Of a stretch of DNA of 64,000 bases, positions 1 to 64,000 are shown piece after piece (positions within the stretch are counted from its first letter, which is position 1; the number at the start of each line of letters is the position of its first letter). A program made the position numbers and the translations under genes. The stretch spans positions 62,001 through 126,000 of the forward strand of contig NZ_JAMOIC010000016.1 in assembly GCF_024448895.1 (NCBI RefSeq), written 5' to 3'. The notes beneath the pieces are model-generated. The model had not been told where the DNA came from and searched no databases. It saw only the letters and a program-made list of their open reading frames with translations. Source of the DNA: Stutzerimonas stutzeri. Its GTDB lineage: Bacteria; Pseudomonadota; Gammaproteobacteria; Pseudomonadales; Pseudomonadaceae.

Positions 1-267
1 CTTGCCGTCGGCAGTGGCTTGGGACGACATATAAAGCATGCCTTCTACGCCGGTGATCGCCTGCTCGAGCGGTGAGGCCACTGTTTCACCGATGACCTTG
101 GGGTTGGCGCCGGGGAAGTTGGCGCGGACCACCACGGTCGGCGGTACTACTTCCGGGTATTCACTGATCGGCAGCTGGAAGAGCGAGATCGCGCCGCCGA
201 TGAGGATCACCAGAGACAGCACCGCTGCGAAGATCGGCCGCTGGATGAAGAATTGAGAGAAATTCAT
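1..267 (-). CDS. mexF: RND efflux inner-membrane transporter, MexF-like (partial)
   Basis: Only the first 89 codons are present; the gene runs off the left edge. The N terminus opens with MNFSQFFIQRPIF followed by a hydrophobic stretch, the first membrane helix typical of HAE1-family RND pumps, and then the start of the periplasmic porter domain (PPTVVVRANFPGANP). RND transporters exchange protons for drugs and work with a periplasmic adaptor and an outer-membrane channel. The ATG at 267 has a GGAG ribosome site just upstream. The mexE-like gene lies 97 bp upstream on the same strand and mexT/mexS follow, the order known from Pseudomonas aeruginosa mexS-mexT-mexEF-oprN. That context supports MexF; an oprN-like gene would lie outside the window. 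Family certain, exact name inferred from context. Confidence 0.88.
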   Translation of the reverse strand, partial: MNFSQFFIQRPIFAAVLSLVILIGGAISLFQLPISEYPEVVPPTVVVRANFPGANPKVIGETVASPLEQAITGVEGMLYMSSQATADGK

Positions 268-284
268 GACGCACTCCGGGGGAG

Positions 285-305
285 AGGGCGCGCATGACGC
301 GCCCT
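285..305. other. intercistronic hairpin between mexE and mexF
   Basis: A perfect 8-bp inverted repeat (AGGGCGCG / CGCGCCCT) with a 5-nt loop lies in the 97-bp gap between the mexE stop and the mexF start, immediately upstream of the mexF ribosome site. No T-run follows on either strand, so it is more likely an mRNA processing or stability element than a terminator. Role inferred. Confidence 0.45.
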
Positions 306-364
306 GACGGAATCGGTTTTATGGGTATGCGCCGTGGCGCAGGCTTAGCGGGCTACAGCGGTGC

Positions 365-1594
365 TCAGCTGCTCGGGCGACGGGTCACGCTGCGGTCGAC
401 GACTTCGGTCTTGAACGCGGCGGTGATGGCGCGCTGTTGTTCTTCGAGGGCCGCAAGGGTGTCGGCGTCTGCCATCGGCACTTGTTGTGGCTCGACTGCT
501 GTGCCAGGGCGAACCCGCTGCAGGCCGTTGACCACGATGGTTTCGCCTTGCTCAAGCCCGTTGCGGACGATGCGCATGCCTTCCAGCTTCGGGCCGAGTT
601 CGATGGAGCGGTAGGCGACCTTGCCATCATCGCCGAGCACCAGGACGAACTTCTTACCGAGGTCGGTTCCGACGGCAACGTCCTTGATCAGCACGGCTTC
701 GTAGGTGGCGCTACCGACCAGTTTCAGGCGAGCGTAGAGACCGGGTGTGAAGCTGCCGTCGCGGTTGTCGAACACAGCGCGGCCCCGAATGGTGCCGGTA
801 CGCGGGTCGACATGGTTGTCGATAAAGTCCATGTGACCAAGGTGTGGATGGCCGTCCTCGCTGGAAAGCCCGAGGTAGACCGGCGTTTCAGCGCCGCGAG
901 TGCCATTGCGTGCCAGCTCGCGGTACTTGAGGTAGGTGCGCTCGTCCGCTTCGAAGTAGGCGTAGACCTTATCTGTCGAGACCAGCGTGGTCAGCAAGGC
1001 TTCGCCTGCGTTAACCAGGTTGCCTGCGGTGATCAAGGCACTGCCGACGCGACCGTCTATTGGGGCGGTGACGCGGGTGAAGGCCATGTCTAGCTTGGCG
1101 GCGTCGAGCTGCGCCTGGATGGCGGCGACTGCAGACTTGGCTTCACTGGCAGCGCTGACCCGGGCATCAGCCAGTTCAGCGGAAATTGCGTTGTTTGCCC
1201 TCAGCCGCTCGCCGCGCTGGGCTTCGCTGGCGGTGCGCTGCTCGGTGGCGCGGGCTTGTTGTAGCTCGGCCTGCAGGCGTTTGACCTGAGACTCGAAGGG
1301 GCGTGGGTCGATCTGGAACAGCAGATCACCTTTCTTCACCAGTGCGCCCTCATCGAACGCGACCTTGTCGATGAAGCCGGACACACGCGGCCTAATCTCG
1401 ACCGATTCCGGCGCTTCCAGCCTGCCGGTGAGCTCGTCCCACTCCGTGATCCGTTGTTCGATGACCTCCGCGACGCTGACCGCGGGTGCCGGCATGGCTG
1501 CTTCGGTGGCCTCCGGCGCCTGCCCGCATGCGCCGATAAGGGCTGCGGCAACCGCAACCAAAGGGTAACGCAAGGCTTTGAGTGAACGTTCCAT
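365..1594 (-). CDS. mexE: RND efflux periplasmic adaptor lipoprotein, MexE-like
   Basis: Encodes 409 residues. The start at 1594 is chosen over an upstream in-frame ATG because a GGAG site precedes it and it opens directly into a lipoprotein signal (basic start, hydrophobic core, lipobox LIGAC with the lipidated Cys at residue 23). Next come the biotinyl-lipoyl half-motifs (RPRVSGFIDKVAF early and APIDGRVGSALI later), a central alpha-hairpin rich in Ala/Gln/Arg, and beta-barrel and membrane-proximal domains (VVNGLQRVRPGTAVEP). Adaptors of this family bridge the RND pump and the outer-membrane channel in the periplasm. The gene precedes mexF on the same strand and lies downstream of mexT. Repeats and a possible MexT site occupy its long leader. 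Family very likely; MexE assignment rests on synteny. Confidence 0.92.
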   Translation of the reverse strand: MERSLKALRYPLVAVAAALIGACGQAPEATEAAMPAPAVSVAEVIEQRITEWDELTGRLEAPESVEIRPRVSGFIDKVAFDEGALVKKGDLLFQIDPRPFESQVKRLQAELQQARATEQRTASEAQRGERLRANNAISAELADARVSAASEAKSAVAAIQAQLDAAKLDMAFTRVTAPIDGRVGSALITAGNLVNAGEALLTTLVSTDKVYAYFEADERTYLKYRELARNGTRGAETPVYLGLSSEDGHPHLGHMDFIDNHVDPRTGTIRGRAVFDNRDGSFTPGLYARLKLVGSATYEAVLIKDVAVGTDLGKKFVLVLGDDGKVAYRSIELGPKLEGMRIVRNGLEQGETIVVNGLQRVRPGTAVEPQQVPMADADTLAALEEQQRAITAAFKTEVVDRSVTRRPSS

Positions 1595-1764
1595 GCTTGA
1601 CTCCGCAAATCGTTTTTTTATCGATGGCGGGAGTGTGCGTGGCAGCCTTGCAATGCAGAAATCGAACGGGGCGAATGTAAATATCATTCGCGCTGATGTT
1701 GCATGGTGTTTCATCGATGGTGAGCACGGGATTGCGGTGATTGCGGTGTTGGCTTGGAACCCAT
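1595..1764 (-). promoter_or_regulatory. mexE leader with possible MexT-type site
   Basis: This is the upstream region of mexE. Around 1704-1724 there is ATGGT followed by a palindromic ATCGAT (1713-1718). In the mexE direction this reads ATCGAT-N5-ACCAT and partly resembles the MexT target ATCA-N5-GTCGAT-N4-ACYAT, but the spacing is off by one and the ATCA half is poor. No convincing -35/-10 was identified. Low-confidence regulatory assignment. Confidence 0.3.
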
Positions 1765-2121
1765 GGGCGAATAAATTCGCCCCTACAGATGAGCTTCAGT
1801 AATCGCTTCTGAGCTTCATGTAGGGGCGAACTTGTTCGCCCGCGGCCTAACGGCGGAACGCGGCGCATGGATAATGGAGACGACCGTAGATGTCTCGGAG
1901 CGCTTGGGCGAGTAAATTCGCCGCTACAGGTGAGGTTCTGTATTCGCTTCTGAGCTTCATGTAGGGGCGAACTTGTTCGCCCGCGGCCTACGGCGGGGTG
2001 CTGCACATGGGAATGGAGATGACCGTAGATGTCTCGGGGCGCTTGGGCGAATAAATTCGCCCCTACAGGTGCGCTTCTGGATCCGCTGTCTGCGATTTAT
2101 GTGGGGCGAACTTGTTCGCCC
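1765..2121. repeat. tandem array of palindromic REP-like repeats (three units, ~140 bp period)
   Basis: Each unit carries an inverted pair of 23-bp elements. The first begins GGGCGAATAAATTCGCCCC and ends CTACA (1765-1787, 1906-1928, 2045-2067). The second begins TGTAGGGGCGAACTTG and ends TTCGCCC (1819-1841, 1960-1982, 2100-2121). Each element is itself nearly palindromic and the two are reverse complements apart from a few bases. The 60-65 bp spacer between units 1-2 and 2-3 is also conserved (it contains GTAGATGTCTCGG), so whole units were duplicated in tandem. The same family recurs at 48045-48129. REP/BIME-type elements in pseudomonads are intergenic and can affect mRNA stability or gyrase and IHF binding; no such function is shown here. 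Confidence 0.88.
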
Positions 2122-2165
2122 TGAGGGAGAGCGAATCAGTACCCGGTCATGGTAGGGCACCAGCC

Positions 2166-3083
2166 TTACAGGCTATCCGGATCACCTACGAACATCTGAA
2201 TGCGTGAGCGCAGCCAGCGCTCGGCAGGATCGTTGTCCTGCGCACCGCGCCAAGCCATGGACAGTTCGAAATCCTGGCTGGTCTCGAAAGGCAGCGGCTC
2301 GGCGCGCACTCCGCCATTCGCGGCGAGGGCGGATGCGGCGTAGTCGGGTAGCGTCGCGACCAGATCCGTCCCGGCTAGCAGACTGGCGAGGCCATTGAAC
2401 TGCGGCACGGCCAGTACCACCTTGCGCTTGCAGCCATGCAGCGCCAGCTCGTCGTCGATATAGCCGTTCAGGTCACCGGCGAAGGACACCATCGCGTGGG
2501 GCCGCGAGCAGTAGTCTTCCATGGTCATGCGGCCGGGAATGCTGTCGGCGCGCAGCAGCATGGGTTTGGGCCTGCGCAGTACCTTGCGTTTGGCATTGGC
2601 GGGCAGCTCTTCGGTGTAGCACACGCCTACCGAGATTTCCCCGGACGCCAGCAGGCCTGGCATCAGCAGATAATTGGCACGCCGCACCACCAGCACCACG
2701 CCCGGCGCTTCAGCGCGGATGCGCCTGAGCATTTGCGGCAGCAGGGCGAACTCCACTTCATCAGTCAGGCCGATACGGAACACCAGCTCGCTGGTAGCCG
2801 GATCGAAAGTCGAGGCACGGCTCACCGCGGTGGAGATGGAGTCCAGCGCCGGTGACAACAGCCCGGCAATTTCCTGTGCGCGAGCGGTCGGCTCCATGCT
2901 GCGGCCGGTACGCACGAACAACGGATCGTCGAACAGCGTCCGTAGTCGTGCCAGCGCAGCGCTGATCGCCGGCTGGCCGAGAAAGAGTTTCTCGGCAGCA
3001 CGGGTCACGCTGCGTTCGTGCATCAACGTTTCGAAAACGATGAGCAGGTTGAGGTCTACGCGGCGAAGGTCGTTGCGATTCAT
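2166..3083 (-). CDS. mexT: LysR-family activator MexT
   Basis: Encodes 305 residues from ATG 3083; a GTG nine bases upstream would add three residues. The N terminus (MNRNDLRRVDLNLLIVFETL) carries the LysR winged helix-turn-helix (RSVTRAAEKLFLGQPAIS), followed by the two-lobed effector domain. From memory it resembles P. aeruginosa MexT along its length, and it ends similarly (SRIQMFVGDPDSL). MexT activates mexEF-oprN and mexS, responding to disulfide or electrophile stress. The context matches: mexE-mexF lie downstream on the same strand and mexS is divergent. The reading frame is intact, without the small insertion known to inactivate MexT in some PAO1 lines. High confidence from both sequence and synteny. 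Confidence 0.95.
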   Translation of the reverse strand: MNRNDLRRVDLNLLIVFETLMHERSVTRAAEKLFLGQPAISAALARLRTLFDDPLFVRTGRSMEPTARAQEIAGLLSPALDSISTAVSRASTFDPATSELVFRIGLTDEVEFALLPQMLRRIRAEAPGVVLVVRRANYLLMPGLLASGEISVGVCYTEELPANAKRKVLRRPKPMLLRADSIPGRMTMEDYCSRPHAMVSFAGDLNGYIDDELALHGCKRKVVLAVPQFNGLASLLAGTDLVATLPDYAASALAANGGVRAEPLPFETSQDFELSMAWRGAQDNDPAERWLRSRIQMFVGDPDSL

Positions 3084-3240
3084 GCCGTTCACTTCAAGCT
3101 GTGGTCAGACTTAGGAAGCGACTGACCTGATGAGGTTGCGTCTGCATTCTAGACAGATCGGGGTGACGTCGACATGTCCATTTCCGCTTTGCAATTACAC
3201 AAACCTGCTGCATCGGGTGCGGCCTTACATACAGCACATC

Positions 3241-3264
3241 ATCATTCCGGCGCATGGCGACTAT
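3241..3264 (+). promoter_or_regulatory. candidate MexT binding site in the mexT-mexS intergenic region
   Basis: The sequence reads ATCA-N5-GCGCAT-N4-ACTAT. The published MexT consensus, as remembered, is ATCA-N5-GTCGAT-N4-ACYAT. Both outer half-motifs match fully with exact spacing, and the central hexamer matches at four of six positions. It lies about 86 bp upstream of the mexS start and 157 bp from the mexT start, suitable for LysR-type control of mexS. Confidence 0.6.
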
Positions 3265-3350
3265 CGAGCGGAATGCAGGGATCGCGGCTGGAGTTGTACC
3301 GCCGGTACAGATAGAGTCACTAACACAGTAGTAATCGAGGGGTCTTTTTC

Positions 3351-4367
3351 ATGTCCCGCATCATCCGTTTCCACCAGTTCGGGCCAGCCGATGTGCTGCG
3401 CTATGAGCAGCGTGACGTGCCACAGCCTGGCATAGGTGAGGTTCTGATCGGCGTCAAAGCGATCGGCATCAGCTGGAACGACGTGCTCTGGCGTCAGGAC
3501 CTGGCGCCGCGTCACGCCCAACTTCCGGCCGGGCTAGGCAGTGAGATCGCTGGCGAAGTGCTTGCGGTTGGCGAGGCGGTGGATTGTTTTTCGGTCGGTG
3601 ACCGTGTGGCCAGCTTCCCCGGCCATGACCTCAATCGATACCCGTTGTACGGCGAGCAGGTGCTGCTGCCGCATACATCCCTTGTCCACCACCCGGAAAT
3701 GCTCAGTGCTGTCGAAGCCTGCATTCACTACACGCCAGCTCTTGTGTCGTATTTCGCGCTGGTGGAGCTGGCCAAGCTGGAAACAGGGCAGTTCGTGCTC
3801 GTAACACAGGCCCGGCACTGCACCGGACCATCGGCGGTGCAGATGGCCAAGGCCTTGGGTGCACGCGTGATCGCCACCTGCGACACAGCTGAAGACCGCG
3901 ACTTTTTGCGTGAGCTTGGCGCCGAGACCGTCATTGTCACCGAAGAAGAGGATCTTGTAGGTCGTCTGCAAAAGGTTACTGAAGGGGCGGGCGTTGAGGT
4001 GGTGCTCGATAGTTGTGGTGGCTCGCAGATGAAGCTGTTGGGCGACGTTATCGCCCCCCGGGGTAAGTTGATTCTCTATGGCCTGATCGGCGGCAACGAG
4101 ACGGCGTTCCCTGCTTGCGCGGCGTTCAAGAAGAACTTCAAGTTCTTCCTCCATTGCCTGTGTGATTTCACCGGTCAGCCGGAATTGGGCATCGAGCAGA
4201 ACCGCGAAGCCGTGCAGCGTGCCCTGCTGCATATCAACCAGATGACGGCTGACCGCCTGATAACCCCGCAGGTGGACAAGGTGTTCGGCTTTGACGAGGT
4301 GGTCGCGGCGCACGAGTACGTCGAAAGCGGCATCCCCCGCGGACGCGTAGTGATTCGCGTCGATTGA
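3351..4367 (+). CDS. mexS: zinc-independent quinone oxidoreductase-like protein MexS
   Basis: Encodes 338 residues with a GAGGGG ribosome site before ATG 3351. It is a medium-chain dehydrogenase/reductase: an N-terminal GroES-like fold (GEVLIGVKAIGISWNDVL, GLGSEIAGEVLAVGEAV, VGDRV), then a Rossmann domain (ARHCTGPSAVQMAKALGARV) and a C-terminal substrate lobe (GFDEVVAAHEYVESG). The zinc-ligand cysteines of alcohol dehydrogenases are absent, as in quinone oxidoreductases. In P. aeruginosa, MexS (PA2491) lies divergent to mexT, and its loss activates MexT and the MexEF pump, so it probably detoxifies an inducing metabolite. Gene order and length agree with that. A MexT-like site lies upstream and a hairpin follows the stop. 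Confidence 0.93.
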   Translation: MSRIIRFHQFGPADVLRYEQRDVPQPGIGEVLIGVKAIGISWNDVLWRQDLAPRHAQLPAGLGSEIAGEVLAVGEAVDCFSVGDRVASFPGHDLNRYPLYGEQVLLPHTSLVHHPEMLSAVEACIHYTPALVSYFALVELAKLETGQFVLVTQARHCTGPSAVQMAKALGARVIATCDTAEDRDFLRELGAETVIVTEEEDLVGRLQKVTEGAGVEVVLDSCGGSQMKLLGDVIAPRGKLILYGLIGGNETAFPACAAFKKNFKFFLHCLCDFTGQPELGIEQNREAVQRALLHINQMTADRLITPQVDKVFGFDEVVAAHEYVESGIPRGRVVIRVD

Positions 4368-4371
4368 TTTG

Positions 4372-4393
4372 GAGGCCTCGGAACAGAGGCCTC
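4372..4393 (+). terminator. possible terminator after mexS
   Basis: Two copies of the palindrome GAGGCCTC are separated by 6 nt five bases after the mexS stop. They can pair as an 8-bp GC-rich stem. No clear U-tract follows, so the terminator call is tentative. Confidence 0.5.
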
Positions 4394-4472
4394 TCATCGC
4401 TTCACAGAAACTTTTCCCCGCGGCGCCAAGTCCTCCGAATACAGGCTTTCAACCCTTGACGGAGGTTTCAGC

Positions 4473-5330
4473 ATGCCCGACGAAAACCAGACCCTGCCCC
4501 CACAGCATCAACCAGAGCCTGGTAAGGAAGGCGAGATGACCCCGCGCCCCGAGTACCGGGGAGAGGACTACAAGGCTGCCGGTAAGCTCGACGGCAAGGT
4601 CGCGATCATCACGGGGGGCGACAGCGGAATCGGTCGCTCGGTAGCCGTACTGTTCGCTCGTGAGGGGGCTGATGTGGCGATTCTCTATCTCGATCAGCAT
4701 CAGGATGCCGACGAAACCCGTCGCGTGGTGGAGGAGCATGGCCGCAAGTGCCTGACGTTCGCGGGTGATGTCGCTGACCGCGATGTCTGCCGCAAGGTCA
4801 TCGATGAGACGCTCGGCAAGCTTGGAAAGCTCGACATCCTGGTTAACAACGCGGCTGAACAGCATCCGCAGGAAAAGCTCGAGGACATCAGCGAAGAGCA
4901 ATGGGAGAAGACCTTCCGCACCAACATCTTCGGCATGTTCCAAATGACCAAGGCCGCGCTGCCGCACCTGGGCAAAGGCGCCTCGATCATCAACACCACC
5001 TCGGTCACCGCCTACAAGGGCAGTCCGCAATTGCTGGACTATTCGGCTACCAAGGGCGCTATCACCGCCTTCACTCGCTCGCTGTCGATGAATCTTGCCG
5101 AGCGCGGCATTCGGGTTAACGGCGTCGCCCCCGGCCCGATCTGGACGCCCCTGATCCCCTCGACCTTCGATGAAGAGAAGGTGGCGAAGTTTGGCGCCAA
5201 CGTGCCGATGGAGCGCCCAGGCCAGCCCGATGAAGTCGCACCTGCCTACGTCTACCTCGCCAGCACCGACTCGTCTTACGTCAGCGGCCAGGTCATCCAC
5301 GTAAACGGCGGAACCGTGGTCAACGGCTAA
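4473..5330 (+). CDS. SDR family oxidoreductase (YghA-like)
   Basis: Encodes 285 residues with a GGAGG site ahead of the ATG. After about 38 polar, Pro/Glu-rich residues it shows a classical short-chain dehydrogenase: NAD(P) motif TGGDSGIGRSVA, the NNAA motif, the catalytic Ser of INTTSVTAYKG, YSATKGA with Tyr and Lys, and VNGVAPGPIWTPL near the end. The hydrophilic N-terminal extension is typical of the YghA/YdaD-type subgroup found in stress-induced gene sets. The substrate is unknown. It precedes ku by 26 bp on the same strand, so the two may be cotranscribed. A second SDR of the same subgroup, carrying a Tat signal, is at 48207-49220. Confidence 0.9.
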   Translation: MPDENQTLPPQHQPEPGKEGEMTPRPEYRGEDYKAAGKLDGKVAIITGGDSGIGRSVAVLFAREGADVAILYLDQHQDADETRRVVEEHGRKCLTFAGDVADRDVCRKVIDETLGKLGKLDILVNNAAEQHPQEKLEDISEEQWEKTFRTNIFGMFQMTKAALPHLGKGASIINTTSVTAYKGSPQLLDYSATKGAITAFTRSLSMNLAERGIRVNGVAPGPIWTPLIPSTFDEEKVAKFGANVPMERPGQPDEVAPAYVYLASTDSSYVSGQVIHVNGGTVVNG

Positions 5331-5356
5331 ACGTCGACCCATACAGGAGAAAGGCT

Positions 5357-6373
5357 ATGCCTCGCACAATCTGGAAGGGTGCCGTCAGTTTCGGTCTGGT
5401 TCACATCCCTGTCGCCCTGGTGCCTGCAACCACGCGCTCGGGCATCGACTTCGACTGGCTGGACAAGCGCAGCATGGACCGCGTCGGCTACAAGCGCATC
5501 AACAAGACAACCGGCGAAGACATCGACAGCGAGAACATCGTCAAGGGTGTGGAGTACGAGAAGGGAAACTACGTCGTCATCAGTGACGATGAAATTAAGG
5601 GCGCTCACCCCAAGGCAACGCAAACGGTGGATATCGTCGCGTTCGTCGATGCCAAGGACATTTCTTTTCTCTATATCGATACGCCGTACTACCTGACACC
5701 GGATCGGCGCGGGGAAAAGGTCTATGCGCTGTTGCGCGAGACGCTGATCCAGACCGGCAAGGTCGGTATCGCCAACGTGGTGCTGCGCAACAAGCAGCAC
5801 CTTGCAGTCGTCATGCCGCTTGGCAAGGCACTGGTAATGAATACCCTGCGCTGGGCGGAGGAAGTCCGTGGCGTTGAGTATCTGGAGATGAAAGACGAGG
5901 CGCTCACGTCCGACCTCAACCCGAAGGAACTCGACATGGCCAAACGGCTGGTCGAGGACATGAGTGAAGAGTGGAACCCTGACCAGTACAAGGACACCTT
6001 CCAGGATCAGATCATGGATCTGGTGGAAACCAAGGCGCGCGAAGGCAAGATCGAAGCGGTTGGCGGGCCGGAAGAGGCAGTTGATCGCCGCAGTGCCGAC
6101 GTCATCGACCTGACTGAACTGCTCAAGCGCAGCCTTGCAGGCAAATCAGCCAAGAAGGCGGCACCGCCGGCAGAGGAGGTCGACGAAGAAGACGACTCGG
6201 ACGAAGACGCCGCGCCAGCTAAACGCACTGCAAGCAAAAGCGCCGCCAGCAAAGCCAAGACACCGGCCAAGTCCACGGCTGGCAAGGCGGCGTCTGGCAA
6301 GACCACGACGGCTCGCAAGACCAGCACCAGTAAGCCCGCTGCCAGCAAGCCCAGTACCAAGAAAGCCGGCTGA
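5357..6373 (+). CDS. ku: Ku protein, non-homologous end joining
   Basis: Encodes 338 residues, start supported by an AGGAG site. The N terminus (RTIWKGAVSFGLVHIPV) is the hallmark of bacterial Ku. The core covers about residues 1-255 and forms the homodimeric ring that binds DNA ends and recruits LigD. From about residue 262 an acidic stretch (EEVDEEDDSDED) leads into a Lys/Ala/Ser/Thr-rich tail of repeated AAS/KPA units, like the extended C termini that aid DNA binding in bacterial Ku. The stand-alone LigD polymerase starts 17 bp downstream, and full-length LigD is about 40 kb away at 45353. Very high confidence. Confidence 0.97.
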   Translation: MPRTIWKGAVSFGLVHIPVALVPATTRSGIDFDWLDKRSMDRVGYKRINKTTGEDIDSENIVKGVEYEKGNYVVISDDEIKGAHPKATQTVDIVAFVDAKDISFLYIDTPYYLTPDRRGEKVYALLRETLIQTGKVGIANVVLRNKQHLAVVMPLGKALVMNTLRWAEEVRGVEYLEMKDEALTSDLNPKELDMAKRLVEDMSEEWNPDQYKDTFQDQIMDLVETKAREGKIEAVGGPEEAVDRRSADVIDLTELLKRSLAGKSAKKAAPPAEEVDEEDDSDEDAAPAKRTASKSAASKAKTPAKSTAGKAASGKTTTARKTSTSKPAASKPSTKKAG

Positions 6374-6390
6374 GCCTACGAGGAGGGCGC

Positions 6391-7308
6391 ATGGCTGCCA
6401 AAGCGGACAAGAGCCGCCCAGATGTGGGCGGTATCGGCATCAGCAATCCCCAGCGGGTGATCGACGCCGAGAGCGGCGCCACAAAGTTGCAGCTTGCGCA
6501 GTATTACCAGGCGGTCGGCAAGTGGATGTTGCCGCACCTGAGTGGCCGTCCTCTTTCTATCGTCCGCGCGCCGGAAGGCGTGGGTGGCGACAGCTTTTTC
6601 CAGCGACATTGCGGGCGGCTGAAAATGCCGCACATGCGGCTGTTGGACAAGGCACTGGACCCTGAGCATGCGCGCCTGATTCAGGCGGACAGCGTCGCTG
6701 CTGTGGTCGAAGCGGCTCAGATGGGCACCATCGAGTTTCATACCTGGAATGCCCGTAGTGACCGTATCGACAAGCCCGATCGGGTCATTTTCGATCTGGA
6801 CCCGGACCCCGAGCTGCCCTGGTCGAGCATGGTCGAAGCCACCTGCATGACTCTCGATCTGCTGGATGAACTCGGCCTTCGTGCTTTCCTGAAAACCAGT
6901 GGCGGTCGCGGGATTCATGTCGTGGTACCGATTGATCGGCGCCAGGGCTGGGACTGCGCGAATGAATTCGCCCACGGCGTGACCTTGCGCCTGGCCAAGG
7001 AGGCGCCGGAACGAATCGCCGCCAAGATGGGGCCCAAGAACCGGGTCGGCAAGATATTCGTCGACTACCTACGTAACCAGCGGGGCGCCAGTACCGTTGT
7101 GGCGTTCTCCGCACGTGCTCGGCCCGGGCTGCCGGTTTCGGTTCCCATCGCGCGAGACGAACTTGAATCGCTCAGCGGAGCGGACCAGTGGAACATCCTC
7201 AACCTGCATGAGCGCCTGGGCCGTGAGGCAGCTGATCCATGGGCCGACTACGCGTCCACCCGGCAGTCACTGTCTTCGAAGTTGTTGCAGCGTCTCACCG
7301 TGCGGTGA
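6391..7308 (+). CDS. stand-alone LigD-type DNA polymerase/primase domain protein
   Basis: Encodes 305 residues, ATG preceded by GAGGAGG. The whole protein corresponds to the archaeo-eukaryotic primase-like polymerase (POL) domain of LigD: ISNPQRVIDAESGATKLQ, RAPEGVGGDSFFQRH, the metal-binding FDLDPDPELPW, KTSGGRGIHVVVP, and the terminal NRVGKIFVDYLRN block. There is no ligase KxDG motif and no phosphoesterase domain. POL domains fill gaps and add nucleotides, preferably ribonucleotides, at broken ends. Lying 17 bp after ku, it is probably translated with it. The full LigD at 45353 has its own POL domain, so the cell has two polymerases for Ku-bound ends. Function inferred from the family. Confidence 0.92.
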   Translation: MAAKADKSRPDVGGIGISNPQRVIDAESGATKLQLAQYYQAVGKWMLPHLSGRPLSIVRAPEGVGGDSFFQRHCGRLKMPHMRLLDKALDPEHARLIQADSVAAVVEAAQMGTIEFHTWNARSDRIDKPDRVIFDLDPDPELPWSSMVEATCMTLDLLDELGLRAFLKTSGGRGIHVVVPIDRRQGWDCANEFAHGVTLRLAKEAPERIAAKMGPKNRVGKIFVDYLRNQRGASTVVAFSARARPGLPVSVPIARDELESLSGADQWNILNLHERLGREAADPWADYASTRQSLSSKLLQRLTVR

Positions 7309-7466
7309 TGACGCGACCGGTGACCTGTCCTTCGCCGTTTCCTCAGCTAGCCTTATCCAAGCGTAGCGACCTGCGCCGCCCCGTTTGTCTCTCTGGAGGA
7401 ACCATTCCAGAGCGGTCGGAGTCGATTCACCGATGGGGTAGACATAATAAGTAACAGGAGATACCG

Positions 7467-10400
7467 ATGACCGTGCGAGTATCCCGGCGACAGTTCCTGA
7501 AGTTCGGTGCGGCTGGTGTGGGCGCATCGAGCATGGCCATGATGGGATTTGCGCCTGATGAAGCCGTAGCGTCGATTCGTCACTTCAAACTGACCGGCGC
7601 AAAAATGACCCGGAACATCTGCACCTACTGCTCAGTGGGTTGCGGAATGCTCCTGTACTCCCGTGGTGACGGTGCGATCAATGTGGTGGACGAGATCTAT
7701 CACGTCGAAGGTGACCCGGATCATCCAGTCAGCCGTGGCTCGCTGTGCCCTCGTGGCGCAGGCGTGCTGGATTTCATAAAAAGTCCTTCGAGGGTCAAGT
7801 ACCCCGAAGTGCGCGAGCCATTTACCAACGAGTGGAAGCGCATCAGCTGGGAGGAGGCGTTCTCACGCATCGCCCGGCACATGAAGGACGACCGCGACAA
7901 GAATTTCGAAACCCATGACGAGCAGGGCAGGTTGGTCAATCGGTGGATGACGACTTCGATGGTGGCGGCTTCGGCCTGCACTAACGAGACGGCTTATCTC
8001 ACGCAGAAGATCACCCGAGCACTCGGCATCCTCAAACTCGACAACCAGGCGCGCGTTTGACACGGACCAACGGTGGCAGGTCTTGCCCCAACATTTGGTC
8101 GCGGTGCCATGACGAACCACTGGACAGACATTGCCAATGCCAATGTCATTCTGTCGATGGGCGGCAATTCGGCTGAAGCACATCCCGTAGGCTTCCGCTG
8201 GGTCATGAAAGCCAAGCAGCGCAGCAAGGCGATCCTGATCTCGATTGACCCGCGCTTCAACCGCACCACTGCGGTGGCGGACTATCACGCCTCCCTACGA
8301 ACCGGGACGGATATTGTGTTCCTGGGTGGTTTCATCAACTTCCTGATCGAAACCGACCGGTATGCGCATGAATATGTGCGTGAGTACACCGATGCCAGTC
8401 TGATCGTGGCAGAAGGGTTCGGCTTCGAGGAAGGGCTGTTCACCGGCTATAACTCCGAGGACCATACCTACGACCGCAAAACCTGGAACTTCGAGCTGGA
8501 CGAGAACGGCTTCGCTCGACGTGATCCGACCCTGGAGCACCCGCGTTGCGTTCTGCAGCTGATGCGCCAGCACTACAGCCGCTATACGGTGGATCAGGTC
8601 GAGAACATCTGCGGCATGCCCAAGGAAAAGGTTCTGGAGCTGTGGGACTTGATGGCCGCCACTTCGGCGCCCGACAAGACCATGACGATCCTCTATGCGC
8701 TGGGCTGGACTCAGCACACCATCGGCTCGCAGATCATTCGCTGTGGTGCCATGGTCCAGCTGTTGCTGGGCAACATGGGGATGCCAGGTGGTGGCGTGAA
8801 CGCGCTGCGCGGCCATTCGAACATCCAGGGGCTGACCGATATCGGGCTGCTGTCCAACCTGTTACCGGGCTATCTGAACCTGCCATCGGTAAACCTGCAG
8901 AGCTACGACGACTACATGAAGACACGCATCAAGCAGCCACTGCTTGAAGGCGAGGTGTCCTACTGGAAGTTTTACGAGCGCTTCTTCGTCAGCTTGATGA
9001 AGGACTGGTACGGCGATGTAGCCACCAAAGAGAACAATTGGTGCTACGACTGGTTGCCAAAGCTCTCAGAGCCGATCTATGACGTGCTCTACGCGATCAA
9101 TGACATGACGCTGGGCAAGATGACCGGTGCCATCTGCCAGGGCTTCAACATCCTTGCGGCCTTTCCGAACAAGGCGAAGGTCATGGATGGCCTGTCCAAG
9201 CTCAAATTCCTGGTGATCATGGATCCGCTGACGGTGGAAACGGGCGAATTCTGGAAGAACTTCGGCGAATACCACGACGTCGATCCATCGAAGATCGGTA
9301 CAGAGGTTTTCCGGCTGCCAACTACCTGCTTTGCAGAGGACGACGGCTCCATCACCAATAGCTCGCGCTGGTTGCAGTGGCACGATAAGGCTGCACCGGG
9401 GCCGGGCGAAGCGATGACCGATACCGAAATCCTCGGCGAGGTCATGTTGCGCCTCAAGCACATGTATCAGGAGGAGGGCGGGGCCTTCCCGGATTCGATC
9501 CTGAACATGAGCTGGAACTACAAGGTACCAACGGCGCCGAAAGCATCCGAACTCGCCATGGAATACAACGGGCGGGCCCTTGCCGATATCACTGATGACA
9601 GCGGCAAGGTCATTCGGCGCAAGGGCGAGCAGTTGCAGGACTTCAGTGAACTGCGCGCCGATGGCTCGACCGCCTGTGGGTGCTGGATCTATTCCGGTGC
9701 CTGGACCGAAGACGGGAACATGATGGCCCGTCGGGACAATTCCGACCCCTACGACACCGGCAATACCCTGGGCTGGGCCTGGGCATGGCCGATGAACCGC
9801 AGGCTGCTCTACAACCGCGCGTCAGCGCGGCCGGACGGCACGCCATGGGCGCCGAACAAGGCCTTCGTCTGGTGGAACGGCGAGCGCTGGACGGGTGCGG
9901 ACGTACCGGACTTCCCGGTGACGTCACCGCCTGAACAGGGCGTTGGACCATTCATCGTGACCCAAACCGGGGGCGGACATTTCTTCGCTTGCGAGTGGCT
10001 GAACGAGGGGCCGTTCCCTGAGCATTACGAGCCGATGGAAAGCCCGATCGACCGCAATCCGATGAGTCCGAACAATGCGCTGGCGATGCATAACCCCATC
10101 GTTCGCGTGTTCAAGGAGGATCGTGATTCGTTCGGTAGCAACAAGGACTTCCCTTACGCAGCGACGACTTATCGCCTCACAGAGCACTTCCACTACTGGA
10201 CGACGCATGCGCGACTCAATGCCATCGCCCAACCGGAAAAGTTCGTCGAGATAGGCGAGGTGTTGGCCGGCGAGTTAGGTATCGCCGCCGGGGACCGGGT
10301 CAAGGTCAGCTCCAAGCGAGGCTTCATCACGGCCGTTGCGGTGGTGACCAAGCGCATCGTGCCGTTGCAGATCGATGGTCGCACCGTGCACCAGATCGGT

Positions 10401-10547
10401 ATTCCCATCCACTGGGGTTTCAAGGGCGTGGCGAAAAAAGCCCACCTGACAAACACCTTGACGCCCTTCGTGGGTGACGGAAATACACAGACACCGGAAT
10501 TCAAGTCATTCCTGGTGAATGTGGAACGAGTGGGAGGGACCGTCTGA
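7467..10547 (+). CDS. fdnG: formate dehydrogenase-N major subunit, selenoprotein (in-frame TGA = Sec198)
   Basis: Encodes about 1026 residues when the TGA at 8058-8060 is read as selenocysteine. The N terminus has a Tat signal (SRRQFLKFG) for export of the folded enzyme. A 4Fe-4S site follows (CTYCSVGCG, later GSLCPRG), then Sec in the family context ARV-U-HGP, then molybdopterin (bis-MGD) binding regions ([17 protein letters not shown]) and the C-terminal cofactor lobe. It oxidises formate to CO2 at the periplasmic face and passes electrons through FdxH and FdnI to the quinone pool. The open frame continues without a break past the TGA, and a SECIS-like hairpin sits at the codon. The fdxH start overlaps the stop by one base. 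No selA, selB or tRNA-Sec is in the window. Confidence 0.96.
8058..8096 (+). promoter_or_regulatory. bacterial SECIS element at the Sec codon of fdnG
   Basis: The TGA at 8058 is followed by TGACACGGACCAACGGTGGC and then the loop GGTCT flanked by GGCA and TGCC, which can pair. As remembered, the E. coli fdhF SECIS has the same TGACACGG start and the same GGUCU apical loop recognised by SelB. This supports recoding rather than a nonsense mutation. Confidence 0.85.
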
Positions 10548-11482
10548 TGCGCGGCGACCAGATCAATCTGCAGAACATCATTGCCCGTTCGGCCACTACG
10601 ACCCCGTCGCCGCAAGTGCGCAGCGGCGGTATCGAAAAGGTCACCAAGCTCATCGACGTGTCCGTCTGTATTGGCTGCAAGGCCTGTCAGGTGGCATGTT
10701 CCGAGTGGAATGACCTGCGCGACGACGTGGGGCATTGCGACGGCACCTATAACAACCCGCAGGACCTATCGCCGGAGTCATTCGAAGTCATGCGCTTCTC
10801 GGAATACGAGAACGAGCAAGGCAATCTCGAGTGGCTGATCCGCAAGGACAACTGCATGCATTGCGCCGAGCCGGGCTGCCTCAAGGCTTGCCCGTCACCC
10901 GGCGCGATCGTGCAGTACGCCAACGGAATCGTCGATTTCAATTCCGAACATTGCATCGGCTGTGGCTATTGCGTGGCTGGTTGCCCTTTCGACATCCCCC
11001 GGATTTCGAAGAAGGACAACAAGGCCTACAAATGCACGCTGTGCTCAGACCGGGTGTTCAACGGGCTGGAACCGGCGTGTGTGAAAAGTTGCCCGACCTC
11101 GGCCATCATGTTCGGCACCAAGGAAGACATGCTCGACTACGGCGCCATGCGGGTTGCCGACCTCCAAGGGCGTGGCTACGAGAACGCCGGTATCTACGAT
11201 CCGCCGGGTGTGGGTGGCACGCACGTGGTTTACGTGTTGCAGCACAACGACAAGCCGGAGATCTACAGCGGCTTGCCGCGTGATCCGCACATCAGTCCCA
11301 CCGTGGAGCTGTGGAAAGGCGTGACCAAGCCCATCATGTCGGTGGCGTTGGGCATGTCCGTGCTGGCCGGCTTCTTCCACTACGTGATGAAAGGGCCCAA
11401 GGAAGAACCTGAGGATGATCCTGATCCAGAGTTGGCGGCAGCTGATCGCGAACTGGATCGTCGGGGGGAGGACCGGTTATGA
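10547..11482 (+). CDS. fdxH: formate dehydrogenase-N iron-sulfur subunit (beta)
   Basis: Encodes 311 residues; the ATG shares one base with the fdnG stop (TGATG), suggesting translational coupling. Four cysteine clusters are visible: [35 protein letters not shown], and a final CTLC...CVKSC set, consistent with four 4Fe-4S centres that carry electrons from the catalytic subunit. A single C-terminal membrane segment ([19 protein letters not shown]) anchors it, followed by an acidic tail. Length and domain order match FdnH/FdoH. fdnI overlaps the end by 4 nt. Confidence 0.95.
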
Positions 11483-12171
11483 GCCATTCCAACGTCAAGC
11501 ACGGCATCTTGCGGTACGGCTGGTGGACGCGGGTGAATCATTGGCTCATAGCGATCAGCTTCACGCTGTTGGTGCTGAGCGGTCTGGCTTTGTTCTACCC
11601 GTTCTTCTTCGGCCTCACCACGCTGTTTGGTGGGCCGGAGCCGACTCGTATCGTGCATCCGTATATCGGCGTGTTCATGTCGCTGTTCTTCGTCGTCCAG
11701 GCGGTGCGCTTCTTCGGCGACAACCTGTTTCGTCGCCATGACGTGCAATGGATGAAGCAGATACGCGACGTGCTCGGCAACCGCGACGAGCGGCTGCCGC
11801 CAGTGGGCAAGAACAACGCCGGGCAGAAACTGGTGTACTGGATCTTCCTGGCTACCGTCCCGATCCTGCTGATCACGGGCATCGTCCTGTGGCGGCCCTG
11901 GATTGCCGACGGCATGCCGGTCTGGGCGTTGCGTTGGGCGGTTACCATCCATGCCTACACGGCTTTCATCGCGATTATCACGCTGGTCATCCATATCTAC
12001 TCGGCCATCTGGGTGAAGGGCTCGGTACGGGCGATGACCCAGGGTCGCGTGAGCCACGCATGGGCACGCCATCATCATGGGCTCTGGTACGACGAGGTCC
12101 GCCGCAAGGAGGGGTACGACGATCCGGGCGGACTGTCCCCAGACCGTGATGTGCCGTCCAAACGAACTTAA
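11479..12171 (+). CDS. fdnI: formate dehydrogenase cytochrome b556 subunit (gamma)
   Basis: Encodes 230 residues, ATGA overlap with fdxH. Four hydrophobic segments are visible (around [18 protein letters not shown], the [13 protein letters not shown] region, [17 protein letters not shown], and [15 protein letters not shown]). Histidines near the first and last helices (RVNHW, TIHAY, VIHIY) would bind two b-type haems. It anchors the complex in the inner membrane and reduces quinone. Family assignment is clear from sequence and operon position. Confidence 0.94.
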
Positions 12172-12180
12172 GGAGCAAAG

Positions 12181-13107
12181 GTGAACCACTCTTACGGAAG
12201 TGCGCCTTCAGGGATCATGGAGGCGCCGAATGTGGTGTTGCCGGGTGCCAAGGTTTTCAGCAAACGCGCCACCCGCCTGCGGGAACTGATTCTGCAGGTC
12301 CCGCCGCTCGATGAGTTCCTGGCGTTCATGGCGCGTCTGGTGCAAGCCCAACATCAGGTACTGAATGAGCGGGAGCCCGCCTGGAAACCGGCAAGCGATG
12401 CCTTCGACCAGGCGTTGAAGCACGGCATGCCACCGCTTGGCTTCGAGGCATTGCGCCGTGACGTGCAGTGGCATGAGGACCTGCTGGCGATGCTCGATGC
12501 TATCGAACTGCACGTCGGTGAGCGCCAACGCCCACTGCTCGCTGCACTGCGCGAGATGGAGCGAGAGCAACTCGACGCCCTGGCCGATGACGTATTCGGG
12601 GCCAAACCCGGAACCGAGACAACACGCCCTTTGTTGCCCCTGGTTGCTGCCGCGCTGCAAATCAGCTGGCAGCGCCTGGCCATGGCATTGCCGCGGCCGC
12701 CCGACAAGCCAACCGGCGAAGCAAGAGCGCTGTGCCCTTGTTGCGGGTCGCCACCGGTGGCAAGCGTCATTCACAACGAGCGTCATCGCGCTGGTGTGCG
12801 TTACCTGCATTGCTCACTCTGTGCCACCGAATGGCACCTGGAGCGCATCAAGTGCAGCGTCTGCGACAGCGCCGGCAAGCTGGTCTATCTGACCCTTGAT
12901 GATGAGAAGGGCAAGCCGTTTCTGCCAGTGCAGGCCGAGGCCTGCGGTGAATGCCACAGTTATCTGAAAGTCATGCTGCGTGAGGAGCATGGCCGTGCCG
13001 ACCCTGTGGCTGACGACCTGGCAAGCCTCGCGCTCGATCTGCTATTGGGCGAGCAGGACGAATACGGTCGCAGCGGTTACAACCCGCTGCTGATCGCCGG
13101 CGACTGA
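12181..13107 (+). CDS. fdhE: formate dehydrogenase accessory protein FdhE
   Basis: Encodes 308 residues from GTG 12181, preceded by AAGGAG six bases upstream and 9 bp after fdnI. The C-terminal half contains four CxxC pairs (CPCC, CSLC, CSVC, CGEC), the rubredoxin-like metal-binding arrangement of FdhE. FdhE is a cytoplasmic factor that binds the catalytic subunit and helps its maturation before Tat export. It is the last gene of the fdn cluster; in P. aeruginosa selA/selB follow, but here the glucan genes do. Confidence is high. Confidence 0.93.
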   Translation: MNHSYGSAPSGIMEAPNVVLPGAKVFSKRATRLRELILQVPPLDEFLAFMARLVQAQHQVLNEREPAWKPASDAFDQALKHGMPPLGFEALRRDVQWHEDLLAMLDAIELHVGERQRPLLAALREMEREQLDALADDVFGAKPGTETTRPLLPLVAAALQISWQRLAMALPRPPDKPTGEARALCPCCGSPPVASVIHNERHRAGVRYLHCSLCATEWHLERIKCSVCDSAGKLVYLTLDDEKGKPFLPVQAEACGECHSYLKVMLREEHGRADPVADDLASLALDLLLGEQDEYGRSGYNPLLIAGD

Positions 13108-13409
13108 TCGCGCAAAGCGTTCAGGTTCCTCATTCGTTAAAACTGGCCGCCTTAGGGTGGCCAGCGCTCCAATCGCAGTGCAACGCACCTGCGGCCGACG
13201 CCATGCTCGTATGGACTGCGTTGAGCCACGTTGAGCTGTGGATGCGGTGACACTACGGTCGTATGGTCTTGCTGAGCATCCGCTCTCGACAGGCTGCCAG
13301 ACGGCGCACTTCAACCTCTGACTGTTGACTGCGTCATTCCCGACGCTCATTGCCTCGCCATTTGCTGATCGCTGTCAACGTCTGTCGCGTTGCGGTGGGC
13401 AACTGCGCG

Positions 13410-13425
13410 CTAGACGTCCGTCTAG
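13410..13425. promoter_or_regulatory. 7-bp palindrome next to a candidate promoter upstream of glgE
   Basis: CTAGACG and CGTCTAG flank a 2-bp centre. The site ends 3 bp before a GAACTT hexamer at 13428. A symmetric site abutting a -35 element is a plausible operator; no cognate regulator is known. Confidence 0.35.
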
Positions 13426-13427
13426 CT

Positions 13428-13455
13428 GAACTTTTACAGCCTCCCTTGGTTCGGA
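13428..13455 (+). promoter_or_regulatory. candidate AlgU (RpoE-type) promoter upstream of glgE
   Basis: GAACTT (13428-13433), a 17-bp spacer, then TCGGA (13451-13455). AlgU/RpoE-type promoters have GAACTT-N16/17-TCtgA. The same arrangement (GAACTT-N17-TCCGA) occurs at 41924-41951. The match is good in the -35 and partial in the -10, and a hairpin at 13471 lies between it and glgE. Low to moderate confidence. Confidence 0.38.
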
Positions 13456-13470
13456 AGAACAGAGCCCGAA

Positions 13471-13491
13471 AAAGCCCGCCAATGGGCTTTT
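13471..13491 (+). terminator. hairpin with T-run between fdhE and glgE
   Basis: AAAGCCC and GGGCTTT pair around GCCAAT, ending in TTTT. It could terminate the fdn operon or attenuate a transcript starting near 13460. A second nested dyad (AACCCA...ACCCGC...GCGGGT...TGGGTT) follows at 13500-13538. The rest of the 468-bp gap (13108-13575) shows no gene. Confidence 0.6.
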
Positions 13492-13575
13492 ACACGGCAA
13501 ACCCAGCTCGCCGGACCCGCTTTGACGCGGGTTGGGTTTGTTGTATCGCTACCTAGGTACCCAGGAGCCCGTTCG

Positions 13576-15588
13576 ATGAGCGACGCACAACCGCACGTAA
13601 CGATTCATCCCCGTCTGGAACAAGCTTTGAAGATGCCGCGTATCGCGATCGAGTCGACCGAGCCCGTGCTCGACGGTGGTCGCTTCGCTGCCAAAGCCAT
13701 CATCGGTCACCCCGTAAACGTCACCAGCAAGATCTTCGCTGATGGCCACGACCAGCTTGGTGCGGCGATCTGCTGGCGCACCAGGGACGAAAGCGGTTGG
13801 CGCCGGGCGCGCCTGAAGCTAATCGGCAATGACAGCTGGGAAGGGGTGTTCACCCCGACACAGGTCGCCAGTCATGAATTCATGATTGAAGCCTGGTGGG
13901 ATGTCTATGAAACCTATCGCTACGAACTGTCCAAGAAGCATGTGGCGGGCGTACCGGTTCAGCTTGAGCTTGAAGAAGGTCGTCTGCTGCTGGAACGAGC
14001 GAGTGCCCGGGCCCAGGGCGAGACCAAGGCCATCATCGACGATGTGCTGCACCGTCTGACAACCTCGCATTTGGACGACGAGCGCGTATCGCTCATGCTG
14101 GCTGCCGAGACCGCCGCTGCCATGGCTGATGCGGATCCGCGCGAGCATTGCAGCCAAAGCCCGGTATACCCGGTCGAAGTTGAGCGCCCGCTGGCACAGT
14201 TCGCCAGCTGGTACGAGCTGTTTCCGCGCTCGGAGACGGACGATCCGAATCGTCACGGCACGTTCCGCGATGTGCATAAGCGCCTGCCTTCGATCCGTGA
14301 CATGGGATTCGATGTTCTGTACTTCACGCCGATTCACCCGATCGGCCGCCAGCATCGCAAAGGGCCTAACAATACGCTGCAAGCCGGGCCTAATGATCCA
14401 GGCAGCCCGTACGCCATCGGAAGTGAAGCCGGTGGTCACGATGCAGTGCACCCGGATCTCGGCACGCTCGATGATTTCCGCGAGCTGGTCGCCGCGTCAC
14501 GCGAACACGGATTGGAGATCGCACTCGATTTCGCCATCCAGTGTTCCCAGGATCACCCTTGGCTCAACGAGCACCCGGGCTGGTTTTCGTGGCGTCCAGA
14601 CGGGACCATTCGTTATGCAGAGAACCCGCCTAAAAAATACCAGGACATCGTCAACGTAGACTTCTACGCCGAGGACGCCATGCCCGGTCTGTGGCTCGCA
14701 TTGCGCGACGTTATCTGGCACTGGGTCGAGCAGGGCGTGAAGATCTTCCGCGTCGATAATCCTCACACCAAGCCGCTGCCGTTCTGGGAGTGGATGATTG
14801 CCGATATCCGCGAGCGCGACCCGGATGTGATGTTCCTTTCGGAGGCCTTCACCAAGCCGGCCATGATGGCTCGCCTGGGTAAGGCCGGGTTCAACCAGAG
14901 CTACACCTACTTCACCTGGCGTAACACCAAGGCCGAGTTGAGTGAGTACCTCACCGAGCTGAACGAACCGCCACTGCGCGATTGCTACCGTCCGAACTTC
15001 TTCGTCAACACGCCCGACATCAACCCGTTCTTCCTGCATGACTGCGGTCGGGCTGGCTTCCTCATTCGAGCGGCGCTGGCGACCATGGGGTCCGGACTGT
15101 GGGGTATGTACTCGGGCTTCGAGCTGTGCGAATCGGCGGCGCTACCTGGCAAAGAGGAATACCTCGACTCCGAGAAGTACCAGATCCGCGTGCGGGACTA
15201 TCACGCGCCGGGCAACATCATTGCCGAGATCGCTCAGCTAAACCGCATCCGTCGTCAGAACCCGGCGCTGCAGACCCATCTGGGCTTCATGGCTTACACC
15301 GCCTACAACGACAACATCCTGTTCTTCGGCAAGCGCACACCGGACCGCTCCAACTTCATCCTGGTCGCAATCAGCCTCGATCCGCACAACGCACAGGAAG
15401 CGCATTTCGAATTGCCGCTTTGGGAGCTTGGCCTGCCCGACCATGCAGAGACGCGAGGTGAAGACCTCATGAATGGTCATCGTTGGACCTGGTACGGCAA
15501 GACCCAGTGGATGCGTATCGAGCCTGGACATCAGCCGTTCGGCATTTGGCGATTCACTGCAAACGAAGTGGACCCAGACTTGAAGTAA
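13576..15588 (+). CDS. glgE: alpha-1,4-glucan:maltose-1-phosphate maltosyltransferase
   Basis: Encodes 670 residues from ATG 13576, chosen because AGGAG lies just upstream; an upstream ATG would add 18 residues. It is a GH13_3 enzyme: an N-terminal beta-sandwich domain (about 1-130), then the catalytic barrel. The nucleophile is Asp394 in FRVDNPHTK and the acid is Glu in FLSEAFTKP. GlgE transfers maltosyl units from maltose-1-phosphate to the non-reducing end of alpha-1,4-glucan. The next gene encodes TreS fused to maltokinase, which makes maltose-1-phosphate from trehalose, and glgB follows, so the pathway is complete in one operon-like block. A possible AlgU-type promoter and a hairpin precede it. 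Confidence 0.95.
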   Translation: MSDAQPHVTIHPRLEQALKMPRIAIESTEPVLDGGRFAAKAIIGHPVNVTSKIFADGHDQLGAAICWRTRDESGWRRARLKLIGNDSWEGVFTPTQVASHEFMIEAWWDVYETYRYELSKKHVAGVPVQLELEEGRLLLERASARAQGETKAIIDDVLHRLTTSHLDDERVSLMLAAETAAAMADADPREHCSQSPVYPVEVERPLAQFASWYELFPRSETDDPNRHGTFRDVHKRLPSIRDMGFDVLYFTPIHPIGRQHRKGPNNTLQAGPNDPGSPYAIGSEAGGHDAVHPDLGTLDDFRELVAASREHGLEIALDFAIQCSQDHPWLNEHPGWFSWRPDGTIRYAENPPKKYQDIVNVDFYAEDAMPGLWLALRDVIWHWVEQGVKIFRVDNPHTKPLPFWEWMIADIRERDPDVMFLSEAFTKPAMMARLGKAGFNQSYTYFTWRNTKAELSEYLTELNEPPLRDCYRPNFFVNTPDINPFFLHDCGRAGFLIRAALATMGSGLWGMYSGFELCESAALPGKEEYLDSEKYQIRVRDYHAPGNIIAEIAQLNRIRRQNPALQTHLGFMAYTAYNDNILFFGKRTPDRSNFILVAISLDPHNAQEAHFELPLWELGLPDHAETRGEDLMNGHRWTWYGKTQWMRIEPGHQPFGIWRFTANEVDPDLK

Positions 15589-15621
15589 CTTCTAGGTTTC
15601 GCCAGTTATGCGTTACAGCTC

Positions 15622-15666
15622 AACAGGTTGCATTTAAAACCTTCTGTTATTTCTAGATAACCTGTT
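15622..15666. other. inverted repeat between glgE and treS
   Basis: AACAGGTT (15622-15629) and its complement AACCTGTT (15659-15666) are separated by a 29-nt AT-rich loop in the 146-bp gap. It could be a weak hairpin or an operator; no U-tract follows. Confidence 0.35.
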
Positions 15667-15734
15667 GCATCACTTTGTAGGCCTGCGCCATTCACTTGGG
15701 TGAGTGGCGCCGAGGACACAAAAGGAACGAGAAC

Positions 15735-18700
15735 ATGGCCAAAGCGCGCAAACCTGCCGCCTTCATCAAGGACCCCCTCTGGTACAAGGATGCGGTTGTC
15801 TATCAGGTTCACCTCAAATCCTTCTACGACTCGAACAACGACGGCGTCGGCGATTTCCAGGGATTGATCGAGAAGCTCGACTACATCGCTGACCTGGGAG
15901 TCAACACCATCTGGTTGCTGCCGTTCTATCCCTCGCCGCGGCGTGACGATGGCTACGACATTGCCGAATACCGGGGTGTACATCCCGACTACGGCACCAT
16001 GGCTGATGCTCGCCGCTTCATTGCTGAAGCGCACAAACGTGGATTGCGCGTAATCACCGAGCTGGTCATCAACCACACCTCGGATCAGCACCCATGGTTT
16101 CAGCGTGCCCGCAAGGCCAAGAAGGGATCGGCGGCTCGTGATTTCTACGTGTGGTCGGACACGGACGACAAGTACGACGGTACCCGGATCATCTTCCTCG
16201 ATACCGAGACGTCGAACTGGACCTGGGACCCGGTTGCTCAGCAGTACTTCTGGCACCGCTTCTATTCCCACCAGCCGGATCTGAACTTCGACAACCCGCA
16301 GGTGATGAAGGCGGTCCTTAGCGTCATGCGCTACTGGCTTGACCTTGGGATTGATGGCCTGCGCCTGGACGCGATTCCCTATCTGGTTGAGCGTGACGGC
16401 ACCAACAACGAAAACCTGCCCGAAACCCACGTGGTGCTGAAGCAGATTCGCGCCGAGATCGACGCAAATTATCCTGACCGCATGCTGCTGGCCGAGGCTA
16501 ACCAATGGCCTGAAGACACCCAGCTGTACTTCGGCGGGGAAGATGGCGGGCTGGGCGACGAGTGCCATATGGCATTCCACTTCCCGCTGATGCCGCGTAT
16601 GTACATGGCGCTGGCGCAAGAAGACCGTTTCCCGATCACCGACATCCTCAGACAGACGCCGGACATTCCGGAGAACTGCCAGTGGGCAATCTTCCTGCGT
16701 AACCACGACGAGCTGACGCTGGAAATGGTGACCGACAAGGAGCGCGACTACCTCTGGAACTACTACGCCAGTGACAAGCGCGCCCGGATCAATCTCGGCA
16801 TTCGTCGTCGCCTCGCGCCATTGCTGGAACGTGATCGTCGGCGTATCGAGTTGCTGAACAGCCTGCTGTTGTCGATGCCCGGCACGCCAGTCATCTATTA
16901 CGGCGACGAGATCGGCATGGGCGACAATATCTTCCTCGGCGACCGTGACGGTGTACGTACACCTATGCAGTGGTCGGTGGACCGCAACGGTGGTTTCTCG
17001 CGTGCCGATCCGCCGAGCCTGGTGTTGCCGCCGATCATGGACCCGCTGTACGGCTATCAGGCGATCAATGTCGAGGCTCAGCAGCGCGATCCGCATTCGC
17101 TGCTCAACTGGACGCGTCGCCTGCTGTCCATCCGCAAGCAGTTCAAGGCGTTCGGTCGCGGCACGTTGAAGATGCTGGCGCCGAGCAACCGCCGAATCCT
17201 TGCTTATATCCGTGAATTCACTACTCCAACCGGTGAGACCGAAGTCATCTTCTGCGTTGCCAACGTATCGCGTTCGGCCCAGGCGGCTGAGCTCGAGCTG
17301 TCGCACTACGCCGGAATGGTGCCGGTTGAAATGGTCGGCGGCAGTGCCTTCCCCCCGATCGGTCAGTTGCCGTATCTGCTGACTCTCCCGCCTTTCGGCT
17401 TTTACTGGTTCCAGCTGGCAACCAGTCACCAGATGCCGAGTTGGCACCAGGAACCGGTGGAAACCATGCCCGACTTTCAAACCCTGGTGCTCAAGCGTCT
17501 TGATACGCTCACCACGGCTAACAAGAAGATCCTCGAGACCGAAGCGTTACCGGCGTACCTGCCGAAGAGGCGCTGGTTCGCTAGCAAGGACGCCAAGATC
17601 GATTCGATCAAGATCTGCTACAGCGTGCCGTTTGGTAACCCTCAGCGGCCTGTACTGCTGAGTGAGGTGGCGGTTGAAGCGGCAGGGCGTACCGATATGT
17701 ACCAGTTGCCGCTGGGCTTTCTCGACGAAGGCGAGTTCGACATCGCATTGCCGCAGCAACTGGCGATGGCGCGGGTTCGTCGTGGTCCGCAAGTGGGGCT
17801 GTTGACCGATGCCTTTGCCTTGAACCAGTTTGTGCTGGGCGTTATTCAAGCGCTGCGCGAGAGCCAGGTGCTGCCTTGCGGCGACGGCGAGATCCGCTTC
17901 GAACCGATTGGCGGGCTGGCCGAGGTTGAACTGCCGGCGGATGCTGAAGTGCGCTATCTCACGGCCGAGCAGTCCAATAGTTCGGCGATCATCGGCAGCA
18001 GCATGATGATCAAGGTGCTGCGCCGGGTTTCAGCGGGCGTTCATCCTGAACTGGAGATGGGACGCTTCCTCACCGAACAGGGCTTTACCCACATTTCCGC
18101 GATGCTGGGCCAGGTCACCCGTGTAGACAAACAGGGCATGCAGCACGCCCTCATGGTGGTGCAACGGTTCCTGGACAACCAGGGCGACGCCTGGGAGTGG
18201 ACGCTCAATACCCTCGACAGGGCCGTTCGCGATCAGATTGCCGGAGGCGTATCGCTGCACGAAAACCAGTTCAGCGCGCTGGAGGAACTGGAAGCCTTCA
18301 ACCGACTGCTGGGCCAACGCCTGGGCGAAATGCACATGGCCCTGGCCGCGAAAACAGACGACACCGCATTCGCCAGCGAGGCGACTCGTCCGGCGGACAT
18401 CAAGGACTGGACCAAAGCCATCTCTGCACAGGTCGAGCGTGCGCTGGACCTGTTGCAGAACCGCCGTGGCGATCTGGACCGCAAGGGTGCGGCGCTTGTC
18501 GATCAACTGCACAAGCAACGCAAGCAGCTCATTGCCGAGGTCAAGCGACTGGCCGACCGCACCGCAGGCGGGCTGCGTATCCGCGTCCATGGCGACTTGC
18601 ACCTTGGCCAGATTCTGGTGGCTCAGGGCGATGCGTACTTCATCGACTTCGAGGGCGAACCGGCTCGCTCGCTGGAAGAGCGTCGAAGCAAACTGAGCCC

Positions 18701-19058
18701 CTTCAAGGATGTCTCAGGCGTGCTGCGATCCTTTGAATATGCCGCTGCCATGGTCATGCGCAACGCGCAGATCAGTGACAGCTCGGATGCGGCTGATCAG
18801 GCTCGCCGATCCATTTCAGAAACCTATCAACAGGGTGCGCGTGCGGTTTTCCTGGAAGCCTATCGCGAGGCCACCAGAGAGATGCCGCACGCCTGGAAGG
18901 ATGACGCAGGTGCCGACGCAGCATTGGCGTTGTTCAGCCTGGAGAAGACTGCGTATGAAGTTGCCTACGAGGCAGAGAACCGCCCGGCCTGGTTGTCCGT
19001 CCCGCTTCAGGGGCTGGCTGAACTGGCCCAACAGATTTCCGATGGAGGTTCCCAATGA
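15735..19058 (+). CDS. treS: trehalose synthase fused to maltokinase (TreS-Mak)
   Basis: Encodes 1107 residues from ATG 15735 (AAGGAACGAG upstream). About residues 1-560 form a GH13 trehalose synthase: [11 protein letters not shown] with the nucleophile Asp, LLAEANQWP with the acid, and [11 protein letters not shown]. From about residue 580 a maltokinase domain follows (starting near [15 protein letters not shown]), with a kinase-type catalytic loop [10 protein letters not shown] and metal site YFIDFEGEP. The fusion isomerises trehalose to maltose and phosphorylates it with ATP to maltose-1-phosphate, the GlgE donor. TreS-Mak fusions of about 1100 residues are standard in pseudomonads. glgB overlaps its end by 4 nt, implying coupling. 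Confidence 0.95.
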
Positions 19059-21271
19059 ATGATCGTCCGGTCGTAACAATGCCCGGTGAGACCCTTTTGC
19101 CCAGCGACGCCGATGTCGACGCGTTGGTGCGTGCCGAACATGGCGACCCGTTTTCCATTCTCGGGCCGCATCCAGACGGTGAAGGCCTGGTCATCCGGTC
19201 GTACCTGCCCAACGCCCTTGGCGTGGAGGTGCTTGAACGGACCGGCGGACGGGTTCTAGCGGCGATGGAGCAGGGCCAGGTGCCCGGCTTCTTCTTTACC
19301 CGGCTGACCAATCCGCAGCCCTACATGCTGAAAATCCGCTGGGCTGGAGGCGAGCAGATCACCGAAGACCCGTTCAGCTTCGGGCCCCAGCTGGGCGAGA
19401 TGGACATGTACCTGTTCTCCGAGGGTAACCACCGGGAAATAGGTCGCGTGTTCGGTGCACAGCCGATGGAAATCGATGGCGTACAGGGTGTGCGCTTCGC
19501 AGTCTGGGCGCCCAACGCCCGGCGTGTGTCGGTAGTGGGCAGCTTCAATGGCTGGGACGGCCGCCGGCATCCGATGCGGCTGCGTTTCCCGTCCGGTGTG
19601 TGGGAAATCTTCATCCCGCGTCTGCAGCCCGGCGAAAGCTACAAATACGAGATCCTCGGCCAGCACGGGATATTGCCGCTAAAAGCCGACCCGATCGCGC
19701 TGGCTACCGAGCATCCACCGGGAACCGCTTCGGTAATCGCCCGTCCGCTGGATTACGAGTGGAAGGATGAAGCCTGGCTGCAACAACGCGCCGCGCGCCA
19801 CTCGCTGCAGGCGCCGATGACGATCTACGAACTGCATGTCGGGTCCTGGCGCCGTGACGGCGGTGATGACGGCCGCATCTACGACTGGCACGAGCTGGCC
19901 GAGCGGTTGATCCCTTATGTCGTCGACATGGGCTTTACGCATATCGAGCTGATGCCAATCATGGAGCACCCATTCGGCGGCTCCTGGGGCTATCAGTTGC
20001 TTTCGCAGTTCGCACCAAGCGCCCGCTACGGTAATGCGCATGACTTCGCCGCCTTCGTCGATGCCTGTCACAACGCCGGCATTGGCGTGATCCTCGACTG
20101 GGTGCCCGCGCATTTCCCCACCGACGCTCATGGCCTTGGCGAGTTCGACGGCACTGCGCTTTACGAATACGCGCATCCGTTCGAAGGGTTCCACCAGGAT
20201 TGGGACACCTACATCTACAACCTTGGGCGTACCGAGGTGCACGGCTTCATGTTGGCCTCTGCGCTGCACTGGTTGCGTGAGTTCCACGTTGATGCGCTTC
20301 GCGTCGACGCAGTGGCGTCGATGCTCTATCGCGACTATTCGCGCAAGGAAGGCGAATGGATCCCTAACCGCCACGGCGGCCGTGAAAATCTCGAAGCGAT
20401 CGACTTCCTCCGTCATCTGAACGACGTGGTGGCCACCGAGACGCCAGGCGCCTTGGTGATCGCCGAGGAGTCCACGGCGTTTCCGGGGGTCAGCAAGCCA
20501 ACCTCCGACGGCGGACTCGGGTTTGCTTACAAGTGGAACATGGGCTGGATGCACGACACTCTTCAGTACGTGCAGGAAGACCCGGTCAATCGCCAGTACC
20601 ACCACGACAAGCTGACCTTCGGCATGGTTTACGCCTATTCGGAGCACTTCGTGCTGCCGATTTCCCATGACGAAGTTGTGCACGGCAAAGGCTCGCTGGT
20701 CGACAAGATGCCGGGCGATCGCTGGCAGAAGTTCGCCAACCTGCGTTCCTACCTTTCGTTCATGTGGACGCATCCAGGCAAGAAGCTGCTGTTCATGGGC
20801 TGCGAGTTCGGTCAGTGGCGCGAATGGAGCCATGACCGTGAGCTCGACTGGCACTTGCTTGAGGAACCCGATCATCGCGGTACGCAGAATCTGGTCCGCG
20901 ACCTTAACCGGCTGTACAGCCAAGAGCCGGCACTGCACGAGCTAGATGCCGACCCGCAGGGCTTCCAATGGCTGATTGGTGATGACCGTGCCAACAGCGT
21001 GTTTGCCTGGTTGCGCAAGAGTTCGACAGGTCATCCTTTGCTGGTCGTGGGTAACTTCACGCCAGTGGTACGTGAGAGCTATCGGATCGGTGTGCCGGTG
21101 GACAGTCGCTGGCTGGAGATCTTCAACAGTGATGCCGAGTGTTACGGCGGCTCCAATGTCGGCAACGGCGGCGGAATCCTTGCCGAACAGGTGCCGGCAC
21201 ATGGGCAGGAGATGTCGTTGTCGCTGACATTGCCACCGTTGGGCGTGATCATCCTGCGGCCGCAAGTCTAG
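19055..21271 (+). CDS. glgB: 1,4-alpha-glucan branching enzyme
   Basis: Encodes 738 residues, overlapping treS by 4 nt, with a GGAGG site inside the treS end. An N-terminal domain and a CBM48 module ([24 protein letters not shown]) precede a GH13_9 barrel: [17 protein letters not shown] (nucleophile), [12 protein letters not shown] (acid), [13 protein letters not shown]. It cuts alpha-1,4 chains and reattaches them through alpha-1,6 bonds, acting on GlgE product. A strong terminator follows at 21326, closing the glgE-treS-glgB unit. Confidence 0.97.
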
Positions 21272-21325
21272 GGGGAGAGGGCGCCTGCTGGCGGGCGCCT
21301 GGATCCAAATACATGCGGCAAAAAG

Positions 21326-21352
21326 AAGCCGGGACCTGGGTCCCGGCTTTTT
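21326..21352. terminator. rho-independent terminator after glgB (probably bidirectional)
   Basis: AAGCCGGGACC and GGTCCCGGCTT pair almost perfectly around a minimal loop, followed by TTTTT on the plus strand and preceded by AAAAAG, so it can also serve the convergent minus-strand gene ending at 21407. Confidence 0.88.
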
Positions 21353-21406
21353 CATGTCCTGCTTTTTTGGATTGCTTGTGGCAACGCTTGCTGATGCCTT
21401 GTCTGG

Positions 21407-22432
21407 CTAGGCAGCCGTAGGTGGATGCTCTTCAGGGCGTTCGCCGTCTCGTTCAGCGGACGACGCATTGCCGTTACGCAGCTTCTTGGCCCCGGCTTCA
21501 AGCACCACATAGGTGATGGTGGCGAAGAACAGCGGCACCAGGAAATACACCACGCGGTAGCCAATCAGGCCACCGACGATGGCACCTTTGCTCATGTCGT
21601 CAGCCAGCGCCGCAACAAACACCGCTTCGATTACGCCCAAGCCGGCCGGGATGTGAGCGATCACGCCGGCAATGCTGCTGATCATGAGGATGCCGAGCAC
21701 CTCTGGATAGGCCACCTTCTGCGAAAGCATGAAGTAGACCACCAGCGCCATCAGCGACCAGTTCATGGCCCCCAGAAGCATCTGCACTGCTGCCAGGCGC
21801 AGGCTTGGAAGGTGAATATCGTGTTTACGAATGGTCCAGTGCCGCCGCTTCGAGAAGCCACAGGCCCAGAGATACACCAGTGCGAACAGAAGCATCGCGC
21901 CGCCCAGCACCCGCAACGCGGTATGCCCGATTTCCCACGAATCAGGCGGAGTAATCCAGCCAAGGGCAAAGATCAGCCCCGCCAGCCAGATGTATCCCAG
22001 CCAGTTGGTCAACACGCTCATGGTAAAGACGCGGGTGATCTGCGCGGGTTGTAAACCGAAGCGGGAATACAGCCGAAAACGCAGCGCGATGCCCCCCACC
22101 CAGGCACTGAGGTTCAGATTGAAGGCGTAGCAGACGAACGTGACGGGCAGGATCTGCCGGATCGGCAGATTGTGTTGGGCGTACTGCCGTCCGAGCACAT
22201 CGAAGAAGCAATAAACCACGTAGCTGGCAAAGGCCGCGGCGCCTGCCATCCACAACGTTTTCGCGCTGTAATTGCGCAGCGTGTTGTAGACCTCGTTCCA
22301 GTCGATGTTACGAGCCAGGCTAATAAGCAGTCCGGCAACAAGAATAAAGAAGACGTAGGTGAGGATCTTCTTGATCAGCGGCCAGCGGCGTTTCCAGCCG
22401 CTGGCCGACTTCTCAGGGGCCGATTCGGTCAT
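21407..22432 (-). CDS. YbhN-like lysylphosphatidylglycerol synthase-TM/UPF0104 membrane protein
   Basis: Encodes 341 residues from ATG 22432, which overlaps the clsB stop by 4 nt; a longer upstream reading is the shadow of clsB. After a short basic cytoplasmic start it has about eight hydrophobic segments (YVFFILVAGLLISLARNI, AFASYVVYCFFDVLG, later IPAGLGVIEAVFVAAL and YRVVYFLVPLFFATITYVV). The PAGLGVIE motif is typical of the UPF0104/YbhN flippase-like family. In E. coli, ybhP-clsB-ybhN are also neighbours and YbhN has been linked to phospholipid handling; a precise activity here is not established. Confidence 0.85.
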   Translation of the reverse strand: MTESAPEKSASGWKRRWPLIKKILTYVFFILVAGLLISLARNIDWNEVYNTLRNYSAKTLWMAGAAAFASYVVYCFFDVLGRQYAQHNLPIRQILPVTFVCYAFNLNLSAWVGGIALRFRLYSRFGLQPAQITRVFTMSVLTNWLGYIWLAGLIFALGWITPPDSWEIGHTALRVLGGAMLLFALVYLWACGFSKRRHWTIRKHDIHLPSLRLAAVQMLLGAMNWSLMALVVYFMLSQKVAYPEVLGILMISSIAGVIAHIPAGLGVIEAVFVAALADDMSKGAIVGGLIGYRVVYFLVPLFFATITYVVLEAGAKKLRNGNASSAERDGERPEEHPPTAA

Positions 22433-23664
22433 TGCTGATCCCTTTGCAAGGGGGCTGGGGCGGGCTCCACAGGCTCGGGGTCGAGCAGTTGCAATTTCGG
22501 CCGGTGCGCAGGGAAAAAGCCAACCATCTGCGGAAAGTGTCGCAGGAAGTGGAAGATGACGAATGCCAGCGGTGCACGCCACCAGTAGCCGCGAATCATG
22601 CGTTCCAGTGGAATGCGACGGCAGTGCTCCTGCAACAGCTGATCCAGCTTCTCGTGCAGCTGACGATTGAAAACGTGATCCCGGATGATCAGGTTCGCTT
22701 CGAGGTTGAGCGACAGGCTGAGCGGATCGAGGTTGCTCGACCCCACGGTCGACCACTCATAGTCCGCCAGCGCGACCTTGCCATGCAGGGGGCGACGGCA
22801 ATACTCGTAAATCTCGACGCCATCGCTCATCAGGTAGTTGTAGAGCATCCGCGCGCCGAACTTGGCGATCGGCATATCCGGCTCGCCCTGGAGGATCAAC
22901 CTGACCCGAACGCCGCGCCTGGCCGCGTTGCGGATTTCACGCAGTACCCGGTAGCCGGGAAAGAAATAAGCGTTGGCGATGAGCAGCCGCGAGCGAGCAT
23001 CGCGAATGGCCTGCAAGTAGTGCTGCTCGATGTCTGTGCGGTGGTCATGATTGTCACGAGTGACAAAGAGTGCTCGCGCTTCACCCCGGCTGACGCCGAC
23101 GAACCCATTGCTTTGCGTACGCACCCTGCGGTGCCACCAACGCCGGTTGGATTGCGCCGGGGCGATGGTGCTCAGGGCAAAGCGGTGAATGTCGTGGACC
23201 ACAGGTCCTTCGATCTGCATCGCGTAGTCCTGCTTGGCAGCAGGGCCGAAGTCGCCCAGATGATCCGCGGAAAAATTGATACCCCCAATGAACGCAAGGT
23301 TGCCGTCGATCACCACGATCTTGCGGTGCATACGGCGGAACACATTAACGCGCTTGCCAAGCAGCCGCTTGCCGGGATCGAACATGTGGATGCGCACGCC
23401 GGCGCGCGTCATCGCAGCAGCAAATTCGCCATCGAGATCGGCGGAGCCATAGCCATCTACGGTTACGTCAACACTCACGCCGCGCTGCGCAGCCGCAATC
23501 AGTACCTGTTGCAGTTCTGTTCCAACCTTATCTTTGAAGAAGATGAAGGTTTCCAGCAGGACTTCCTTTTCGGCGGCCGCAATGGCCTCGAACACGGTAG
23601 GGAAGAACTCCTCGCCGTTTTCCAGCAACTGAAGACGATTCCCGTCTCTCCAGTGAAAATTCAT
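22429..23664 (-). CDS. clsB: cardiolipin synthase B-like phospholipase D family protein
   Basis: Encodes 411 residues. Two PLD catalytic HKD motifs are visible: MHRKIVVIDGNLAFIGG in the first half and LHGKVALADYEWSTVGS in the second, each followed by conserved GG/GS and N residues. There is no N-terminal membrane anchor, as in ClsB (YbhO). These enzymes condense phosphatidylglycerol molecules into cardiolipin. It overlaps both neighbours by 4 nt (YbhP-like upstream, YbhN-like downstream), the same order as E. coli ybhP-ybhO-ybhN. Confidence 0.93.
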   Translation of the reverse strand: MNFHWRDGNRLQLLENGEEFFPTVFEAIAAAEKEVLLETFIFFKDKVGTELQQVLIAAAQRGVSVDVTVDGYGSADLDGEFAAAMTRAGVRIHMFDPGKRLLGKRVNVFRRMHRKIVVIDGNLAFIGGINFSADHLGDFGPAAKQDYAMQIEGPVVHDIHRFALSTIAPAQSNRRWWHRRVRTQSNGFVGVSRGEARALFVTRDNHDHRTDIEQHYLQAIRDARSRLLIANAYFFPGYRVLREIRNAARRGVRVRLILQGEPDMPIAKFGARMLYNYLMSDGVEIYEYCRRPLHGKVALADYEWSTVGSSNLDPLSLSLNLEANLIIRDHVFNRQLHEKLDQLLQEHCRRIPLERMIRGYWWRAPLAFVIFHFLRHFPQMVGFFPAHRPKLQLLDPEPVEPAPAPLQRDQQ

Positions 23665-24464
23665 AGGTGTATCTCCACCGCCAAGGGCAGATGATCGGAC
23701 AAGTGCGTCCAGGGTTTGTTACCAAGAATTTGTGCCCTGTGGCTCGTGGCGTTGCGGACGTAGATGCGATCCAGACGCAGCAAGGGCCAACGGGCCGGGA
23801 AGGTCTTTGCCACCTTGCCATGAGACACCGCGAACACCTCATGCATACCCGCGCAGCGATCAAGCACCTTGGCACCCTTCAACTGCCAGTCATTGAAGTC
23901 GCCGGCGACCACCACCGGTGCGTCCTTTGGCAATGAGTCGAGCAGCTCGCAGAGCAGTGCCAGTTGCTGCTGGCGATGGCTTTCGCGCAGCCCCAGATGC
24001 ACGCAGATCGCATGAAACTCATCATGTCCCGGAACCTGCAGCACACTGTGCAGCAAGCCCCGACGCTCGGGGCCGGCGATGGAAATGTCGAGATTCTCGT
24101 AGCGCGTGATCGGAAACTTCGACAGCAGCGCATTACCGTGGTCCCCATCGGGGTAGACCGCGTTACGGCCGTAGGCGAAATCGGTCCAGATGCTGTCGGC
24201 GAGAAACTCGTACTGGGACATCTTGGGCCAGTCGTGAAATTTCATCGCATGCTTTTCATGGGTGCCCAGCACTTCCTGCAGGAACACGACATCGGCGGAA
24301 ACCGACCGGACCGCTTCGCGCAGTTCCGGAAGGATGAATCGACGGTTGAGTGCGGTGAATCCTTTGTGCGTATTGACGGTCAGCAGGCGTACCGAATTGA
24401 CGGCCGTGGACATGTGGGCGTCCAGGTCGCTGCTGTCGAGCGGGTGATTCTTGTCCAGATTCAA
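23661..24464 (-). CDS. endonuclease/exonuclease/phosphatase family protein (YbhP-like)
   Basis: Encodes about 267 residues if translation starts at TTG 24464, which has GGAAGGAG 7-10 bases upstream and overlaps the preceding stop; ATG 24413 is an alternative 17 codons in but lacks a ribosome site. Motifs of the EEP metallo-phosphoesterase fold: LLTVNTHKGF, VVFLQEVLGTHE (metal Glu), ICVHLGLRE, VVVAGDFNDW (Asp/Asn) and a terminal SDHLPLAVEI (catalytic His). The substrate is unknown; linkage to clsB suggests a lipid headgroup or nucleotide phosphodiester. Family sure, function not. Confidence 0.88.
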   Translation of the reverse strand: MNLDKNHPLDSSDLDAHMSTAVNSVRLLTVNTHKGFTALNRRFILPELREAVRSVSADVVFLQEVLGTHEKHAMKFHDWPKMSQYEFLADSIWTDFAYGRNAVYPDGDHGNALLSKFPITRYENLDISIAGPERRGLLHSVLQVPGHDEFHAICVHLGLRESHRQQQLALLCELLDSLPKDAPVVVAGDFNDWQLKGAKVLDRCAGMHEVFAVSHGKVAKTFPARWPLLRLDRIYVRNATSHRAQILGNKPWTHLSDHLPLAVEIHL

Positions 24465-25378
24465 TCCAATGCTCCTTCCAGGTGGCCCGGAGTGGTCTCC
24501 AGGTCTTCCTCCAATCCAAGCCTGCGCAACAGTTGTCGCGCGTCGTAGGGGGCTCTTACTTTCACGTCGTTGTCGAAATAGCAGTAAATCTCGCGGGTCT
24601 TGCGTGCCGCAGGCTTGGCCGAGGAGATGAGGTGAGCGGCCTCGGGCTGCTTGCCGTTGTGCCAGAGCGTGATGCGTTGGCACCAGTTGTCCAGCGCCTC
24701 GTCGGTGTAGCCGCTGGTGTACAGCTCTTCGGCACCATGCAAACGGATGTAGACGAAGTCGCTGGTCAGGTCTTCGCGATAGGGCCATTTGCCCGCGGTA
24801 TCGGCGACGACCAGCGCGACCTTGTACTTGCGCAGGAGCGCAATGAAGGCGGGATCGACAAAGCTCTCGTTGCGGATCTCCACGGCATGCCGCAACTTGC
24901 GCTTGCGGTCGATCTCCAGGTAGCTACGACCCTCCATCCGGGCTTCACAACCTTTCGCCATTTCCAGAGCAGCCTCGGTGTCGTGGGGCAGCAGGGAGAG
25001 GAAGGTCTCGAAGGCTTCGGGATCGAACTTGAAAGAGGGGGGAAACTGCCAGAGGATCGGCCCGAGCTTGTCCTTGAGCGCAAGGACGCCCGAGGCCAGG
25101 AAGTTGGCGATGGGCTTTTCTACATCGCGCAAACGCAGGATATGAGTGATGTAGCGCGGGGCCTTCACGCTGAATACGAAGCCTTTGGGGACTTCGTCAT
25201 ACCAGCCGGCATACAGCTCCGGCCGCTGCAGCGAATAGAACGAGCCGTTGATTTCGATGCTGCTGACCGCGCGCGAGGCGAACTTCAGCTCGTTTTTCTG
25301 GGTGAGCCCCTTGGGGTAGAAGTCGCCTCGCCAGGGTGCGTAGCGCCAGCCTGACATTCCGATATGGATGGCTGCCAT
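24461..25378 (-). CDS. DUF72 (YecE-like) protein
   Basis: Encodes 305 residues, TAGGAG before the ATG. It starts IHIGMSGWRYAPWRGDFYP, the characteristic DUF72 opening, and carries SIEINGSFYSLQ, FVFSVKAPRYITH, LGPILWQFPPSF and FVYIRLHG, all family blocks of this TIM-barrel-like fold. A Cys/Asp segment near the end (IYCYFDNDVKVRAPYDA) is also typical. The biochemical role of DUF72 is not established. It sits 9 bp after the alcohol dehydrogenase and overlaps the YbhP-like gene, so a five-gene operon is likely. Confidence 0.9.
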   Translation of the reverse strand: MAAIHIGMSGWRYAPWRGDFYPKGLTQKNELKFASRAVSSIEINGSFYSLQRPELYAGWYDEVPKGFVFSVKAPRYITHILRLRDVEKPIANFLASGVLALKDKLGPILWQFPPSFKFDPEAFETFLSLLPHDTEAALEMAKGCEARMEGRSYLEIDRKRKLRHAVEIRNESFVDPAFIALLRKYKVALVVADTAGKWPYREDLTSDFVYIRLHGAEELYTSGYTDEALDNWCQRITLWHNGKQPEAAHLISSAKPAARKTREIYCYFDNDVKVRAPYDARQLLRRLGLEEDLETTPGHLEGALD

Positions 25379-25387
25379 CGCGGTCTC

Positions 25388-26653
25388 CTACCGTGGGTTC
25401 TGCATGCTGGTCGGATCGCTGGCTGGGAAGGTGTCGGCGACCGCCTTGTCAACGACGTTCTCCTCCGAGCCGTTCGCCGCCGGGCCGCTGCGCTGCGGCT
25501 GCAGCTCGACCTTGATCCAGCCGCGTTCTCGACGGTCGAACGCCTTGAATGCGGCGATGGCATCGGTCATGGGTTTCACCTGGGTCAGGATCTTCGCCGG
25601 ATCGATCCTTCGCGCCTGGATCATCTCGATCAGGCGCGGAATGTATTTGCGGTGATGGCAGTTGCCCATGTTCATGGTGATGTTCTTGTTCATCGCCATG
25701 CCAATGGGAAAGGTCATCGCATCCGGCGGATACACGCCGATGATCGACAGGGTGCCTGCCTTTGCCAGGCTGTCGACCGCCCACTCAAGGGCCTGAGACG
25801 GCCCGTCACCGGGTTGCCACTGGGTTTGTTGCCCGAGATTCGCGCCGTCTGCGGGTTTGCCGCCGCAGCAGCCGTGATCCGCATCGATACCCACCGCGTC
25901 GATAACGCGATCGACGCCGATGCTTTTCGTGAGCCGCTTGAGGGTTTCGACCGGGTCTTCACGGTTGAAATCGATGATTTCCGCACCCTGTTGCTGGGCC
26001 ATGCGCAGACGGTCTTCGTACTGGTCGACAGCGAAAACGCGGCCGGCACCGAACAGCTTCGCGCTGGCAATGGCGAACTGACCAACCGGACCACAGCCGA
26101 ACACGGCAACGGTATCGCCGGGGCGGATCTCGGCCATTTCCGCACCGAAGTAGCCGGTGGGGAAAATATCGGAAAGCAGGATGGCCTGGTCATCGCTGAC
26201 ATCGGCGGGCAGTTTGACCAGTCCGATGTTGGCGAAGGGAATCCGTGCCTTTTCTGCCTGCAAACCATGAAACGGTCCGGTCATCGATGGGCCGCCATAG
26301 AAAGAGGTGCCTGCTTCCTTGCCGTTGGGGTTTGCCACATCGCATTGGGCGAAATAGCCGGAACGGCAGTACGAGCAATTGCCACAGGCAATGGTGGAAG
26401 GGATGACGACCCGATCACCGATTTGCAGATTGCGGACGTCGCTGCCCAGCTCCTCGACGATGCCCACGGCTTCGTGGCCCAGAATGGTGCCCGGCTGCAT
26501 GCCGCTGACGGTGCCGCGAACGAAGTGCAGGTCGGTGCCGCAGATCGCCGAGGCGGTTATACGAACGATGGCGTCGGTCGGGGCCTCGATACGTGGATCA
26601 GCAACGTCGTCGAGACTGATATCACCGACACCGTGATAAACGACAGCTTTCAT
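25388..26653 (-). CDS. zinc-dependent alcohol dehydrogenase
   Basis: Encodes 421 residues from ATG 26653 (GGAG upstream); a longer open frame upstream is not supported. Zinc-type medium-chain dehydrogenase: ICGTDLHFVRG (catalytic zinc Cys), GHEAVGIVEELG, the structural zinc set CGNCSYCRSGYFAQC, a nucleotide fold VAVFGCGPVGQFAI, and the CCGGKPADG insertion seen in formaldehyde dehydrogenase-like members. The C terminus (DKAVADTFPASDP) is an extension. It oxidises an alcohol or aldehyde adduct with NAD(P); the exact substrate is not known. A homologue lies beside the glycogen genes of P. aeruginosa, as remembered. First gene of the minus-strand block. Confidence 0.9.
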   Translation of the reverse strand: MKAVVYHGVGDISLDDVADPRIEAPTDAIVRITASAICGTDLHFVRGTVSGMQPGTILGHEAVGIVEELGSDVRNLQIGDRVVIPSTIACGNCSYCRSGYFAQCDVANPNGKEAGTSFYGGPSMTGPFHGLQAEKARIPFANIGLVKLPADVSDDQAILLSDIFPTGYFGAEMAEIRPGDTVAVFGCGPVGQFAIASAKLFGAGRVFAVDQYEDRLRMAQQQGAEIIDFNREDPVETLKRLTKSIGVDRVIDAVGIDADHGCCGGKPADGANLGQQTQWQPGDGPSQALEWAVDSLAKAGTLSIIGVYPPDAMTFPIGMAMNKNITMNMGNCHHRKYIPRLIEMIQARRIDPAKILTQVKPMTDAIAAFKAFDRRERGWIKVELQPQRSGPAANGSEENVVDKAVADTFPASDPTSMQNPR

Positions 26654-26971
26654 GGCTACTCCGTAACGCTCCGCTCCAGCCGATGGGCTCGGGCGAAAGA
26701 ATGATGGGTGACGTCCTGCGTTCGGTTCGCGATCAGCGCCAATCGGCGTGCTGCTTCGATGGGGCTCGGCTTTGGGGCCGCATGCCATTCAGCGACGGAC
26801 GATGCCGAGCAGGTGCACCTTCATTCCGACTGATCATGGCTTTGCCGGTTCATCTTTTTTTCCGCTGGAAGAACCCGGCTCACGGCGCAGAGGGGCGTTT
26901 CGGTGTGGGTGTAGCAGGGGGCTAAAGAATCCGTGGGCTATTGAAGCTGTCGTGGCGGCACGTCAGCAGCT
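26654..26971. other. 318-bp gap with no gene
   Basis: Lies between the alcohol dehydrogenase start and the end of the LysR gene, both minus strand. It should contain the dehydrogenase promoter, but no convincing -35/-10, repeat or hairpin was recognised. Confidence 0.4.
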
Positions 26972-27883
26972 TTATACGTCCCAGGGCAAATTGCCGGAGA
27001 AGGCCTCGACGAGGTAGTCGATCATTGCCCGCACCTTGGCAGGCGGGCGGCGGTCGGGCGGATAGACCACATGGATGCCGCCAACGGTGAGAGATGGCTG
27101 ATCCAGCTCCACGGTCACCAGCTCCCCCCGGCGCAGCGCCGCAGCCACGATGAACAGCGGCTGATAGATCAGCCCTTGATCGCCAACGGCCGCGGCCACC
27201 AGCGCTGCGCCGTTGTTGGCGATCAGATTGCCCTCGATGGGCACGCGAATCTCCGCGCCAGCACCGAACGCCCATTCGCGACCGCCATGCAGCGCTGAAA
27301 GGCTGTAGCCCAGGCAGTTGTGCCGGGACAGATCGCTTACCCGTGCTGGCGTGCCATGCCGGTCCAGATAACCTGGAGAACCACAGACAAGCATCGGGCT
27401 GTCTGCCAGGCGCCGGGCCTGCAAAGGGCTGTCTGCGAGCCGACCAATGCGCACGGCCATGTCCCAGCTACCATCGATCAGGTCGACCTGGCTGTCGGTG
27501 AGACCTAGCTCGACCTTGACCGCCGGGTGGCGCTGGCTGAATGCGGGCATCAGTGGCGCGATGAAGCGGGTCCCGAAGGACAGCGGCACGTTCATCCGTA
27601 GAAGTCCGGTGGCTTCGACGCGTTGCGAGGCAACGCTGGCTTCAGCTTCTTCGATTTCCGGCAGGATGCGCTGGCAGGCATCGAGATAGCTGCTTCCGGC
27701 TGGTGTAAGGCTGAGGCGGCGCGTGCTTCGATGGAATAGTTTGACCCCGAGTCGAGATTCCAGCGCATCGACGTGCTTGGTTGCCATCGCCGGCGACATG
27801 CCCAGATGACGTGCCGCAGCAGAAAGAGAACCGGCACTCGCAGCCCGCGCGAACACCCGCATTCCAGTGATTCGATCGAGCAT
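26972..27883 (-). CDS. LysR-family transcriptional regulator
   Basis: Encodes 303 residues. The N terminus (MLDRITGMRVFARAASAGS) leads into the LysR helix-turn-helix (SLSAAARHLGMSPAMATKH), followed by the effector-binding domain. It resembles the large CrgA/DsdC-like subgroup that often regulates an adjacent divergent gene. The dioxygenase gene starts 103 bp away in the opposite direction and is the likely target. The effector is unknown. Confidence 0.92.
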   Translation of the reverse strand: MLDRITGMRVFARAASAGSLSAAARHLGMSPAMATKHVDALESRLGVKLFHRSTRRLSLTPAGSSYLDACQRILPEIEEAEASVASQRVEATGLLRMNVPLSFGTRFIAPLMPAFSQRHPAVKVELGLTDSQVDLIDGSWDMAVRIGRLADSPLQARRLADSPMLVCGSPGYLDRHGTPARVSDLSRHNCLGYSLSALHGGREWAFGAGAEIRVPIEGNLIANNGAALVAAAVGDQGLIYQPLFIVAAALRRGELVTVELDQPSLTVGGIHVVYPPDRRPPAKVRAMIDYLVEAFSGNLPWDV

Positions 27884-27986
27884 CTGGCTCCTACTCCTGG
27901 TTGGAACTGTTAGGTCGCTTTGCCCGGTTCATGCCAAACGAAGTGTAATCCATACTTCTCGCCCACCGCTGAACGACGAGGATGCC

Positions 27987-28814
27987 ATGCGCAATTCGGA
28001 CAAACCGGTCGGCACAATACAGATGCCGACCCTTTTCGTGCCACACGGCGCCGGGCCGTGCTTTTTCATGGACTGGGACCCCGTCAATACCTGGGATCGC
28101 ATGGCTGAATTTCTTAAAGGCATCGCCGCAACGCTTCCGGAGCGCCCGCGTGCCATCGTGCTGATATCCGGCCATTGGCTGGCTTCCAGAGTCATGGTCA
28201 CCGCCAGCGCTAGCCCCGAGCTGATCTACGATTACGGCGGCTTTCCGGCTCATACCTATGCACTGCAATACCCAGCGCCAGGTGCGCCCGCATTGGCATC
28301 GCAACTGGTCGAGTTGCTCGAGCAGGCGGGAATCGATGCCGGAGCAGATCCGCAGCGTGGTTTCGATCACGGCATGTTCATCCCCTTGAAGTTGATGTAT
28401 CCGGATGCCGACATACCCGTGGTTCAGCTGTCGCTGCGCAAGGATCTGGATGCCCGGGCACACCTGCATATCGGCCGTGCGATCGCATCATTGCGTGACG
28501 AGGGCATCCTGATCGTGGGCAGCGGGATGAGCTTTCACAACATGCGGGGCTACGGCGATCCGCGGTTCGGCCCGGTGTCCGATACCTTCGATGCCTGGCT
28601 GACGGCGGCGATCGCATCGAAGCCTGAGCAGCGTGATGCGGCCTTGGCTGAGTGGGATCGAGCGCCCATGGCGCGGCAATGTCACCCGCAACTCCAGGAG
28701 GAACATCTGTTGCCTTTGCTGGTGGCTGCCGGCGCGGGCGGTGAATCCGAGGGGCGCCAGATCTTTACCGACCGGGTGATGGAAACCACCTTGTCGGCTT
28801 ACCGTTTCGGCTGA
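27987..28814 (+). CDS. DODA-type extradiol ring-cleavage dioxygenase
   Basis: Encodes 275 residues from ATG 27987, preceded by GAGGA; an upstream ATG overlapping the LysR gene would add 40 non-conserved residues. Class III extradiol dioxygenase (LigB/YgiD fold): TLFVPHGAGPCFF with a metal His, LISGHWLAS with the second His, GFDHGMFIPLKLMYP, IVGSGMSFHNMR and a late HLLPLLVAAG. These Fe(II) or Zn(II) enzymes cleave catechol-like rings; YgiD-type members act on L-DOPA. The natural substrate here is unknown. It is divergent from a LysR regulator and followed by DUF2218 and cytochrome b genes. Confidence 0.9.
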   Translation: MRNSDKPVGTIQMPTLFVPHGAGPCFFMDWDPVNTWDRMAEFLKGIAATLPERPRAIVLISGHWLASRVMVTASASPELIYDYGGFPAHTYALQYPAPGAPALASQLVELLEQAGIDAGADPQRGFDHGMFIPLKLMYPDADIPVVQLSLRKDLDARAHLHIGRAIASLRDEGILIVGSGMSFHNMRGYGDPRFGPVSDTFDAWLTAAIASKPEQRDAALAEWDRAPMARQCHPQLQEEHLLPLLVAAGAGGESEGRQIFTDRVMETTLSAYRFG

Positions 28815-28855
28815 CACCATCCGAATGGTCTTAACTAAGCAGGAGAACGAACCGA

Positions 28856-29134
28856 ATGTATGAATCCCACACGCAAGTCGCCACCGCGAATGCCGAGCGG
28901 CTGACCAAAAGGCTGTGCAACCACTGGCGGCACAAATTTCCTGTCGACATCGATTCAAAAGGCGCCGAGATCAAACTGCCCATTGGGGTTTGTGGATTGC
29001 AGACCGTCGATGGCGGACTGGCCGTGAAGTTGCAGGCGACCGAGGAGGAGCAGTTGCCGCGCATGCAGACCGTCGTAGCTGATCATCTGCAGCGTATGGC
29101 CGGTGAAGAAGCGCTGACATTCGACTGGTCCTGA
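28856..29134 (+). CDS. DUF2218 domain protein
   Basis: Encodes 92 residues, GGAG-type site upstream (AGGAGAACGAACCG). The sequence matches the DUF2218 layout: an N-terminal helix with THTQVATANAERLTKRLCNH-like spacing, HKFPVDID, GVCGLQTVDGGLAVKL, and the terminal HLQRMAGEEALTFDW. These small proteins are usually found near siderophore/iron or oxidoreductase genes; the function is unknown. It lies 41 bp after the dioxygenase and 41 bp before the cytochrome b gene, so a shared transcript is likely. Confidence 0.88.
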   Translation: MYESHTQVATANAERLTKRLCNHWRHKFPVDIDSKGAEIKLPIGVCGLQTVDGGLAVKLQATEEEQLPRMQTVVADHLQRMAGEEALTFDWS

Positions 29135-29175
29135 AGCCCGAACACCTCTCGCTGAGGCGCCATTAGGAGATGTCC

Positions 29176-29697
29176 ATGATCAATGATTCGAGAAGCAAGT
29201 ACGGTAGCGTGTCCCGCTTCTTTCACTGGCTTATGGCGCTGCTGATCTTCTGGCAGTTTCTCAAGCTTGGTGACCGCATCTCCGAAGGCGAACACTGGGT
29301 TGGCGAGACGCTGGTGCCGTGGCACGTCTCGATCGGCGTGCTGATCCTGGTGTTGGTGGTGGTTCGCATTTTCTGGGCCCGCAGCCAGCTTCAGCAGCGC
29401 CCCTTGCAGGACCCGGCCACGGCTGGTCTGGTCAAGGGCGGGCACATGGCGTTGTATCTGTGCATGGTTCTGATGCCCATCACCGGGTTGTGTTACATGC
29501 TCGGCAATGGCTATGGACTCAAGGTGTTCGGCATGCAGCTGGTCGCCAAGGGTCCGGAGATCGATTGGGCGGCTTCAGTCGGCAGCCTGCATCCGCCGCT
29601 GGCCTGGCTGACCGTGTTGCTGGTGGTCGGCCACATCGGCGCTGCGCTTTACCACAAGCTCGTCAAGCGTGACGACATCATGCAACGCATGCTCTGA
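29176..29697 (+). CDS. cytochrome b561-type membrane protein
   Basis: Encodes 173 residues from ATG 29176, which is 6 nt after AGGAG; the ATG at 29170 abuts the AGGAG too closely. Four membrane helices with histidines in the CybB pattern: SRFFHWLMALLIFWQF, VPWHVSIGVLILVLVVVR, KGGHMALYLCMVLMPITG, and LLVVGHIGAALYHKLV. Members bind two haems b and move electrons from quinol in the inner membrane. The partner is unknown; it may act with the upstream dioxygenase/DUF2218 genes. Confidence 0.9.
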   Translation: MINDSRSKYGSVSRFFHWLMALLIFWQFLKLGDRISEGEHWVGETLVPWHVSIGVLILVLVVVRIFWARSQLQQRPLQDPATAGLVKGGHMALYLCMVLMPITGLCYMLGNGYGLKVFGMQLVAKGPEIDWAASVGSLHPPLAWLTVLLVVGHIGAALYHKLVKRDDIMQRML

Positions 29698-29716
29698 CCG
29701 CCGCTAACAGCGCGCC

Positions 29717-30577
29717 TCAGTTCGAAGCGAAATTGGGCAGCGCGCTGACGGGCTTTGAAAAGCGGAAGGGGATGGACACCAGCGAGTCCCCGTAGTGTTT
29801 CTGCACCACGAAGTGAAGATGAGGGCCGGTACTGCGTCCAGTGTTGCCGGAATGGCCGAGCAGGGCACCCGCTTTCACTTGCTGCCCCGCTTTTACCTTC
29901 ACCGAGCCTTGCTTGAGATGCAGATAAGCGCTGTGCGTGCCGTCATCATGAAGAATGCGCACGAAATTACCGGCCGGGTCTGGCATGCGCCCGGCCTGGC
30001 TGTTGCGAATCTTCAGTACCGTACCGGCTCGAGCGGCCACTATGGGTGTACCCACCGGCATGGCGACGTCCACCGCATAACGGCCCTTGGGCGAGTTGTG
30101 GCTGAAATCACCACCGGCACCTTGGGAAATATGGAAAGGCCCACCTTTCCAGGGCAGTGCGTAGGCGTAACCACCAACCGAACCTTTCTTGGTCGGGTCA
30201 GGCGAGTAGATCAGCGAATAGTTGAATGACTGCTGATACATCAGCGGGTAACCCGGCTGGCGTTTACTCAGCGTGGCAATCCGCATGCGAGTCCTTGCGG
30301 GAACGGTTTTGCGAATCACGCCTTTGCCTACACCCGCGACATTGACCATCCGGGTCAACCGGAGCACCACTTCGACCGGTACGTCGGTGTCATTGCGTAC
30401 ATCCATCGCCTTGCCGGTGCCGGCGCGATTGACGAACAGCCGGACGTCACCAGGTTTTTTACCCGCTGGAAGCGTCGCATTGGTAATTGCGCCACCGGCG
30501 AAAGCCGGAAGGGCAGGTGTAGAGATACACAGCAGCAGAGCAAAAGAGATGATCAGCCGGGTCGAAGCCATAAACAT
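29717..30577 (-). CDS. M23 family metallopeptidase, secreted
   Basis: Encodes about 286 residues from ATG 30577; ATG 30571 and an upstream ATG at 30637 are alternatives. A signal peptide (STRLIISFALLLCIS, then PALPAFAGG) directs export. The mature protein has an N-terminal beta domain and a C-terminal LytM/M23 domain: GRYAVDVAMPVGTPI with the zinc Asp, AGTVLKIRNS, and the zinc motif HLHFVVQKHYG. Such enzymes cleave peptidoglycan cross-bridges or activate amidases. Convergent with the cytochrome gene, 19 bp apart. Specificity unknown. Confidence 0.88.
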   Translation of the reverse strand: MFMASTRLIISFALLLCISTPALPAFAGGAITNATLPAGKKPGDVRLFVNRAGTGKAMDVRNDTDVPVEVVLRLTRMVNVAGVGKGVIRKTVPARTRMRIATLSKRQPGYPLMYQQSFNYSLIYSPDPTKKGSVGGYAYALPWKGGPFHISQGAGGDFSHNSPKGRYAVDVAMPVGTPIVAARAGTVLKIRNSQAGRMPDPAGNFVRILHDDGTHSAYLHLKQGSVKVKAGQQVKAGALLGHSGNTGRSTGPHLHFVVQKHYGDSLVSIPFRFSKPVSALPNFASN

Positions 30578-30800
30578 GTGATCCGTCACGGATGGGAAAA
30601 CTGCCTGCGGCAGGCAGGACAAATCCGTTGGTTTCAAGAGTGCCGCGCAGGGGTTCGGACTAGAGAGTTGCTGCGTGGTTCACTACCGCACGTCGAGATC
30701 CAACGAACGATTGAGGGTTAATTCCGAGTGGGTTTGAAGCCGTCAATATTGGCGATCGAGTCAAACATCGGCAGCCGACCAGATCTCAAGGCCAGAAACG

Positions 30801-30827
30801 ACAGGGCCCCGTAATCCGGGGCCCTGT
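30801..30827 (-). terminator. terminator after glgX
   Basis: A perfect 10-bp GC-rich stem (ACAGGGCCCC / GGGGCCCTGT) with a 7-nt loop, 22 bp past the glgX stop. On the minus strand it is followed by CGTTTC. This is the end of the long minus-strand glucan operon. The rest of the 30578-30849 gap shows no gene. Confidence 0.8.
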
Positions 30828-30849
30828 AGTGACTCAGTCAGGCATAACC

Positions 30850-33003
<2,154 letters not shown>

Positions 33004-33101
33004 GTACTCTCCGATGACGGCTCGGTGTCGAGCCTCTGCAAGGCGATTGGACGCCACGGAGGTCCGGCTTTTTGAGGTGCCGGATCGCTCCGTGGCGACA
33101 T

Positions 33102-33485
33102 TCAGACTTCTTTTTTGGTGCGTGGGCTCCGGGTCTTCTTGACGCCTGCGGGCGTGCCCTCCGCGGCTTCGGTGTCGGCCTTCGCCTTTGGGCGCGCGGC
33201 GGTCTTGGCCGCTGGAGCCGCTTTCGCAGGTTTTTCCTCTTTCGGCTCCTTGGCATCCTTGGTCGCTTTCGCCGTTTTCGCAGGCTTGGCGGCCGGGGTC
33301 GCGTCAGTCGGTTTGGTGGCCGTCTTGCGCGCGCGGCTGGCGGGTTTGGTGGCGGACTTACCGTTTTCCGCCTCGACTAGCTTGCGGGCCATTTCCCAAT
33401 GGCGCGCGTCCTGACCGTGTGGCTTTCCTTCCGAAACCCAGATGTCGTATGCGAAATCGCGGATGCGCTGCTCGTCTTTAGTCAT
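33102..33485 (-). CDS. DUF2934 protein with Lys/Ala-rich tail
   Basis: Encodes 127 residues and overlaps the end of treY by 4 nt. The first 40 residues (RIRDFAYDIWVSEGKPHG, HWEMARKLVEAE) form the DUF2934 domain, a short helical motif with a conserved W-E-x-A pattern. The rest is a low-complexity Lys/Ala/Pro/Thr tail, resembling the tail of Ku in this window. Small basic-tailed DUF2934 proteins in this position are known between trehalose genes of pseudomonads, as remembered; the function is unknown, possibly nucleic-acid binding. Confidence 0.8.
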   Translation of the reverse strand: MTKDEQRIRDFAYDIWVSEGKPHGQDARHWEMARKLVEAENGKSATKPASRARKTATKPTDATPAAKPAKTAKATKDAKEPKEEKPAKAAPAAKTAARPKAKADTEAAEGTPAGVKKTRSPRTKKEV

Positions 33486-36295
33486 CGTTCTGATTCTCCT
33501 GTTGAACTGATTGAAACCTGTAAAAGCGCCACGGGCAGTTGTTGCAAAACCTCGGTCGCATGCAAACCCGCTTGTTTGGGTGTGACTGTCATTCCGTCAA
33601 AAAGTCGCTCCAATGCATGACCGCTCAGCGCATCGGGCAATAGCACCTGGGTATTGCCCCAGCGCTCAGGCGAGATTTGCGGGGCCTGTCCATCGCCAAC
33701 CAGAGCACTTGCCAGGCGCGCGGCGATCACGATCAACCAGGTGCCATCAAGCTCACGGGCGAATGCGATCAGGCTGTCCGCGTGTTCACCTTCGACCTTC
33801 AACGGCAAGTAGCGTCCTTCGGTGAACAGCCGCGGTTCGGTGCGGCGCGCACGGAGCGTGCGGGCAATCAACCACTGCTTGATGCGACCGTCCTTCCAGC
33901 TTGCCAGCAGCTTGGCAGGGTCGGCTTCGAGGTTGAAGCTCGAGCGACGGGCGTCGAAGTCCACCGGACGTCGATTGTCTGGATCGACCAGACTGAAATC
34001 CCAGTAATCGGTGCCCTGATAGAGGTCCGGCACGCCCGGAGTGGTCATGCGCAGCAAGGTCTGGGTCAGGCTGTTCAGCGCCCCGGACGGAGCCAGACTT
34101 GCTGCTGCTTCAGCGATATCAGTGCGCAGCGTTCTGCACTCGTCACCGAGCAGCAATGCGCGCAGGTAGTGCTGGCACGCGCCCTCATAATCACTGTTGG
34201 GATCGGTCCAGTTGCTGCGCAGCTTGGCTTCGCGAACGGCTTTCTCCTGCCACTTGATCAAGCGCTCGCAGAACGCTTCCAGGCCTTGTCGATCATCGAC
34301 TGCCAGATCCAGCGGCCAGCAGCTGACCAGGATCTGGTACAGCAGCATTTCATCGCCAGCCGATGGGGCAGGGCCATCGGCCAGCTCCTGGCGTTGGCCG
34401 TAAGCGAGCTGCCGCCAGTGGCGAACCTTGGTGGCAAACCATTCGGCCCGTTCGCTGATGACTGTCATCCGTGCGCGGGTATCTTCCCCGCGCTTGTGGT
34501 CATGGGTGGCGGTGGTGAGCAGGTTGCGTGGGAAATACTCGGCGCGTTCCAGGCACTCGGCATGGAAGGCATCCACCGGGGCGCTGAACGTCTGCGGGTC
34601 GAAGCCCACATCGTTACGCGACAGCAGCGCACCAGAGCGATAGCACGCGGTGTCCTCCACAGCCTTGGCCGCAGCAGGGGAGGTGAGTTGCTGGAACCGG
34701 GTGCAGGCATAGCGGCGAATACGCCGCGCCGGCCCTGGCGGCAGCGAGCGCAGGCTTTCGCCGCCGAGCCAGCGGTCAAGCAAGTCCAGCAGTGGCCAGT
34801 CAGCTTCGCCTAAGGTGGTTTTCGCGCCGGCCAGTGCACGCTGGAAGAACGGCTCATCCGTTTCCCGCCGACCTCTCGCACCGATGTAGGTACGGTAGAC
34901 GGGGAAGTGGACGATCAACTCGAGCAGGGCCCTGCGAATGGCGCCAAGGGTGATGTCGCGAGTCATCACGTCGTAACGTGCAACCTGCAACAGCGATTGC
35001 GCGACGGTTTCGAAGTCGCCTGCCAGCGGGCCGGTGAGCACCAGCTGACGGGCAAGTCGCACTTCTTCCATGAAGTCGGCTGGGCGTTCTGCGGTTTCGC
35101 TCCATAGTGCGCACAACGTTGCCTTGCCGGCCGGATCGTGCTGCAGCAGCGACACCTGATTCATGAATTCGTAGCCGGTGGTGCCGTCCACACCCCAGTC
35201 ATCGGGCAGGTGTTCGCCTTCCGCCAGAATCTTCTCCACGTAGATCGGCACGTGGTCCTGCGCAGCCTCCGCCGGGCGAGCGGCATTGAGCCGGTCGACG
35301 CGACGCCGCAACTGTCGGCAGTAACCGCGTGGGTTGGCCAGGCCGTCGACGTGGTCGATACGAAGCCCGTCTACCAACCCTTCACTGATCAACTCGAAGA
35401 TCTTCTCGTGGGTTTCCTCGAAGACCACCGGCCGCTCGACGCGCAAGCCGCCCAGCTCATTGATGTCGAAGAAGCGCCGCCAGTTGATGTCATCACCCGC
35501 GGTGCGCCAGCTGGCGAGGCGGTAGTGCTGACGCTCCAACAGGCCATGCAGGCGCTTGAAGCCTTCTTCGGTCGTCGAGTCGTAGTGTGCGAGGGCGTGT
35601 TCGAGCGTTTGACGGGTCTCGCTGTTCTCGAGCAGTTGCGCAAGGTCGGCACGCAGGCGGCGGGCCGTCTGGTACGGCGCGGGTTCGGTTTTCAGCGCGT
35701 CGAAATGGCCGGCAAGGGTACGCAGCTCCGGATTGTCCGTAAGCCGCAAGATCTCGCCATAGCTCGGTGGGGTGATGGGAAAGCGATGTTCATAGTGCTC
35801 GGCGTAGAGCGCGCCGGTGTCCACGTCCAACTTCACCGGAATCTTGCCGTCCTGCAGCGCCTCACCATAGTCGCTGCCCAGGAAGGGAACCAGGAGTTGG
35901 CCTTCAAGGAGCGGGTCCGGCGAATTCCACTGAATGTCGAAGAACTGTGCGTAGGGGCTGCGACGGCCCCATTCGAGCACGTCCAGCCACCAGGCATTGC
36001 CTGAGCCGCCCACAGCCATGTGGTTGGAAACGATGTCGAGGATCAGTCCCATGCCTTTGGCACGCAACGCATCGACCAGGCGACGCAGGGCCGGCTCGCC
36101 GCCCAGCTCAGGGTTGATGCGGGTCGGGTCGATCACGTCGTAGCCGTGCATCGAGCCGGGACGGGCCGTCAGCAAAGGCGAGGCATAGATGTGGCTGATG
36201 CCGAGATCGGCGAAGTAGTCGACCAGCGCGGTGGCGTGATCGAGGGTGAAATCACGATGAAACTGCAGGCGCAGCGTCGCGTTTAGGTCTCTCAT
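33482..36295 (-). CDS. treY: malto-oligosyltrehalose synthase TreY
   Basis: Encodes 937 residues, overlapping malQ by 4 nt. GH13_26 motifs: TLRLQFHRDFTLDHA at the start, DIVSNHMAVGG, DGLRIDHVDGLANPR (nucleophile), IYVEKILAEGEHLP (acid), and TATHDHKRGEDTRARM. It rearranges the reducing-end alpha-1,4 bond of malto-oligosaccharides to alpha,alpha-1,1, producing malto-oligosyltrehalose for TreZ. The longer-than-average insertion regions are typical of TreY. Cytoplasmic. Confidence 0.96.
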   Translation of the reverse strand: MRDLNATLRLQFHRDFTLDHATALVDYFADLGISHIYASPLLTARPGSMHGYDVIDPTRINPELGGEPALRRLVDALRAKGMGLILDIVSNHMAVGGSGNAWWLDVLEWGRRSPYAQFFDIQWNSPDPLLEGQLLVPFLGSDYGEALQDGKIPVKLDVDTGALYAEHYEHRFPITPPSYGEILRLTDNPELRTLAGHFDALKTEPAPYQTARRLRADLAQLLENSETRQTLEHALAHYDSTTEEGFKRLHGLLERQHYRLASWRTAGDDINWRRFFDINELGGLRVERPVVFEETHEKIFELISEGLVDGLRIDHVDGLANPRGYCRQLRRRVDRLNAARPAEAAQDHVPIYVEKILAEGEHLPDDWGVDGTTGYEFMNQVSLLQHDPAGKATLCALWSETAERPADFMEEVRLARQLVLTGPLAGDFETVAQSLLQVARYDVMTRDITLGAIRRALLELIVHFPVYRTYIGARGRRETDEPFFQRALAGAKTTLGEADWPLLDLLDRWLGGESLRSLPPGPARRIRRYACTRFQQLTSPAAAKAVEDTACYRSGALLSRNDVGFDPQTFSAPVDAFHAECLERAEYFPRNLLTTATHDHKRGEDTRARMTVISERAEWFATKVRHWRQLAYGQRQELADGPAPSAGDEMLLYQILVSCWPLDLAVDDRQGLEAFCERLIKWQEKAVREAKLRSNWTDPNSDYEGACQHYLRALLLGDECRTLRTDIAEAAASLAPSGALNSLTQTLLRMTTPGVPDLYQGTDYWDFSLVDPDNRRPVDFDARRSSFNLEADPAKLLASWKDGRIKQWLIARTLRARRTEPRLFTEGRYLPLKVEGEHADSLIAFARELDGTWLIVIAARLASALVGDGQAPQISPERWGNTQVLLPDALSGHALERLFDGMTVTPKQAGLHATEVLQQLPVALLQVSISSTGESER

Positions 36296-38370
36296 CGAAT
36301 GTTGTTTCCAGTGGTCTGCTTGCGAGCGTCAGCCAGCATCTTCAAGCGGCGCGTGCAGCTCGGATCGTCAAGCAGCGTGGCACTATCGCTGGGATAACGG
36401 CGACGCCAATTGGGGTGGATGTCTGTAGTGCCCGGCATGTTGGGTTGTTCGAGTAGGCAGAGGGCGTCCTCAACCGGGAACAGCACCAGCGGCGCAGGGG
36501 TGCGGGCGATAAATGCACCACAGGCGTCAGCCAGGGTGTGCGGATCATTCAAGTCGCCCTGGATATCCGGGGCGTACTCGTGCAGCAGACGTATCAGGCC
36601 TGCGCGTTCGCGTTCACGCTCTTCCACCTGGGCTGGCCTTTCATGTTCTTCATGCTGCCCGACGCGGATTCGCCAATCGATATCGTGACCCTGCCACCAG
36701 CCATTGATGGTCGGCAGGTCGTGGGTCGTGGAAGTCGCCAGCGCACTGCGAGGCCATTGCTCGGGCGTCTTGAAGGTGCCGTTGTTATCGCGCTCGAAGA
36801 ACAGCACGCGCATGCCCAGCAGATTCCGATCTGCAAGCTTCTCGCGGAGTCCGTCAGGGACGGTGCCCAGATCTTCGCCGAGAATCACGGCGTTACGCCG
36901 CCAGGCTTCGAGCGACAGCAGGCGCAGCAAATCATCGAAGGGGTAGTTGAGATACGCGCCTTCATTCGGCCCAGCGCCGGCCGGGATCACCCACAGACGC
37001 ATCAGGCCCATGACATGGTCGATACGCATCCCGCCTGCATGAGCCAGGTTGGCGCGCACCATCTCGATAAACGCTCGGTAGCCATGGGCTTTGAGACCCC
37101 AGGGTGAAAATGCCGAGATGCCCCAGCTCTGACCCTGACGGTTGATGATGTCCGGTGGTGCACCAACGCTCAGTGACGCCAGCACTTCGTCCTGCCGGCT
37201 CCAGGCCTGGCTGCCGCCACCGTCTGCACCTACCGCCAGATCACTGATCAGGCCGATCTTCATGCCGGCGCTGCGTGCGGCCGTCTGAGCACGCTCTAGG
37301 CCACGTGCGATCAGCCATTGGCAGAAGGCGTAATAGCTGACTTCCTCGGCGTGTTCTTTTGCGAACTGCTCAACGGCCGCGCTTTGTGGCGTACGGTACT
37401 GCTCGGGCCAGTCCCGCCAATGCTGTGGATGGCCTTCAGGGCTGAGCAGGGCGGCATGCAGTGCCTCGAAACGGCAGTGATTCTCCAAGGCTTCGCCGCC
37501 AGCAGCGCGGAAGCTATCGAAGTCGGCCTGCTGAGCATTGCCGCCTGTGGCGAAGTCTTCATAGAGCGCCCGCAGCAGGCATTGGCGAGTGCGCGAGACG
37601 GCATCCCAATCGACCAGCTCCAGCTGCTCCAGCCGCTCAAGTTCGTCCGCCAACCCACAGGATTCGATGGCACGCCGCAGCGGTGTTTCACCGAGAATGG
37701 CTTCCGGAGCGCTGTGCAGTATGTTGAAGAACAGCCGACTGGACGGCGAGTAAGGGCTGTACTGGCCGCTGTTGCCGGTGAACATGGCATGAATCGGGCT
37801 GATACCCAGCGCATCGGCGCCATGAGCAGCCGCGTTGCGTGCCAGTGTTTCAAGCGCCAGGGTATCGCCGAGGCCTCCGTCACCGGGGCGACGAAGACTG
37901 TAGAGCTGTGCAGTCAATCCCCATGCATCAGAACCGGCCACGCTTTCAACACTGGGGCATGCGTGGGGGGCCACGGCGACGGTCAGGTGTTGTCCTTCAA
38001 TCTGCAGACGGTGATAACCCGGTGCGTCGATGGGCGCCAGCCGGGCCTGATCATTCAACGTGCCCTCACGACGGGTGCCGTCTTCCAGTTCGAGCACGTA
38101 ATCAGCCGACGCCGTGAAGTATGGGCTCAGGTCCAGCGCCGACCCCTGATCCAGAGTCAACAGCGGCGGAAGGCTGGTGCCGCCGTTGGTGGCATGCAGC
38201 TTTTCCAGGCTGCTCTCGATATCGGCATCACTATCGGCGGCAAGTCCCAACCCCTTTAGCACAGCACGCAGTACTTCAGGCGTTACGCGCTGGTCGCGAC
38301 CATCGGCGTCGATCCAGTCGATGGACAGGCCCGCCGCCTTGGCCAGGCGGTTAAGTCGTTCATCGCTCAT
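36292..38370 (-). CDS. malQ: 4-alpha-glucanotransferase (amylomaltase)
   Basis: Encodes 692 residues; the ATG overlaps the treZ stop by 4 nt and its own stop overlaps treY. GH77 features: an N-terminal domain of about 130 residues, PYSPSSRLFFN, MRIDHVMGLMRLWVIP (nucleophile), VILGEDLGTVP (acid), and STTHDLPTINGWWQG. MalQ transfers glucan segments between malto-oligosaccharides, adjusting chain length for TreY/TreZ and recycling short products. Length matches long bacterial MalQ. Confidence 0.95.
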   Translation of the reverse strand: MSDERLNRLAKAAGLSIDWIDADGRDQRVTPEVLRAVLKGLGLAADSDADIESSLEKLHATNGGTSLPPLLTLDQGSALDLSPYFTASADYVLELEDGTRREGTLNDQARLAPIDAPGYHRLQIEGQHLTVAVAPHACPSVESVAGSDAWGLTAQLYSLRRPGDGGLGDTLALETLARNAAAHGADALGISPIHAMFTGNSGQYSPYSPSSRLFFNILHSAPEAILGETPLRRAIESCGLADELERLEQLELVDWDAVSRTRQCLLRALYEDFATGGNAQQADFDSFRAAGGEALENHCRFEALHAALLSPEGHPQHWRDWPEQYRTPQSAAVEQFAKEHAEEVSYYAFCQWLIARGLERAQTAARSAGMKIGLISDLAVGADGGGSQAWSRQDEVLASLSVGAPPDIINRQGQSWGISAFSPWGLKAHGYRAFIEMVRANLAHAGGMRIDHVMGLMRLWVIPAGAGPNEGAYLNYPFDDLLRLLSLEAWRRNAVILGEDLGTVPDGLREKLADRNLLGMRVLFFERDNNGTFKTPEQWPRSALATSTTHDLPTINGWWQGHDIDWRIRVGQHEEHERPAQVEERERERAGLIRLLHEYAPDIQGDLNDPHTLADACGAFIARTPAPLVLFPVEDALCLLEQPNMPGTTDIHPNWRRRYPSDSATLLDDPSCTRRLKMLADARKQTTGNNIR

Positions 38371-40142
38371 CGTGCAGCCTCCAGGTACATCTTCGCGGAG
38401 CGGGCGGCTAACGTGCCCGCTTGTGATTCGGCTTCAGCGCCGCGGCTCGCATGCAGCAACCGTGCGCCGGCCGGGATGGGATCGACCGGCACGTCGACGC
38501 TGCTGAGGTTCAGCTCCAGGCGCAGCTCACTGCCATCCCCCAGCCGCCAGCGGGCGAGGGCGGCCGCTTCGCCAAGGGCCTGGGCGCCGAGGAAACTGGA
38601 ACCTTCAAGCCGGGGGACGACTTCACTGTGGCGAATCTTCAGCAGGTGGCGATACAGCTCCTGCCACTCGCGGTGCTCGGGCTCATCCATTTTGCTGAAG
38701 TCGGGCTTAGACGCCTCGTATGTCTCGACCGCATTCGGGTCGGGTATGCGCTCACGGGTCTGCTCATCAGCGAACTCGGAAAACTCCGCGAACTCGCCAC
38801 GGCGACCTTCACGCACGGCGTCGGCAAGCTCGCCGTGGTGGCTGGTAAAGAACAGGAACGGCTCGCGCGCGCCCCATTCTTCGCCCATGAACAGCAGGGG
38901 AATCATGGGTGAAAGCAGCAACACCGTTGTCGCCGCTTTCAGTGCATCCGGGTCGGTCAGGCCGATAAGCCGGTCGCCGAATGCACGGTTACCAGTCTGG
39001 TCGTGGTTCTGCAAAAACAGCACGAACGAGGTCGGCGAGAGATGGCCGCTCGGTTCGCCACGTGATTCACCACGACGATTGTTCTGGCCCTGATAGATGA
39101 ATCCTTCACCCAGGAAGCGCACCAGTTTGTTGGTCGAATCCTGGTGATATTCCCCGTAATAACCCTGGCTCTCATCGGTAAGCAGGGTATGCAGGATGTT
39201 GTGGCCGTCGTCGTCCCACTGCGCCGTAAAGTGGCTGTCCAGCAGGCTGGAGCGGTTTTCCTCATTCTCCAGCACCAGATGCACATGGCGCCCAGGCTCG
39301 ACTTCGGCACGAACGCGCTCAGCCAACTCCGGCAGGAAGGTACGGTCCGGAATCGCGTGGACAGCGTCCATGCGCAGCCCGTCGAAACGGTATTCCATCA
39401 GCCACATCAGGGCGTTATCGATAAAGAAGTCACGCACCTCGCGGCGCCGGAAATCGATACCGTCGCCCCAGGGCGTCTGCTGATCGTGGCGGAAGAAATG
39501 CTTGGCGTAACGGTGCAGGTAATTGCCGTCCGGCCCGAAGTGGTTGTAGACGACGTCGATGAATACCATCAAGCCGAGACCATGCGCGGTGTCGATCAGG
39601 TGCTTGAGCTGCTCTGGCGTGCCGTATGACGCTTCGGGCGCATACAGCAGAACACCGTCGTAGCCCCAGTTGCGGTCGCCTGGGAATTCGGCAAGCGGCA
39701 TCAATTCGATTGCTGTAACCCCAAGGTCCGCCAGGGCCTGCAGGCGCTGTTCGATTTCGGCGTAGCCGCCGTAGGTGCCAACGTGCAATTCGTAGAGCAC
39801 GGTTTCGTGCCATGGGCGGCCTTGCCACTGCGAGTTGCGCCACTGATAAGCATCAGGGTCGACCAAGATGCTGGGATCGTGAACGTCGGCTGACTGCGCC
39901 CTGGAGGCGGGATCAGGCACCTGCAATTCGTCATCGATCAGAAAGCCATACTGAGTGCCAGCGGTGGCCTCGGCTTCGACGCTGTACCAGCCGTCTTCAT
40001 TTGCCTGCATGGGCAGCGTGTCGCCGCCGATGATTACCAGGCTGACGCTTTGCGCGTCTGGAGCCCAGAGCCTGAACCGTGCACGCGAATCATCGAGTAG
40101 CACCGGTCCGTGTTGCCCATTGCGGGCAGGCCTGTTTTGCAT
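38367..40142 (-). CDS. treZ: malto-oligosyltrehalose trehalohydrolase TreZ
   Basis: Encodes 591 residues. An N-terminal CBM48-like domain (RFRLWAPDAQSVSLV) precedes the GH13_10 barrel: YELHVGTYGGYAE, FDGLRMDAVHAIPD (nucleophile), LVLENEENRSSLLD (acid) and FLQNHDQTGNRAFGDRL. It cleaves trehalose off malto-oligosyltrehalose made by TreY. It begins 12 bp after glgA and overlaps malQ by 4 nt, so the three are surely cotranscribed. Domain order and length are normal. Confidence 0.96.
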   Translation of the reverse strand: MQNRPARNGQHGPVLLDDSRARFRLWAPDAQSVSLVIIGGDTLPMQANEDGWYSVEAEATAGTQYGFLIDDELQVPDPASRAQSADVHDPSILVDPDAYQWRNSQWQGRPWHETVLYELHVGTYGGYAEIEQRLQALADLGVTAIELMPLAEFPGDRNWGYDGVLLYAPEASYGTPEQLKHLIDTAHGLGLMVFIDVVYNHFGPDGNYLHRYAKHFFRHDQQTPWGDGIDFRRREVRDFFIDNALMWLMEYRFDGLRMDAVHAIPDRTFLPELAERVRAEVEPGRHVHLVLENEENRSSLLDSHFTAQWDDDGHNILHTLLTDESQGYYGEYHQDSTNKLVRFLGEGFIYQGQNNRRGESRGEPSGHLSPTSFVLFLQNHDQTGNRAFGDRLIGLTDPDALKAATTVLLLSPMIPLLFMGEEWGAREPFLFFTSHHGELADAVREGRRGEFAEFSEFADEQTRERIPDPNAVETYEASKPDFSKMDEPEHREWQELYRHLLKIRHSEVVPRLEGSSFLGAQALGEAAALARWRLGDGSELRLELNLSSVDVPVDPIPAGARLLHASRGAEAESQAGTLAARSAKMYLEAAR

Positions 40143-40154
40143 TGATTGACCTCG

Positions 40155-41705
40155 TTAGGAAACAGCATTGGCTTGACGCCGCCCGCCCAGCAACTGCTGG
40201 TACAACCGGTCATAAGGTTCGATCGCGTGACTCCAGAAAAATCCCCCGCTCATGGCGCGGCAGCGCATCGCATTGAGCAGCTGTGGGTGCTGGTGTACGT
40301 AGATCGCGCGTTCTACGGCACCGCGATAGCTTTCGACGGTGGCGTCGTTGAAAAGGAAGCCGGTGACGCCGTCATCGATGCTGTCCGCCAGCCCGCCAGT
40401 GCGGTGGGCGATGGGCAGGGATGCGAAGCGTTGGGCGTACATCTGACTCAGGCCGCATGGCTCGTAACGCGATGGCATGAGCAGGAAATCGCTGCCGCCG
40501 AACAGACGCCGAGCGTCTGTTTCGTTGAAGCCGATGTGTGCACCAACACGGCCCGGGAAGCGTTCGGCCAGACGCCGGACCTCGTCTTCGATATGCGGCT
40601 CGCCGCGTCCGAGAATGGCCAGTTGTCCGCCGCGCTCGACGATGGTTTCGGCAATGGCGATGGTCAAGTCGATGCCTTTCTGATGCACCAGGCGCGACAC
40701 CACGGAAAACAGGGGACCGTTGCCTTGGTCAAGACCGAACAGCTCGCGAACGTGGGCGGCGTTGGCCTGCTTGCCGGACCAATCATTCGGGCTGAAGGGG
40801 CTGACCAGATAGGAGCAGCTTTCTGGCTCCCAGCTTTCATCGATGCCGTTGAGCAAGCCGGTCAGCAGGCCCTGGCGGGCCTTCATGCTGAGAAAGCCCT
40901 CCATCCCGCAGCCGAACTCGGGTGTGGTGATTTCCCGGGCATAGGTCGCGCTGACGGTGGTCACGTGCTGGGCATAGGCGATGCCGGCCTTGAGTAGCGA
41001 CAGTGCACCGTAGAACTCCATGCGCTCGGGGCCGCAGGCTTCCAGCGGAATACCCAGGGAGCGGCGCAGGCCCATGTCGATGTTGCCCTGATAGGCCAGG
41101 TTGTGAATGGTAAACACACAGGGTGTGTGAAGCCCTCGCCAGTGCATATAGGCGGGCGTCAGACCGGTCGGCCAGTCATGCGCGTGCACCAGATCGGGCG
41201 TCCAGCGGATGCCGGCCGTTCCGGCTGCAATGTCGGCCGCAGCCATGCACAGTCGAGCGAAGCGGACCGGGTTGTCCGGCCAGTCGCGACCATGCTCGTC
41301 GCCATACGGCAGGCCGTCGCGGTCATAAAGCTCGGGGCAGATCAGGACGTAGATGATCAGCCCGTCGGGCATGTCCAGACGGCCAATGCGGCATGACGGC
41401 AGATCACCGTGAGACAGCACGCTGCCGACGATGCGGATCGACTCGGCCTGCTGCATGACCTGGGCGTAACCGGGGATCAGCACGCGTACGTCGTGCAGAT
41501 CACCGAGTGCGCGGGGCAGAGCGGCGGAAACGTCAGCCAACCCGCCTGTCTTGACCAGATCGGTCAGCTCCGAGGTCACGAAAAGAATCTTCTTCTTGTC
41601 GTCCTGAGTGCTGCGTAGCTGCAGCACGGGGCGTTCGCCGGGGTTTCCCGGACGTTGCGTTGTGATGAGGCGGACAGGCCGGGTGTTGACTGCGGCGATA
41701 CTCAT
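40155..41705 (-). CDS. glgA: glycogen synthase GlgA
   Basis: Encodes 516 residues from ATG 41705 (GGGGAAAA upstream); the open frame extends 17 codons further but without support. GT5 glycosyltransferase: after about 45 variable residues, ILFVTSELTDLVKTGGLAD contains the KTGGL ADP-glucose loop; the C-terminal lobe shows PSRYEPCGLSQMYAQR and RTGGLADSI. It elongates alpha-1,4-glucan or forms maltose-1-phosphate from ADP-glucose. No ADP-glucose pyrophosphorylase (glgC) is in the window, so the donor must be made elsewhere. First gene of the minus-strand operon. Confidence 0.95.
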   Translation of the reverse strand: MSIAAVNTRPVRLITTQRPGNPGERPVLQLRSTQDDKKKILFVTSELTDLVKTGGLADVSAALPRALGDLHDVRVLIPGYAQVMQQAESIRIVGSVLSHGDLPSCRIGRLDMPDGLIIYVLICPELYDRDGLPYGDEHGRDWPDNPVRFARLCMAAADIAAGTAGIRWTPDLVHAHDWPTGLTPAYMHWRGLHTPCVFTIHNLAYQGNIDMGLRRSLGIPLEACGPERMEFYGALSLLKAGIAYAQHVTTVSATYAREITTPEFGCGMEGFLSMKARQGLLTGLLNGIDESWEPESCSYLVSPFSPNDWSGKQANAAHVRELFGLDQGNGPLFSVVSRLVHQKGIDLTIAIAETIVERGGQLAILGRGEPHIEDEVRRLAERFPGRVGAHIGFNETDARRLFGGSDFLLMPSRYEPCGLSQMYAQRFASLPIAHRTGGLADSIDDGVTGFLFNDATVESYRGAVERAIYVHQHPQLLNAMRCRAMSGGFFWSHAIEPYDRLYQQLLGGRRQANAVS

Positions 41706-41923
41706 AAGCTTTTCCCCAAGTGACCGGCGTTTTCGCGTCGAGCCAGTCACAAGCACGTTGTATCCACACAGCCCCTTCGAGAGCTGCGAACCATGAGCAC
41801 GGCAAGAGTGTTTTTTTTGTTGAGGCCGCCTGTTCAGCGGCTCAGGGCTGCAGTGGCCCTACCTTAAAAAAAGACCGGAGCGCTATGAATTAGTTCTTAG
41901 TTTTCGACGGATGAACATGCCGG

Positions 41924-41951
41924 GAACTTTGCCAATTGCAGGCAGCTCCGA
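41924..41951 (+). promoter_or_regulatory. candidate AlgU (RpoE-type) promoter upstream of the CinA-C gene
   Basis: GAACTT (41924-41929), 17-bp spacer, TCCGA (41947-41951), ending 49 bp before ATG 42001. It has the same spacing and form as the site before glgE. Envelope-stress sigma control of a CinA/PncC-type gene is plausible but untested. Confidence 0.42.
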
Positions 41952-42000
41952 AAATTGATCCAGGCCGTGTGAATTAGTGCTGTCAGTCGGAGCTAAGACC

Positions 42001-42501
42001 ATGCAAGACCTCGCTGAAATCGTGCGCTTCCTAAGCGACAAAGAGATGAAGCTGACCACCGCCGAATCCTGTACCTGTGGCCTTATGGCTTCGCTGTTAG
42101 GCGACATCCCGGGGTGCGGTAAGGTCCTCGACAGCGGGTTCGTCGTCTATTCGCCAAAGGCGAAGAACCGCCTGCTTCATGTCAGTTTCGAAACGATCGA
42201 GACCTACGGGCTGACCAGCGAAGAAGTCGCTACCGAAATGGCCATCGGCGCGCTGAACGCCAGCGTCGCGGACATCGCAATCTCCAATACCGGCGTCGCC
42301 GACGACAGCGAAGAAGATACCGGCGGCACCCAGTGCTACGCCTATGCGCTGATGCAAGGGGAGCGCCAGGTGAGTGTCAGCGAGACCGTTCAGTTCGAAG
42401 GGGATAGGGTGGCCATTCGCAAACAGGCAGCTCGGTACGGGCTAGAGCAGTTGCCGAGCAAATACGAACAACTGCTGCGTAAGTTGCGCGAGCACGACTG
42501 A
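42001..42501 (+). CDS. CinA C-terminal domain protein (PncC-type amidohydrolase)
   Basis: Encodes 166 residues from ATG 42001, 9 nt after CGGAG. It contains the CinA_C signature: KLTTAESCTCGLMASLLGDI with the nucleophilic Ser in the ESCT block, GFVVYSPKAKNRLL, YGLTSEEVATEMA, and SNTGVADDSEEDTGG. In E. coli PncC this domain deamidates nicotinamide mononucleotide in the pyridine-nucleotide cycle. No N-terminal MoCF domain is present. Pseudomonads usually also have a housekeeping copy, so this may be a stress-linked paralogue. Separated from MscS by a short convergent gap. Confidence 0.88.
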   Translation: MQDLAEIVRFLSDKEMKLTTAESCTCGLMASLLGDIPGCGKVLDSGFVVYSPKAKNRLLHVSFETIETYGLTSEEVATEMAIGALNASVADIAISNTGVADDSEEDTGGTQCYAYALMQGERQVSVSETVQFEGDRVAIRKQAARYGLEQLPSKYEQLLRKLREHD

Positions 42502-42593
42502 ACGCGTCGACTCCTCATGGATGCACCGGGACGTGACAGGCACAAGCCTGACGCCCCGTCATGCAGCACCGCATATCCGCTCAGGGAGCAGCA

Positions 42594-43706
42594 TCACACC
42601 GGGGGCTGGCGTTCAGGCTCCACGTGGTCCGGCACGCTGTTGTCGATATTCGGCTTGTGCCCCACGCTCAGGTCCGCGCGTAGCTGGGGCAGCGAATGCG
42701 GGTACTGTCGATGGATGAAGCCGATGAGCGATTCCCGCAGATGACAGCGCAGATCCCAGTTGCGCGAAGAGTCCGGCGAACTTACCAGAACCCGTAACTG
42801 GATCGATTTTTCGCTGGTATCGGTCACCTGCAGCACGATGACGCGACCATCCCACAGCTCGGGCACTTCGCCGCAGAGCCGGCGCAGCTCCTCTCGCACA
42901 GGCTCCAGTGGCAACGAATAATCAACCCACAGAAACACCGAGCCGATGATGCTCGAATTGCGCCGCGTCCAGTTCTGGAACGGCTTCTCGATGAAGTACT
43001 GGAGCGGCACCACAAGCCGCCGATCGTCCCAGATACGCACGATCACGTAGGTGCCAGTGATTTCCTCGATGCGACCCCATTCGTTTTCGATGATTACAAC
43101 GTCGTCCAGCCGGATCGGTTGAGTGATCGCGATTTGAATACCGGCGATCAGGTTGGCCAGCACCGGGCGGGCGGCGAAACCGACAGCCAGTCCCGCGAGA
43201 CCGGCTGAGGCCAGCAGGCTCGCACCGAACTGGCGGGCTGCAGGAAAGGTCATCAGCATGCCGGCTGCACCGACAAGCAGCACGAAGAAGCCCAGGGTGC
43301 GCAGCAGCACGCGCGACTGCGTCTGTATCTGCCGGGCGCGCAGGTTGTCGCTGACATCAACCGGATTCTTCAGTCGCACAGCTTGTTCAAGCCCGCGCAG
43401 CAGCCGCATCGCCAGCCAGGTGAAGCAGCCGATGATCAACAGCGTGGTAACGCGACGGGAGACGCCAATTAGCGCAAGGTCGTTGCTGGCGGTGGCGAGG
43501 ACGGCTTGCAGCCCGAGCAAGGGCAGCAGCACACGGATGGGTTTTTCAAGCTGCTCGGACACTGCCTTGGTGAAGAGAAAGCCGCGCCCGACACGCAGCA
43601 TGATTGCGGTCAATACCCGACTGAACACACTCAACAGCACCACGACCAGGGTGGCGGCCAGCAGCGTCCGCAGGGCGGGTTCGGTTATGTACTGTTCCCA
43701 CTGCAA
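42594..43706 (-). CDS. MscS-family mechanosensitive ion channel
   Basis: Encodes about 370 residues. The start is uncertain: no ATG precedes the first membrane helix in frame, TTG 43706 is the best candidate, and a stop lies about 20 codons upstream. Hydrophobic segments LLAATLVVVLLSVFS, VTTLLIIGCFTWLAM and VLLRTLGFFVLLVGAAGML precede the pore helix ASAGLAGLAVGFAARPVLAN, with Gly/Ala periodicity typical of MscS TM3, and the cytoplasmic beta domain (ITQPIRLDDVVIIENEWG, RRLVVPLQYFIEKPFQNW). These channels open on membrane tension to release solutes during osmotic downshift, fitting the trehalose neighbourhood. Confidence 0.87.
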   Translation of the reverse strand: MQWEQYITEPALRTLLAATLVVVLLSVFSRVLTAIMLRVGRGFLFTKAVSEQLEKPIRVLLPLLGLQAVLATASNDLALIGVSRRVTTLLIIGCFTWLAMRLLRGLEQAVRLKNPVDVSDNLRARQIQTQSRVLLRTLGFFVLLVGAAGMLMTFPAARQFGASLLASAGLAGLAVGFAARPVLANLIAGIQIAITQPIRLDDVVIIENEWGRIEEITGTYVIVRIWDDRRLVVPLQYFIEKPFQNWTRRNSSIIGSVFLWVDYSLPLEPVREELRRLCGEVPELWDGRVIVLQVTDTSEKSIQLRVLVSSPDSSRNWDLRCHLRESLIGFIHRQYPHSLPQLRADLSVGHKPNIDNSVPDHVEPERQPPV

Positions 43707-43905
43707 CGGGATTTCGAGGGCGTCGATAAGTCTGCTCCATCCAAAGTTGCATCAATGACTGACTAGACCTCTGCAAAGTTCATGTCAGCCCTGACTGCGC
43801 ATGCACTCAGTCGGATGTTTGGAACTCCCCAGCGCAGCTCCTCTCACATTTATCAGGTTGATTTGACTAACCAGATCGCAATCAGAACCCTATGGGAGAG
43901 ATGCC

Positions 43906-44436
43906 ATGCAAAGCGCACAAACCGGTAACGACGTCCGCATTGAACGCCTGATCGAGTGGCTTCGTGACGCTCACGCGATGGAGGCGCAGGCGGAAACAAT
44001 GCTCAACAAGCAGGCCAGCCGCATCGAGCACTACCCGCAGCTCAAGGCCCGTATCGAGCAGCACATCACCGAGACCCAGAACCAGTCCAAGTTGATCGAG
44101 GGCTGCCTGCAGCGCTACGACAAGTCCTATTCAGGCTTCAAGGATCTGGGCGGCAAGATGATGGCGATGGGGCAGGCCATGGGCGGGATGATGGTCAATG
44201 ACGAAATCGTCAAGGGCGCTCAGATGGGCTACGTCTTTGAGAACCTTGAAATCGCTTCGTACGAAATCCTGATCGCCGCAGCGGAAGCAGTGGGCGACAA
44301 TCAGACGGCAGAAGTCTGCAGGAACATTCTTGCGGAAGAGGTAGCCATGGCGGACTGGATGCGCAGCCATCTTGCGGAACTGACGCAGGCTTATCTCACA
44401 CGTTCCGAAGCGCCTAACACCGAAGCCAAGCGCTGA
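43906..44436 (+). CDS. DUF892 ferritin-like protein (YciF type)
   Basis: Encodes 176 residues. Four-helix bundle pattern with carboxylate/His metal candidates: LRDAHAMEAQAETML, RIEQHITETQNQS, NLEIASYEILIAAAE, and ILAEEVAMADWMRSHL. The paired E/ExxH motifs resemble YciE/YciF, stress-induced diiron-like proteins. The central Gly/Met-rich segment (MMAMGQAMGGMM) is usual in the family. Role unknown; often found with catalase and stress genes. Monocistronic here. Confidence 0.88.
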   Translation: MQSAQTGNDVRIERLIEWLRDAHAMEAQAETMLNKQASRIEHYPQLKARIEQHITETQNQSKLIEGCLQRYDKSYSGFKDLGGKMMAMGQAMGGMMVNDEIVKGAQMGYVFENLEIASYEILIAAAEAVGDNQTAEVCRNILAEEVAMADWMRSHLAELTQAYLTRSEAPNTEAKR

Positions 44437-44464
44437 GAACGAGCGGGTTTGCCGGATGCATCAA

Positions 44465-44746
44465 TCAGCGTTCGGCAATCTTCGCGGGTAACTCGGCGGT
44501 CATCAGGCCGCCTCGCGTTGCATAGAGTTCGAAGCGCAGTTCCTGAGCGAGTCGTACCAAATTGGCGGCATCGCGACATTGTTCGTCAGTGATGCCGAAA
44601 ACGGTCAGCTCTTCACCGTCCGAATGCGCCTCGTAAAGGCGGACGGTGACACGGCTTTCATCTTGGACATGACAGTCACACCGGAATGGATGGAGGTAGT
44701 TGTGAAGGATGTTTTCTATCGTCAGCAGAGGTAGACGTGAAGCCAT
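44465..44746 (-). CDS. DUF1652 protein
   Basis: Encodes 93 residues from ATG 44746 with GGGAGGAAGG just upstream; an open frame continues 38 codons further upstream without support. The sequence LTIENILHNYLHPFRCDC, then SRVTVRLYEAHSDGEELTV and LVRLAQELRFEL follows the DUF1652 pattern, a small protein family largely limited to pseudomonads. Function unknown. Convergent with the DUF892 gene. Confidence 0.78.
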   Translation of the reverse strand: MASRLPLLTIENILHNYLHPFRCDCHVQDESRVTVRLYEAHSDGEELTVFGITDEQCRDAANLVRLAQELRFELYATRGGLMTAELPAKIAER

Positions 44747-45002
44747 GATCCTTCCTCCCATTGTGAGTCCAGATTCCGCGGGCGTGCTCGCAGGTGAGCG
44801 CTGCGGCTTTTCGACCGCAGCATCTCTGAACGCTAGCAGGGCGTTCAGCGTTGTAAACATTCATTTGACGCCGCTCGGCGGAACATCGCCCGAGACGACG
44901 GTAACGCCGTTTCGCTTGCCTTGGCTGCTAGCCGGCAGTGGGACGAACCTGGCCTCGTTGTGGGGCTGATCGCACAGCAAACTCCGTTTGAGAGGTGACA
45001 GC

Positions 45003-45320
45003 ATGAAATCGATCACGACATTCATATTTGCAAGCCTGGTGGCTTCCTCAGCTTTTGCTCAGTGGCCGGCTGGTACACCCGAGTCCGAGAAAGGTGCGCG
45101 GCCCAGCCCTATGGGCAATCCGGCGCCACAAGAAACGCTGGATACGCACAAGGACAGCCAGGGCCGGACCGTTACCGAGGACGGAGACCTGGTAGCCACT
45201 CCTCCGGAGACCGAAGGCGAATCTGCCCCGGGCGTTGAAGATCGCTCCGTGCAGCCAGGTCGACATTCGGACCACGGTGGGCCGACTGATTCGGCGTCGG
45301 ACCCGGGCACGCTCGAGTAA
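45003..45320 (+). CDS. small secreted hypothetical protein
   Basis: Encodes 105 residues from ATG 45003, preceded by GAGAGGTGAC. A clear signal peptide (KSITTFIFASLVASSAFAQ) suggests export to the periplasm. The mature part is acidic, Pro/Gly/Ser-rich and probably disordered (TPESEKGARPSPMG, GPTDSASDPGTLE). I do not recognise a family. It ends 32 bp before ligD, so it may share the transcript. Confidence 0.65.
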   Translation: MKSITTFIFASLVASSAFAQWPAGTPESEKGARPSPMGNPAPQETLDTHKDSQGRTVTEDGDLVATPPETEGESAPGVEDRSVQPGRHSDHGGPTDSASDPGTLE

Positions 45321-45352
45321 GGTCTCAGTGGCGTAATCACGGAGGCTGCGCC

Positions 45353-47926
45353 ATGGCGCTCGACGAATACAACCGGAAACGAGACTTCGCGGCCACACCG
45401 GAGCCCGGTGGCAAGGCCGGGTCGGGGCGCAAGCGCGGCGCCGGTCATGCGCTGCAGTACTGCATCCAGAAGCACGACGCCACGAGATTGCACTACGACT
45501 TCCGCCTCGAACTCGATGGCACGCTGAAAAGCTGGGCGGTGCCTAAAGGCCCGTCGCTCGATCCGAAGTCACGGCGCCTTGCGGTGCACGTTGAGGACCA
45601 TCCGCTCGAATACGCCACATTCGAGGGGACCATTCCGGCTGGGCATTACGGCGCAGGTGAAGTAATAGTCTGGGATCGTGGAGTCTGGCAGCCAGAGGGT
45701 GATCCGCTGGAAGGCTATCGCAAGGGCAAGCTCAAATTCAGCCTGGAAGGCGAAAAGCTCAGCGGCAGCTGGAATCTTGTCCGGACCAAGATGGATGGAG
45801 GCAAGGAACAGTGGTTTCTGATCAAGTCCAACGACGGGGCTGCCCGACCCGAGAAAGATTACGACATCGTCAAGGAGCTGCCCGACAGTGTGCTCAGCGA
45901 TCGAACGCTGATCCCCCGCAAGCGCGGTAAGGAGAAACTCGAAGTCGATGCCAAGCCGGTCAAGACGCCGGCCCCTGTTTCAGGTAAGAAAGCCCCGAAA
46001 AAAACCACGTTGTCCGGCGCCAAACCCGCACCTTTGCCAGACAGCATAAAGCCGCAGCTGGCGACGCTAGTTGAGTCCGTGCCCGAGGGTGACTGGCGTT
46101 ATGAGGTCAAGTTCGACGGCTATCGAATCATGGCGCGAATCGAGTCAGGCAAGGTTCAGCTGTTTACTCGCAATGGCCATGACTGGACTGCGAAGATGCC
46201 GCAGCAGGCCGAGGCGCTCGCAGCGCTGGGCCTGGAGTCAGCCTGGCTGGATGGCGAAGTGGTGGTGCCGAACGAAGAGGGCACGCCGGATTTCCAGGCA
46301 CTGCAGAATGCCTTCGAGGTCGGCCGAAGCGGCTCTATCGTTTATTACCTGTTCGACCTGCCTTATCTCAACGGCATGGATCTACGCGAAGTCCCACTGG
46401 AAGAACGCCGCGCCGCGCTGGATCAGGTGCTCGGGCAAAGCGACAGCGACCTGCTTCGCTTCTCCGCCGACTTCACCGAGCATCCCGAAAGCGTGCTGGA
46501 AAGCGCCTGCCAGATGAATCTCGAAGGGCTGATCGGCAAGCGCGCCGGCAGCACTTACGTATCCAAACGCAGCAACAGCTGGGTGAAGATCAAATGCAAG
46601 AATCGCCAGGAATTCATCATCGTCGGGTACACCGATCCCAAGGGTGCGCGAAGCGGCTTCGGCGCACTGCTGCTGGGGTTGCATGACGACAAGGGCGACC
46701 TGCTGTATGCCGGTAAAGTCGGCACCGGATTCAATCAGGCGACCTTGAAGAGCCTGCACGCCAAACTCAAGGCATTGGAGGTCGATAAGAGCCCCCTGAC
46801 CAAAGCGCCGCCCGCCGCGGACGTGCGCGGTGCGCACTGGCTAGAGCCTGATCTGATGTGCGAAGTCGCTTATGCGGAAATGACCCGGCAGGGTGTGGTA
46901 CGGCACTCGGTCTTTCATGGGCTGCGCTCGGACAAGCCGGCACAATCGATTACCCATGAACGACCAGAAGCGGCGGCTGCGGGCGGCAAGCCAACTTCGA
47001 GCACCAAGCGTTCAAACAGTAAGAAGCCGGCAGCCGGTGCCGGCCAGATCAAGATTTCCAATCCCGAACGCGTGATCGACAAGTCGATCGGCGCCACCAA
47101 GATGGAGCTTGCCCGCTACTACGCTGAGGTGGCGCCCTGGGCTCTTCCTTATATAAGGCAGCGGCCGCTGGCATTGGTGCGGGCGCCTGAAGGCATCGAC
47201 GGCGAGCTGTTTTTCCAGAAACACATCGAGAAGCTGAGCATTGCGCATGTCACCCAACTTGATACGGCGCTGTATCCCAAGCACGCAGCGCTGATGACCA
47301 TCGACACGGTCGAAGCGCTTGTCAGTGCCGCACAGATGGGCACCATCGAGCTGCACACCTGGAACGCGATTGCCCCCGTCCTCGATCATCCGGACCGTTT
47401 CGTGCTCGATCTCGACCCTGACCCGGCACTGCCGTGGAAACGCATGATCGAAGCTACTCAACTAACCCAGACGCTGCTTGATGAAATCGGCCTGCGGTCG
47501 TTCCTCAAGACCAGTGGTGGAAAGGGGCTGCACATAATGGTGCCGCTTGATCCAGTGCATAGCTGGGCTGAGGTCAAGGCGTTCAGTCAAGCCATTGCGC
47601 AGTACATGGCCAAACTCATGCCGCAACATTTTTCGGCAGTCAGCGGCCCCAAGAATCGCGTGGGTCGGATCTTCATCGACTACCTGCGCAACAGCCAGGG
47701 CGCCAGTACCGTTTCCGCGTTTTCGGTTCGTGCCAGGGAAGGGCTCGGCGTATCGGTCCCGATCCACCGCGAAGAGTTGGCCGACCTCAAAGGCGCGAAC
47801 CTCTGGACGATCCGCAACCTGATTCCGCGGCTGGAAGAGCAGGGCGCTGATGACCCCTGGGCGGATATGAAAGAGACGCATCAGAGCATCACTGAAGAAA
47901 TGCGCGAGCAGCTGGGGATGAAGTGA
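45353..47926 (+). CDS. ligD: multifunctional DNA ligase D (PE-LIG-POL)
   Basis: Encodes 857 residues. Order: N-terminal 3'-phosphoesterase about 30-170 (QKHDATRLHYDFRLEL with His41/His47, PAGHYGAGEV); ATP-dependent ligase about 230-530 with adenylated Lys253 in EVKFDGYR, and the later GLIGKRAGSTYVSKRS and SWVKIKCKNRQEF blocks; then a primase-like POL domain about 560-857 (ISNPERVIDKSIGATK, LDLDPDPALPW, KTSGGKGLHIMVPL, NRVGRIFIDYLRN). It seals Ku-held double-strand breaks after end processing. Pseudomonas LigD has this same PE-LIG-POL order. Ku is far away at 5357 with a separate POL protein, an unusual split. Confidence 0.97.
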   Translation: MALDEYNRKRDFAATPEPGGKAGSGRKRGAGHALQYCIQKHDATRLHYDFRLELDGTLKSWAVPKGPSLDPKSRRLAVHVEDHPLEYATFEGTIPAGHYGAGEVIVWDRGVWQPEGDPLEGYRKGKLKFSLEGEKLSGSWNLVRTKMDGGKEQWFLIKSNDGAARPEKDYDIVKELPDSVLSDRTLIPRKRGKEKLEVDAKPVKTPAPVSGKKAPKKTTLSGAKPAPLPDSIKPQLATLVESVPEGDWRYEVKFDGYRIMARIESGKVQLFTRNGHDWTAKMPQQAEALAALGLESAWLDGEVVVPNEEGTPDFQALQNAFEVGRSGSIVYYLFDLPYLNGMDLREVPLEERRAALDQVLGQSDSDLLRFSADFTEHPESVLESACQMNLEGLIGKRAGSTYVSKRSNSWVKIKCKNRQEFIIVGYTDPKGARSGFGALLLGLHDDKGDLLYAGKVGTGFNQATLKSLHAKLKALEVDKSPLTKAPPAADVRGAHWLEPDLMCEVAYAEMTRQGVVRHSVFHGLRSDKPAQSITHERPEAAAAGGKPTSSTKRSNSKKPAAGAGQIKISNPERVIDKSIGATKMELARYYAEVAPWALPYIRQRPLALVRAPEGIDGELFFQKHIEKLSIAHVTQLDTALYPKHAALMTIDTVEALVSAAQMGTIELHTWNAIAPVLDHPDRFVLDLDPDPALPWKRMIEATQLTQTLLDEIGLRSFLKTSGGKGLHIMVPLDPVHSWAEVKAFSQAIAQYMAKLMPQHFSAVSGPKNRVGRIFIDYLRNSQGASTVSAFSVRAREGLGVSVPIHREELADLKGANLWTIRNLIPRLEEQGADDPWADMKETHQSITEEMREQLGMK

Positions 47927-48044
47927 CGGATCAGGCTTCAGCCAATCCACCATCCAATTAGTGCGCACCTCTGCCCGCATCGCTTGCCAGTAGATTAGTC
48001 CGGCCCGGCCGGCCGGAAGGAAGCGTTCCTACACCGAGCCGGCC

Positions 48045-48129
48045 GTAGGGGCGAACTTGTTCGCCCAATAGCACGGAATAACCCCATCGACCACGGCGCG
48101 CTTTCCGGTCGAATAAATTCGATCCTACA
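48045..48129. repeat. REP-like palindromic repeat pair
   Basis: GTAGGGGCGAACTTGTTCGC-CC (48045-48066) and a GGTCGAATAAATTCGATCC-TACA element (48107-48129) are copies of the family arrayed at 1765-2121, here as one inverted pair. In the second element the arm bases changed in step on both sides (GGGCGAA to GGTCGAA, TTCGCCC to TTCGATCC), keeping the palindrome. A separate GC-rich palindrome (TCCGGCC-CGGCC-GGCCGGA) lies at 47999-48017. Confidence 0.82.
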
Positions 48130-48206
48130 GTTACACCGCCCTCGCTGGCGCAAGAGACAAACTCAAAAACGTATTGCTTGCCTCTTGCGCGCTCCTAGCG
48201 CGGTGC

Positions 48207-49220
48207 TCATGGGTGCCCGTTGCCACCAGAGGCACCGTAGACCTGGCCGGTAACGTAGCTGGCTTCGGTGGAAGCAAGATAGACGTAGATATGCGCGATC
48301 TCGGCGGGCTGCCCAGGGCGCCCCAAAGGCGATTCACTGCCAAAGCTCGTTAGGTTCTCCATCGTCTGACCACCACACACCTGCAGCGGGGTCCAGAAGG
48401 GGCCCGGTGCCACCGCGTTCACCCTGATGCCTTTCTCGATCAGCTGTTTGGCCAAGCCCTTGCTGAAGTTGACGATGCCTGCCTTGGTCATGGAGTAATC
48501 GAGCAGGTTTTCAGGCGGATCGTAGGTGACCACAGATGAGGTATTGATGATCGAGGATCCAGCCGGCATGAGCGGCACCGCCGCCTTAGTGATCCAGAAC
48601 ATCGCATAGAGATTGGTTTTTACCGTCCAGTCGAACTCTTCGCTGCTGATGTCGAGAATCGATGGATGACTTTGCTGCCGTGCGGCGTTGTTGACGAGGA
48701 TGTCGAGGCCGCCCAGTGCTTCGGATGCCTTCTCCGCCAGGCTGCGGCAGAAGGCCTCATCACGAATGTCGCCCGGCAAGGTAACGGCCTTGCGGCCCGC
48801 CTGGCGAATCAGCTCGACGACTGCCTGTGCATCGGGCTCTTCATCCGGCAGATAGTTGATCGCAACGTCTGCACCTTCCCGGGCGAACGCAATAGCGGCC
48901 GCTCGGCCTATGCCAGAGTCGCCACCGGTGATCAACGCCTTGCGGCCGGCGAGGCGGTTGCTTCCCTGATAGCTTTCTTCGCCATGATCCGGTCTGGGTT
49001 CCATATCACGGGCAAGCCCGGGCCATGGCTGCTTTTGCTCTTTGAAGGGCGGCTGCGCATAGAGCTTGGTAGGGTCACGTAACGGAGCGGGGGAGTTGGG
49101 TTGCGCTGCGGCGCCCGCTGATGATTGGGCGAAGGCGGGTATCGCGACGCCAGCCGCCAGTGTTGCTGCAGCACCCTGAATGAGCCTGCGGCGGGAAGGA
49201 AGGTGATCGTCTGATTGCAT
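48207..49220 (-). CDS. SDR oxidoreductase with a twin-arginine signal
   Basis: Encodes 337 residues. The N terminus (SRRRLIQGAAATLAAGVAI followed by PAFAQ) is a Tat signal with a likely cleavage site, unexpected for a cofactor-dependent dehydrogenase but compatible with folded export. The catalytic domain (about 95-337) has TGGDSGIGRAAA, NNAARQQ, INTSSVVTYD with the Ser, YSMTKAG with Tyr/Lys, and VNAVAPGPFWTPL. It is of the same subgroup as the SDR at 4473. Substrate unknown. Downstream lie REP repeats. Confidence 0.88.
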   Translation of the reverse strand: MQSDDHLPSRRRLIQGAAATLAAGVAIPAFAQSSAGAAAQPNSPAPLRDPTKLYAQPPFKEQKQPWPGLARDMEPRPDHGEESYQGSNRLAGRKALITGGDSGIGRAAAIAFAREGADVAINYLPDEEPDAQAVVELIRQAGRKAVTLPGDIRDEAFCRSLAEKASEALGGLDILVNNAARQQSHPSILDISSEEFDWTVKTNLYAMFWITKAAVPLMPAGSSIINTSSVVTYDPPENLLDYSMTKAGIVNFSKGLAKQLIEKGIRVNAVAPGPFWTPLQVCGGQTMENLTSFGSESPLGRPGQPAEIAHIYVYLASTEASYVTGQVYGASGGNGHP

Positions 49221-49578
49221 TGGAATCTCCAGTCAGAGGATGGCAATCCCTTCGCCAGATTGGTCAGTTCCTTTCGTGCAGAGGCAGTCTCTGCAACCTC
49301 TTTCTAGACGGCCTGCGTCTTTCATCGTTCAGCGTCATAGAGGTTGGAAAAGGATCCTGGCGCTGCATGATTGATCCTGCCGTCATGACTGATCGTCGCC
49401 AGATCGGAACACCAGTCATTTGGCAGGTTCGAAAATAGGCATCCCGAACGAGAGTCTTCCTTTTGATCATCTGCCGCCCATTTTCTGGCCACTCAGCCTG
49501 TCCTCTGTGCGTACCGGTTCACCGAGCTATTCGTAATCTGCCTGTGCGTGTCGGCTTTCAGTGGAGGGCAGGGCAGCG
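49221..49578. other. 358-bp divergent intergenic region
   Basis: Lies between the divergent SDR and TVP38-fusion genes and so should hold both promoters. It contains an inverted repeat CAACCTCT / AGAGGTTG about 45 nt apart near 49290-49346. No other recognisable site was found. Confidence 0.4.
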
Positions 49579-51774
49579 ATGAAACTGACACGAATACTCA
49601 TCATCCTTGCGTTCGTCGTGGCGGGAGTGTGCTTCTTTTGGTTCGACCTCGGTGAATACCTGACCCTCGAAAACATTCAGTCGAGGAGTGGGGCGCTTCG
49701 AGACCAGGTGCAGGCGCACCCTTGGTGGGCGGGGATCATCTTTTTCACGGCTTATGTCGCGCTGACCGTGCTGTCCTTCCCCGGTACGGTGATTCTCACC
49801 TTGCTGGCCGGCGCGCTGTTCGGTTTGATGGGCGGCACGCTGCTGGTGTCCTTCGCAAGCAATGTCGGCGCGTTGATTGCGATGCTGATCAGCCGATTCC
49901 TGTTGCGCGACTGGGTACAGCGGCGGTTCGCCAAACAGATCGCAAGCATCAACCGCGGCCTGGAGCGCGACGGCTCCTTCTATCTGTTCTCGTTGCGGTT
50001 GATTCCATTAGTGCCGTTCGTGCTACTCAATCCCGCACTGGGCCTCACTCGTGTGAGCGTATGGACGTTCTGGTGGACGACTCAGGCTGGAATGCTCCCG
50101 GGCAACGCGATTTATGTGAACGCCGGACGCCAGCTGGCGAAGTTGCAATCCGTTTCCGACATTCTCTCGCCGAGCATGATCGGCACCCTGATATTGCTGG
50201 CGGTATTCCCACTGGCCGCGACGCGATTACTGACTCACTTCAAGGCGCGTAAGGCGTTTCGCGGGTGGCAGAAGCCCAAGTATTTCGAGCATAACCTCGT
50301 GGTGATCGGGGCCGGGAGCGGGGGGCTTACGGCTGCCCGTATTGCGGCCTCGAAGAAAGCCCGGGTCGCCTTGATCGAGCACGGACGGCTAGGTGGTGCC
50401 GCGCTGCACAGCGGCAGCGTACCGGCCCGAGTTCTGATGAAAGCCGCCAACACCGCCCACTCGCTCCGCCAGAGCGAGGCTTTGGGTGGCGATAATAAGG
50501 AGGTCGATTTCACTCAGGTCATGCAGCAGGTACGCCACACACTTGGCGAAGCACAGGATCGCGTTACGGCGGATGCCTACAGAACCATGGGCGTTGAAGT
50601 AATGGCCGGGGAGGCGCGGCTGACGTCCCCTTGGACTGTGCAGGTCGGTGACCGCGAAATCAGCTCACGCTCGATCATCCTGGCGACGGGCAGCAAACCC
50701 TTCATTCCAGATATTCCGGGCCTTGATCGCGCAGAGCCTCTTACCCCACAAAGCCTCTGGCAGCTCGAAGACCGCCCGGATCGTTTGCTGGTACTGGGTG
50801 GCGACCGCAATGCCTGCGAACTGGCTCAAGCCATGCAGAGACTGGGTTGCCAAGTGACGATACTGAGCAAGGACCAAGACTTGCTCGAAGGGCTGGAGCC
50901 CGAAGCGCGTCAGGCTGTCTGCGACGCGATGCGTGCGGACGGCGTTCAGATATTGTTGGACCACGCCCCACAAAAGGTGGACAGAACGGACGAAGCCTTC
51001 CAATTGGTATGCCAAACGGCTGATCAACAGAATATGTCGATATCCTTCGATCGAGTGTTGGTCGCGATGGGCCGGCAGGTTCAGGCGGATAACCTTGGAC
51101 TGGAAGATTTACAGTTGAAAACCCGCGAAGACGGCAGCGTTGAGGTGGATGAATACCTCGCCACCCGTTACCCGAACATCTTCGCCGTAGGCGCGGTTTC
51201 CGGTCCTGATGCCTCAATCCATGAAGCGGCTCACCATGCCTGGTTTGCCGCGATGAATGCACTGTTCTCCGGTTTGCGCCGCATTGTGGTTAGTGATCGT
51301 GTGGTGCCCGTTGCAGCGTTCACTTCGCCGGAGGTTGCCATGGTCGGGGTAACCGAAGCGCAAGCAAAGGCCGCAAAAACCGAGTACGAAGTCACGCTGC
51401 TCGATCTTGAAGAACTCTCACTGGCTCACCTGAGCGCCGGCAATCGAGGATTCGTCAAAGTGATCACTGAACGTGGCCGCGACCGTATCCTCGGCGTGAC
51501 CTTCGTAGGCGACGGCGCTAGCGAAGCGCTGGGTGTTTTCGTCCTTGCCATGAAGCACAAGCTGGGCTTGAACAAGCTGCATCGCGTTGTGCATTTGAAT
51601 CCAAGCATGGCTGAGGCCAGCATTGCGGTGGCTGATGCATGGCGGCAGGCACACAGCGCGAAACGTCCACTGATCTGGGCCGAACGACTGCAGCGCTGGC
51701 GTCGTGGGCGTGAACCCGAGCAGCCACATGCTGACGATGAGGCTGCAGTGAAGTCAGCAGCGAAGTCCGTCTAG
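49579..51774 (+). CDS. TVP38/TMEM64 membrane domain fused to a pyridine nucleotide-disulfide oxidoreductase-like flavoprotein
   Basis: Encodes 731 residues from ATG 49579, after GGAGGGCAGGG. Residues about 1-230 are a DedA/TVP38 (SNARE-associated) membrane domain: FPGTVILTLLAGALFG, SRFLLRDWVQRRFAKQI, LRLIPLVPFVLLNPALG. From about 240 a mercuric reductase/lipoamide dehydrogenase-like flavoprotein follows (VVIGAGSGGLTAARIA, ILATGSKPFIPDIP, NIFAVGAVSGPDASIHEA) with the dimerisation domain and an HLNPSMAEA block. The usual redox-active CxxxxC is replaced: GGAALHSGSVPAR has Ala275 and Ser280 where the cysteines should be. The enzyme therefore cannot use a standard dithiol mechanism. TVP38-Mer fusions are known in bacteria; the missing cysteines are notable. 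Confidence 0.9.
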   Translation: MKLTRILIILAFVVAGVCFFWFDLGEYLTLENIQSRSGALRDQVQAHPWWAGIIFFTAYVALTVLSFPGTVILTLLAGALFGLMGGTLLVSFASNVGALIAMLISRFLLRDWVQRRFAKQIASINRGLERDGSFYLFSLRLIPLVPFVLLNPALGLTRVSVWTFWWTTQAGMLPGNAIYVNAGRQLAKLQSVSDILSPSMIGTLILLAVFPLAATRLLTHFKARKAFRGWQKPKYFEHNLVVIGAGSGGLTAARIAASKKARVALIEHGRLGGAALHSGSVPARVLMKAANTAHSLRQSEALGGDNKEVDFTQVMQQVRHTLGEAQDRVTADAYRTMGVEVMAGEARLTSPWTVQVGDREISSRSIILATGSKPFIPDIPGLDRAEPLTPQSLWQLEDRPDRLLVLGGDRNACELAQAMQRLGCQVTILSKDQDLLEGLEPEARQAVCDAMRADGVQILLDHAPQKVDRTDEAFQLVCQTADQQNMSISFDRVLVAMGRQVQADNLGLEDLQLKTREDGSVEVDEYLATRYPNIFAVGAVSGPDASIHEAAHHAWFAAMNALFSGLRRIVVSDRVVPVAAFTSPEVAMVGVTEAQAKAAKTEYEVTLLDLEELSLAHLSAGNRGFVKVITERGRDRILGVTFVGDGASEALGVFVLAMKHKLGLNKLHRVVHLNPSMAEASIAVADAWRQAHSAKRPLIWAERLQRWRRGREPEQPHADDEAAVKSAAKSV

Positions 51775-52074
51775 GCGGAGCGTTCGTCTGGAGTAATACG
51801 CACCGAAGAGCACAAGATGCTCAGAGACTCACGATGTCGGCGCACGTTGCGCTGACACGGCTGCTGAGTGAGCCGTGGTGTCGCTGTCCTGCGAGTTCTC
51901 GCAACTCTGTGGTGAGTCACGAAATTAGCCACGCCGATAAGTAATTGATTTTCCGATATATCTTATAAAAAACTCACTGAATGCTGGAAAATCAGCTCCG
52001 ATTACAGCTTTTCTAGCGCATTCTATGACTTCTGCCGAAAGCGTATTCGGTTCGTTGATAGCACGGGAGAAGGT
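51775..52074. other. 300-bp intergenic region at the start of the accessory DNA
   Basis: Base composition falls here from GC-rich to AT-rich. A dyad TGTCGGCGCA-CGT-TGCGCTGACA (51835-51857, one mismatch) and a palindrome TGCGAG-TT-CTCGCA (51890-51903) are visible; either could belong to the left end of the tni element, which often begins TGT, but no matching right end was found. The tniA ribosome site (GGGAGAAGG) lies at the right. Confidence 0.4.
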
Positions 52075-53868
52075 ATGGAAATCACCTTGGCCGAGGGAAT
52101 GCCTGTAATCGCGTTGGGAGCGCTGGCTTTCGTCAATAAGCTTATGCCTAACGGAAAGGTTGAAATTCAGCTAAAAAAGGATAGATCCCGCCATGTTCTT
52201 ACGATTGATGAAATAGAACTCATTAATTTGTCCGAGAAAGATTCAGTTCCGAAGCCGCGACTTTCGGAAGCAATGTACAGATTTCACGATACCTCTATCG
52301 AAAGTGCAGAGATCGCTCAAAAGAGGTATGTGGTACTAAACAAGTGTGTCAATAATGAAATAACCGTATCTCAAGCAGCCGAAGAACTCGATCTATCAGT
52401 ATCCACAATTTACAAACTTCGCCGTAGCTTCGCAAAGGAGGACGGCGTCATGGCTTTACTGGCGAATAAAAAAGGGAGAAAGTTGGGTCTTAGCGCATTA
52501 CAGGCGCCGGTTGAGGCAGTTATGGATGCCGCAATTTCAAAAAATTATAGAGGGAAAGGCGCTACAGTAAAAAAAATTCACCTCAGTATAATTGAAGAGT
52601 GCAGGCGATTAGAATTATCCCCGCCCAGCCTGAGCACCGTGCAGCGTAGGGTTAGAAAGCTCAGTCCGCTCGAGAAAATGACCGCGATCCACGGCGCTGA
52701 TTATGCCAAGGAAAAGTTAGGGCTCAAAACCGGTAAGTTAGTATTATCTCGCCCGCTGGAACAAGTGCAGATTGATCACACGGAAGTCGATATATTATTG
52801 GCAGGTACCGAAGACGGTGAGCGTGCAGTGAGACCTTGGCTCACGGTCGTGATCGACAGCTATACACGAGTAATACTAGGCTTTTATCTTGCTCTACATC
52901 CGCCATCGGCGGTATCAGTTGCAGCAGCGTTATCGATGGCGTGCTTTACAAAAGCTAGCTTTCTAAATGCGATCGGAGCAAGCTCGGCAACTTACCCTTT
53001 CTATGGCAAACCAGAGTTGATATTTGTTGATAATGCTGTTGAATTTCGTAGTTCAAAATTTGTACGAGCCTGCTCCCTAAATAATATTCGGGTAGAATGG
53101 CGACCCATAGGGAAAAAACATTGGGGTGGTATTGTGGAGCGTGTCATTGGGACATTGATGCGAAAAGTACACTCCCTACCTGGGACTACTATGTCGAGTG
53201 TCAGCCAAAGGCCTCAAGGCGAAATAAATGCCACTGTAACTTTCCCTAGGCTATTAGTTTGGCTGACCCTGCAAATCGAGATTTACCACAATACATCCCA
53301 TAGAGGCCTTCAAGGCCGATCTCCCGCTAACGTTTGGTTCGAAGCTTTCCAAACCGATAACGGTAGCCCCATTTACCCACCCCTCATCGCTGACCCGTTT
53401 AAGTTCAAGCTTGATTTTATGCCAGAAGACCGGAGAAGCATCACCTCCAGAGGAATTCAGTTTAAAAGAAATTTTTATTCATCTCAGGCATTGGCGCTTC
53501 ATGTTGGCAGAAAAGATGTAATCATTAAATATGATCCCTTCAAAATGAAAAAAATATGGGCGTATATAGATAACAATTATATAGAAGCTGATTATGGCAT
53601 GACCAGACCGGACATGAGCCTTGCAGAGGTGATGCTGGCGAGCAAGCCTACTAAGCAACCTCCTTGGCTAACCAGTGAGCAAGGTTACGCTGTTAGATTT
53701 GAAGCGGAAAAGCTGATCAGAAAGAGGAATGTCAGCAAAGCAAAAAAAGAGAATTATGAGCTGGCGAATTCTTATATTCCAGGACCGAGCTCCGAGGCGG
53801 AGCTTAGTGATGCGTCTGAGCTAGACGGACGCAAGTTTATTCCAACAATTTATCCGGTTAAGGAATAG
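52075..53868 (+). CDS. tniA: Mu/TnsB-type DDE transposase, TniA-like
   Basis: Encodes 597 residues, with GGGAGAAGG before the ATG. An N-terminal helix-turn-helix region (VSQAAEELDLSVSTIYKLRR, about 98-118) precedes an rve-type catalytic core: Asp234 in VQIDHTEVD, Asp319 in LIFVDNAVEF and Glu355 in HWGGIVERVIGT, a D-35-E spacing. A C-terminal Mu-type beta domain (FKRNFYSSQALALHVG, then VIIKYDPFKMKKIWAYI) follows. Homologues in Tn5053/Tn402 and Tn7 (TniA, TnsB) cut and join transposon ends with an ATPase and a TniQ targeting protein, both encoded next. GC is far lower than in upstream genes, a sign of transfer. No TnsA-like endonuclease is adjacent. Confidence 0.9.
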   Translation: MEITLAEGMPVIALGALAFVNKLMPNGKVEIQLKKDRSRHVLTIDEIELINLSEKDSVPKPRLSEAMYRFHDTSIESAEIAQKRYVVLNKCVNNEITVSQAAEELDLSVSTIYKLRRSFAKEDGVMALLANKKGRKLGLSALQAPVEAVMDAAISKNYRGKGATVKKIHLSIIEECRRLELSPPSLSTVQRRVRKLSPLEKMTAIHGADYAKEKLGLKTGKLVLSRPLEQVQIDHTEVDILLAGTEDGERAVRPWLTVVIDSYTRVILGFYLALHPPSAVSVAAALSMACFTKASFLNAIGASSATYPFYGKPELIFVDNAVEFRSSKFVRACSLNNIRVEWRPIGKKHWGGIVERVIGTLMRKVHSLPGTTMSSVSQRPQGEINATVTFPRLLVWLTLQIEIYHNTSHRGLQGRSPANVWFEAFQTDNGSPIYPPLIADPFKFKLDFMPEDRRSITSRGIQFKRNFYSSQALALHVGRKDVIIKYDPFKMKKIWAYIDNNYIEADYGMTRPDMSLAEVMLASKPTKQPPWLTSEQGYAVRFEAEKLIRKRNVSKAKKENYELANSYIPGPSSEAELSDASELDGRKFIPTIYPVKE

Positions 53869-53871
53869 ACA

Positions 53872-54726
53872 ATGACGGCTGAAGGCTTACGCAAAACCAG
53901 GCGAGAGAAATATTGCGGCGCATCTGATTTGAAACGTATCGAGGTGATTGGGCGCGATATTTGGATTAGTTGCCCCAGACATCAGAGTATAACTAAGACG
54001 GTAGATAATATTCTTAAGCTTAAGGATGTAGAGCCTGCTCCATGTATGCTTGTGTGCGGAGAGGGCGGGTTCGGAAAAACTGCGCTGATTAATGAACTGA
54101 AAATGTCTTCAAAAGACCGAAGTGAGGCAATTAGATTCATGTCTTTGGCAGATAATCCCGGAATGCTCAAATTTAGCGACCTCGTTATGAGCGCGTTAGG
54201 TGTGCCTATCTTACCCGGGCGAGCAACTACGAGAGCACTTTTGCCTCCAGACATCGTCAAATACGTACGTCAAAGTAATATTAGAGCTCTGATTATAGAT
54301 GAAATGCAATCTTCTCTTACAGTCAGTAGAGGCGAGCAAGAGCGGAATCTGCTCTTGATCAAGGCATTGTCAGGAGCTCCTTATCGACTATCAATTATCG
54401 CTTTTGGCACCTCAGCTGCAAAAAATGCTTTGAGTGTCGATGCTCAACTCAGCCGCCGCTACGAAATCTTGGAGCTTCAGCGTTGGACGTTGGACGATGA
54501 GTTTCGAAATTTTCTGGCCTCTTGGGAAAACGAGCTACCGCTCAGAGAAGACTCAAGGCTATACAGAGATGATATAGCGAAGACATTGCTGCTTCACTCT
54601 AACGGCGTGATGGACTTTGTGGTCAAGGGCGTAAAATGGGCAGCTATACAGGCCGTATTGACCGGTGAGGAAAAGATAACCAAAGAACTGATTGAAAAGG
54701 GTTTTGCGACGCGTTGGAGTTACTAA
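53872..54726 (+). CDS. tniB: TniB/TnsC-like AAA+ transposition ATPase
   Basis: Encodes 284 residues, 3 bp after tniA. Walker A is GEGGFGKT (63-70), followed by Walker B in IRALIIDEMQ and a sensor region (IIAFGTSAAKNAL). N-terminal ISCPRHQSI resembles TniB, where an R/H-rich segment precedes the nucleotide fold. TniB binds ATP and DNA, forms filaments, and links TniQ-selected target to TniA. The gene is AT-rich like its neighbours. Confidence 0.9.
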   Translation: MTAEGLRKTRREKYCGASDLKRIEVIGRDIWISCPRHQSITKTVDNILKLKDVEPAPCMLVCGEGGFGKTALINELKMSSKDRSEAIRFMSLADNPGMLKFSDLVMSALGVPILPGRATTRALLPPDIVKYVRQSNIRALIIDEMQSSLTVSRGEQERNLLLIKALSGAPYRLSIIAFGTSAAKNALSVDAQLSRRYEILELQRWTLDDEFRNFLASWENELPLREDSRLYRDDIAKTLLLHSNGVMDFVVKGVKWAAIQAVLTGEEKITKELIEKGFATRWSY

Positions 54727-54728
54727 CT

Positions 54729-55832
54729 GTGCAACGATATTGGAAAGGTCCTCGTATTGTGCACGATGAAACAATCGCGTCCTGGACCTATCGCTGCGCT
54801 TATGATCCATCATGCGAGGTGATCACTACTCTTGATTTGGACGGATTAGTGTTCATACCCAAAGCACTGGACCTGAACTCAGGAAGTGATCTTTCGAACC
54901 CGTCGTTTGATTTTGACATATCAAATGAGCTATTTAAGAAAATTGTCAAACATTACAAGTTATCAGCCCAAGCTGTCGATAAGCTTTTCGGTTACGAACA
55001 AAAAAATCTCCTCGACCCAATGTTTCGCTCAGCCTACTGTGCAGAGTGTTTAAAGGATGATATTACTCATTTTGGCCTACCTGCGTGGCGTCGAAGTTGG
55101 TGCTACGTCCATGCTCCGTTTTGCCTCATACATAAACGTCTGCTCTCGGTGTCTGCAGATGTTAGTCCGGCTAAAGCATGCGCCGCTTTTGTTAGTCTGG
55201 ATGAAAATCTTGGTGATTTTGGGAGTCGAAAGTTTCAAAGCGAAACGACACTCGTCTTAATCCGTAACTTTCTGGCTATTCGAGTTCAGCTCTGGATAAA
55301 TCGTCTCTATGTTTTATCCAGAAATAACCTTACTCACCCGCACGCTAGGGAAATGTTACAGTGTGTCGATCTCTTACTTAAACGGCTGCTTCGAGTTCCG
55401 TCACGCAAATATAAACGGGGCTTGGCTAGATACTTGTTTGGTTATCGTCGGGATTCGTGGTATCCCGATTACGTCCCTGTTGATAAATTGGAAGATATAG
55501 GATGGTTGACAGGGCTTCCGGCTCAGAGAATGTGTGCATTGCTTCTGCTTGGCAATCTTGTCGGTTTGTATAGTGATGATGAAATTGCTTGGCTAGACAA
55601 GCTGTCGCGCCAGAGAGGATTTCTGTGGCCGCGTTCGTTAGCAGATTTGGTCGATTCCGTACTTCATGTGGAAAACAACAGGCAAGTCTGTAATGTACTA
55701 TCGCCCTTTTTAAAGGCGGCCAAAACAAAAACCACGATAGATTGGGCTTCACGCTTCCTTAATCACGTAATTACGAACAATAAAACAGGCTTTAACTCAC
55801 CTAGTCAGTGGCATCAGATAAGATGCTCGTAA
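54729..55832 (+). CDS. tniQ: TniQ-family targeting protein
   Basis: Encodes about 367 residues from GTG 54729, 8 nt after a GGAG in the end of tniB; TTG 54714 would overlap tniB by 13 nt. The N terminus (GPRIVHDETIASWTYRCAY) matches the TniQ opening, and a zinc ribbon follows: YCAECLKDD, then RRSWCYVHAPFCLIHKRLL with Cys/His ligands. TniQ proteins choose the insertion target and recruit TniB. The protein is shorter than Tn5053 TniQ. No cas, tnsA or resolvase (tniR) gene follows, so this is a minimal A-B-Q set. Confidence 0.85.
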   Translation: MQRYWKGPRIVHDETIASWTYRCAYDPSCEVITTLDLDGLVFIPKALDLNSGSDLSNPSFDFDISNELFKKIVKHYKLSAQAVDKLFGYEQKNLLDPMFRSAYCAECLKDDITHFGLPAWRRSWCYVHAPFCLIHKRLLSVSADVSPAKACAAFVSLDENLGDFGSRKFQSETTLVLIRNFLAIRVQLWINRLYVLSRNNLTHPHAREMLQCVDLLLKRLLRVPSRKYKRGLARYLFGYRRDSWYPDYVPVDKLEDIGWLTGLPAQRMCALLLLGNLVGLYSDDEIAWLDKLSRQRGFLWPRSLADLVDSVLHVENNRQVCNVLSPFLKAAKTKTTIDWASRFLNHVITNNKTGFNSPSQWHQIRCS

Positions 55833-57577
55833 CGATCCTAAGGTAGATTTAAAGCAGTTATTGGTAATAGGCGTTCATTCAGAAGTTTGTTTATATTATT
55901 ATCGCCATCTGCCATGCTTCAAGCTTGAAAGTGCGGCAGATATAAGCTGAGCGATATTGAAATAGCAATGACTGGCGGTACCGTTTTTTCCCATTTCAAG
56001 TTCGGGCCTAAGCTAGGCCTTCCCAGGGAAGTTTTATATAGCGGTACTCATCTTGATACGTAACTATCCCAGTGGTCTTCAGAGCACTTGATGATAGTTC
56101 ATTCAATATGGGTGGGGCTGAGGTGCTGCGTACTTGAAGGGCAGGTGTACTCGCTCCGTCATTCCGACCTATATGATACTTCGGCAGGTTCTGTTTCTGA
56201 ATGCATATGATCACATATTGCACAGCTCGAGTGCTCGAGAGTCCCCAAAGTACAATGGGCCCCCAGCTCCTCAGTATCGTTAAGCCAAGCGCCAGAATGT
56301 TCGCACTGACTTTAAAGTACTCAGAAGTGAATGGCTGTATCGGGCCGCCGCTGCTGAAAAATTAGTGGGTTCCTTATGCCATTGGCTGTTGCTTTATTAG
56401 CACGCCTGGAGCCGAATACTATTATGGACAGTTAAAGAGAGAACAGCAGCAGCTATGATACTCGGTCAAATCGGAAGATTACGTACTGCCCAGTATATCC
56501 GTAGAAGCATCATACAAGGCTTGAATCTTAGAGGCCTGTGGGTATCTACAGCCCATTTGGTCGCCCCCAATTGAGGCTGAGATGATGGTGCGCGTTTTTT
56601 ATCGACCCCTGTTATGGCATCCGCTCTGAGCGGTGATGAGCGGCGAGGTGCATCTGAACTAGCTTATCGCTGGTTCTGCCCGCTGGGTCTGGAAGACCAC
56701 AGCCCCAATCATTGGACGTTCTCGCAAGATCTCAATTGCCCTGACCGGAACGTAGTACACGTCCGCCTCAAACCAACCAGCTGCGGCGCAAACAAAAGTA
56801 ACCAGAAGACCTGAAACAATACGGTATCCATGAGGGAAGCACGCCCCCTTCTACGTGCCTCCTGGAGAGACGCCAAATACTCGAAACTCCAGACGACGGC
56901 GATACCTGCTCCTTACCAATAAAATCGGCATCCCGTTCGAAGTTATCTACAATGACTGCCAACCCAAGCTTTTCGTTTGGATAAGGCACGACCCTGGCAT
57001 CGAATCACTCGGAGTTACTCAGGATTGTTCTTCTAGCACAGCTCTAATCCATGTCCACGAAGAATTGAATGGGAACTGGCCGGCAAATGATTCGGATGGT
57101 CCGACTGTTAGCGGGTCGAGCGCTGTCTTTTTGGAAAAATGCGATTAAAAATCTGCAGATAAACATGCATCGGCGACGGCAAAAAGTCCTTGAAGGGACC
57201 GTTATTGCTGGCGTCGCAGCCCTGAAGTTATATGCAAATAAATGTGCAGATCAAAACCGGAATCGATTGGCTTTTGGGCTTTTGGCTCTTGCGGGCGGTC
57301 GTGCTGACGGAGCAGACCCTATTAGGCCATTCACCTGTCTGCGCTACCCGAGCCATTGCCTCATGGGGTCATGGGTCATAACGGCACTCCGAGTACTCGT
57401 CTTCGCAGCCTGCTCCTTGGGGCAGGGCTGAAAATGGCTGTGCTGAGCTCAGGGCGTAGCGAAAAGCCTTGGTAGGTTGCGTTGCGATGTTTCGAGCAGG
57501 GCGAAACGTTGCTGCTATCTAGCGCATGGTTAAAACGCGTCTTCAAGCCGCTGAGCGAGTCATGCTTTTAGCGTTAC
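55833..57577. other. 1.7-kb region of decayed sequence with no intact gene
   Basis: All frames are short and interrupted. A frameshifted IS1182-like transposase remnant lies at 56532-56757, and on the minus strand about 56900-56990 there is a stretch reading GLAVIVDNFERDADFIGKE that recalls the GcvT-type domain of sarcosine oxidase-like proteins. The rest gave no recognisable product. This part probably carries the right side of the tni element and earlier insertions. Confidence 0.55.
56532..56757 (+). pseudogene. remnant of an IS1182/IS5-type transposase
   Basis: Three overlapping frames give, in order, RPVGIYSPFGRP, IEAEMMVRVF and SGDERRGASELAYRWFCPLG followed by LEDHSPNHWTFSQD. These align with the IS1182 transposase N-terminal region as remembered (YSSTGRPSIDPELMIRML, then RSERRLCEEVHLNLAYRWFC and HSTFSKN). 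At least two frameshifts separate the blocks and the catalytic part is missing, so this is a dead fragment. Confidence 0.65.
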
Positions 57578-58381
57578 CTACTCGAACACTTTTCCCCAGT
57601 CGCGAAGAATCAGCTTTCGGCACGCGGATGGGGCGCCACCAAAGCAACGCTGTGCAACTTCGGTGAGATTTGCTTTCGTTTGATAGCCGACCGTTTTGCC
57701 CTCCTGATTGAGCAATACACCGCCAGCTCCCTTTAGCAGTGCGTGACCTGCGACAACATCGTGTGCGGACACTGTTACAAGCGAAACGGCCGCTATTCCA
57801 TCCCCGGCCGCTACTCGCGCTAAGCGATAAGCGATGCTCGGCATGGCGACAAAGTCGGCCGGTGCACACAGCTCAGCATTTACACTTGGCTTCGCAGCCG
57901 CAGCCATGCTCACCATTACCTTGCTTTGTTTATCTAGGTCCCGATCATTTAGTCTCCATGAAACTTCTAGGTCGTTGCGGAGGACGGTATTCAAGCCTTC
58001 TGCCCATGCGATGCAGTCGGCTCCGCGGTCCTCAGTGACAGGGGCACAAACCACGCCCAGTACAGGTACCGCGTTCCGCAGGAGACCGACCGAAACAGCC
58101 GAACCCTTATGCCCCTTCAGAAAATCACTCGTGCCGTCGTTAGGGTCGACGACCCAGCAGTATTCCGCACCAGTCAAGGAGTTGCCGGTCTCTTCTCCCC
58201 AAAAGTCGCAGTCGAGCAGAGCGAGTAAATCGCGGCGCAGAAAGCACTCAATTTCCAAGTCCACCTCGGCCTTGTCACCACTCCCGCGGGGTCCGTTTGG
58301 AAGAAGCCACTCTGCTGCCAACAACGCAGATGCCGCTACGACCCTATCGATGACCTGATTGAGCAAGACCACATAGTCCAT
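57578..58381 (-). CDS. inositol monophosphatase/CysQ-family phosphatase
   Basis: Encodes 267 residues. Metal sites of the family are visible: GDKAEVDLEIE, WGEETG (61-66), DPNDGTSDFLKG (79-90) and AHDVVAGHALLKGAGG with Asp208. In most members the last motif is WDxAAG; here His replaces Trp, and the other ligands are intact. Such Mg-dependent, Li-sensitive enzymes hydrolyse inositol phosphates, 3',5'-bisphosphate nucleotides (CysQ) or related sugar phosphates; the substrate is unclear. On the same strand as the unknown gene at 58610, 228 bp downstream of it. Confidence 0.85.
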   Translation of the reverse strand: MDYVVLLNQVIDRVVAASALLAAEWLLPNGPRGSGDKAEVDLEIECFLRRDLLALLDCDFWGEETGNSLTGAEYCWVVDPNDGTSDFLKGHKGSAVSVGLLRNAVPVLGVVCAPVTEDRGADCIAWAEGLNTVLRNDLEVSWRLNDRDLDKQSKVMVSMAAAAKPSVNAELCAPADFVAMPSIAYRLARVAAGDGIAAVSLVTVSAHDVVAGHALLKGAGGVLLNQEGKTVGYQTKANLTEVAQRCFGGAPSACRKLILRDWGKVFE

Positions 58382-58609
58382 AGATTACACCGCTATTCGA
58401 TTCGCCCGCTCTGCTCGCCACAATGTGCGTTGGAGATGACGGAAGGGGCCGTTAACTGCTCGTATGCTGGTAAGCCACATTTGATGTATAGGCTATTGAG
58501 ATCGATAGTGGTTGTTGTCCTCAAGCCGACTTCAGTTCCACCGGTGCACGATTGTCAGTGAGTCCTAGCGGCATACGCTATGAGTCCGCTTTGGGACTTG
58601 GGACCATGC

Positions 58610-59038
58610 TCAATTCCCGCCATCGGCGCTAAAGGTCAATCGCCAGCGTTGCGGTGGTAGGTTCTTCGATGATTCATGGTCAAAGTACGTCGCGCCGGAT
58701 TTAAGCACATAGGCATAACTCGTTCCTCGCGCCAGATCTGTACCCTCGACTGCCCTGAGCTCATCCATCCGCCATTCACCAGTGCCGTTCATACGTCCCG
58801 GACTAACAAGCTGGACTTGCTCAATTTTCCATCCATTGGTTTTCGCGGCAGCCAAATCCACGAGGTCCTGCACCGTATAGATCAGTAAGGTCGTTGGGCG
58901 TATGCCCTCGTCATCTTGATCAACCGCAGAGACATGAAAATAGGGGAAGGAGGCAAGATACTCAACGTACCGCCATGTATGGGCCCCACGTAGAAGAGAG
59001 CCTACAGGGACTTCCGCGTGATCAAACGTGAGGAACAT
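58610..59038 (-). CDS. hypothetical protein, unknown family
   Basis: Encodes about 142 residues from ATG 59038; the frame continues six codons further upstream. I do not recognise the family. The sequence has no signal peptide or membrane segment and is of mixed alpha/beta composition (MFLTFDHAEVPVGSLLRG, TTLLIYTVQDLVDLAAAKTN, YFDHESSKNLPPQRWRLTF). It is transcribed divergently from an XRE regulator, with an 87-bp shared region carrying repeated half-sites, so it is probably controlled by that regulator. Confidence 0.6.
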   Translation of the reverse strand: MFLTFDHAEVPVGSLLRGAHTWRYVEYLASFPYFHVSAVDQDDEGIRPTTLLIYTVQDLVDLAAAKTNGWKIEQVQLVSPGRMNGTGEWRMDELRAVEGTDLARGTSYAYVLKSGATYFDHESSKNLPPQRWRLTFSADGGN

Positions 59039-59058
59039 GGTGGCATACCTTCGCAAAT

Positions 59059-59107
59059 GAACACTATAGTTTGTAGCATTATAGCGTTCAACATCGCTTT
59101 ATAGTTC
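59059..59107. promoter_or_regulatory. candidate operator with three half-sites
   Basis: GAACACTATA (59059-59068) and TATAGCGTTC (59080-59089) form an inverted repeat with 9 of 10 matches. A third half-site TATAGTTC (59100-59107) repeats 20 bp on, two helical turns, in the same direction as the second. The site lies between the divergent unknown gene and the XRE gene, the usual place for an autoregulated operator. Confidence 0.5.
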
Positions 59108-59125
59108 CTTTTGCAGGTATGGCAA

Positions 59126-59404
59126 ATGGAACTGAATACGGCATTCGGGCAGGCCCTCAGAATTTCGAGGCAGGCCGCAGGACGAACGCAAGAAGATTTC
59201 ACTCGCATAAGCAGCCGAACCTACATAAGTCAGCTTGAGCGCGGATTGAAATCCCCGACCCTGGAAAAGCTCGATGAGCTCAGTAAACTACTCGGGATGC
59301 ACCCTGTGACGCTGGTGGCGGCGACTTACATACTCAAGAATCAAGTGGGTGCGGACGACCTGCAGTCGACATTGGTCGCAGAGCTGAAACAGTTGGGATT
59401 CTGA
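59126..59404 (+). CDS. XRE-family helix-turn-helix regulator
   Basis: Encodes 92 residues from ATG 59126, with AGG 9 nt upstream; a TTG start 5 codons earlier is possible. The helix-turn-helix is plain: FGQALRISRQAAGRTQEDF, SSRTYISQLERGLKSPTLE, LDELSKLLGMHPVTLV. No second domain, so it is a small DNA-binding repressor. It is divergent from the unknown gene at 58610 and probably binds the repeated half-sites between them. Might be an antitoxin-like or element-specific regulator. Confidence 0.85.
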   Translation: MELNTAFGQALRISRQAAGRTQEDFTRISSRTYISQLERGLKSPTLEKLDELSKLLGMHPVTLVAATYILKNQVGADDLQSTLVAELKQLGF

Positions 59405-59440
59405 ATGGAAAGGAAGGTTCTCAGGACGCACCGCGCTGAC

Positions 59441-59501
59441 CTGCTATCTGCTGATAGCAGCTACATGGGCGATCGAACGCGGTGAAGTTAGTATCACCGC
59501 G
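59441..59501 (+). terminator. hairpins downstream of the XRE gene
   Basis: CTGCTATC-TGCT-GATAGCAG (59441-59460) is a perfect 8-bp stem with a 4-nt loop, 36 bp after the stop. A second inverted repeat, CGCGGTGA...TCACCGCG, lies at 59478-59501. Neither has a long U-tract; the pair may end the convergent XRE and tnpT transcripts or be part of an element end. Confidence 0.45.
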
Positions 59502-59581
59502 GGTAATCCTTACCGGACGCAGATCAGCTCGCATGAGACCGTTGTTATGCTATTTACGCCCTGTCCGGGTAGGGTGCTGAC

Positions 59582-60568
59582 CTAGTCGCTTGGACCCTTT
59601 CTTCTTTTCGCTGGCAGAGATGGTTTCTCTGCGCCGCCAATTACACGCTCATCTCGGCGAGACTTTTGGCGGCTGCTTTGCCTGATTTTCGTCTTGCTCA
59701 AGCTGTCCAGTTTAGTTTGTAGCTCTTCATTTCGTTGCTCACAAGCCAGCTTGACAGCTTCTGCGACATTCAGCTGACTCTGTAGGGCTTCCCGGGCTTG
59801 AATGTTCTGATCGAGCAGGCGCTTCTGGGCCTGTTGATCCCTCTGCGATAGTCTTGCCTCGGTGAGAAGACGTTCGTTGTCACGATTCAGCTGGGTTAAT
59901 TCGTCCTGCTTGACGATCAGCGTCTGCTGCAATTGACGTACTTCCATCTGAGATTGCTGTAGCTGCGATCCATGTCGGCGCTGTTCTTGTTCGCGCTGTT
60001 CCTTGCTGGCCTGGCGGTAGTGCTCTAGCGCGTCACGCGCATGTTTGTGTTTTTCCTCAAGCGAACCGATCTGTGCGTCGCGATCCTTTACTCGGTCCCT
60101 CATATCTCGATTAGCTTGCTGCAGACGGGAAATTTCAATCTCGGCCTGCTGGAGTTTTTGGCTCGCATGCATTAGCTCTTTATCGGTTTTGAAAAGTCGT
60201 TTGGCGTCCATTGCCGTCTGGTCTTCCAATTGCTGAAGGCGGTTCTCGGTCTGTCTAATTTGATTCCGGTAATCGATCATCTCGCGGCCAAGCTGCTCCC
60301 GCTCTACCGCGACGGCTGCATGCGCTTCTTCCTGCAACCGATCGGCTAGCTGGTTCACAAGGTTGGCCAATTGCTCGCTGAGAGACGGAGCCGTTTGCCG
60401 GCCGCGCTCAGTCTCTTCTATTTCTTTCAGGTAGCGGTGAATAGTGGTCTTTGAGCCGGTATTGCCAAGCTCAATCCGTATCGCATCAATGCTGGGGTGC
60501 TCGCCACGGGCGAGGAGGGCGGTTCGTGCCTTTTGCACCACCGCCTTGTTAATGCCGCCGCGTGCCAT
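59582..60568 (-). CDS. tnpT: TnpT-like cointegrate resolution protein (KfrA N-domain, coiled coil)
   Basis: Encodes 328 residues. The first 60 (MARGGINKAVVQKARTAL, SIDAIRIELGNTGSKTTIH) form the KfrA/plasmid replication-region DNA-binding domain. Residues about 65-300 are a long coiled coil rich in Gln/Glu/Arg, with a basic tail (PAKRRKGPSD). This architecture and the divergent tyrosine recombinase match TnpT/TnpS of Tn4651-type Tn3 transposons, where TnpT binds next to the core site and stimulates TnpS resolution. A KfrA-like plasmid protein is an alternative, but the recombinase neighbour favours TnpT. Confidence 0.82.
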   Translation of the reverse strand: MARGGINKAVVQKARTALLARGEHPSIDAIRIELGNTGSKTTIHRYLKEIEETERGRQTAPSLSEQLANLVNQLADRLQEEAHAAVAVEREQLGREMIDYRNQIRQTENRLQQLEDQTAMDAKRLFKTDKELMHASQKLQQAEIEISRLQQANRDMRDRVKDRDAQIGSLEEKHKHARDALEHYRQASKEQREQEQRRHGSQLQQSQMEVRQLQQTLIVKQDELTQLNRDNERLLTEARLSQRDQQAQKRLLDQNIQAREALQSQLNVAEAVKLACEQRNEELQTKLDSLSKTKIRQSSRQKSRRDERVIGGAEKPSLPAKRRKGPSD

Positions 60569-60588
60569 GTTGATCTCCTACGATTTCG

Positions 60589-60620
60589 TACCATATTACA
60601 TACTATGTAGTTACATGGTA
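60589..60620. other. imperfect dyad upstream of tnpT, candidate accessory site
   Basis: TACCATATTACATA pairs with TGTAGTTACATGGTA across a short centre, next to the tnpT start. It is a good candidate for the TnpT binding site and tnpT operator. Confidence 0.5.
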
Positions 60621-60660
60621 CTGAACGATCGGATTTGTGCTAGGTTAAAGCCCGTCAAAG

Positions 60661-60685
60661 ATTGGATAATCATGAATTATTCAAT
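60661..60685. other. candidate core recombination site (rst-like) between tnpT and tnpS
   Basis: ATTGGATAAT-CATGA-ATTATTCAAT: two 10-bp arms with 9 of 10 inverted matches around a 5-bp spacer, the organisation expected of a tyrosine recombinase core site. As I recall, the Tn4651 rst site has inverted arms around a 5-bp spacer in the tnpS-tnpT interval. The match in position and form is strong; exact identity was not checked. Confidence 0.65.
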
Positions 60686-60747
60686 ATGAATGGCACAAAC
60701 GGTCGTCCAGTGGCCGTTTTGCAGTACATAAAGGGCATCTCAGGGCG

Positions 60748-61719
60748 ATGAAAGACGTCGGGCGCTACCTACAAGCCGGTACGCGGGAAAACACCCGCCG
60801 CAGCTATCAGTCGGCCATCGAGCACTTCGAAGTGTCGTGGGGCGGCTTTCTGCCCGCGACAGGCGATAGCGTGGTGCGCTACTTGGTGGATTATGCGGAT
60901 ACGCTGAGCATGAACACGTTGAAGCAACGCCTGGCTGCTCTCGCTCAATGGCATATTACCCAAGGCTTTCCCGACCCAACGAAGACTCCCACAGTGCGTC
61001 AGGTGCTCAAGGGCATCCGCACCCTGCACCCGGCACAGGTCAAGCAAGCCGCCCCTTTGCAACTGCAGCACTTGGAACAGGCGGTACAGTGGCTGGCACT
61101 TGAGTCAGAGCGAGCTCGGATGCGGGACGATTTAGCGAGTCTGTTGCGCTGCCGGCGCGACATGGCATTGCTGCTGATCGGCTTCTGGCGGGGCTTTCGC
61201 AGTGATGAGCTCTGCCGGTTGCAGGTCGAGCATATTCAGGCCGAAACAGGCGCAGGCATGCGTCTGTTCCTGCCGCAGAGCAAGGGCGACCGAGAAAACC
61301 TCGGTACGACGCACTACACGCCGGCGCTAAAGCGACTATGCCCGGTACAGGCCTATCTCGACTGGATCAATGCTGCAGGTATCGTTCGAGGAGCCGTGTT
61401 CCGCCGCCTGGATCGCTGGGGGCATCTCAGCGAGGATGCTTTACATCCGGGTAGCCTGATCAGCTTGCTGCGCCAGATTCTGCAACGCGCCGGAATTCCC
61501 GCTGAACTGTATACCAGCCACTCCTTGCGCCGCGGCTTTGCTACGTGGGCCTCGGCCAATGGATGGGACCTCAAGGCCTTGATGACCTATGTGGGCTGGA
61601 AAGACATCAAGTCGGCCATGCGGTACATCGATCCCGCTATTTCATTTGGTGGCCTGGCGGTCAGGCCCGCTGTTGAATTCAATGCTGGCACTTTGACTCA
61701 GCTGCCAGCTTCTCACTAA
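60748..61719 (+). CDS. tnpS: tyrosine recombinase, TnpS-like
   Basis: Encodes 323 residues. A SAM-like core-binding domain (GTRENTRRSYQSAIEHF, about 13-100) precedes a catalytic domain with Arg in FWRGFRSDELCRL, HSLRRGFATWA (HxxR) and the nucleophilic Tyr in KSAMRYIDP. Its length and divergent pairing with a KfrA/coiled-coil protein match TnpS of Tn4651-family transposons, which resolves cointegrates at rst. DUF5131 begins 29 bp after its stop and tcmP 21 bp after that, so the recombinase appears to head an operon with these passenger genes. Confidence 0.87.
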   Translation: MKDVGRYLQAGTRENTRRSYQSAIEHFEVSWGGFLPATGDSVVRYLVDYADTLSMNTLKQRLAALAQWHITQGFPDPTKTPTVRQVLKGIRTLHPAQVKQAAPLQLQHLEQAVQWLALESERARMRDDLASLLRCRRDMALLLIGFWRGFRSDELCRLQVEHIQAETGAGMRLFLPQSKGDRENLGTTHYTPALKRLCPVQAYLDWINAAGIVRGAVFRRLDRWGHLSEDALHPGSLISLLRQILQRAGIPAELYTSHSLRRGFATWASANGWDLKALMTYVGWKDIKSAMRYIDPAISFGGLAVRPAVEFNAGTLTQLPASH

Positions 61720-61748
61720 CATCGCTGCACGACAGGAGTGACGGTGAA

Positions 61749-62492
61749 ATGAGTACGCAGACCAGCATCGAATGGACGGAAATGACCTGGAACCCCATCG
61801 TGGGTTGCACCAAGGTGTCGCCCGGATGCAAACACTGCTATGCGGAGAACATGGCCTATCGGCTGCAGGCCATGGGAACGCCGGGTTACGAGAACGGCTT
61901 TCGCCTGAGCCTGCGGCCGGAAAAGTTGCAGGAGCCGCTACAGCGCAAGAAACCGACCATTTACTTCGTCAACTCGATGTCTGACCTGTTCCACGAGCAT
62001 GTACCGGACGAATACATCGACCAGGTATTCGAGGTGATCCAAAAAGCTTCCCAACACACCTTCCAGATCCTGACCAAGCGTGCCGAGCGCCTGGCCGAAT
62101 ATTTCAGTAAACGGACACCTCCAGCGAATGCCTGGCTGGGCGTGTCGGTTGAGGACCGCGAATATGGTGTGCCAAGGATCGACTGTCTACGCCAAGTTGA
62201 TGCCACGATTCGCTTCCTCTCTGCCGAGCCGCTGTTGGAAAATTTGGGTGAGCTGGACCTGACCGATATCCACTGGGTCATTGTCGGCGGCGAGTCGGGG
62301 CCTAAGGCCCGCCCGATGAAACAAGAATGGGTCGACAATATTCATCGCCAGTGCGACGCCTCTGGCTCAGCTTTCTTCTTCAAGCAATGGGGCGGATGGG
62401 GTGCTGATGGGGTGAAACGCTCGAAGAAAGCCAACGGTCGACTGTTGAACGGCCAGACCTGGGATGAAATCCCGCTGCTCAACCTCGCCTGA
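61749..62492 (+). CDS. DUF5131 (phage Gp37/Gp68 family) three-Cys-motif protein
   Basis: Encodes 247 residues, with AGGAG 11 nt before the ATG. The N terminus has IEWTEMTWNPIVGCTKVSPG then CKHCYAE: Cys20, Cys27 and Cys30 in a C-x6-C-x2-C pattern, reminiscent of but different from the radical-SAM CxxxCxxC. Later blocks are NSMSDLFHEHVPDEYI, FQILTKRAERL, WLGVSVED and VIVGGESGPKARPM, followed by FFFKQWGGWG. The family was first noted in phages (Gp37/Gp68) and is typically paired with TcmP, which is the next gene. The function is unknown; a metal-cluster enzyme is suggested by the cysteines. Confidence 0.9.
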   Translation: MSTQTSIEWTEMTWNPIVGCTKVSPGCKHCYAENMAYRLQAMGTPGYENGFRLSLRPEKLQEPLQRKKPTIYFVNSMSDLFHEHVPDEYIDQVFEVIQKASQHTFQILTKRAERLAEYFSKRTPPANAWLGVSVEDREYGVPRIDCLRQVDATIRFLSAEPLLENLGELDLTDIHWVIVGGESGPKARPMKQEWVDNIHRQCDASGSAFFFKQWGGWGADGVKRSKKANGRLLNGQTWDEIPLLNLA

Positions 62493-62513
62493 TACCAGCA
62501 CAAGGAATACGGC

Positions 62514-63827
62514 ATGGCCAAGGATGATGAGAAATACCGTTGGGATTGGGGTACACAAACCTTCCCAACCATCGACCCGCACAGCAAGATCAAACATCAG
62601 ATCATCGATGAGTACATCCAGACTTACATCGACGTGCTGATGCGCAACCAACTGATGCCAGAACTGGGCTTGTCGATCGTCGATGGCTTCAGTGGTGGAG
62701 GTATCTACCACGACGGCTTAGGTCGGAATCACTTCGGCTCTCCCGTGATTGCACTGGAGGCGATTCAGGCTTCGGAGGTCCGCAACAACCTAGAGCGCAT
62801 CAAGCCGCGCCCCATCCGCTCCCAGCACTATTTCGTGGATGTGAAGCCCGAGAACATTGCCTGCTTGCATTCAGTATTGGCCGCGCGTGGTCATGCTCCT
62901 CGGCTTGGCCAGGATGTGCATCTGCATAGCGCTGAATTCACAGAAGCATTGCCGACCATCGCTCAAAAGCTCAAGCATTTCGGCAAGGGTGAGCGTGTGC
63001 TCTTCCTGCTGGATCAGTACGGTTATGGCGATGTGCCGTTCCCTAAGATCAAATGGATTTTCCAGAATCTCAACAAAGCCGAGGTCCTGCTGACCTTCAA
63101 TGTCGATTTTTTGGTTACGTATCTAGCCGACCGCCAAGCGAACCGGAAAGCCATTGCAAATATCGGCTTGGATCAGCATGTGCCATGGGACATGCTTAAA
63201 CAGCTGAAGGCGCATCAGCCACGGAGCTGGCAATACCTGATCCAGCGCTATCTGTCCGAGGGGATCAAGCAGGAAAGCGGTGCCCAGTACATGACCGTCT
63301 TCTTCATTCGTCCGGCCGGCAGCAACCCGATGGCCTATTGGTTTATCCATCTGGCGAACAACTACCGCGCTAACGATGTGATGAAGAAGATCCACTGGAA
63401 ATACGGCAACAACTTTTCCCATATGCTGTCGCCTTCCAGCTTTTTCGGCTACGACGCCAATCGGGATATCGCCGTGACAGGTCAGCACGATTTGCTGTTG
63501 GATGAGCATTATTTCGACGATGCTACCAATGACCGCATCCGAGGAGAACTTTCGGAGCTCTTGCCCAAACAGGTCTACGAGGTAGAACGGCAACCTTTTT
63601 TGGGCCTGATGAGCGGATTGACCAACTACACCATGGCTGACGAGCTTCGCGTAAAGCAGGCACTCGACATTGCTGTCGCGACCGGTGATCTGCTGGCGGT
63701 CGACAAGAACGGCAAAACAAGGCGTCGAAAAGGCACAAGCATCAAGTCGACAGATATCCTGATAGCGCCCCCGCAAAGACCCATCTTCTTCGTGCCACCT
63801 CTGAAGAAATCCAGTTCAGAAAACTGA
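62514..63827 (+). CDS. tcmP: three-Cys-motif partner protein TcmP
   Basis: Encodes 437 residues, AAGGAA before the ATG, 21 bp after DUF5131. It contains SIVDGFSGGGIYHD (57-63 DGFSGGG), a glycine-rich loop like motif I of Rossmann methyltransferases, and VLFLLDQYGYGDVPFP, which sits where a methyltransferase motif IV would. The family name (TIGR04474) reflects its adjacency to three-Cys proteins. The C-terminal part (PMAYWFIHLANNYRANDVMKKIHW, read in two blocks, and FLGLMSGLTNYTMADEL) is family-specific. Activity unproven; a nucleic-acid-modifying methyltransferase-like role is an inference. Confidence 0.88.
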   Translation: MAKDDEKYRWDWGTQTFPTIDPHSKIKHQIIDEYIQTYIDVLMRNQLMPELGLSIVDGFSGGGIYHDGLGRNHFGSPVIALEAIQASEVRNNLERIKPRPIRSQHYFVDVKPENIACLHSVLAARGHAPRLGQDVHLHSAEFTEALPTIAQKLKHFGKGERVLFLLDQYGYGDVPFPKIKWIFQNLNKAEVLLTFNVDFLVTYLADRQANRKAIANIGLDQHVPWDMLKQLKAHQPRSWQYLIQRYLSEGIKQESGAQYMTVFFIRPAGSNPMAYWFIHLANNYRANDVMKKIHWKYGNNFSHMLSPSSFFGYDANRDIAVTGQHDLLLDEHYFDDATNDRIRGELSELLPKQVYEVERQPFLGLMSGLTNYTMADELRVKQALDIAVATGDLLAVDKNGKTRRRKGTSIKSTDILIAPPQRPIFFVPPLKKSSSEN

Positions 63828-63884
63828 GAGGGGCGGCATCGCTCTTCGGGTGGGCGGTTCGCCTCCAACGGTAGAGGTACCGGC

Positions 63885-64000
63885 ATGATACAAGCAGTAG
63901 TTTTCGATGTGTTTGGCACGCTTCTCCAGATAGGTGAGCGCCGCCATCCTTTCCGCCAACTGATGCAGAACCTGCGGCTTCAGGGCAAAACACCAAGGCC
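63885..64000 (+). CDS. HAD-family hydrolase (partial, runs off the right edge)
   Basis: Thirty-eight codons are present from ATG 63885. The start MIQAVVFDVFGTLLQIG has the HAD motif I DxFGT with the nucleophilic Asp8. It lies 57 bp after tcmP in the same direction, so it may belong to the same unit. HAD enzymes are phosphatases or dehalogenases; nothing more can be said from the fragment. Confidence 0.78.
   Translation, partial: MIQAVVFDVFGTLLQIGERRHPFRQLMQNLRLQGKTPR

Follow-up and report, generated by a model that had tools for sequence, protein, structure and literature searches.

The DUF5131 and tcmP genes that follow a tnpS-like recombinase gene in Stutzerimonas stutzeri are tentatively interpreted, with somewhat less than even confidence, as an operon of defence-type cargo that forms part of the TnpST resolution module in a Tn3-family transposon of the Tn4651 type. 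Its two conserved enzymes resemble a base methyltransferase and a radical enzyme of the DNA-repair type, and this mobile operon with its recombinase is probably a candidate anti-phage nucleic-acid modification system; the analyses make a nucleic-acid modification or defence role for DUF5131-TcmP plausible. The genes lie at the end of a stretch of 64,000 nucleotides (contig NZ_JAMOIC010000016.1, positions 62,001 to 126,000), referred to as the window. The following features were assigned.

59582..60568, minus strand: tnpT-like DNA-binding coiled-coil protein, divergent helper of the recombinase (PF11740 KfrA_N, 3.4e-24)
60569..60747, no strand: tnpT-tnpS intergenic region, rst-like (11-sequence alignment, inverted repeat, pCAR1 transcript start)
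60748..61719, plus strand: tnpS-like tyrosine recombinase, 323 aa (PF00589, 9.8e-14; HxxR...Y in the sequence)
61749..62492, plus strand: DUF5131 (phage Gp37/Gp68 family), 247 aa (PF07505, 5.4e-111; C20, C27, C30)
62514..63827, plus strand: TcmP, 437 aa (TIGR04474, 1e-67)
63885..64517, plus strand: HAD-IA hydrolase, 210 aa (TIGR01549 above cut-off), continuing beyond the window end

The one-strand order of four open reading frames given in the initial annotation was borne out by ORF coordinates and family matches, with gaps of 29 nt (tnpS-DUF5131), 21 nt (DUF5131-TcmP) and 57 nt (TcmP-HAD). The reported motifs were located as well: C20-x6-C27-x2-C30 in DUF5131, with all three cysteines present in 55 of 55 aligned proteins, and DGFSGGG (residues 57-63) and DQYGYGD (residues 167-173) in TcmP. 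Sequence past position 64000 was read as had been proposed, and the HAD ORF ends at 64517 (L002). The divergent tnpT (59582-60568), absent from that annotation, completes the tnpT-tnpS module.

The assignment to the TnpST module is based on a tyrosine recombinase divergent from a KfrA_N-type TnpT with a conserved site between them. The conserved core at about 60575-60616, which contains a palindrome of the TACATAC-ATGTA type, was found by aligning 11 sequences, some of which have DUF5131 and some not. The TnpS/TnpT systems of Tn4651/Tn4652 and Tn4676 likewise have divergent tnpT-tnpS genes with a conserved core between them, and in the relative LT599585 the features under the match include 'Tn4652, cointegrate resolution protein T'. 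Compared to elements in which tnpA follows tnpS, the operon in the window is extended by DUF5131 and TcmP. The intergenic region is expected to contain the recombination site and the tnpS promoter. On pCAR1 a mapped transcript begins within this gap; the DUF5131 (ORF48) and TcmP (ORF47) genes of Tn4676, located on this plasmid, are co-transcribed with tnpS as a three-gene transcript, and transcription in P. putida KT2440(pCAR1) was reported on both carbon sources tried (PMC2642839). Between the genes, a sequence scan detected internal promoters or terminators no more often than in shuffles; the single promoter-like site, a weak one, was at window 61693-61722.

The order tnpT-tnpS-DUF5131-TcmP recurs in plasmid records, 29 of 265 matching records covering at least 80% of window 59500-64000, and the 29-nt gap behind tnpS was kept in all nine measured copies. 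Because of this recurrence and the constant gap, the linkage is not attributed to chance. Together with the published transcript and the location in Tn4676 (PMC2642839), the recurrence supports the earlier view that a cointegrate-resolution module carries the genes as mobile cargo. Decayed copies of the module are frequent in this genus. TcmP of pCAR1 is shortened to 415 aa and adjoins IS1162. An intact close tnpA was not found in the source genome (a draft of 78 contigs): the close matches were 3' fragments (92% identical over residues 817-995 of 1004, plus a 45-residue match), and one full-length Tn3-type match was 24% identical. In viral contigs one stretch fitted a TnpS pattern, and no relative was found.

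The proposed gene order was confirmed as far as TcmP, but the HAD gene follows it inconstantly, and its suggested role as third component was rejected. It was found after tcmP in G000, G023, G013, G371 and plasmid S116, but not in G048, G027, G365, G370/pCAR1, G366/p34Pae36 and P. luteola, and genome G040 retains it without DUF5131 and TcmP. The HAD gene is neighbouring cargo, part of the adjacent metal-resistance cargo. In G040 both genes of the pair are missing between tnpS and the HAD gene, and window 61733 is joined to 63823 with just a 2-nt overlap. Since one flank is 84% and the other 99% like the window, either a deletion or recombination between copies may have produced the join. An independent mobile DUF5131-TcmP cassette was also considered and is not supported by a join with so short an overlap.

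Candidacy as a defence system was assessed with PADLOC, in which TcmP and DUF5131 make up the candidates PDC-M30/M41; both components match the models. The PDC-M30 matches (M30B 9.9e-114, M30A 3.5e-26) are in adjacent genes 21 nt apart, as in that candidate, although TcmP matches M30A only moderately and over residues 19-296. The window differs from PDC-M30/M41 in having one long TcmP directly after tnpS in a Tn3-family resolution module. PDC-M30 is a candidate only; a correlation with resistance, not a causal link, was described for it (PMC10855318). In two relatives the slot after tnpS is occupied by Gabija or an Mrr-like nuclease; recognised defence genes were present in it at 2 of 31 DUF5131-less tnpS loci (29 plus L054 and L289), the downstream proteins of which were scanned in part. 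The open-access literature, where absence is weak evidence, yielded no paper naming DUF5131 or joining passengers of Tn3-family transposons with anti-phage defence, and in the papers found no measured activity of DUF5131-TcmP.

The pair or parts of it were found on plasmids, transposons and viral contigs, and TcmPs are present on an ICE-like plasmid. On some viral contigs DUF5131 adjoins DNA methyltransferases in place of TcmP; 32 of 80 viral DUF5131 loci carried neither TcmP nor any of the three other methyltransferase clusters. Methyltransferases are common in phages, so that the viral association of DUF5131 with them stands without a control. The statement that the pair was first seen in phages fits the DUF5131 name and its viral matches, but not the TcmP type of the window, which occurred in 1 of 50,697 phage records. 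The presence on plasmids, transposons and viral contigs, the DNA methyltransferase neighbours in some of the latter, and the suitability of methyltransferase plus radical chemistry for hypermodification would agree with an anti-restriction function, in which the pair hypermodifies the DNA of the mobile element itself (or of a phage) and blocks cutting by host nucleases. Such a function is considered unlikely, in view of the near lack of this TcmP type in phage records, the R-M and defence genes found near chromosomal DUF5131 copies (a scan without control) and the location in a slot that holds Gabija elsewhere.

TcmP was placed in TIGR04474 with 228.8 bits against a cut-off of 53 bits, and it consists of an RlmJ-like SAM methyltransferase domain (residues ~4-306) and a C-terminal region whose similarity to wHTH domains is weak and falls below the Pfam cut-off. 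The methyltransferase-like reading of its motifs is supported by the fold. The nearest solved fold is RlmJ, the 23S rRNA A2030 N6-methyltransferase. As in RlmJ, the elements Y-x-[H/W], K, D-x-x-x-G-x-G-x-Y and the catalytic Asp occur in identical order, with equivalents of the catalytic K18 and D164 within the same fold. TcmP differs in the additional C-terminal region and in D-Q-Y instead of D-P-P-Y; in motif IV, D-Q replaces D-P in 22 of 25 long TcmPs, and D-P is found in all 19 short ones. Sequence-level support for the relationship was absent, with no match to the RlmJ profile PF04378 at 0.1 and hhalign probabilities of 2.6 and 0.9. DUF5131 and TcmP are both under purifying selection. Methylation of rRNA or tRNA by TcmP as by RlmJ, with DUF5131 completing the nucleoside and translation being altered, is less probable still; an example effect would be withstanding phage takeover of translation. 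The RlmJ active site was described as closer to DNA m6A enzymes (PMC3814359), so the fold leaves the substrate of TcmP undecided, and the presence of R-M and DNA methyltransferase genes nearby suggests DNA.

For DUF5131, the radical-SAM-like reading agreed with the fold search, the top rows of which were radical-SAM enzymes. Three cluster cysteines and a radical-SAM barrel place it in this superfamily, and a radical-SAM fold is supported by the modelling, with a 4Fe-4S cluster and SAM cleavage predicted. It is related by profile to TIGR04471 (NCBIfam radical SAM mobile pair protein A), but its 95 bits are far below the cut-off of 355. A sequence-level search of PDB chains returned nothing for either of the two alignments, and only weak matches (E 0.43 and above) for the single proteins. 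The nearest solved fold was clearly spore photoproduct lyase (SPL), which shares the three cluster cysteines and a Tyr after them, kept behind the third Cys in 55/55 DUF5131 proteins. SPL has CxxxCxxC, as opposed to Cx6CxxC, and sequence-level similarity was lacking (no match to PF20903 at 0.1; hhalign probability 2.1). DUF5131, which has a methyltransferase partner, also lacks the fourth catalytic Cys of SPL (C140 Gt / C141 Bs): three SPL relatives (A8) have C-Y-[TA]-D where DUF5131 has S76-M77-S78-D79, in a register taken from motifs, not coordinates. Ser76 and Met77 are present in 55/55, and no other column rich in Cys comes near invariance except C202 (48/55), which is far from them. The SPL-like fold and its Tyr would suit DNA repair, with DUF5131 as base-lesion lyase and TcmP as DNA-binding helper; in the vicinity of one copy there are genes for ImuA, DNA polymerase Y and error-prone polymerase, and S24 peptidases were 3 of 116 scanned neighbour proteins. 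Repair is nevertheless improbable: the hydrogen-donor Cys (C141 Bs, PMC3742179) is seemingly replaced by S-M, and a conserved methyltransferase active site would not be required.

An addiction (toxin-antitoxin-like) module stabilising the element, suggested because a TA pair occupies the slot after tnpS in TnHdN1 (PMC7157771) and by the transcript shared with the recombinase in pCAR1 (PMC2642839), is very improbable given the natural loss of both genes in G040, the existence of 24 truncated tcmP copies, whose left flanks are of 7 kinds, the absence of DUF5131 from nine stretches around them (6 of 7 flank groups) and the lack of any toxin or antitoxin family match for either protein (Pfam, NCBIfam and PADLOC at 0.1).

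In the preferred defence-cargo reading, as fold and motifs suggest, TcmP would methylate an exocyclic base nitrogen, most likely adenine N6, and its C-terminal part, which evolves fast, would guide it there. DUF5131 would generate a 5'-deoxyadenosyl radical, which may abstract hydrogen from the base or the new methyl group and give a hypermodified base. The target nucleic acid could be DNA or RNA. The outcome suggested by the neighbourhood would be resistance to phages or to competing mobile DNA: nucleic acid of the invader would be damaged or blocked, or self nucleic acid would carry a mark that keeps a host nuclease from attacking it. A more specific form, two-step hypermodification immunity, is doubtful but possible: the swappable RlmJ-like methyltransferase would write an N6-methyl (or other methyl), which the SPL-like radical enzyme would then functionalise, and the post-resolvase position would be a docking slot in the resolvase operon for defence cargo such as DUF5131-TcmP, Gabija, an Mrr-type nuclease or a TA pair.

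With these assignments, a widespread gene pair of no known function gains a concrete and testable proposed chemistry, that of a base methyltransferase and an SPL-like radical enzyme. A ready test system is pCAR1 in P. putida KT2440, although TcmP is shortened there; the copy in the window is intact. If the proposed function is true, radical chemistry on nucleobases would join the known routes of phage resistance, and a transposon resolution module would carry immunity within the transcript of its resolvase.

The window comprised bases 62001-126000 of the 127907 bases of contig 16 of its own genome (G000), and the operon was located at its right end as follows.

59582-60568, minus strand: tnpT
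60748-61719, plus strand: tnpS, encoding the tyrosine recombinase of the cointegrate-resolution module TnpST
61749-62492, plus strand: DUF5131, behind tnpS
62514-63827, plus strand: TcmP, behind DUF5131
63885-64517, plus strand: HAD-IA hydrolase, mostly beyond the window end

The spacings of 29, 21 and 57 nt between tnpS, DUF5131, TcmP and HAD given in the initial annotation were confirmed by measurement. Reading of the contig past 64000 placed the end of the HAD-IA gene at 64517, followed by a CDF metal transporter gene (minus strand) and a CadR/PbrR regulator gene. A CysQ-like/inositol-phosphatase-family gene (57578-58381, minus strand) adjoins the element. The stretch 52075-55832, upstream of the module, holds TniB and TniQ genes together with a transposase-like gene that has an IS481-type match; Tn5053-type elements have been termed res-site hunters (PMC7765201).

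The tnpT-tnpS-DUF5131-TcmP linkage was found again elsewhere. In a plasmid search, 29 of 265 matching records spanned at least 80% of window 59500-64000, including pCAR1, P. aeruginosa plasmids, Stutzerimonas S116 and P. luteola. Of 398 genomes sampled evenly from the family, 183 had tnpS relatives (E up to 1e-60) and 17 had DUF5131 (E up to 1e-20). DUF5131 stood directly behind 9 of the 15 tnpS copies of approximately 85% identity or more; the other six were those of G040, G352, G520, G318 and G367 and the second G023 copy. The tnpS-DUF5131 spacing was 29 nt in each of nine copies measured. DUF5131 was absent behind all the more distant copies of tnpS examined in the same genomes. A core of the tnpT-tnpS gap was common to all 11 aligned sequences, whether the pair was present or absent. 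The history looks like a single acquisition of the pair within one tnpS lineage with losses afterwards. A tnpS relative of 65-71% identity was widespread in the family, and because the flanking gene sizes were similar in six loci (L309, L311, L313, L314, L318, L320), an old chromosomal TnpST locus is suggested.

The HAD enzyme had been proposed as third component of the system, which was not borne out. G040 retains tnpS and HAD without the pair: similarity to the window skips from 61733 to 63823 (84% identity left of the jump, 99% right), so that DUF5131 is missing, as is tcmP except for its last few bases. HAD followed tcmP in only 5 of 11 copies compared (G000, G023, G013, G371, plasmid S116), and did not in G048, G027, G365, G370/pCAR1, G366/p34Pae36 and P. 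luteola. In the genus survey, 28 of 56 genomes had a TcmP match, full-length in only 6. The 5' side of tcmP was lost at many points: 24 truncated copies (L017-L040; two further matches without locus were left out) had seven different left flanks and breaks at window 63021-63291. The junction at 63024 was common to 15 of them, and HAD-CDF-CadR was retained in both such copies fetched at length. The G040 locus, the mixed presence of HAD and the truncated copies together argue that HAD travels with the metal cargo and that the pair was repeatedly lost. Three different left flanks end within 3 bp (63021, 63023, 63024; BLAST ends) at TcmP motif IV, which may mark a hot spot of insertion or recombination.

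Transcription of the related operon has been published for pCAR1, where the genes are positioned as follows.

52762-53733: tnpS
51989-52732: DUF5131
50722-51969: TcmP

All three lie within Tn4676, which includes pCAR1 1-59548, and are carried on one transcript from the tnpT-tnpS gap (PMC2642839). Co-transcription from this gap would also be expected in the window. The pCAR1 TcmP (415 aa, with IS1162 behind) matches the window TcmP up to residue 409.

For comparison of the two genes, 25 loci were picked for having both; most were found via DUF5131 likeness, which favours DUF5131 looking more conserved. All 300 pairs showed higher identity for DUF5131 than for TcmP (medians 0.68 and 0.34). The C-terminal stretch was the most variable of three TcmP stretches compared (0.22). 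In the less biased set of nine tnpS-linked relatives, dN was higher for TcmP in every case. The identities of the two proteins were weakly correlated (Spearman 0.17): the window DUF5131 is closer to L294/L295 (0.92) than to L297/L298 (0.68-0.70), and its TcmP is closer to L297/L298 (0.62-0.63) than to L294/L295 (0.53-0.54). The pattern is consistent with a constant catalyst whose partner is exchanged and changes rapidly. Nei-Gojobori dN/dS, with dS above 1 in several pairs, was 0.020-0.038 for DUF5131, 0.031-0.085 for TcmP and 0.051-0.141 for tnpS; the copies used contained no internal stops.

RlmJ, whose fold TcmP resembles, depends on Y4, H6, K18 and D164; PMC3814359 describes its active site as closer to DNA m6A enzymes. 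Of the 25 long TcmPs, 21 have Y8 and 22 have W10; among all 44 members, K27 was present in 43 (one gap) and D167 in every one. Motif IV reads D-Q in most long members (22 of 25) and D-P in all 19 short ones. Spore photoproduct lyase (SPL), nearest to DUF5131 in fold, depends on a fourth Cys as well as on a Tyr that follows the cluster (PMC3742179). DUF5131 kept Tyr31 in 55 of 55 aligned sequences, and has S76-M77 (55/55), S78 (50/55) and D79 (55/55) where three SPL relatives have C-Y-[T/A]-D. Its order of cluster, SxSD, TK (109-110) and [ST]V (133-134) resembles the cluster, C-x-T-D, T-K and S-V of SPL, in a register read from motif order and spacing, not from coordinate superposition.

PADLOC lists both proteins as parts of candidate defence systems. 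Of 100 P. aeruginosa strains in PMC10855318, 32 were reported to carry their combination, PDC-M30, and 68.8% of these carriers were resistant; the paper calls PDC systems not experimentally validated. In a table of PMC12445080, the locus tags of a TcmP gene (SMa2243) and of the defence gene Hna (SMa2245) differ by two. Among 116 neighbour proteins, scanned with no control set, five matched N6/N4 methylases, four ResIII, three S24 peptidases and two HipA.

Other cargo was found behind tnpS. In G050, a tnpS relative of 70% identity, with tnpT divergent from it, is followed after 271 nt by a complete Gabija pair (L062:9602-13767; PADLOC, GajA 1122 bits, GajB 900 bits). In G367, an Mrr_cat protein (L289:7704-8639; PF04471 2.4e-5, PDC-M58A 4e-7, LmuA 2e-4) lies 57 nt behind an 85% tnpS, where DUF5131-TcmP would stand. 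TnHdN1 has a toxin-antitoxin pair at the same position (PMC7157771). Speaking against the defence link, most other tnpS loci examined had no recognised defence gene there; none of eight further downstream proteins matched PADLOC at 1e-6, and a Pfam scan matched 4 of 10 (metal ATPase, peroxiredoxin, NADAR, chromate transporter), leaving six unmatched. On five plasmids tnpA came directly after tnpS. Large same-strand genes behind tnpS relatives (L303:7216-10439, L316:7175-9325, L319:7343-8485, L065:10008-16430) had no match in Pfam (0.001; for L319, the first gene) or PADLOC (1e-6; L065 partly scanned) and are candidates for new cargo functions.

DUF5131 was located elsewhere than behind tnpS in 8 of the 17 genomes bearing it. 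In L295, TcmP-DUF5131-TcmP (6356-13462) directly adjoins tnsA-tnsB-tnsC type genes of a Tn7-like TnsABC element, and L296 shares this gene order, the domain check covering L295 only; this is a second transposon class bearing the pair. Other neighbours were an SNF2 helicase (L297), a WYL regulator (L298) and AbiD (L299). TcmP was adjacent or near in 16 of the 17 genomes, and was not detected in G376 by BLAST with the long TcmP type. Among the best 80 of 573 confirmed viral-contig matches, 29 DUF5131 loci had TcmP, 19 were flanked by a different DNA methyltransferase cluster (12 such genes lying within 600 nt and 12 farther away) and 32 had neither by this count, although L210, counted among the 32, has a helicase-methylase fusion. 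The viral DUF5131 proteins (L184-L226) were mostly longer than that of the window and mostly without detected TcmP; several were near N6/N4, C5 or D12 DNA methyltransferases.

There is good support for the operon being mobile, under selection, transcribed (as seen in pCAR1) and probably active in nucleic-acid modification, and an anti-phage role of this putative defence operon is likely. The most specific hypothesis fitting the folds is a two-step chemistry, in which TcmP would methylate a base and the DUF5131 radical enzyme would then functionalise the base or the new methyl. Because the pair itself is already catalogued, the novelty is confined to the structural assignment and the resolvase-operon setting.
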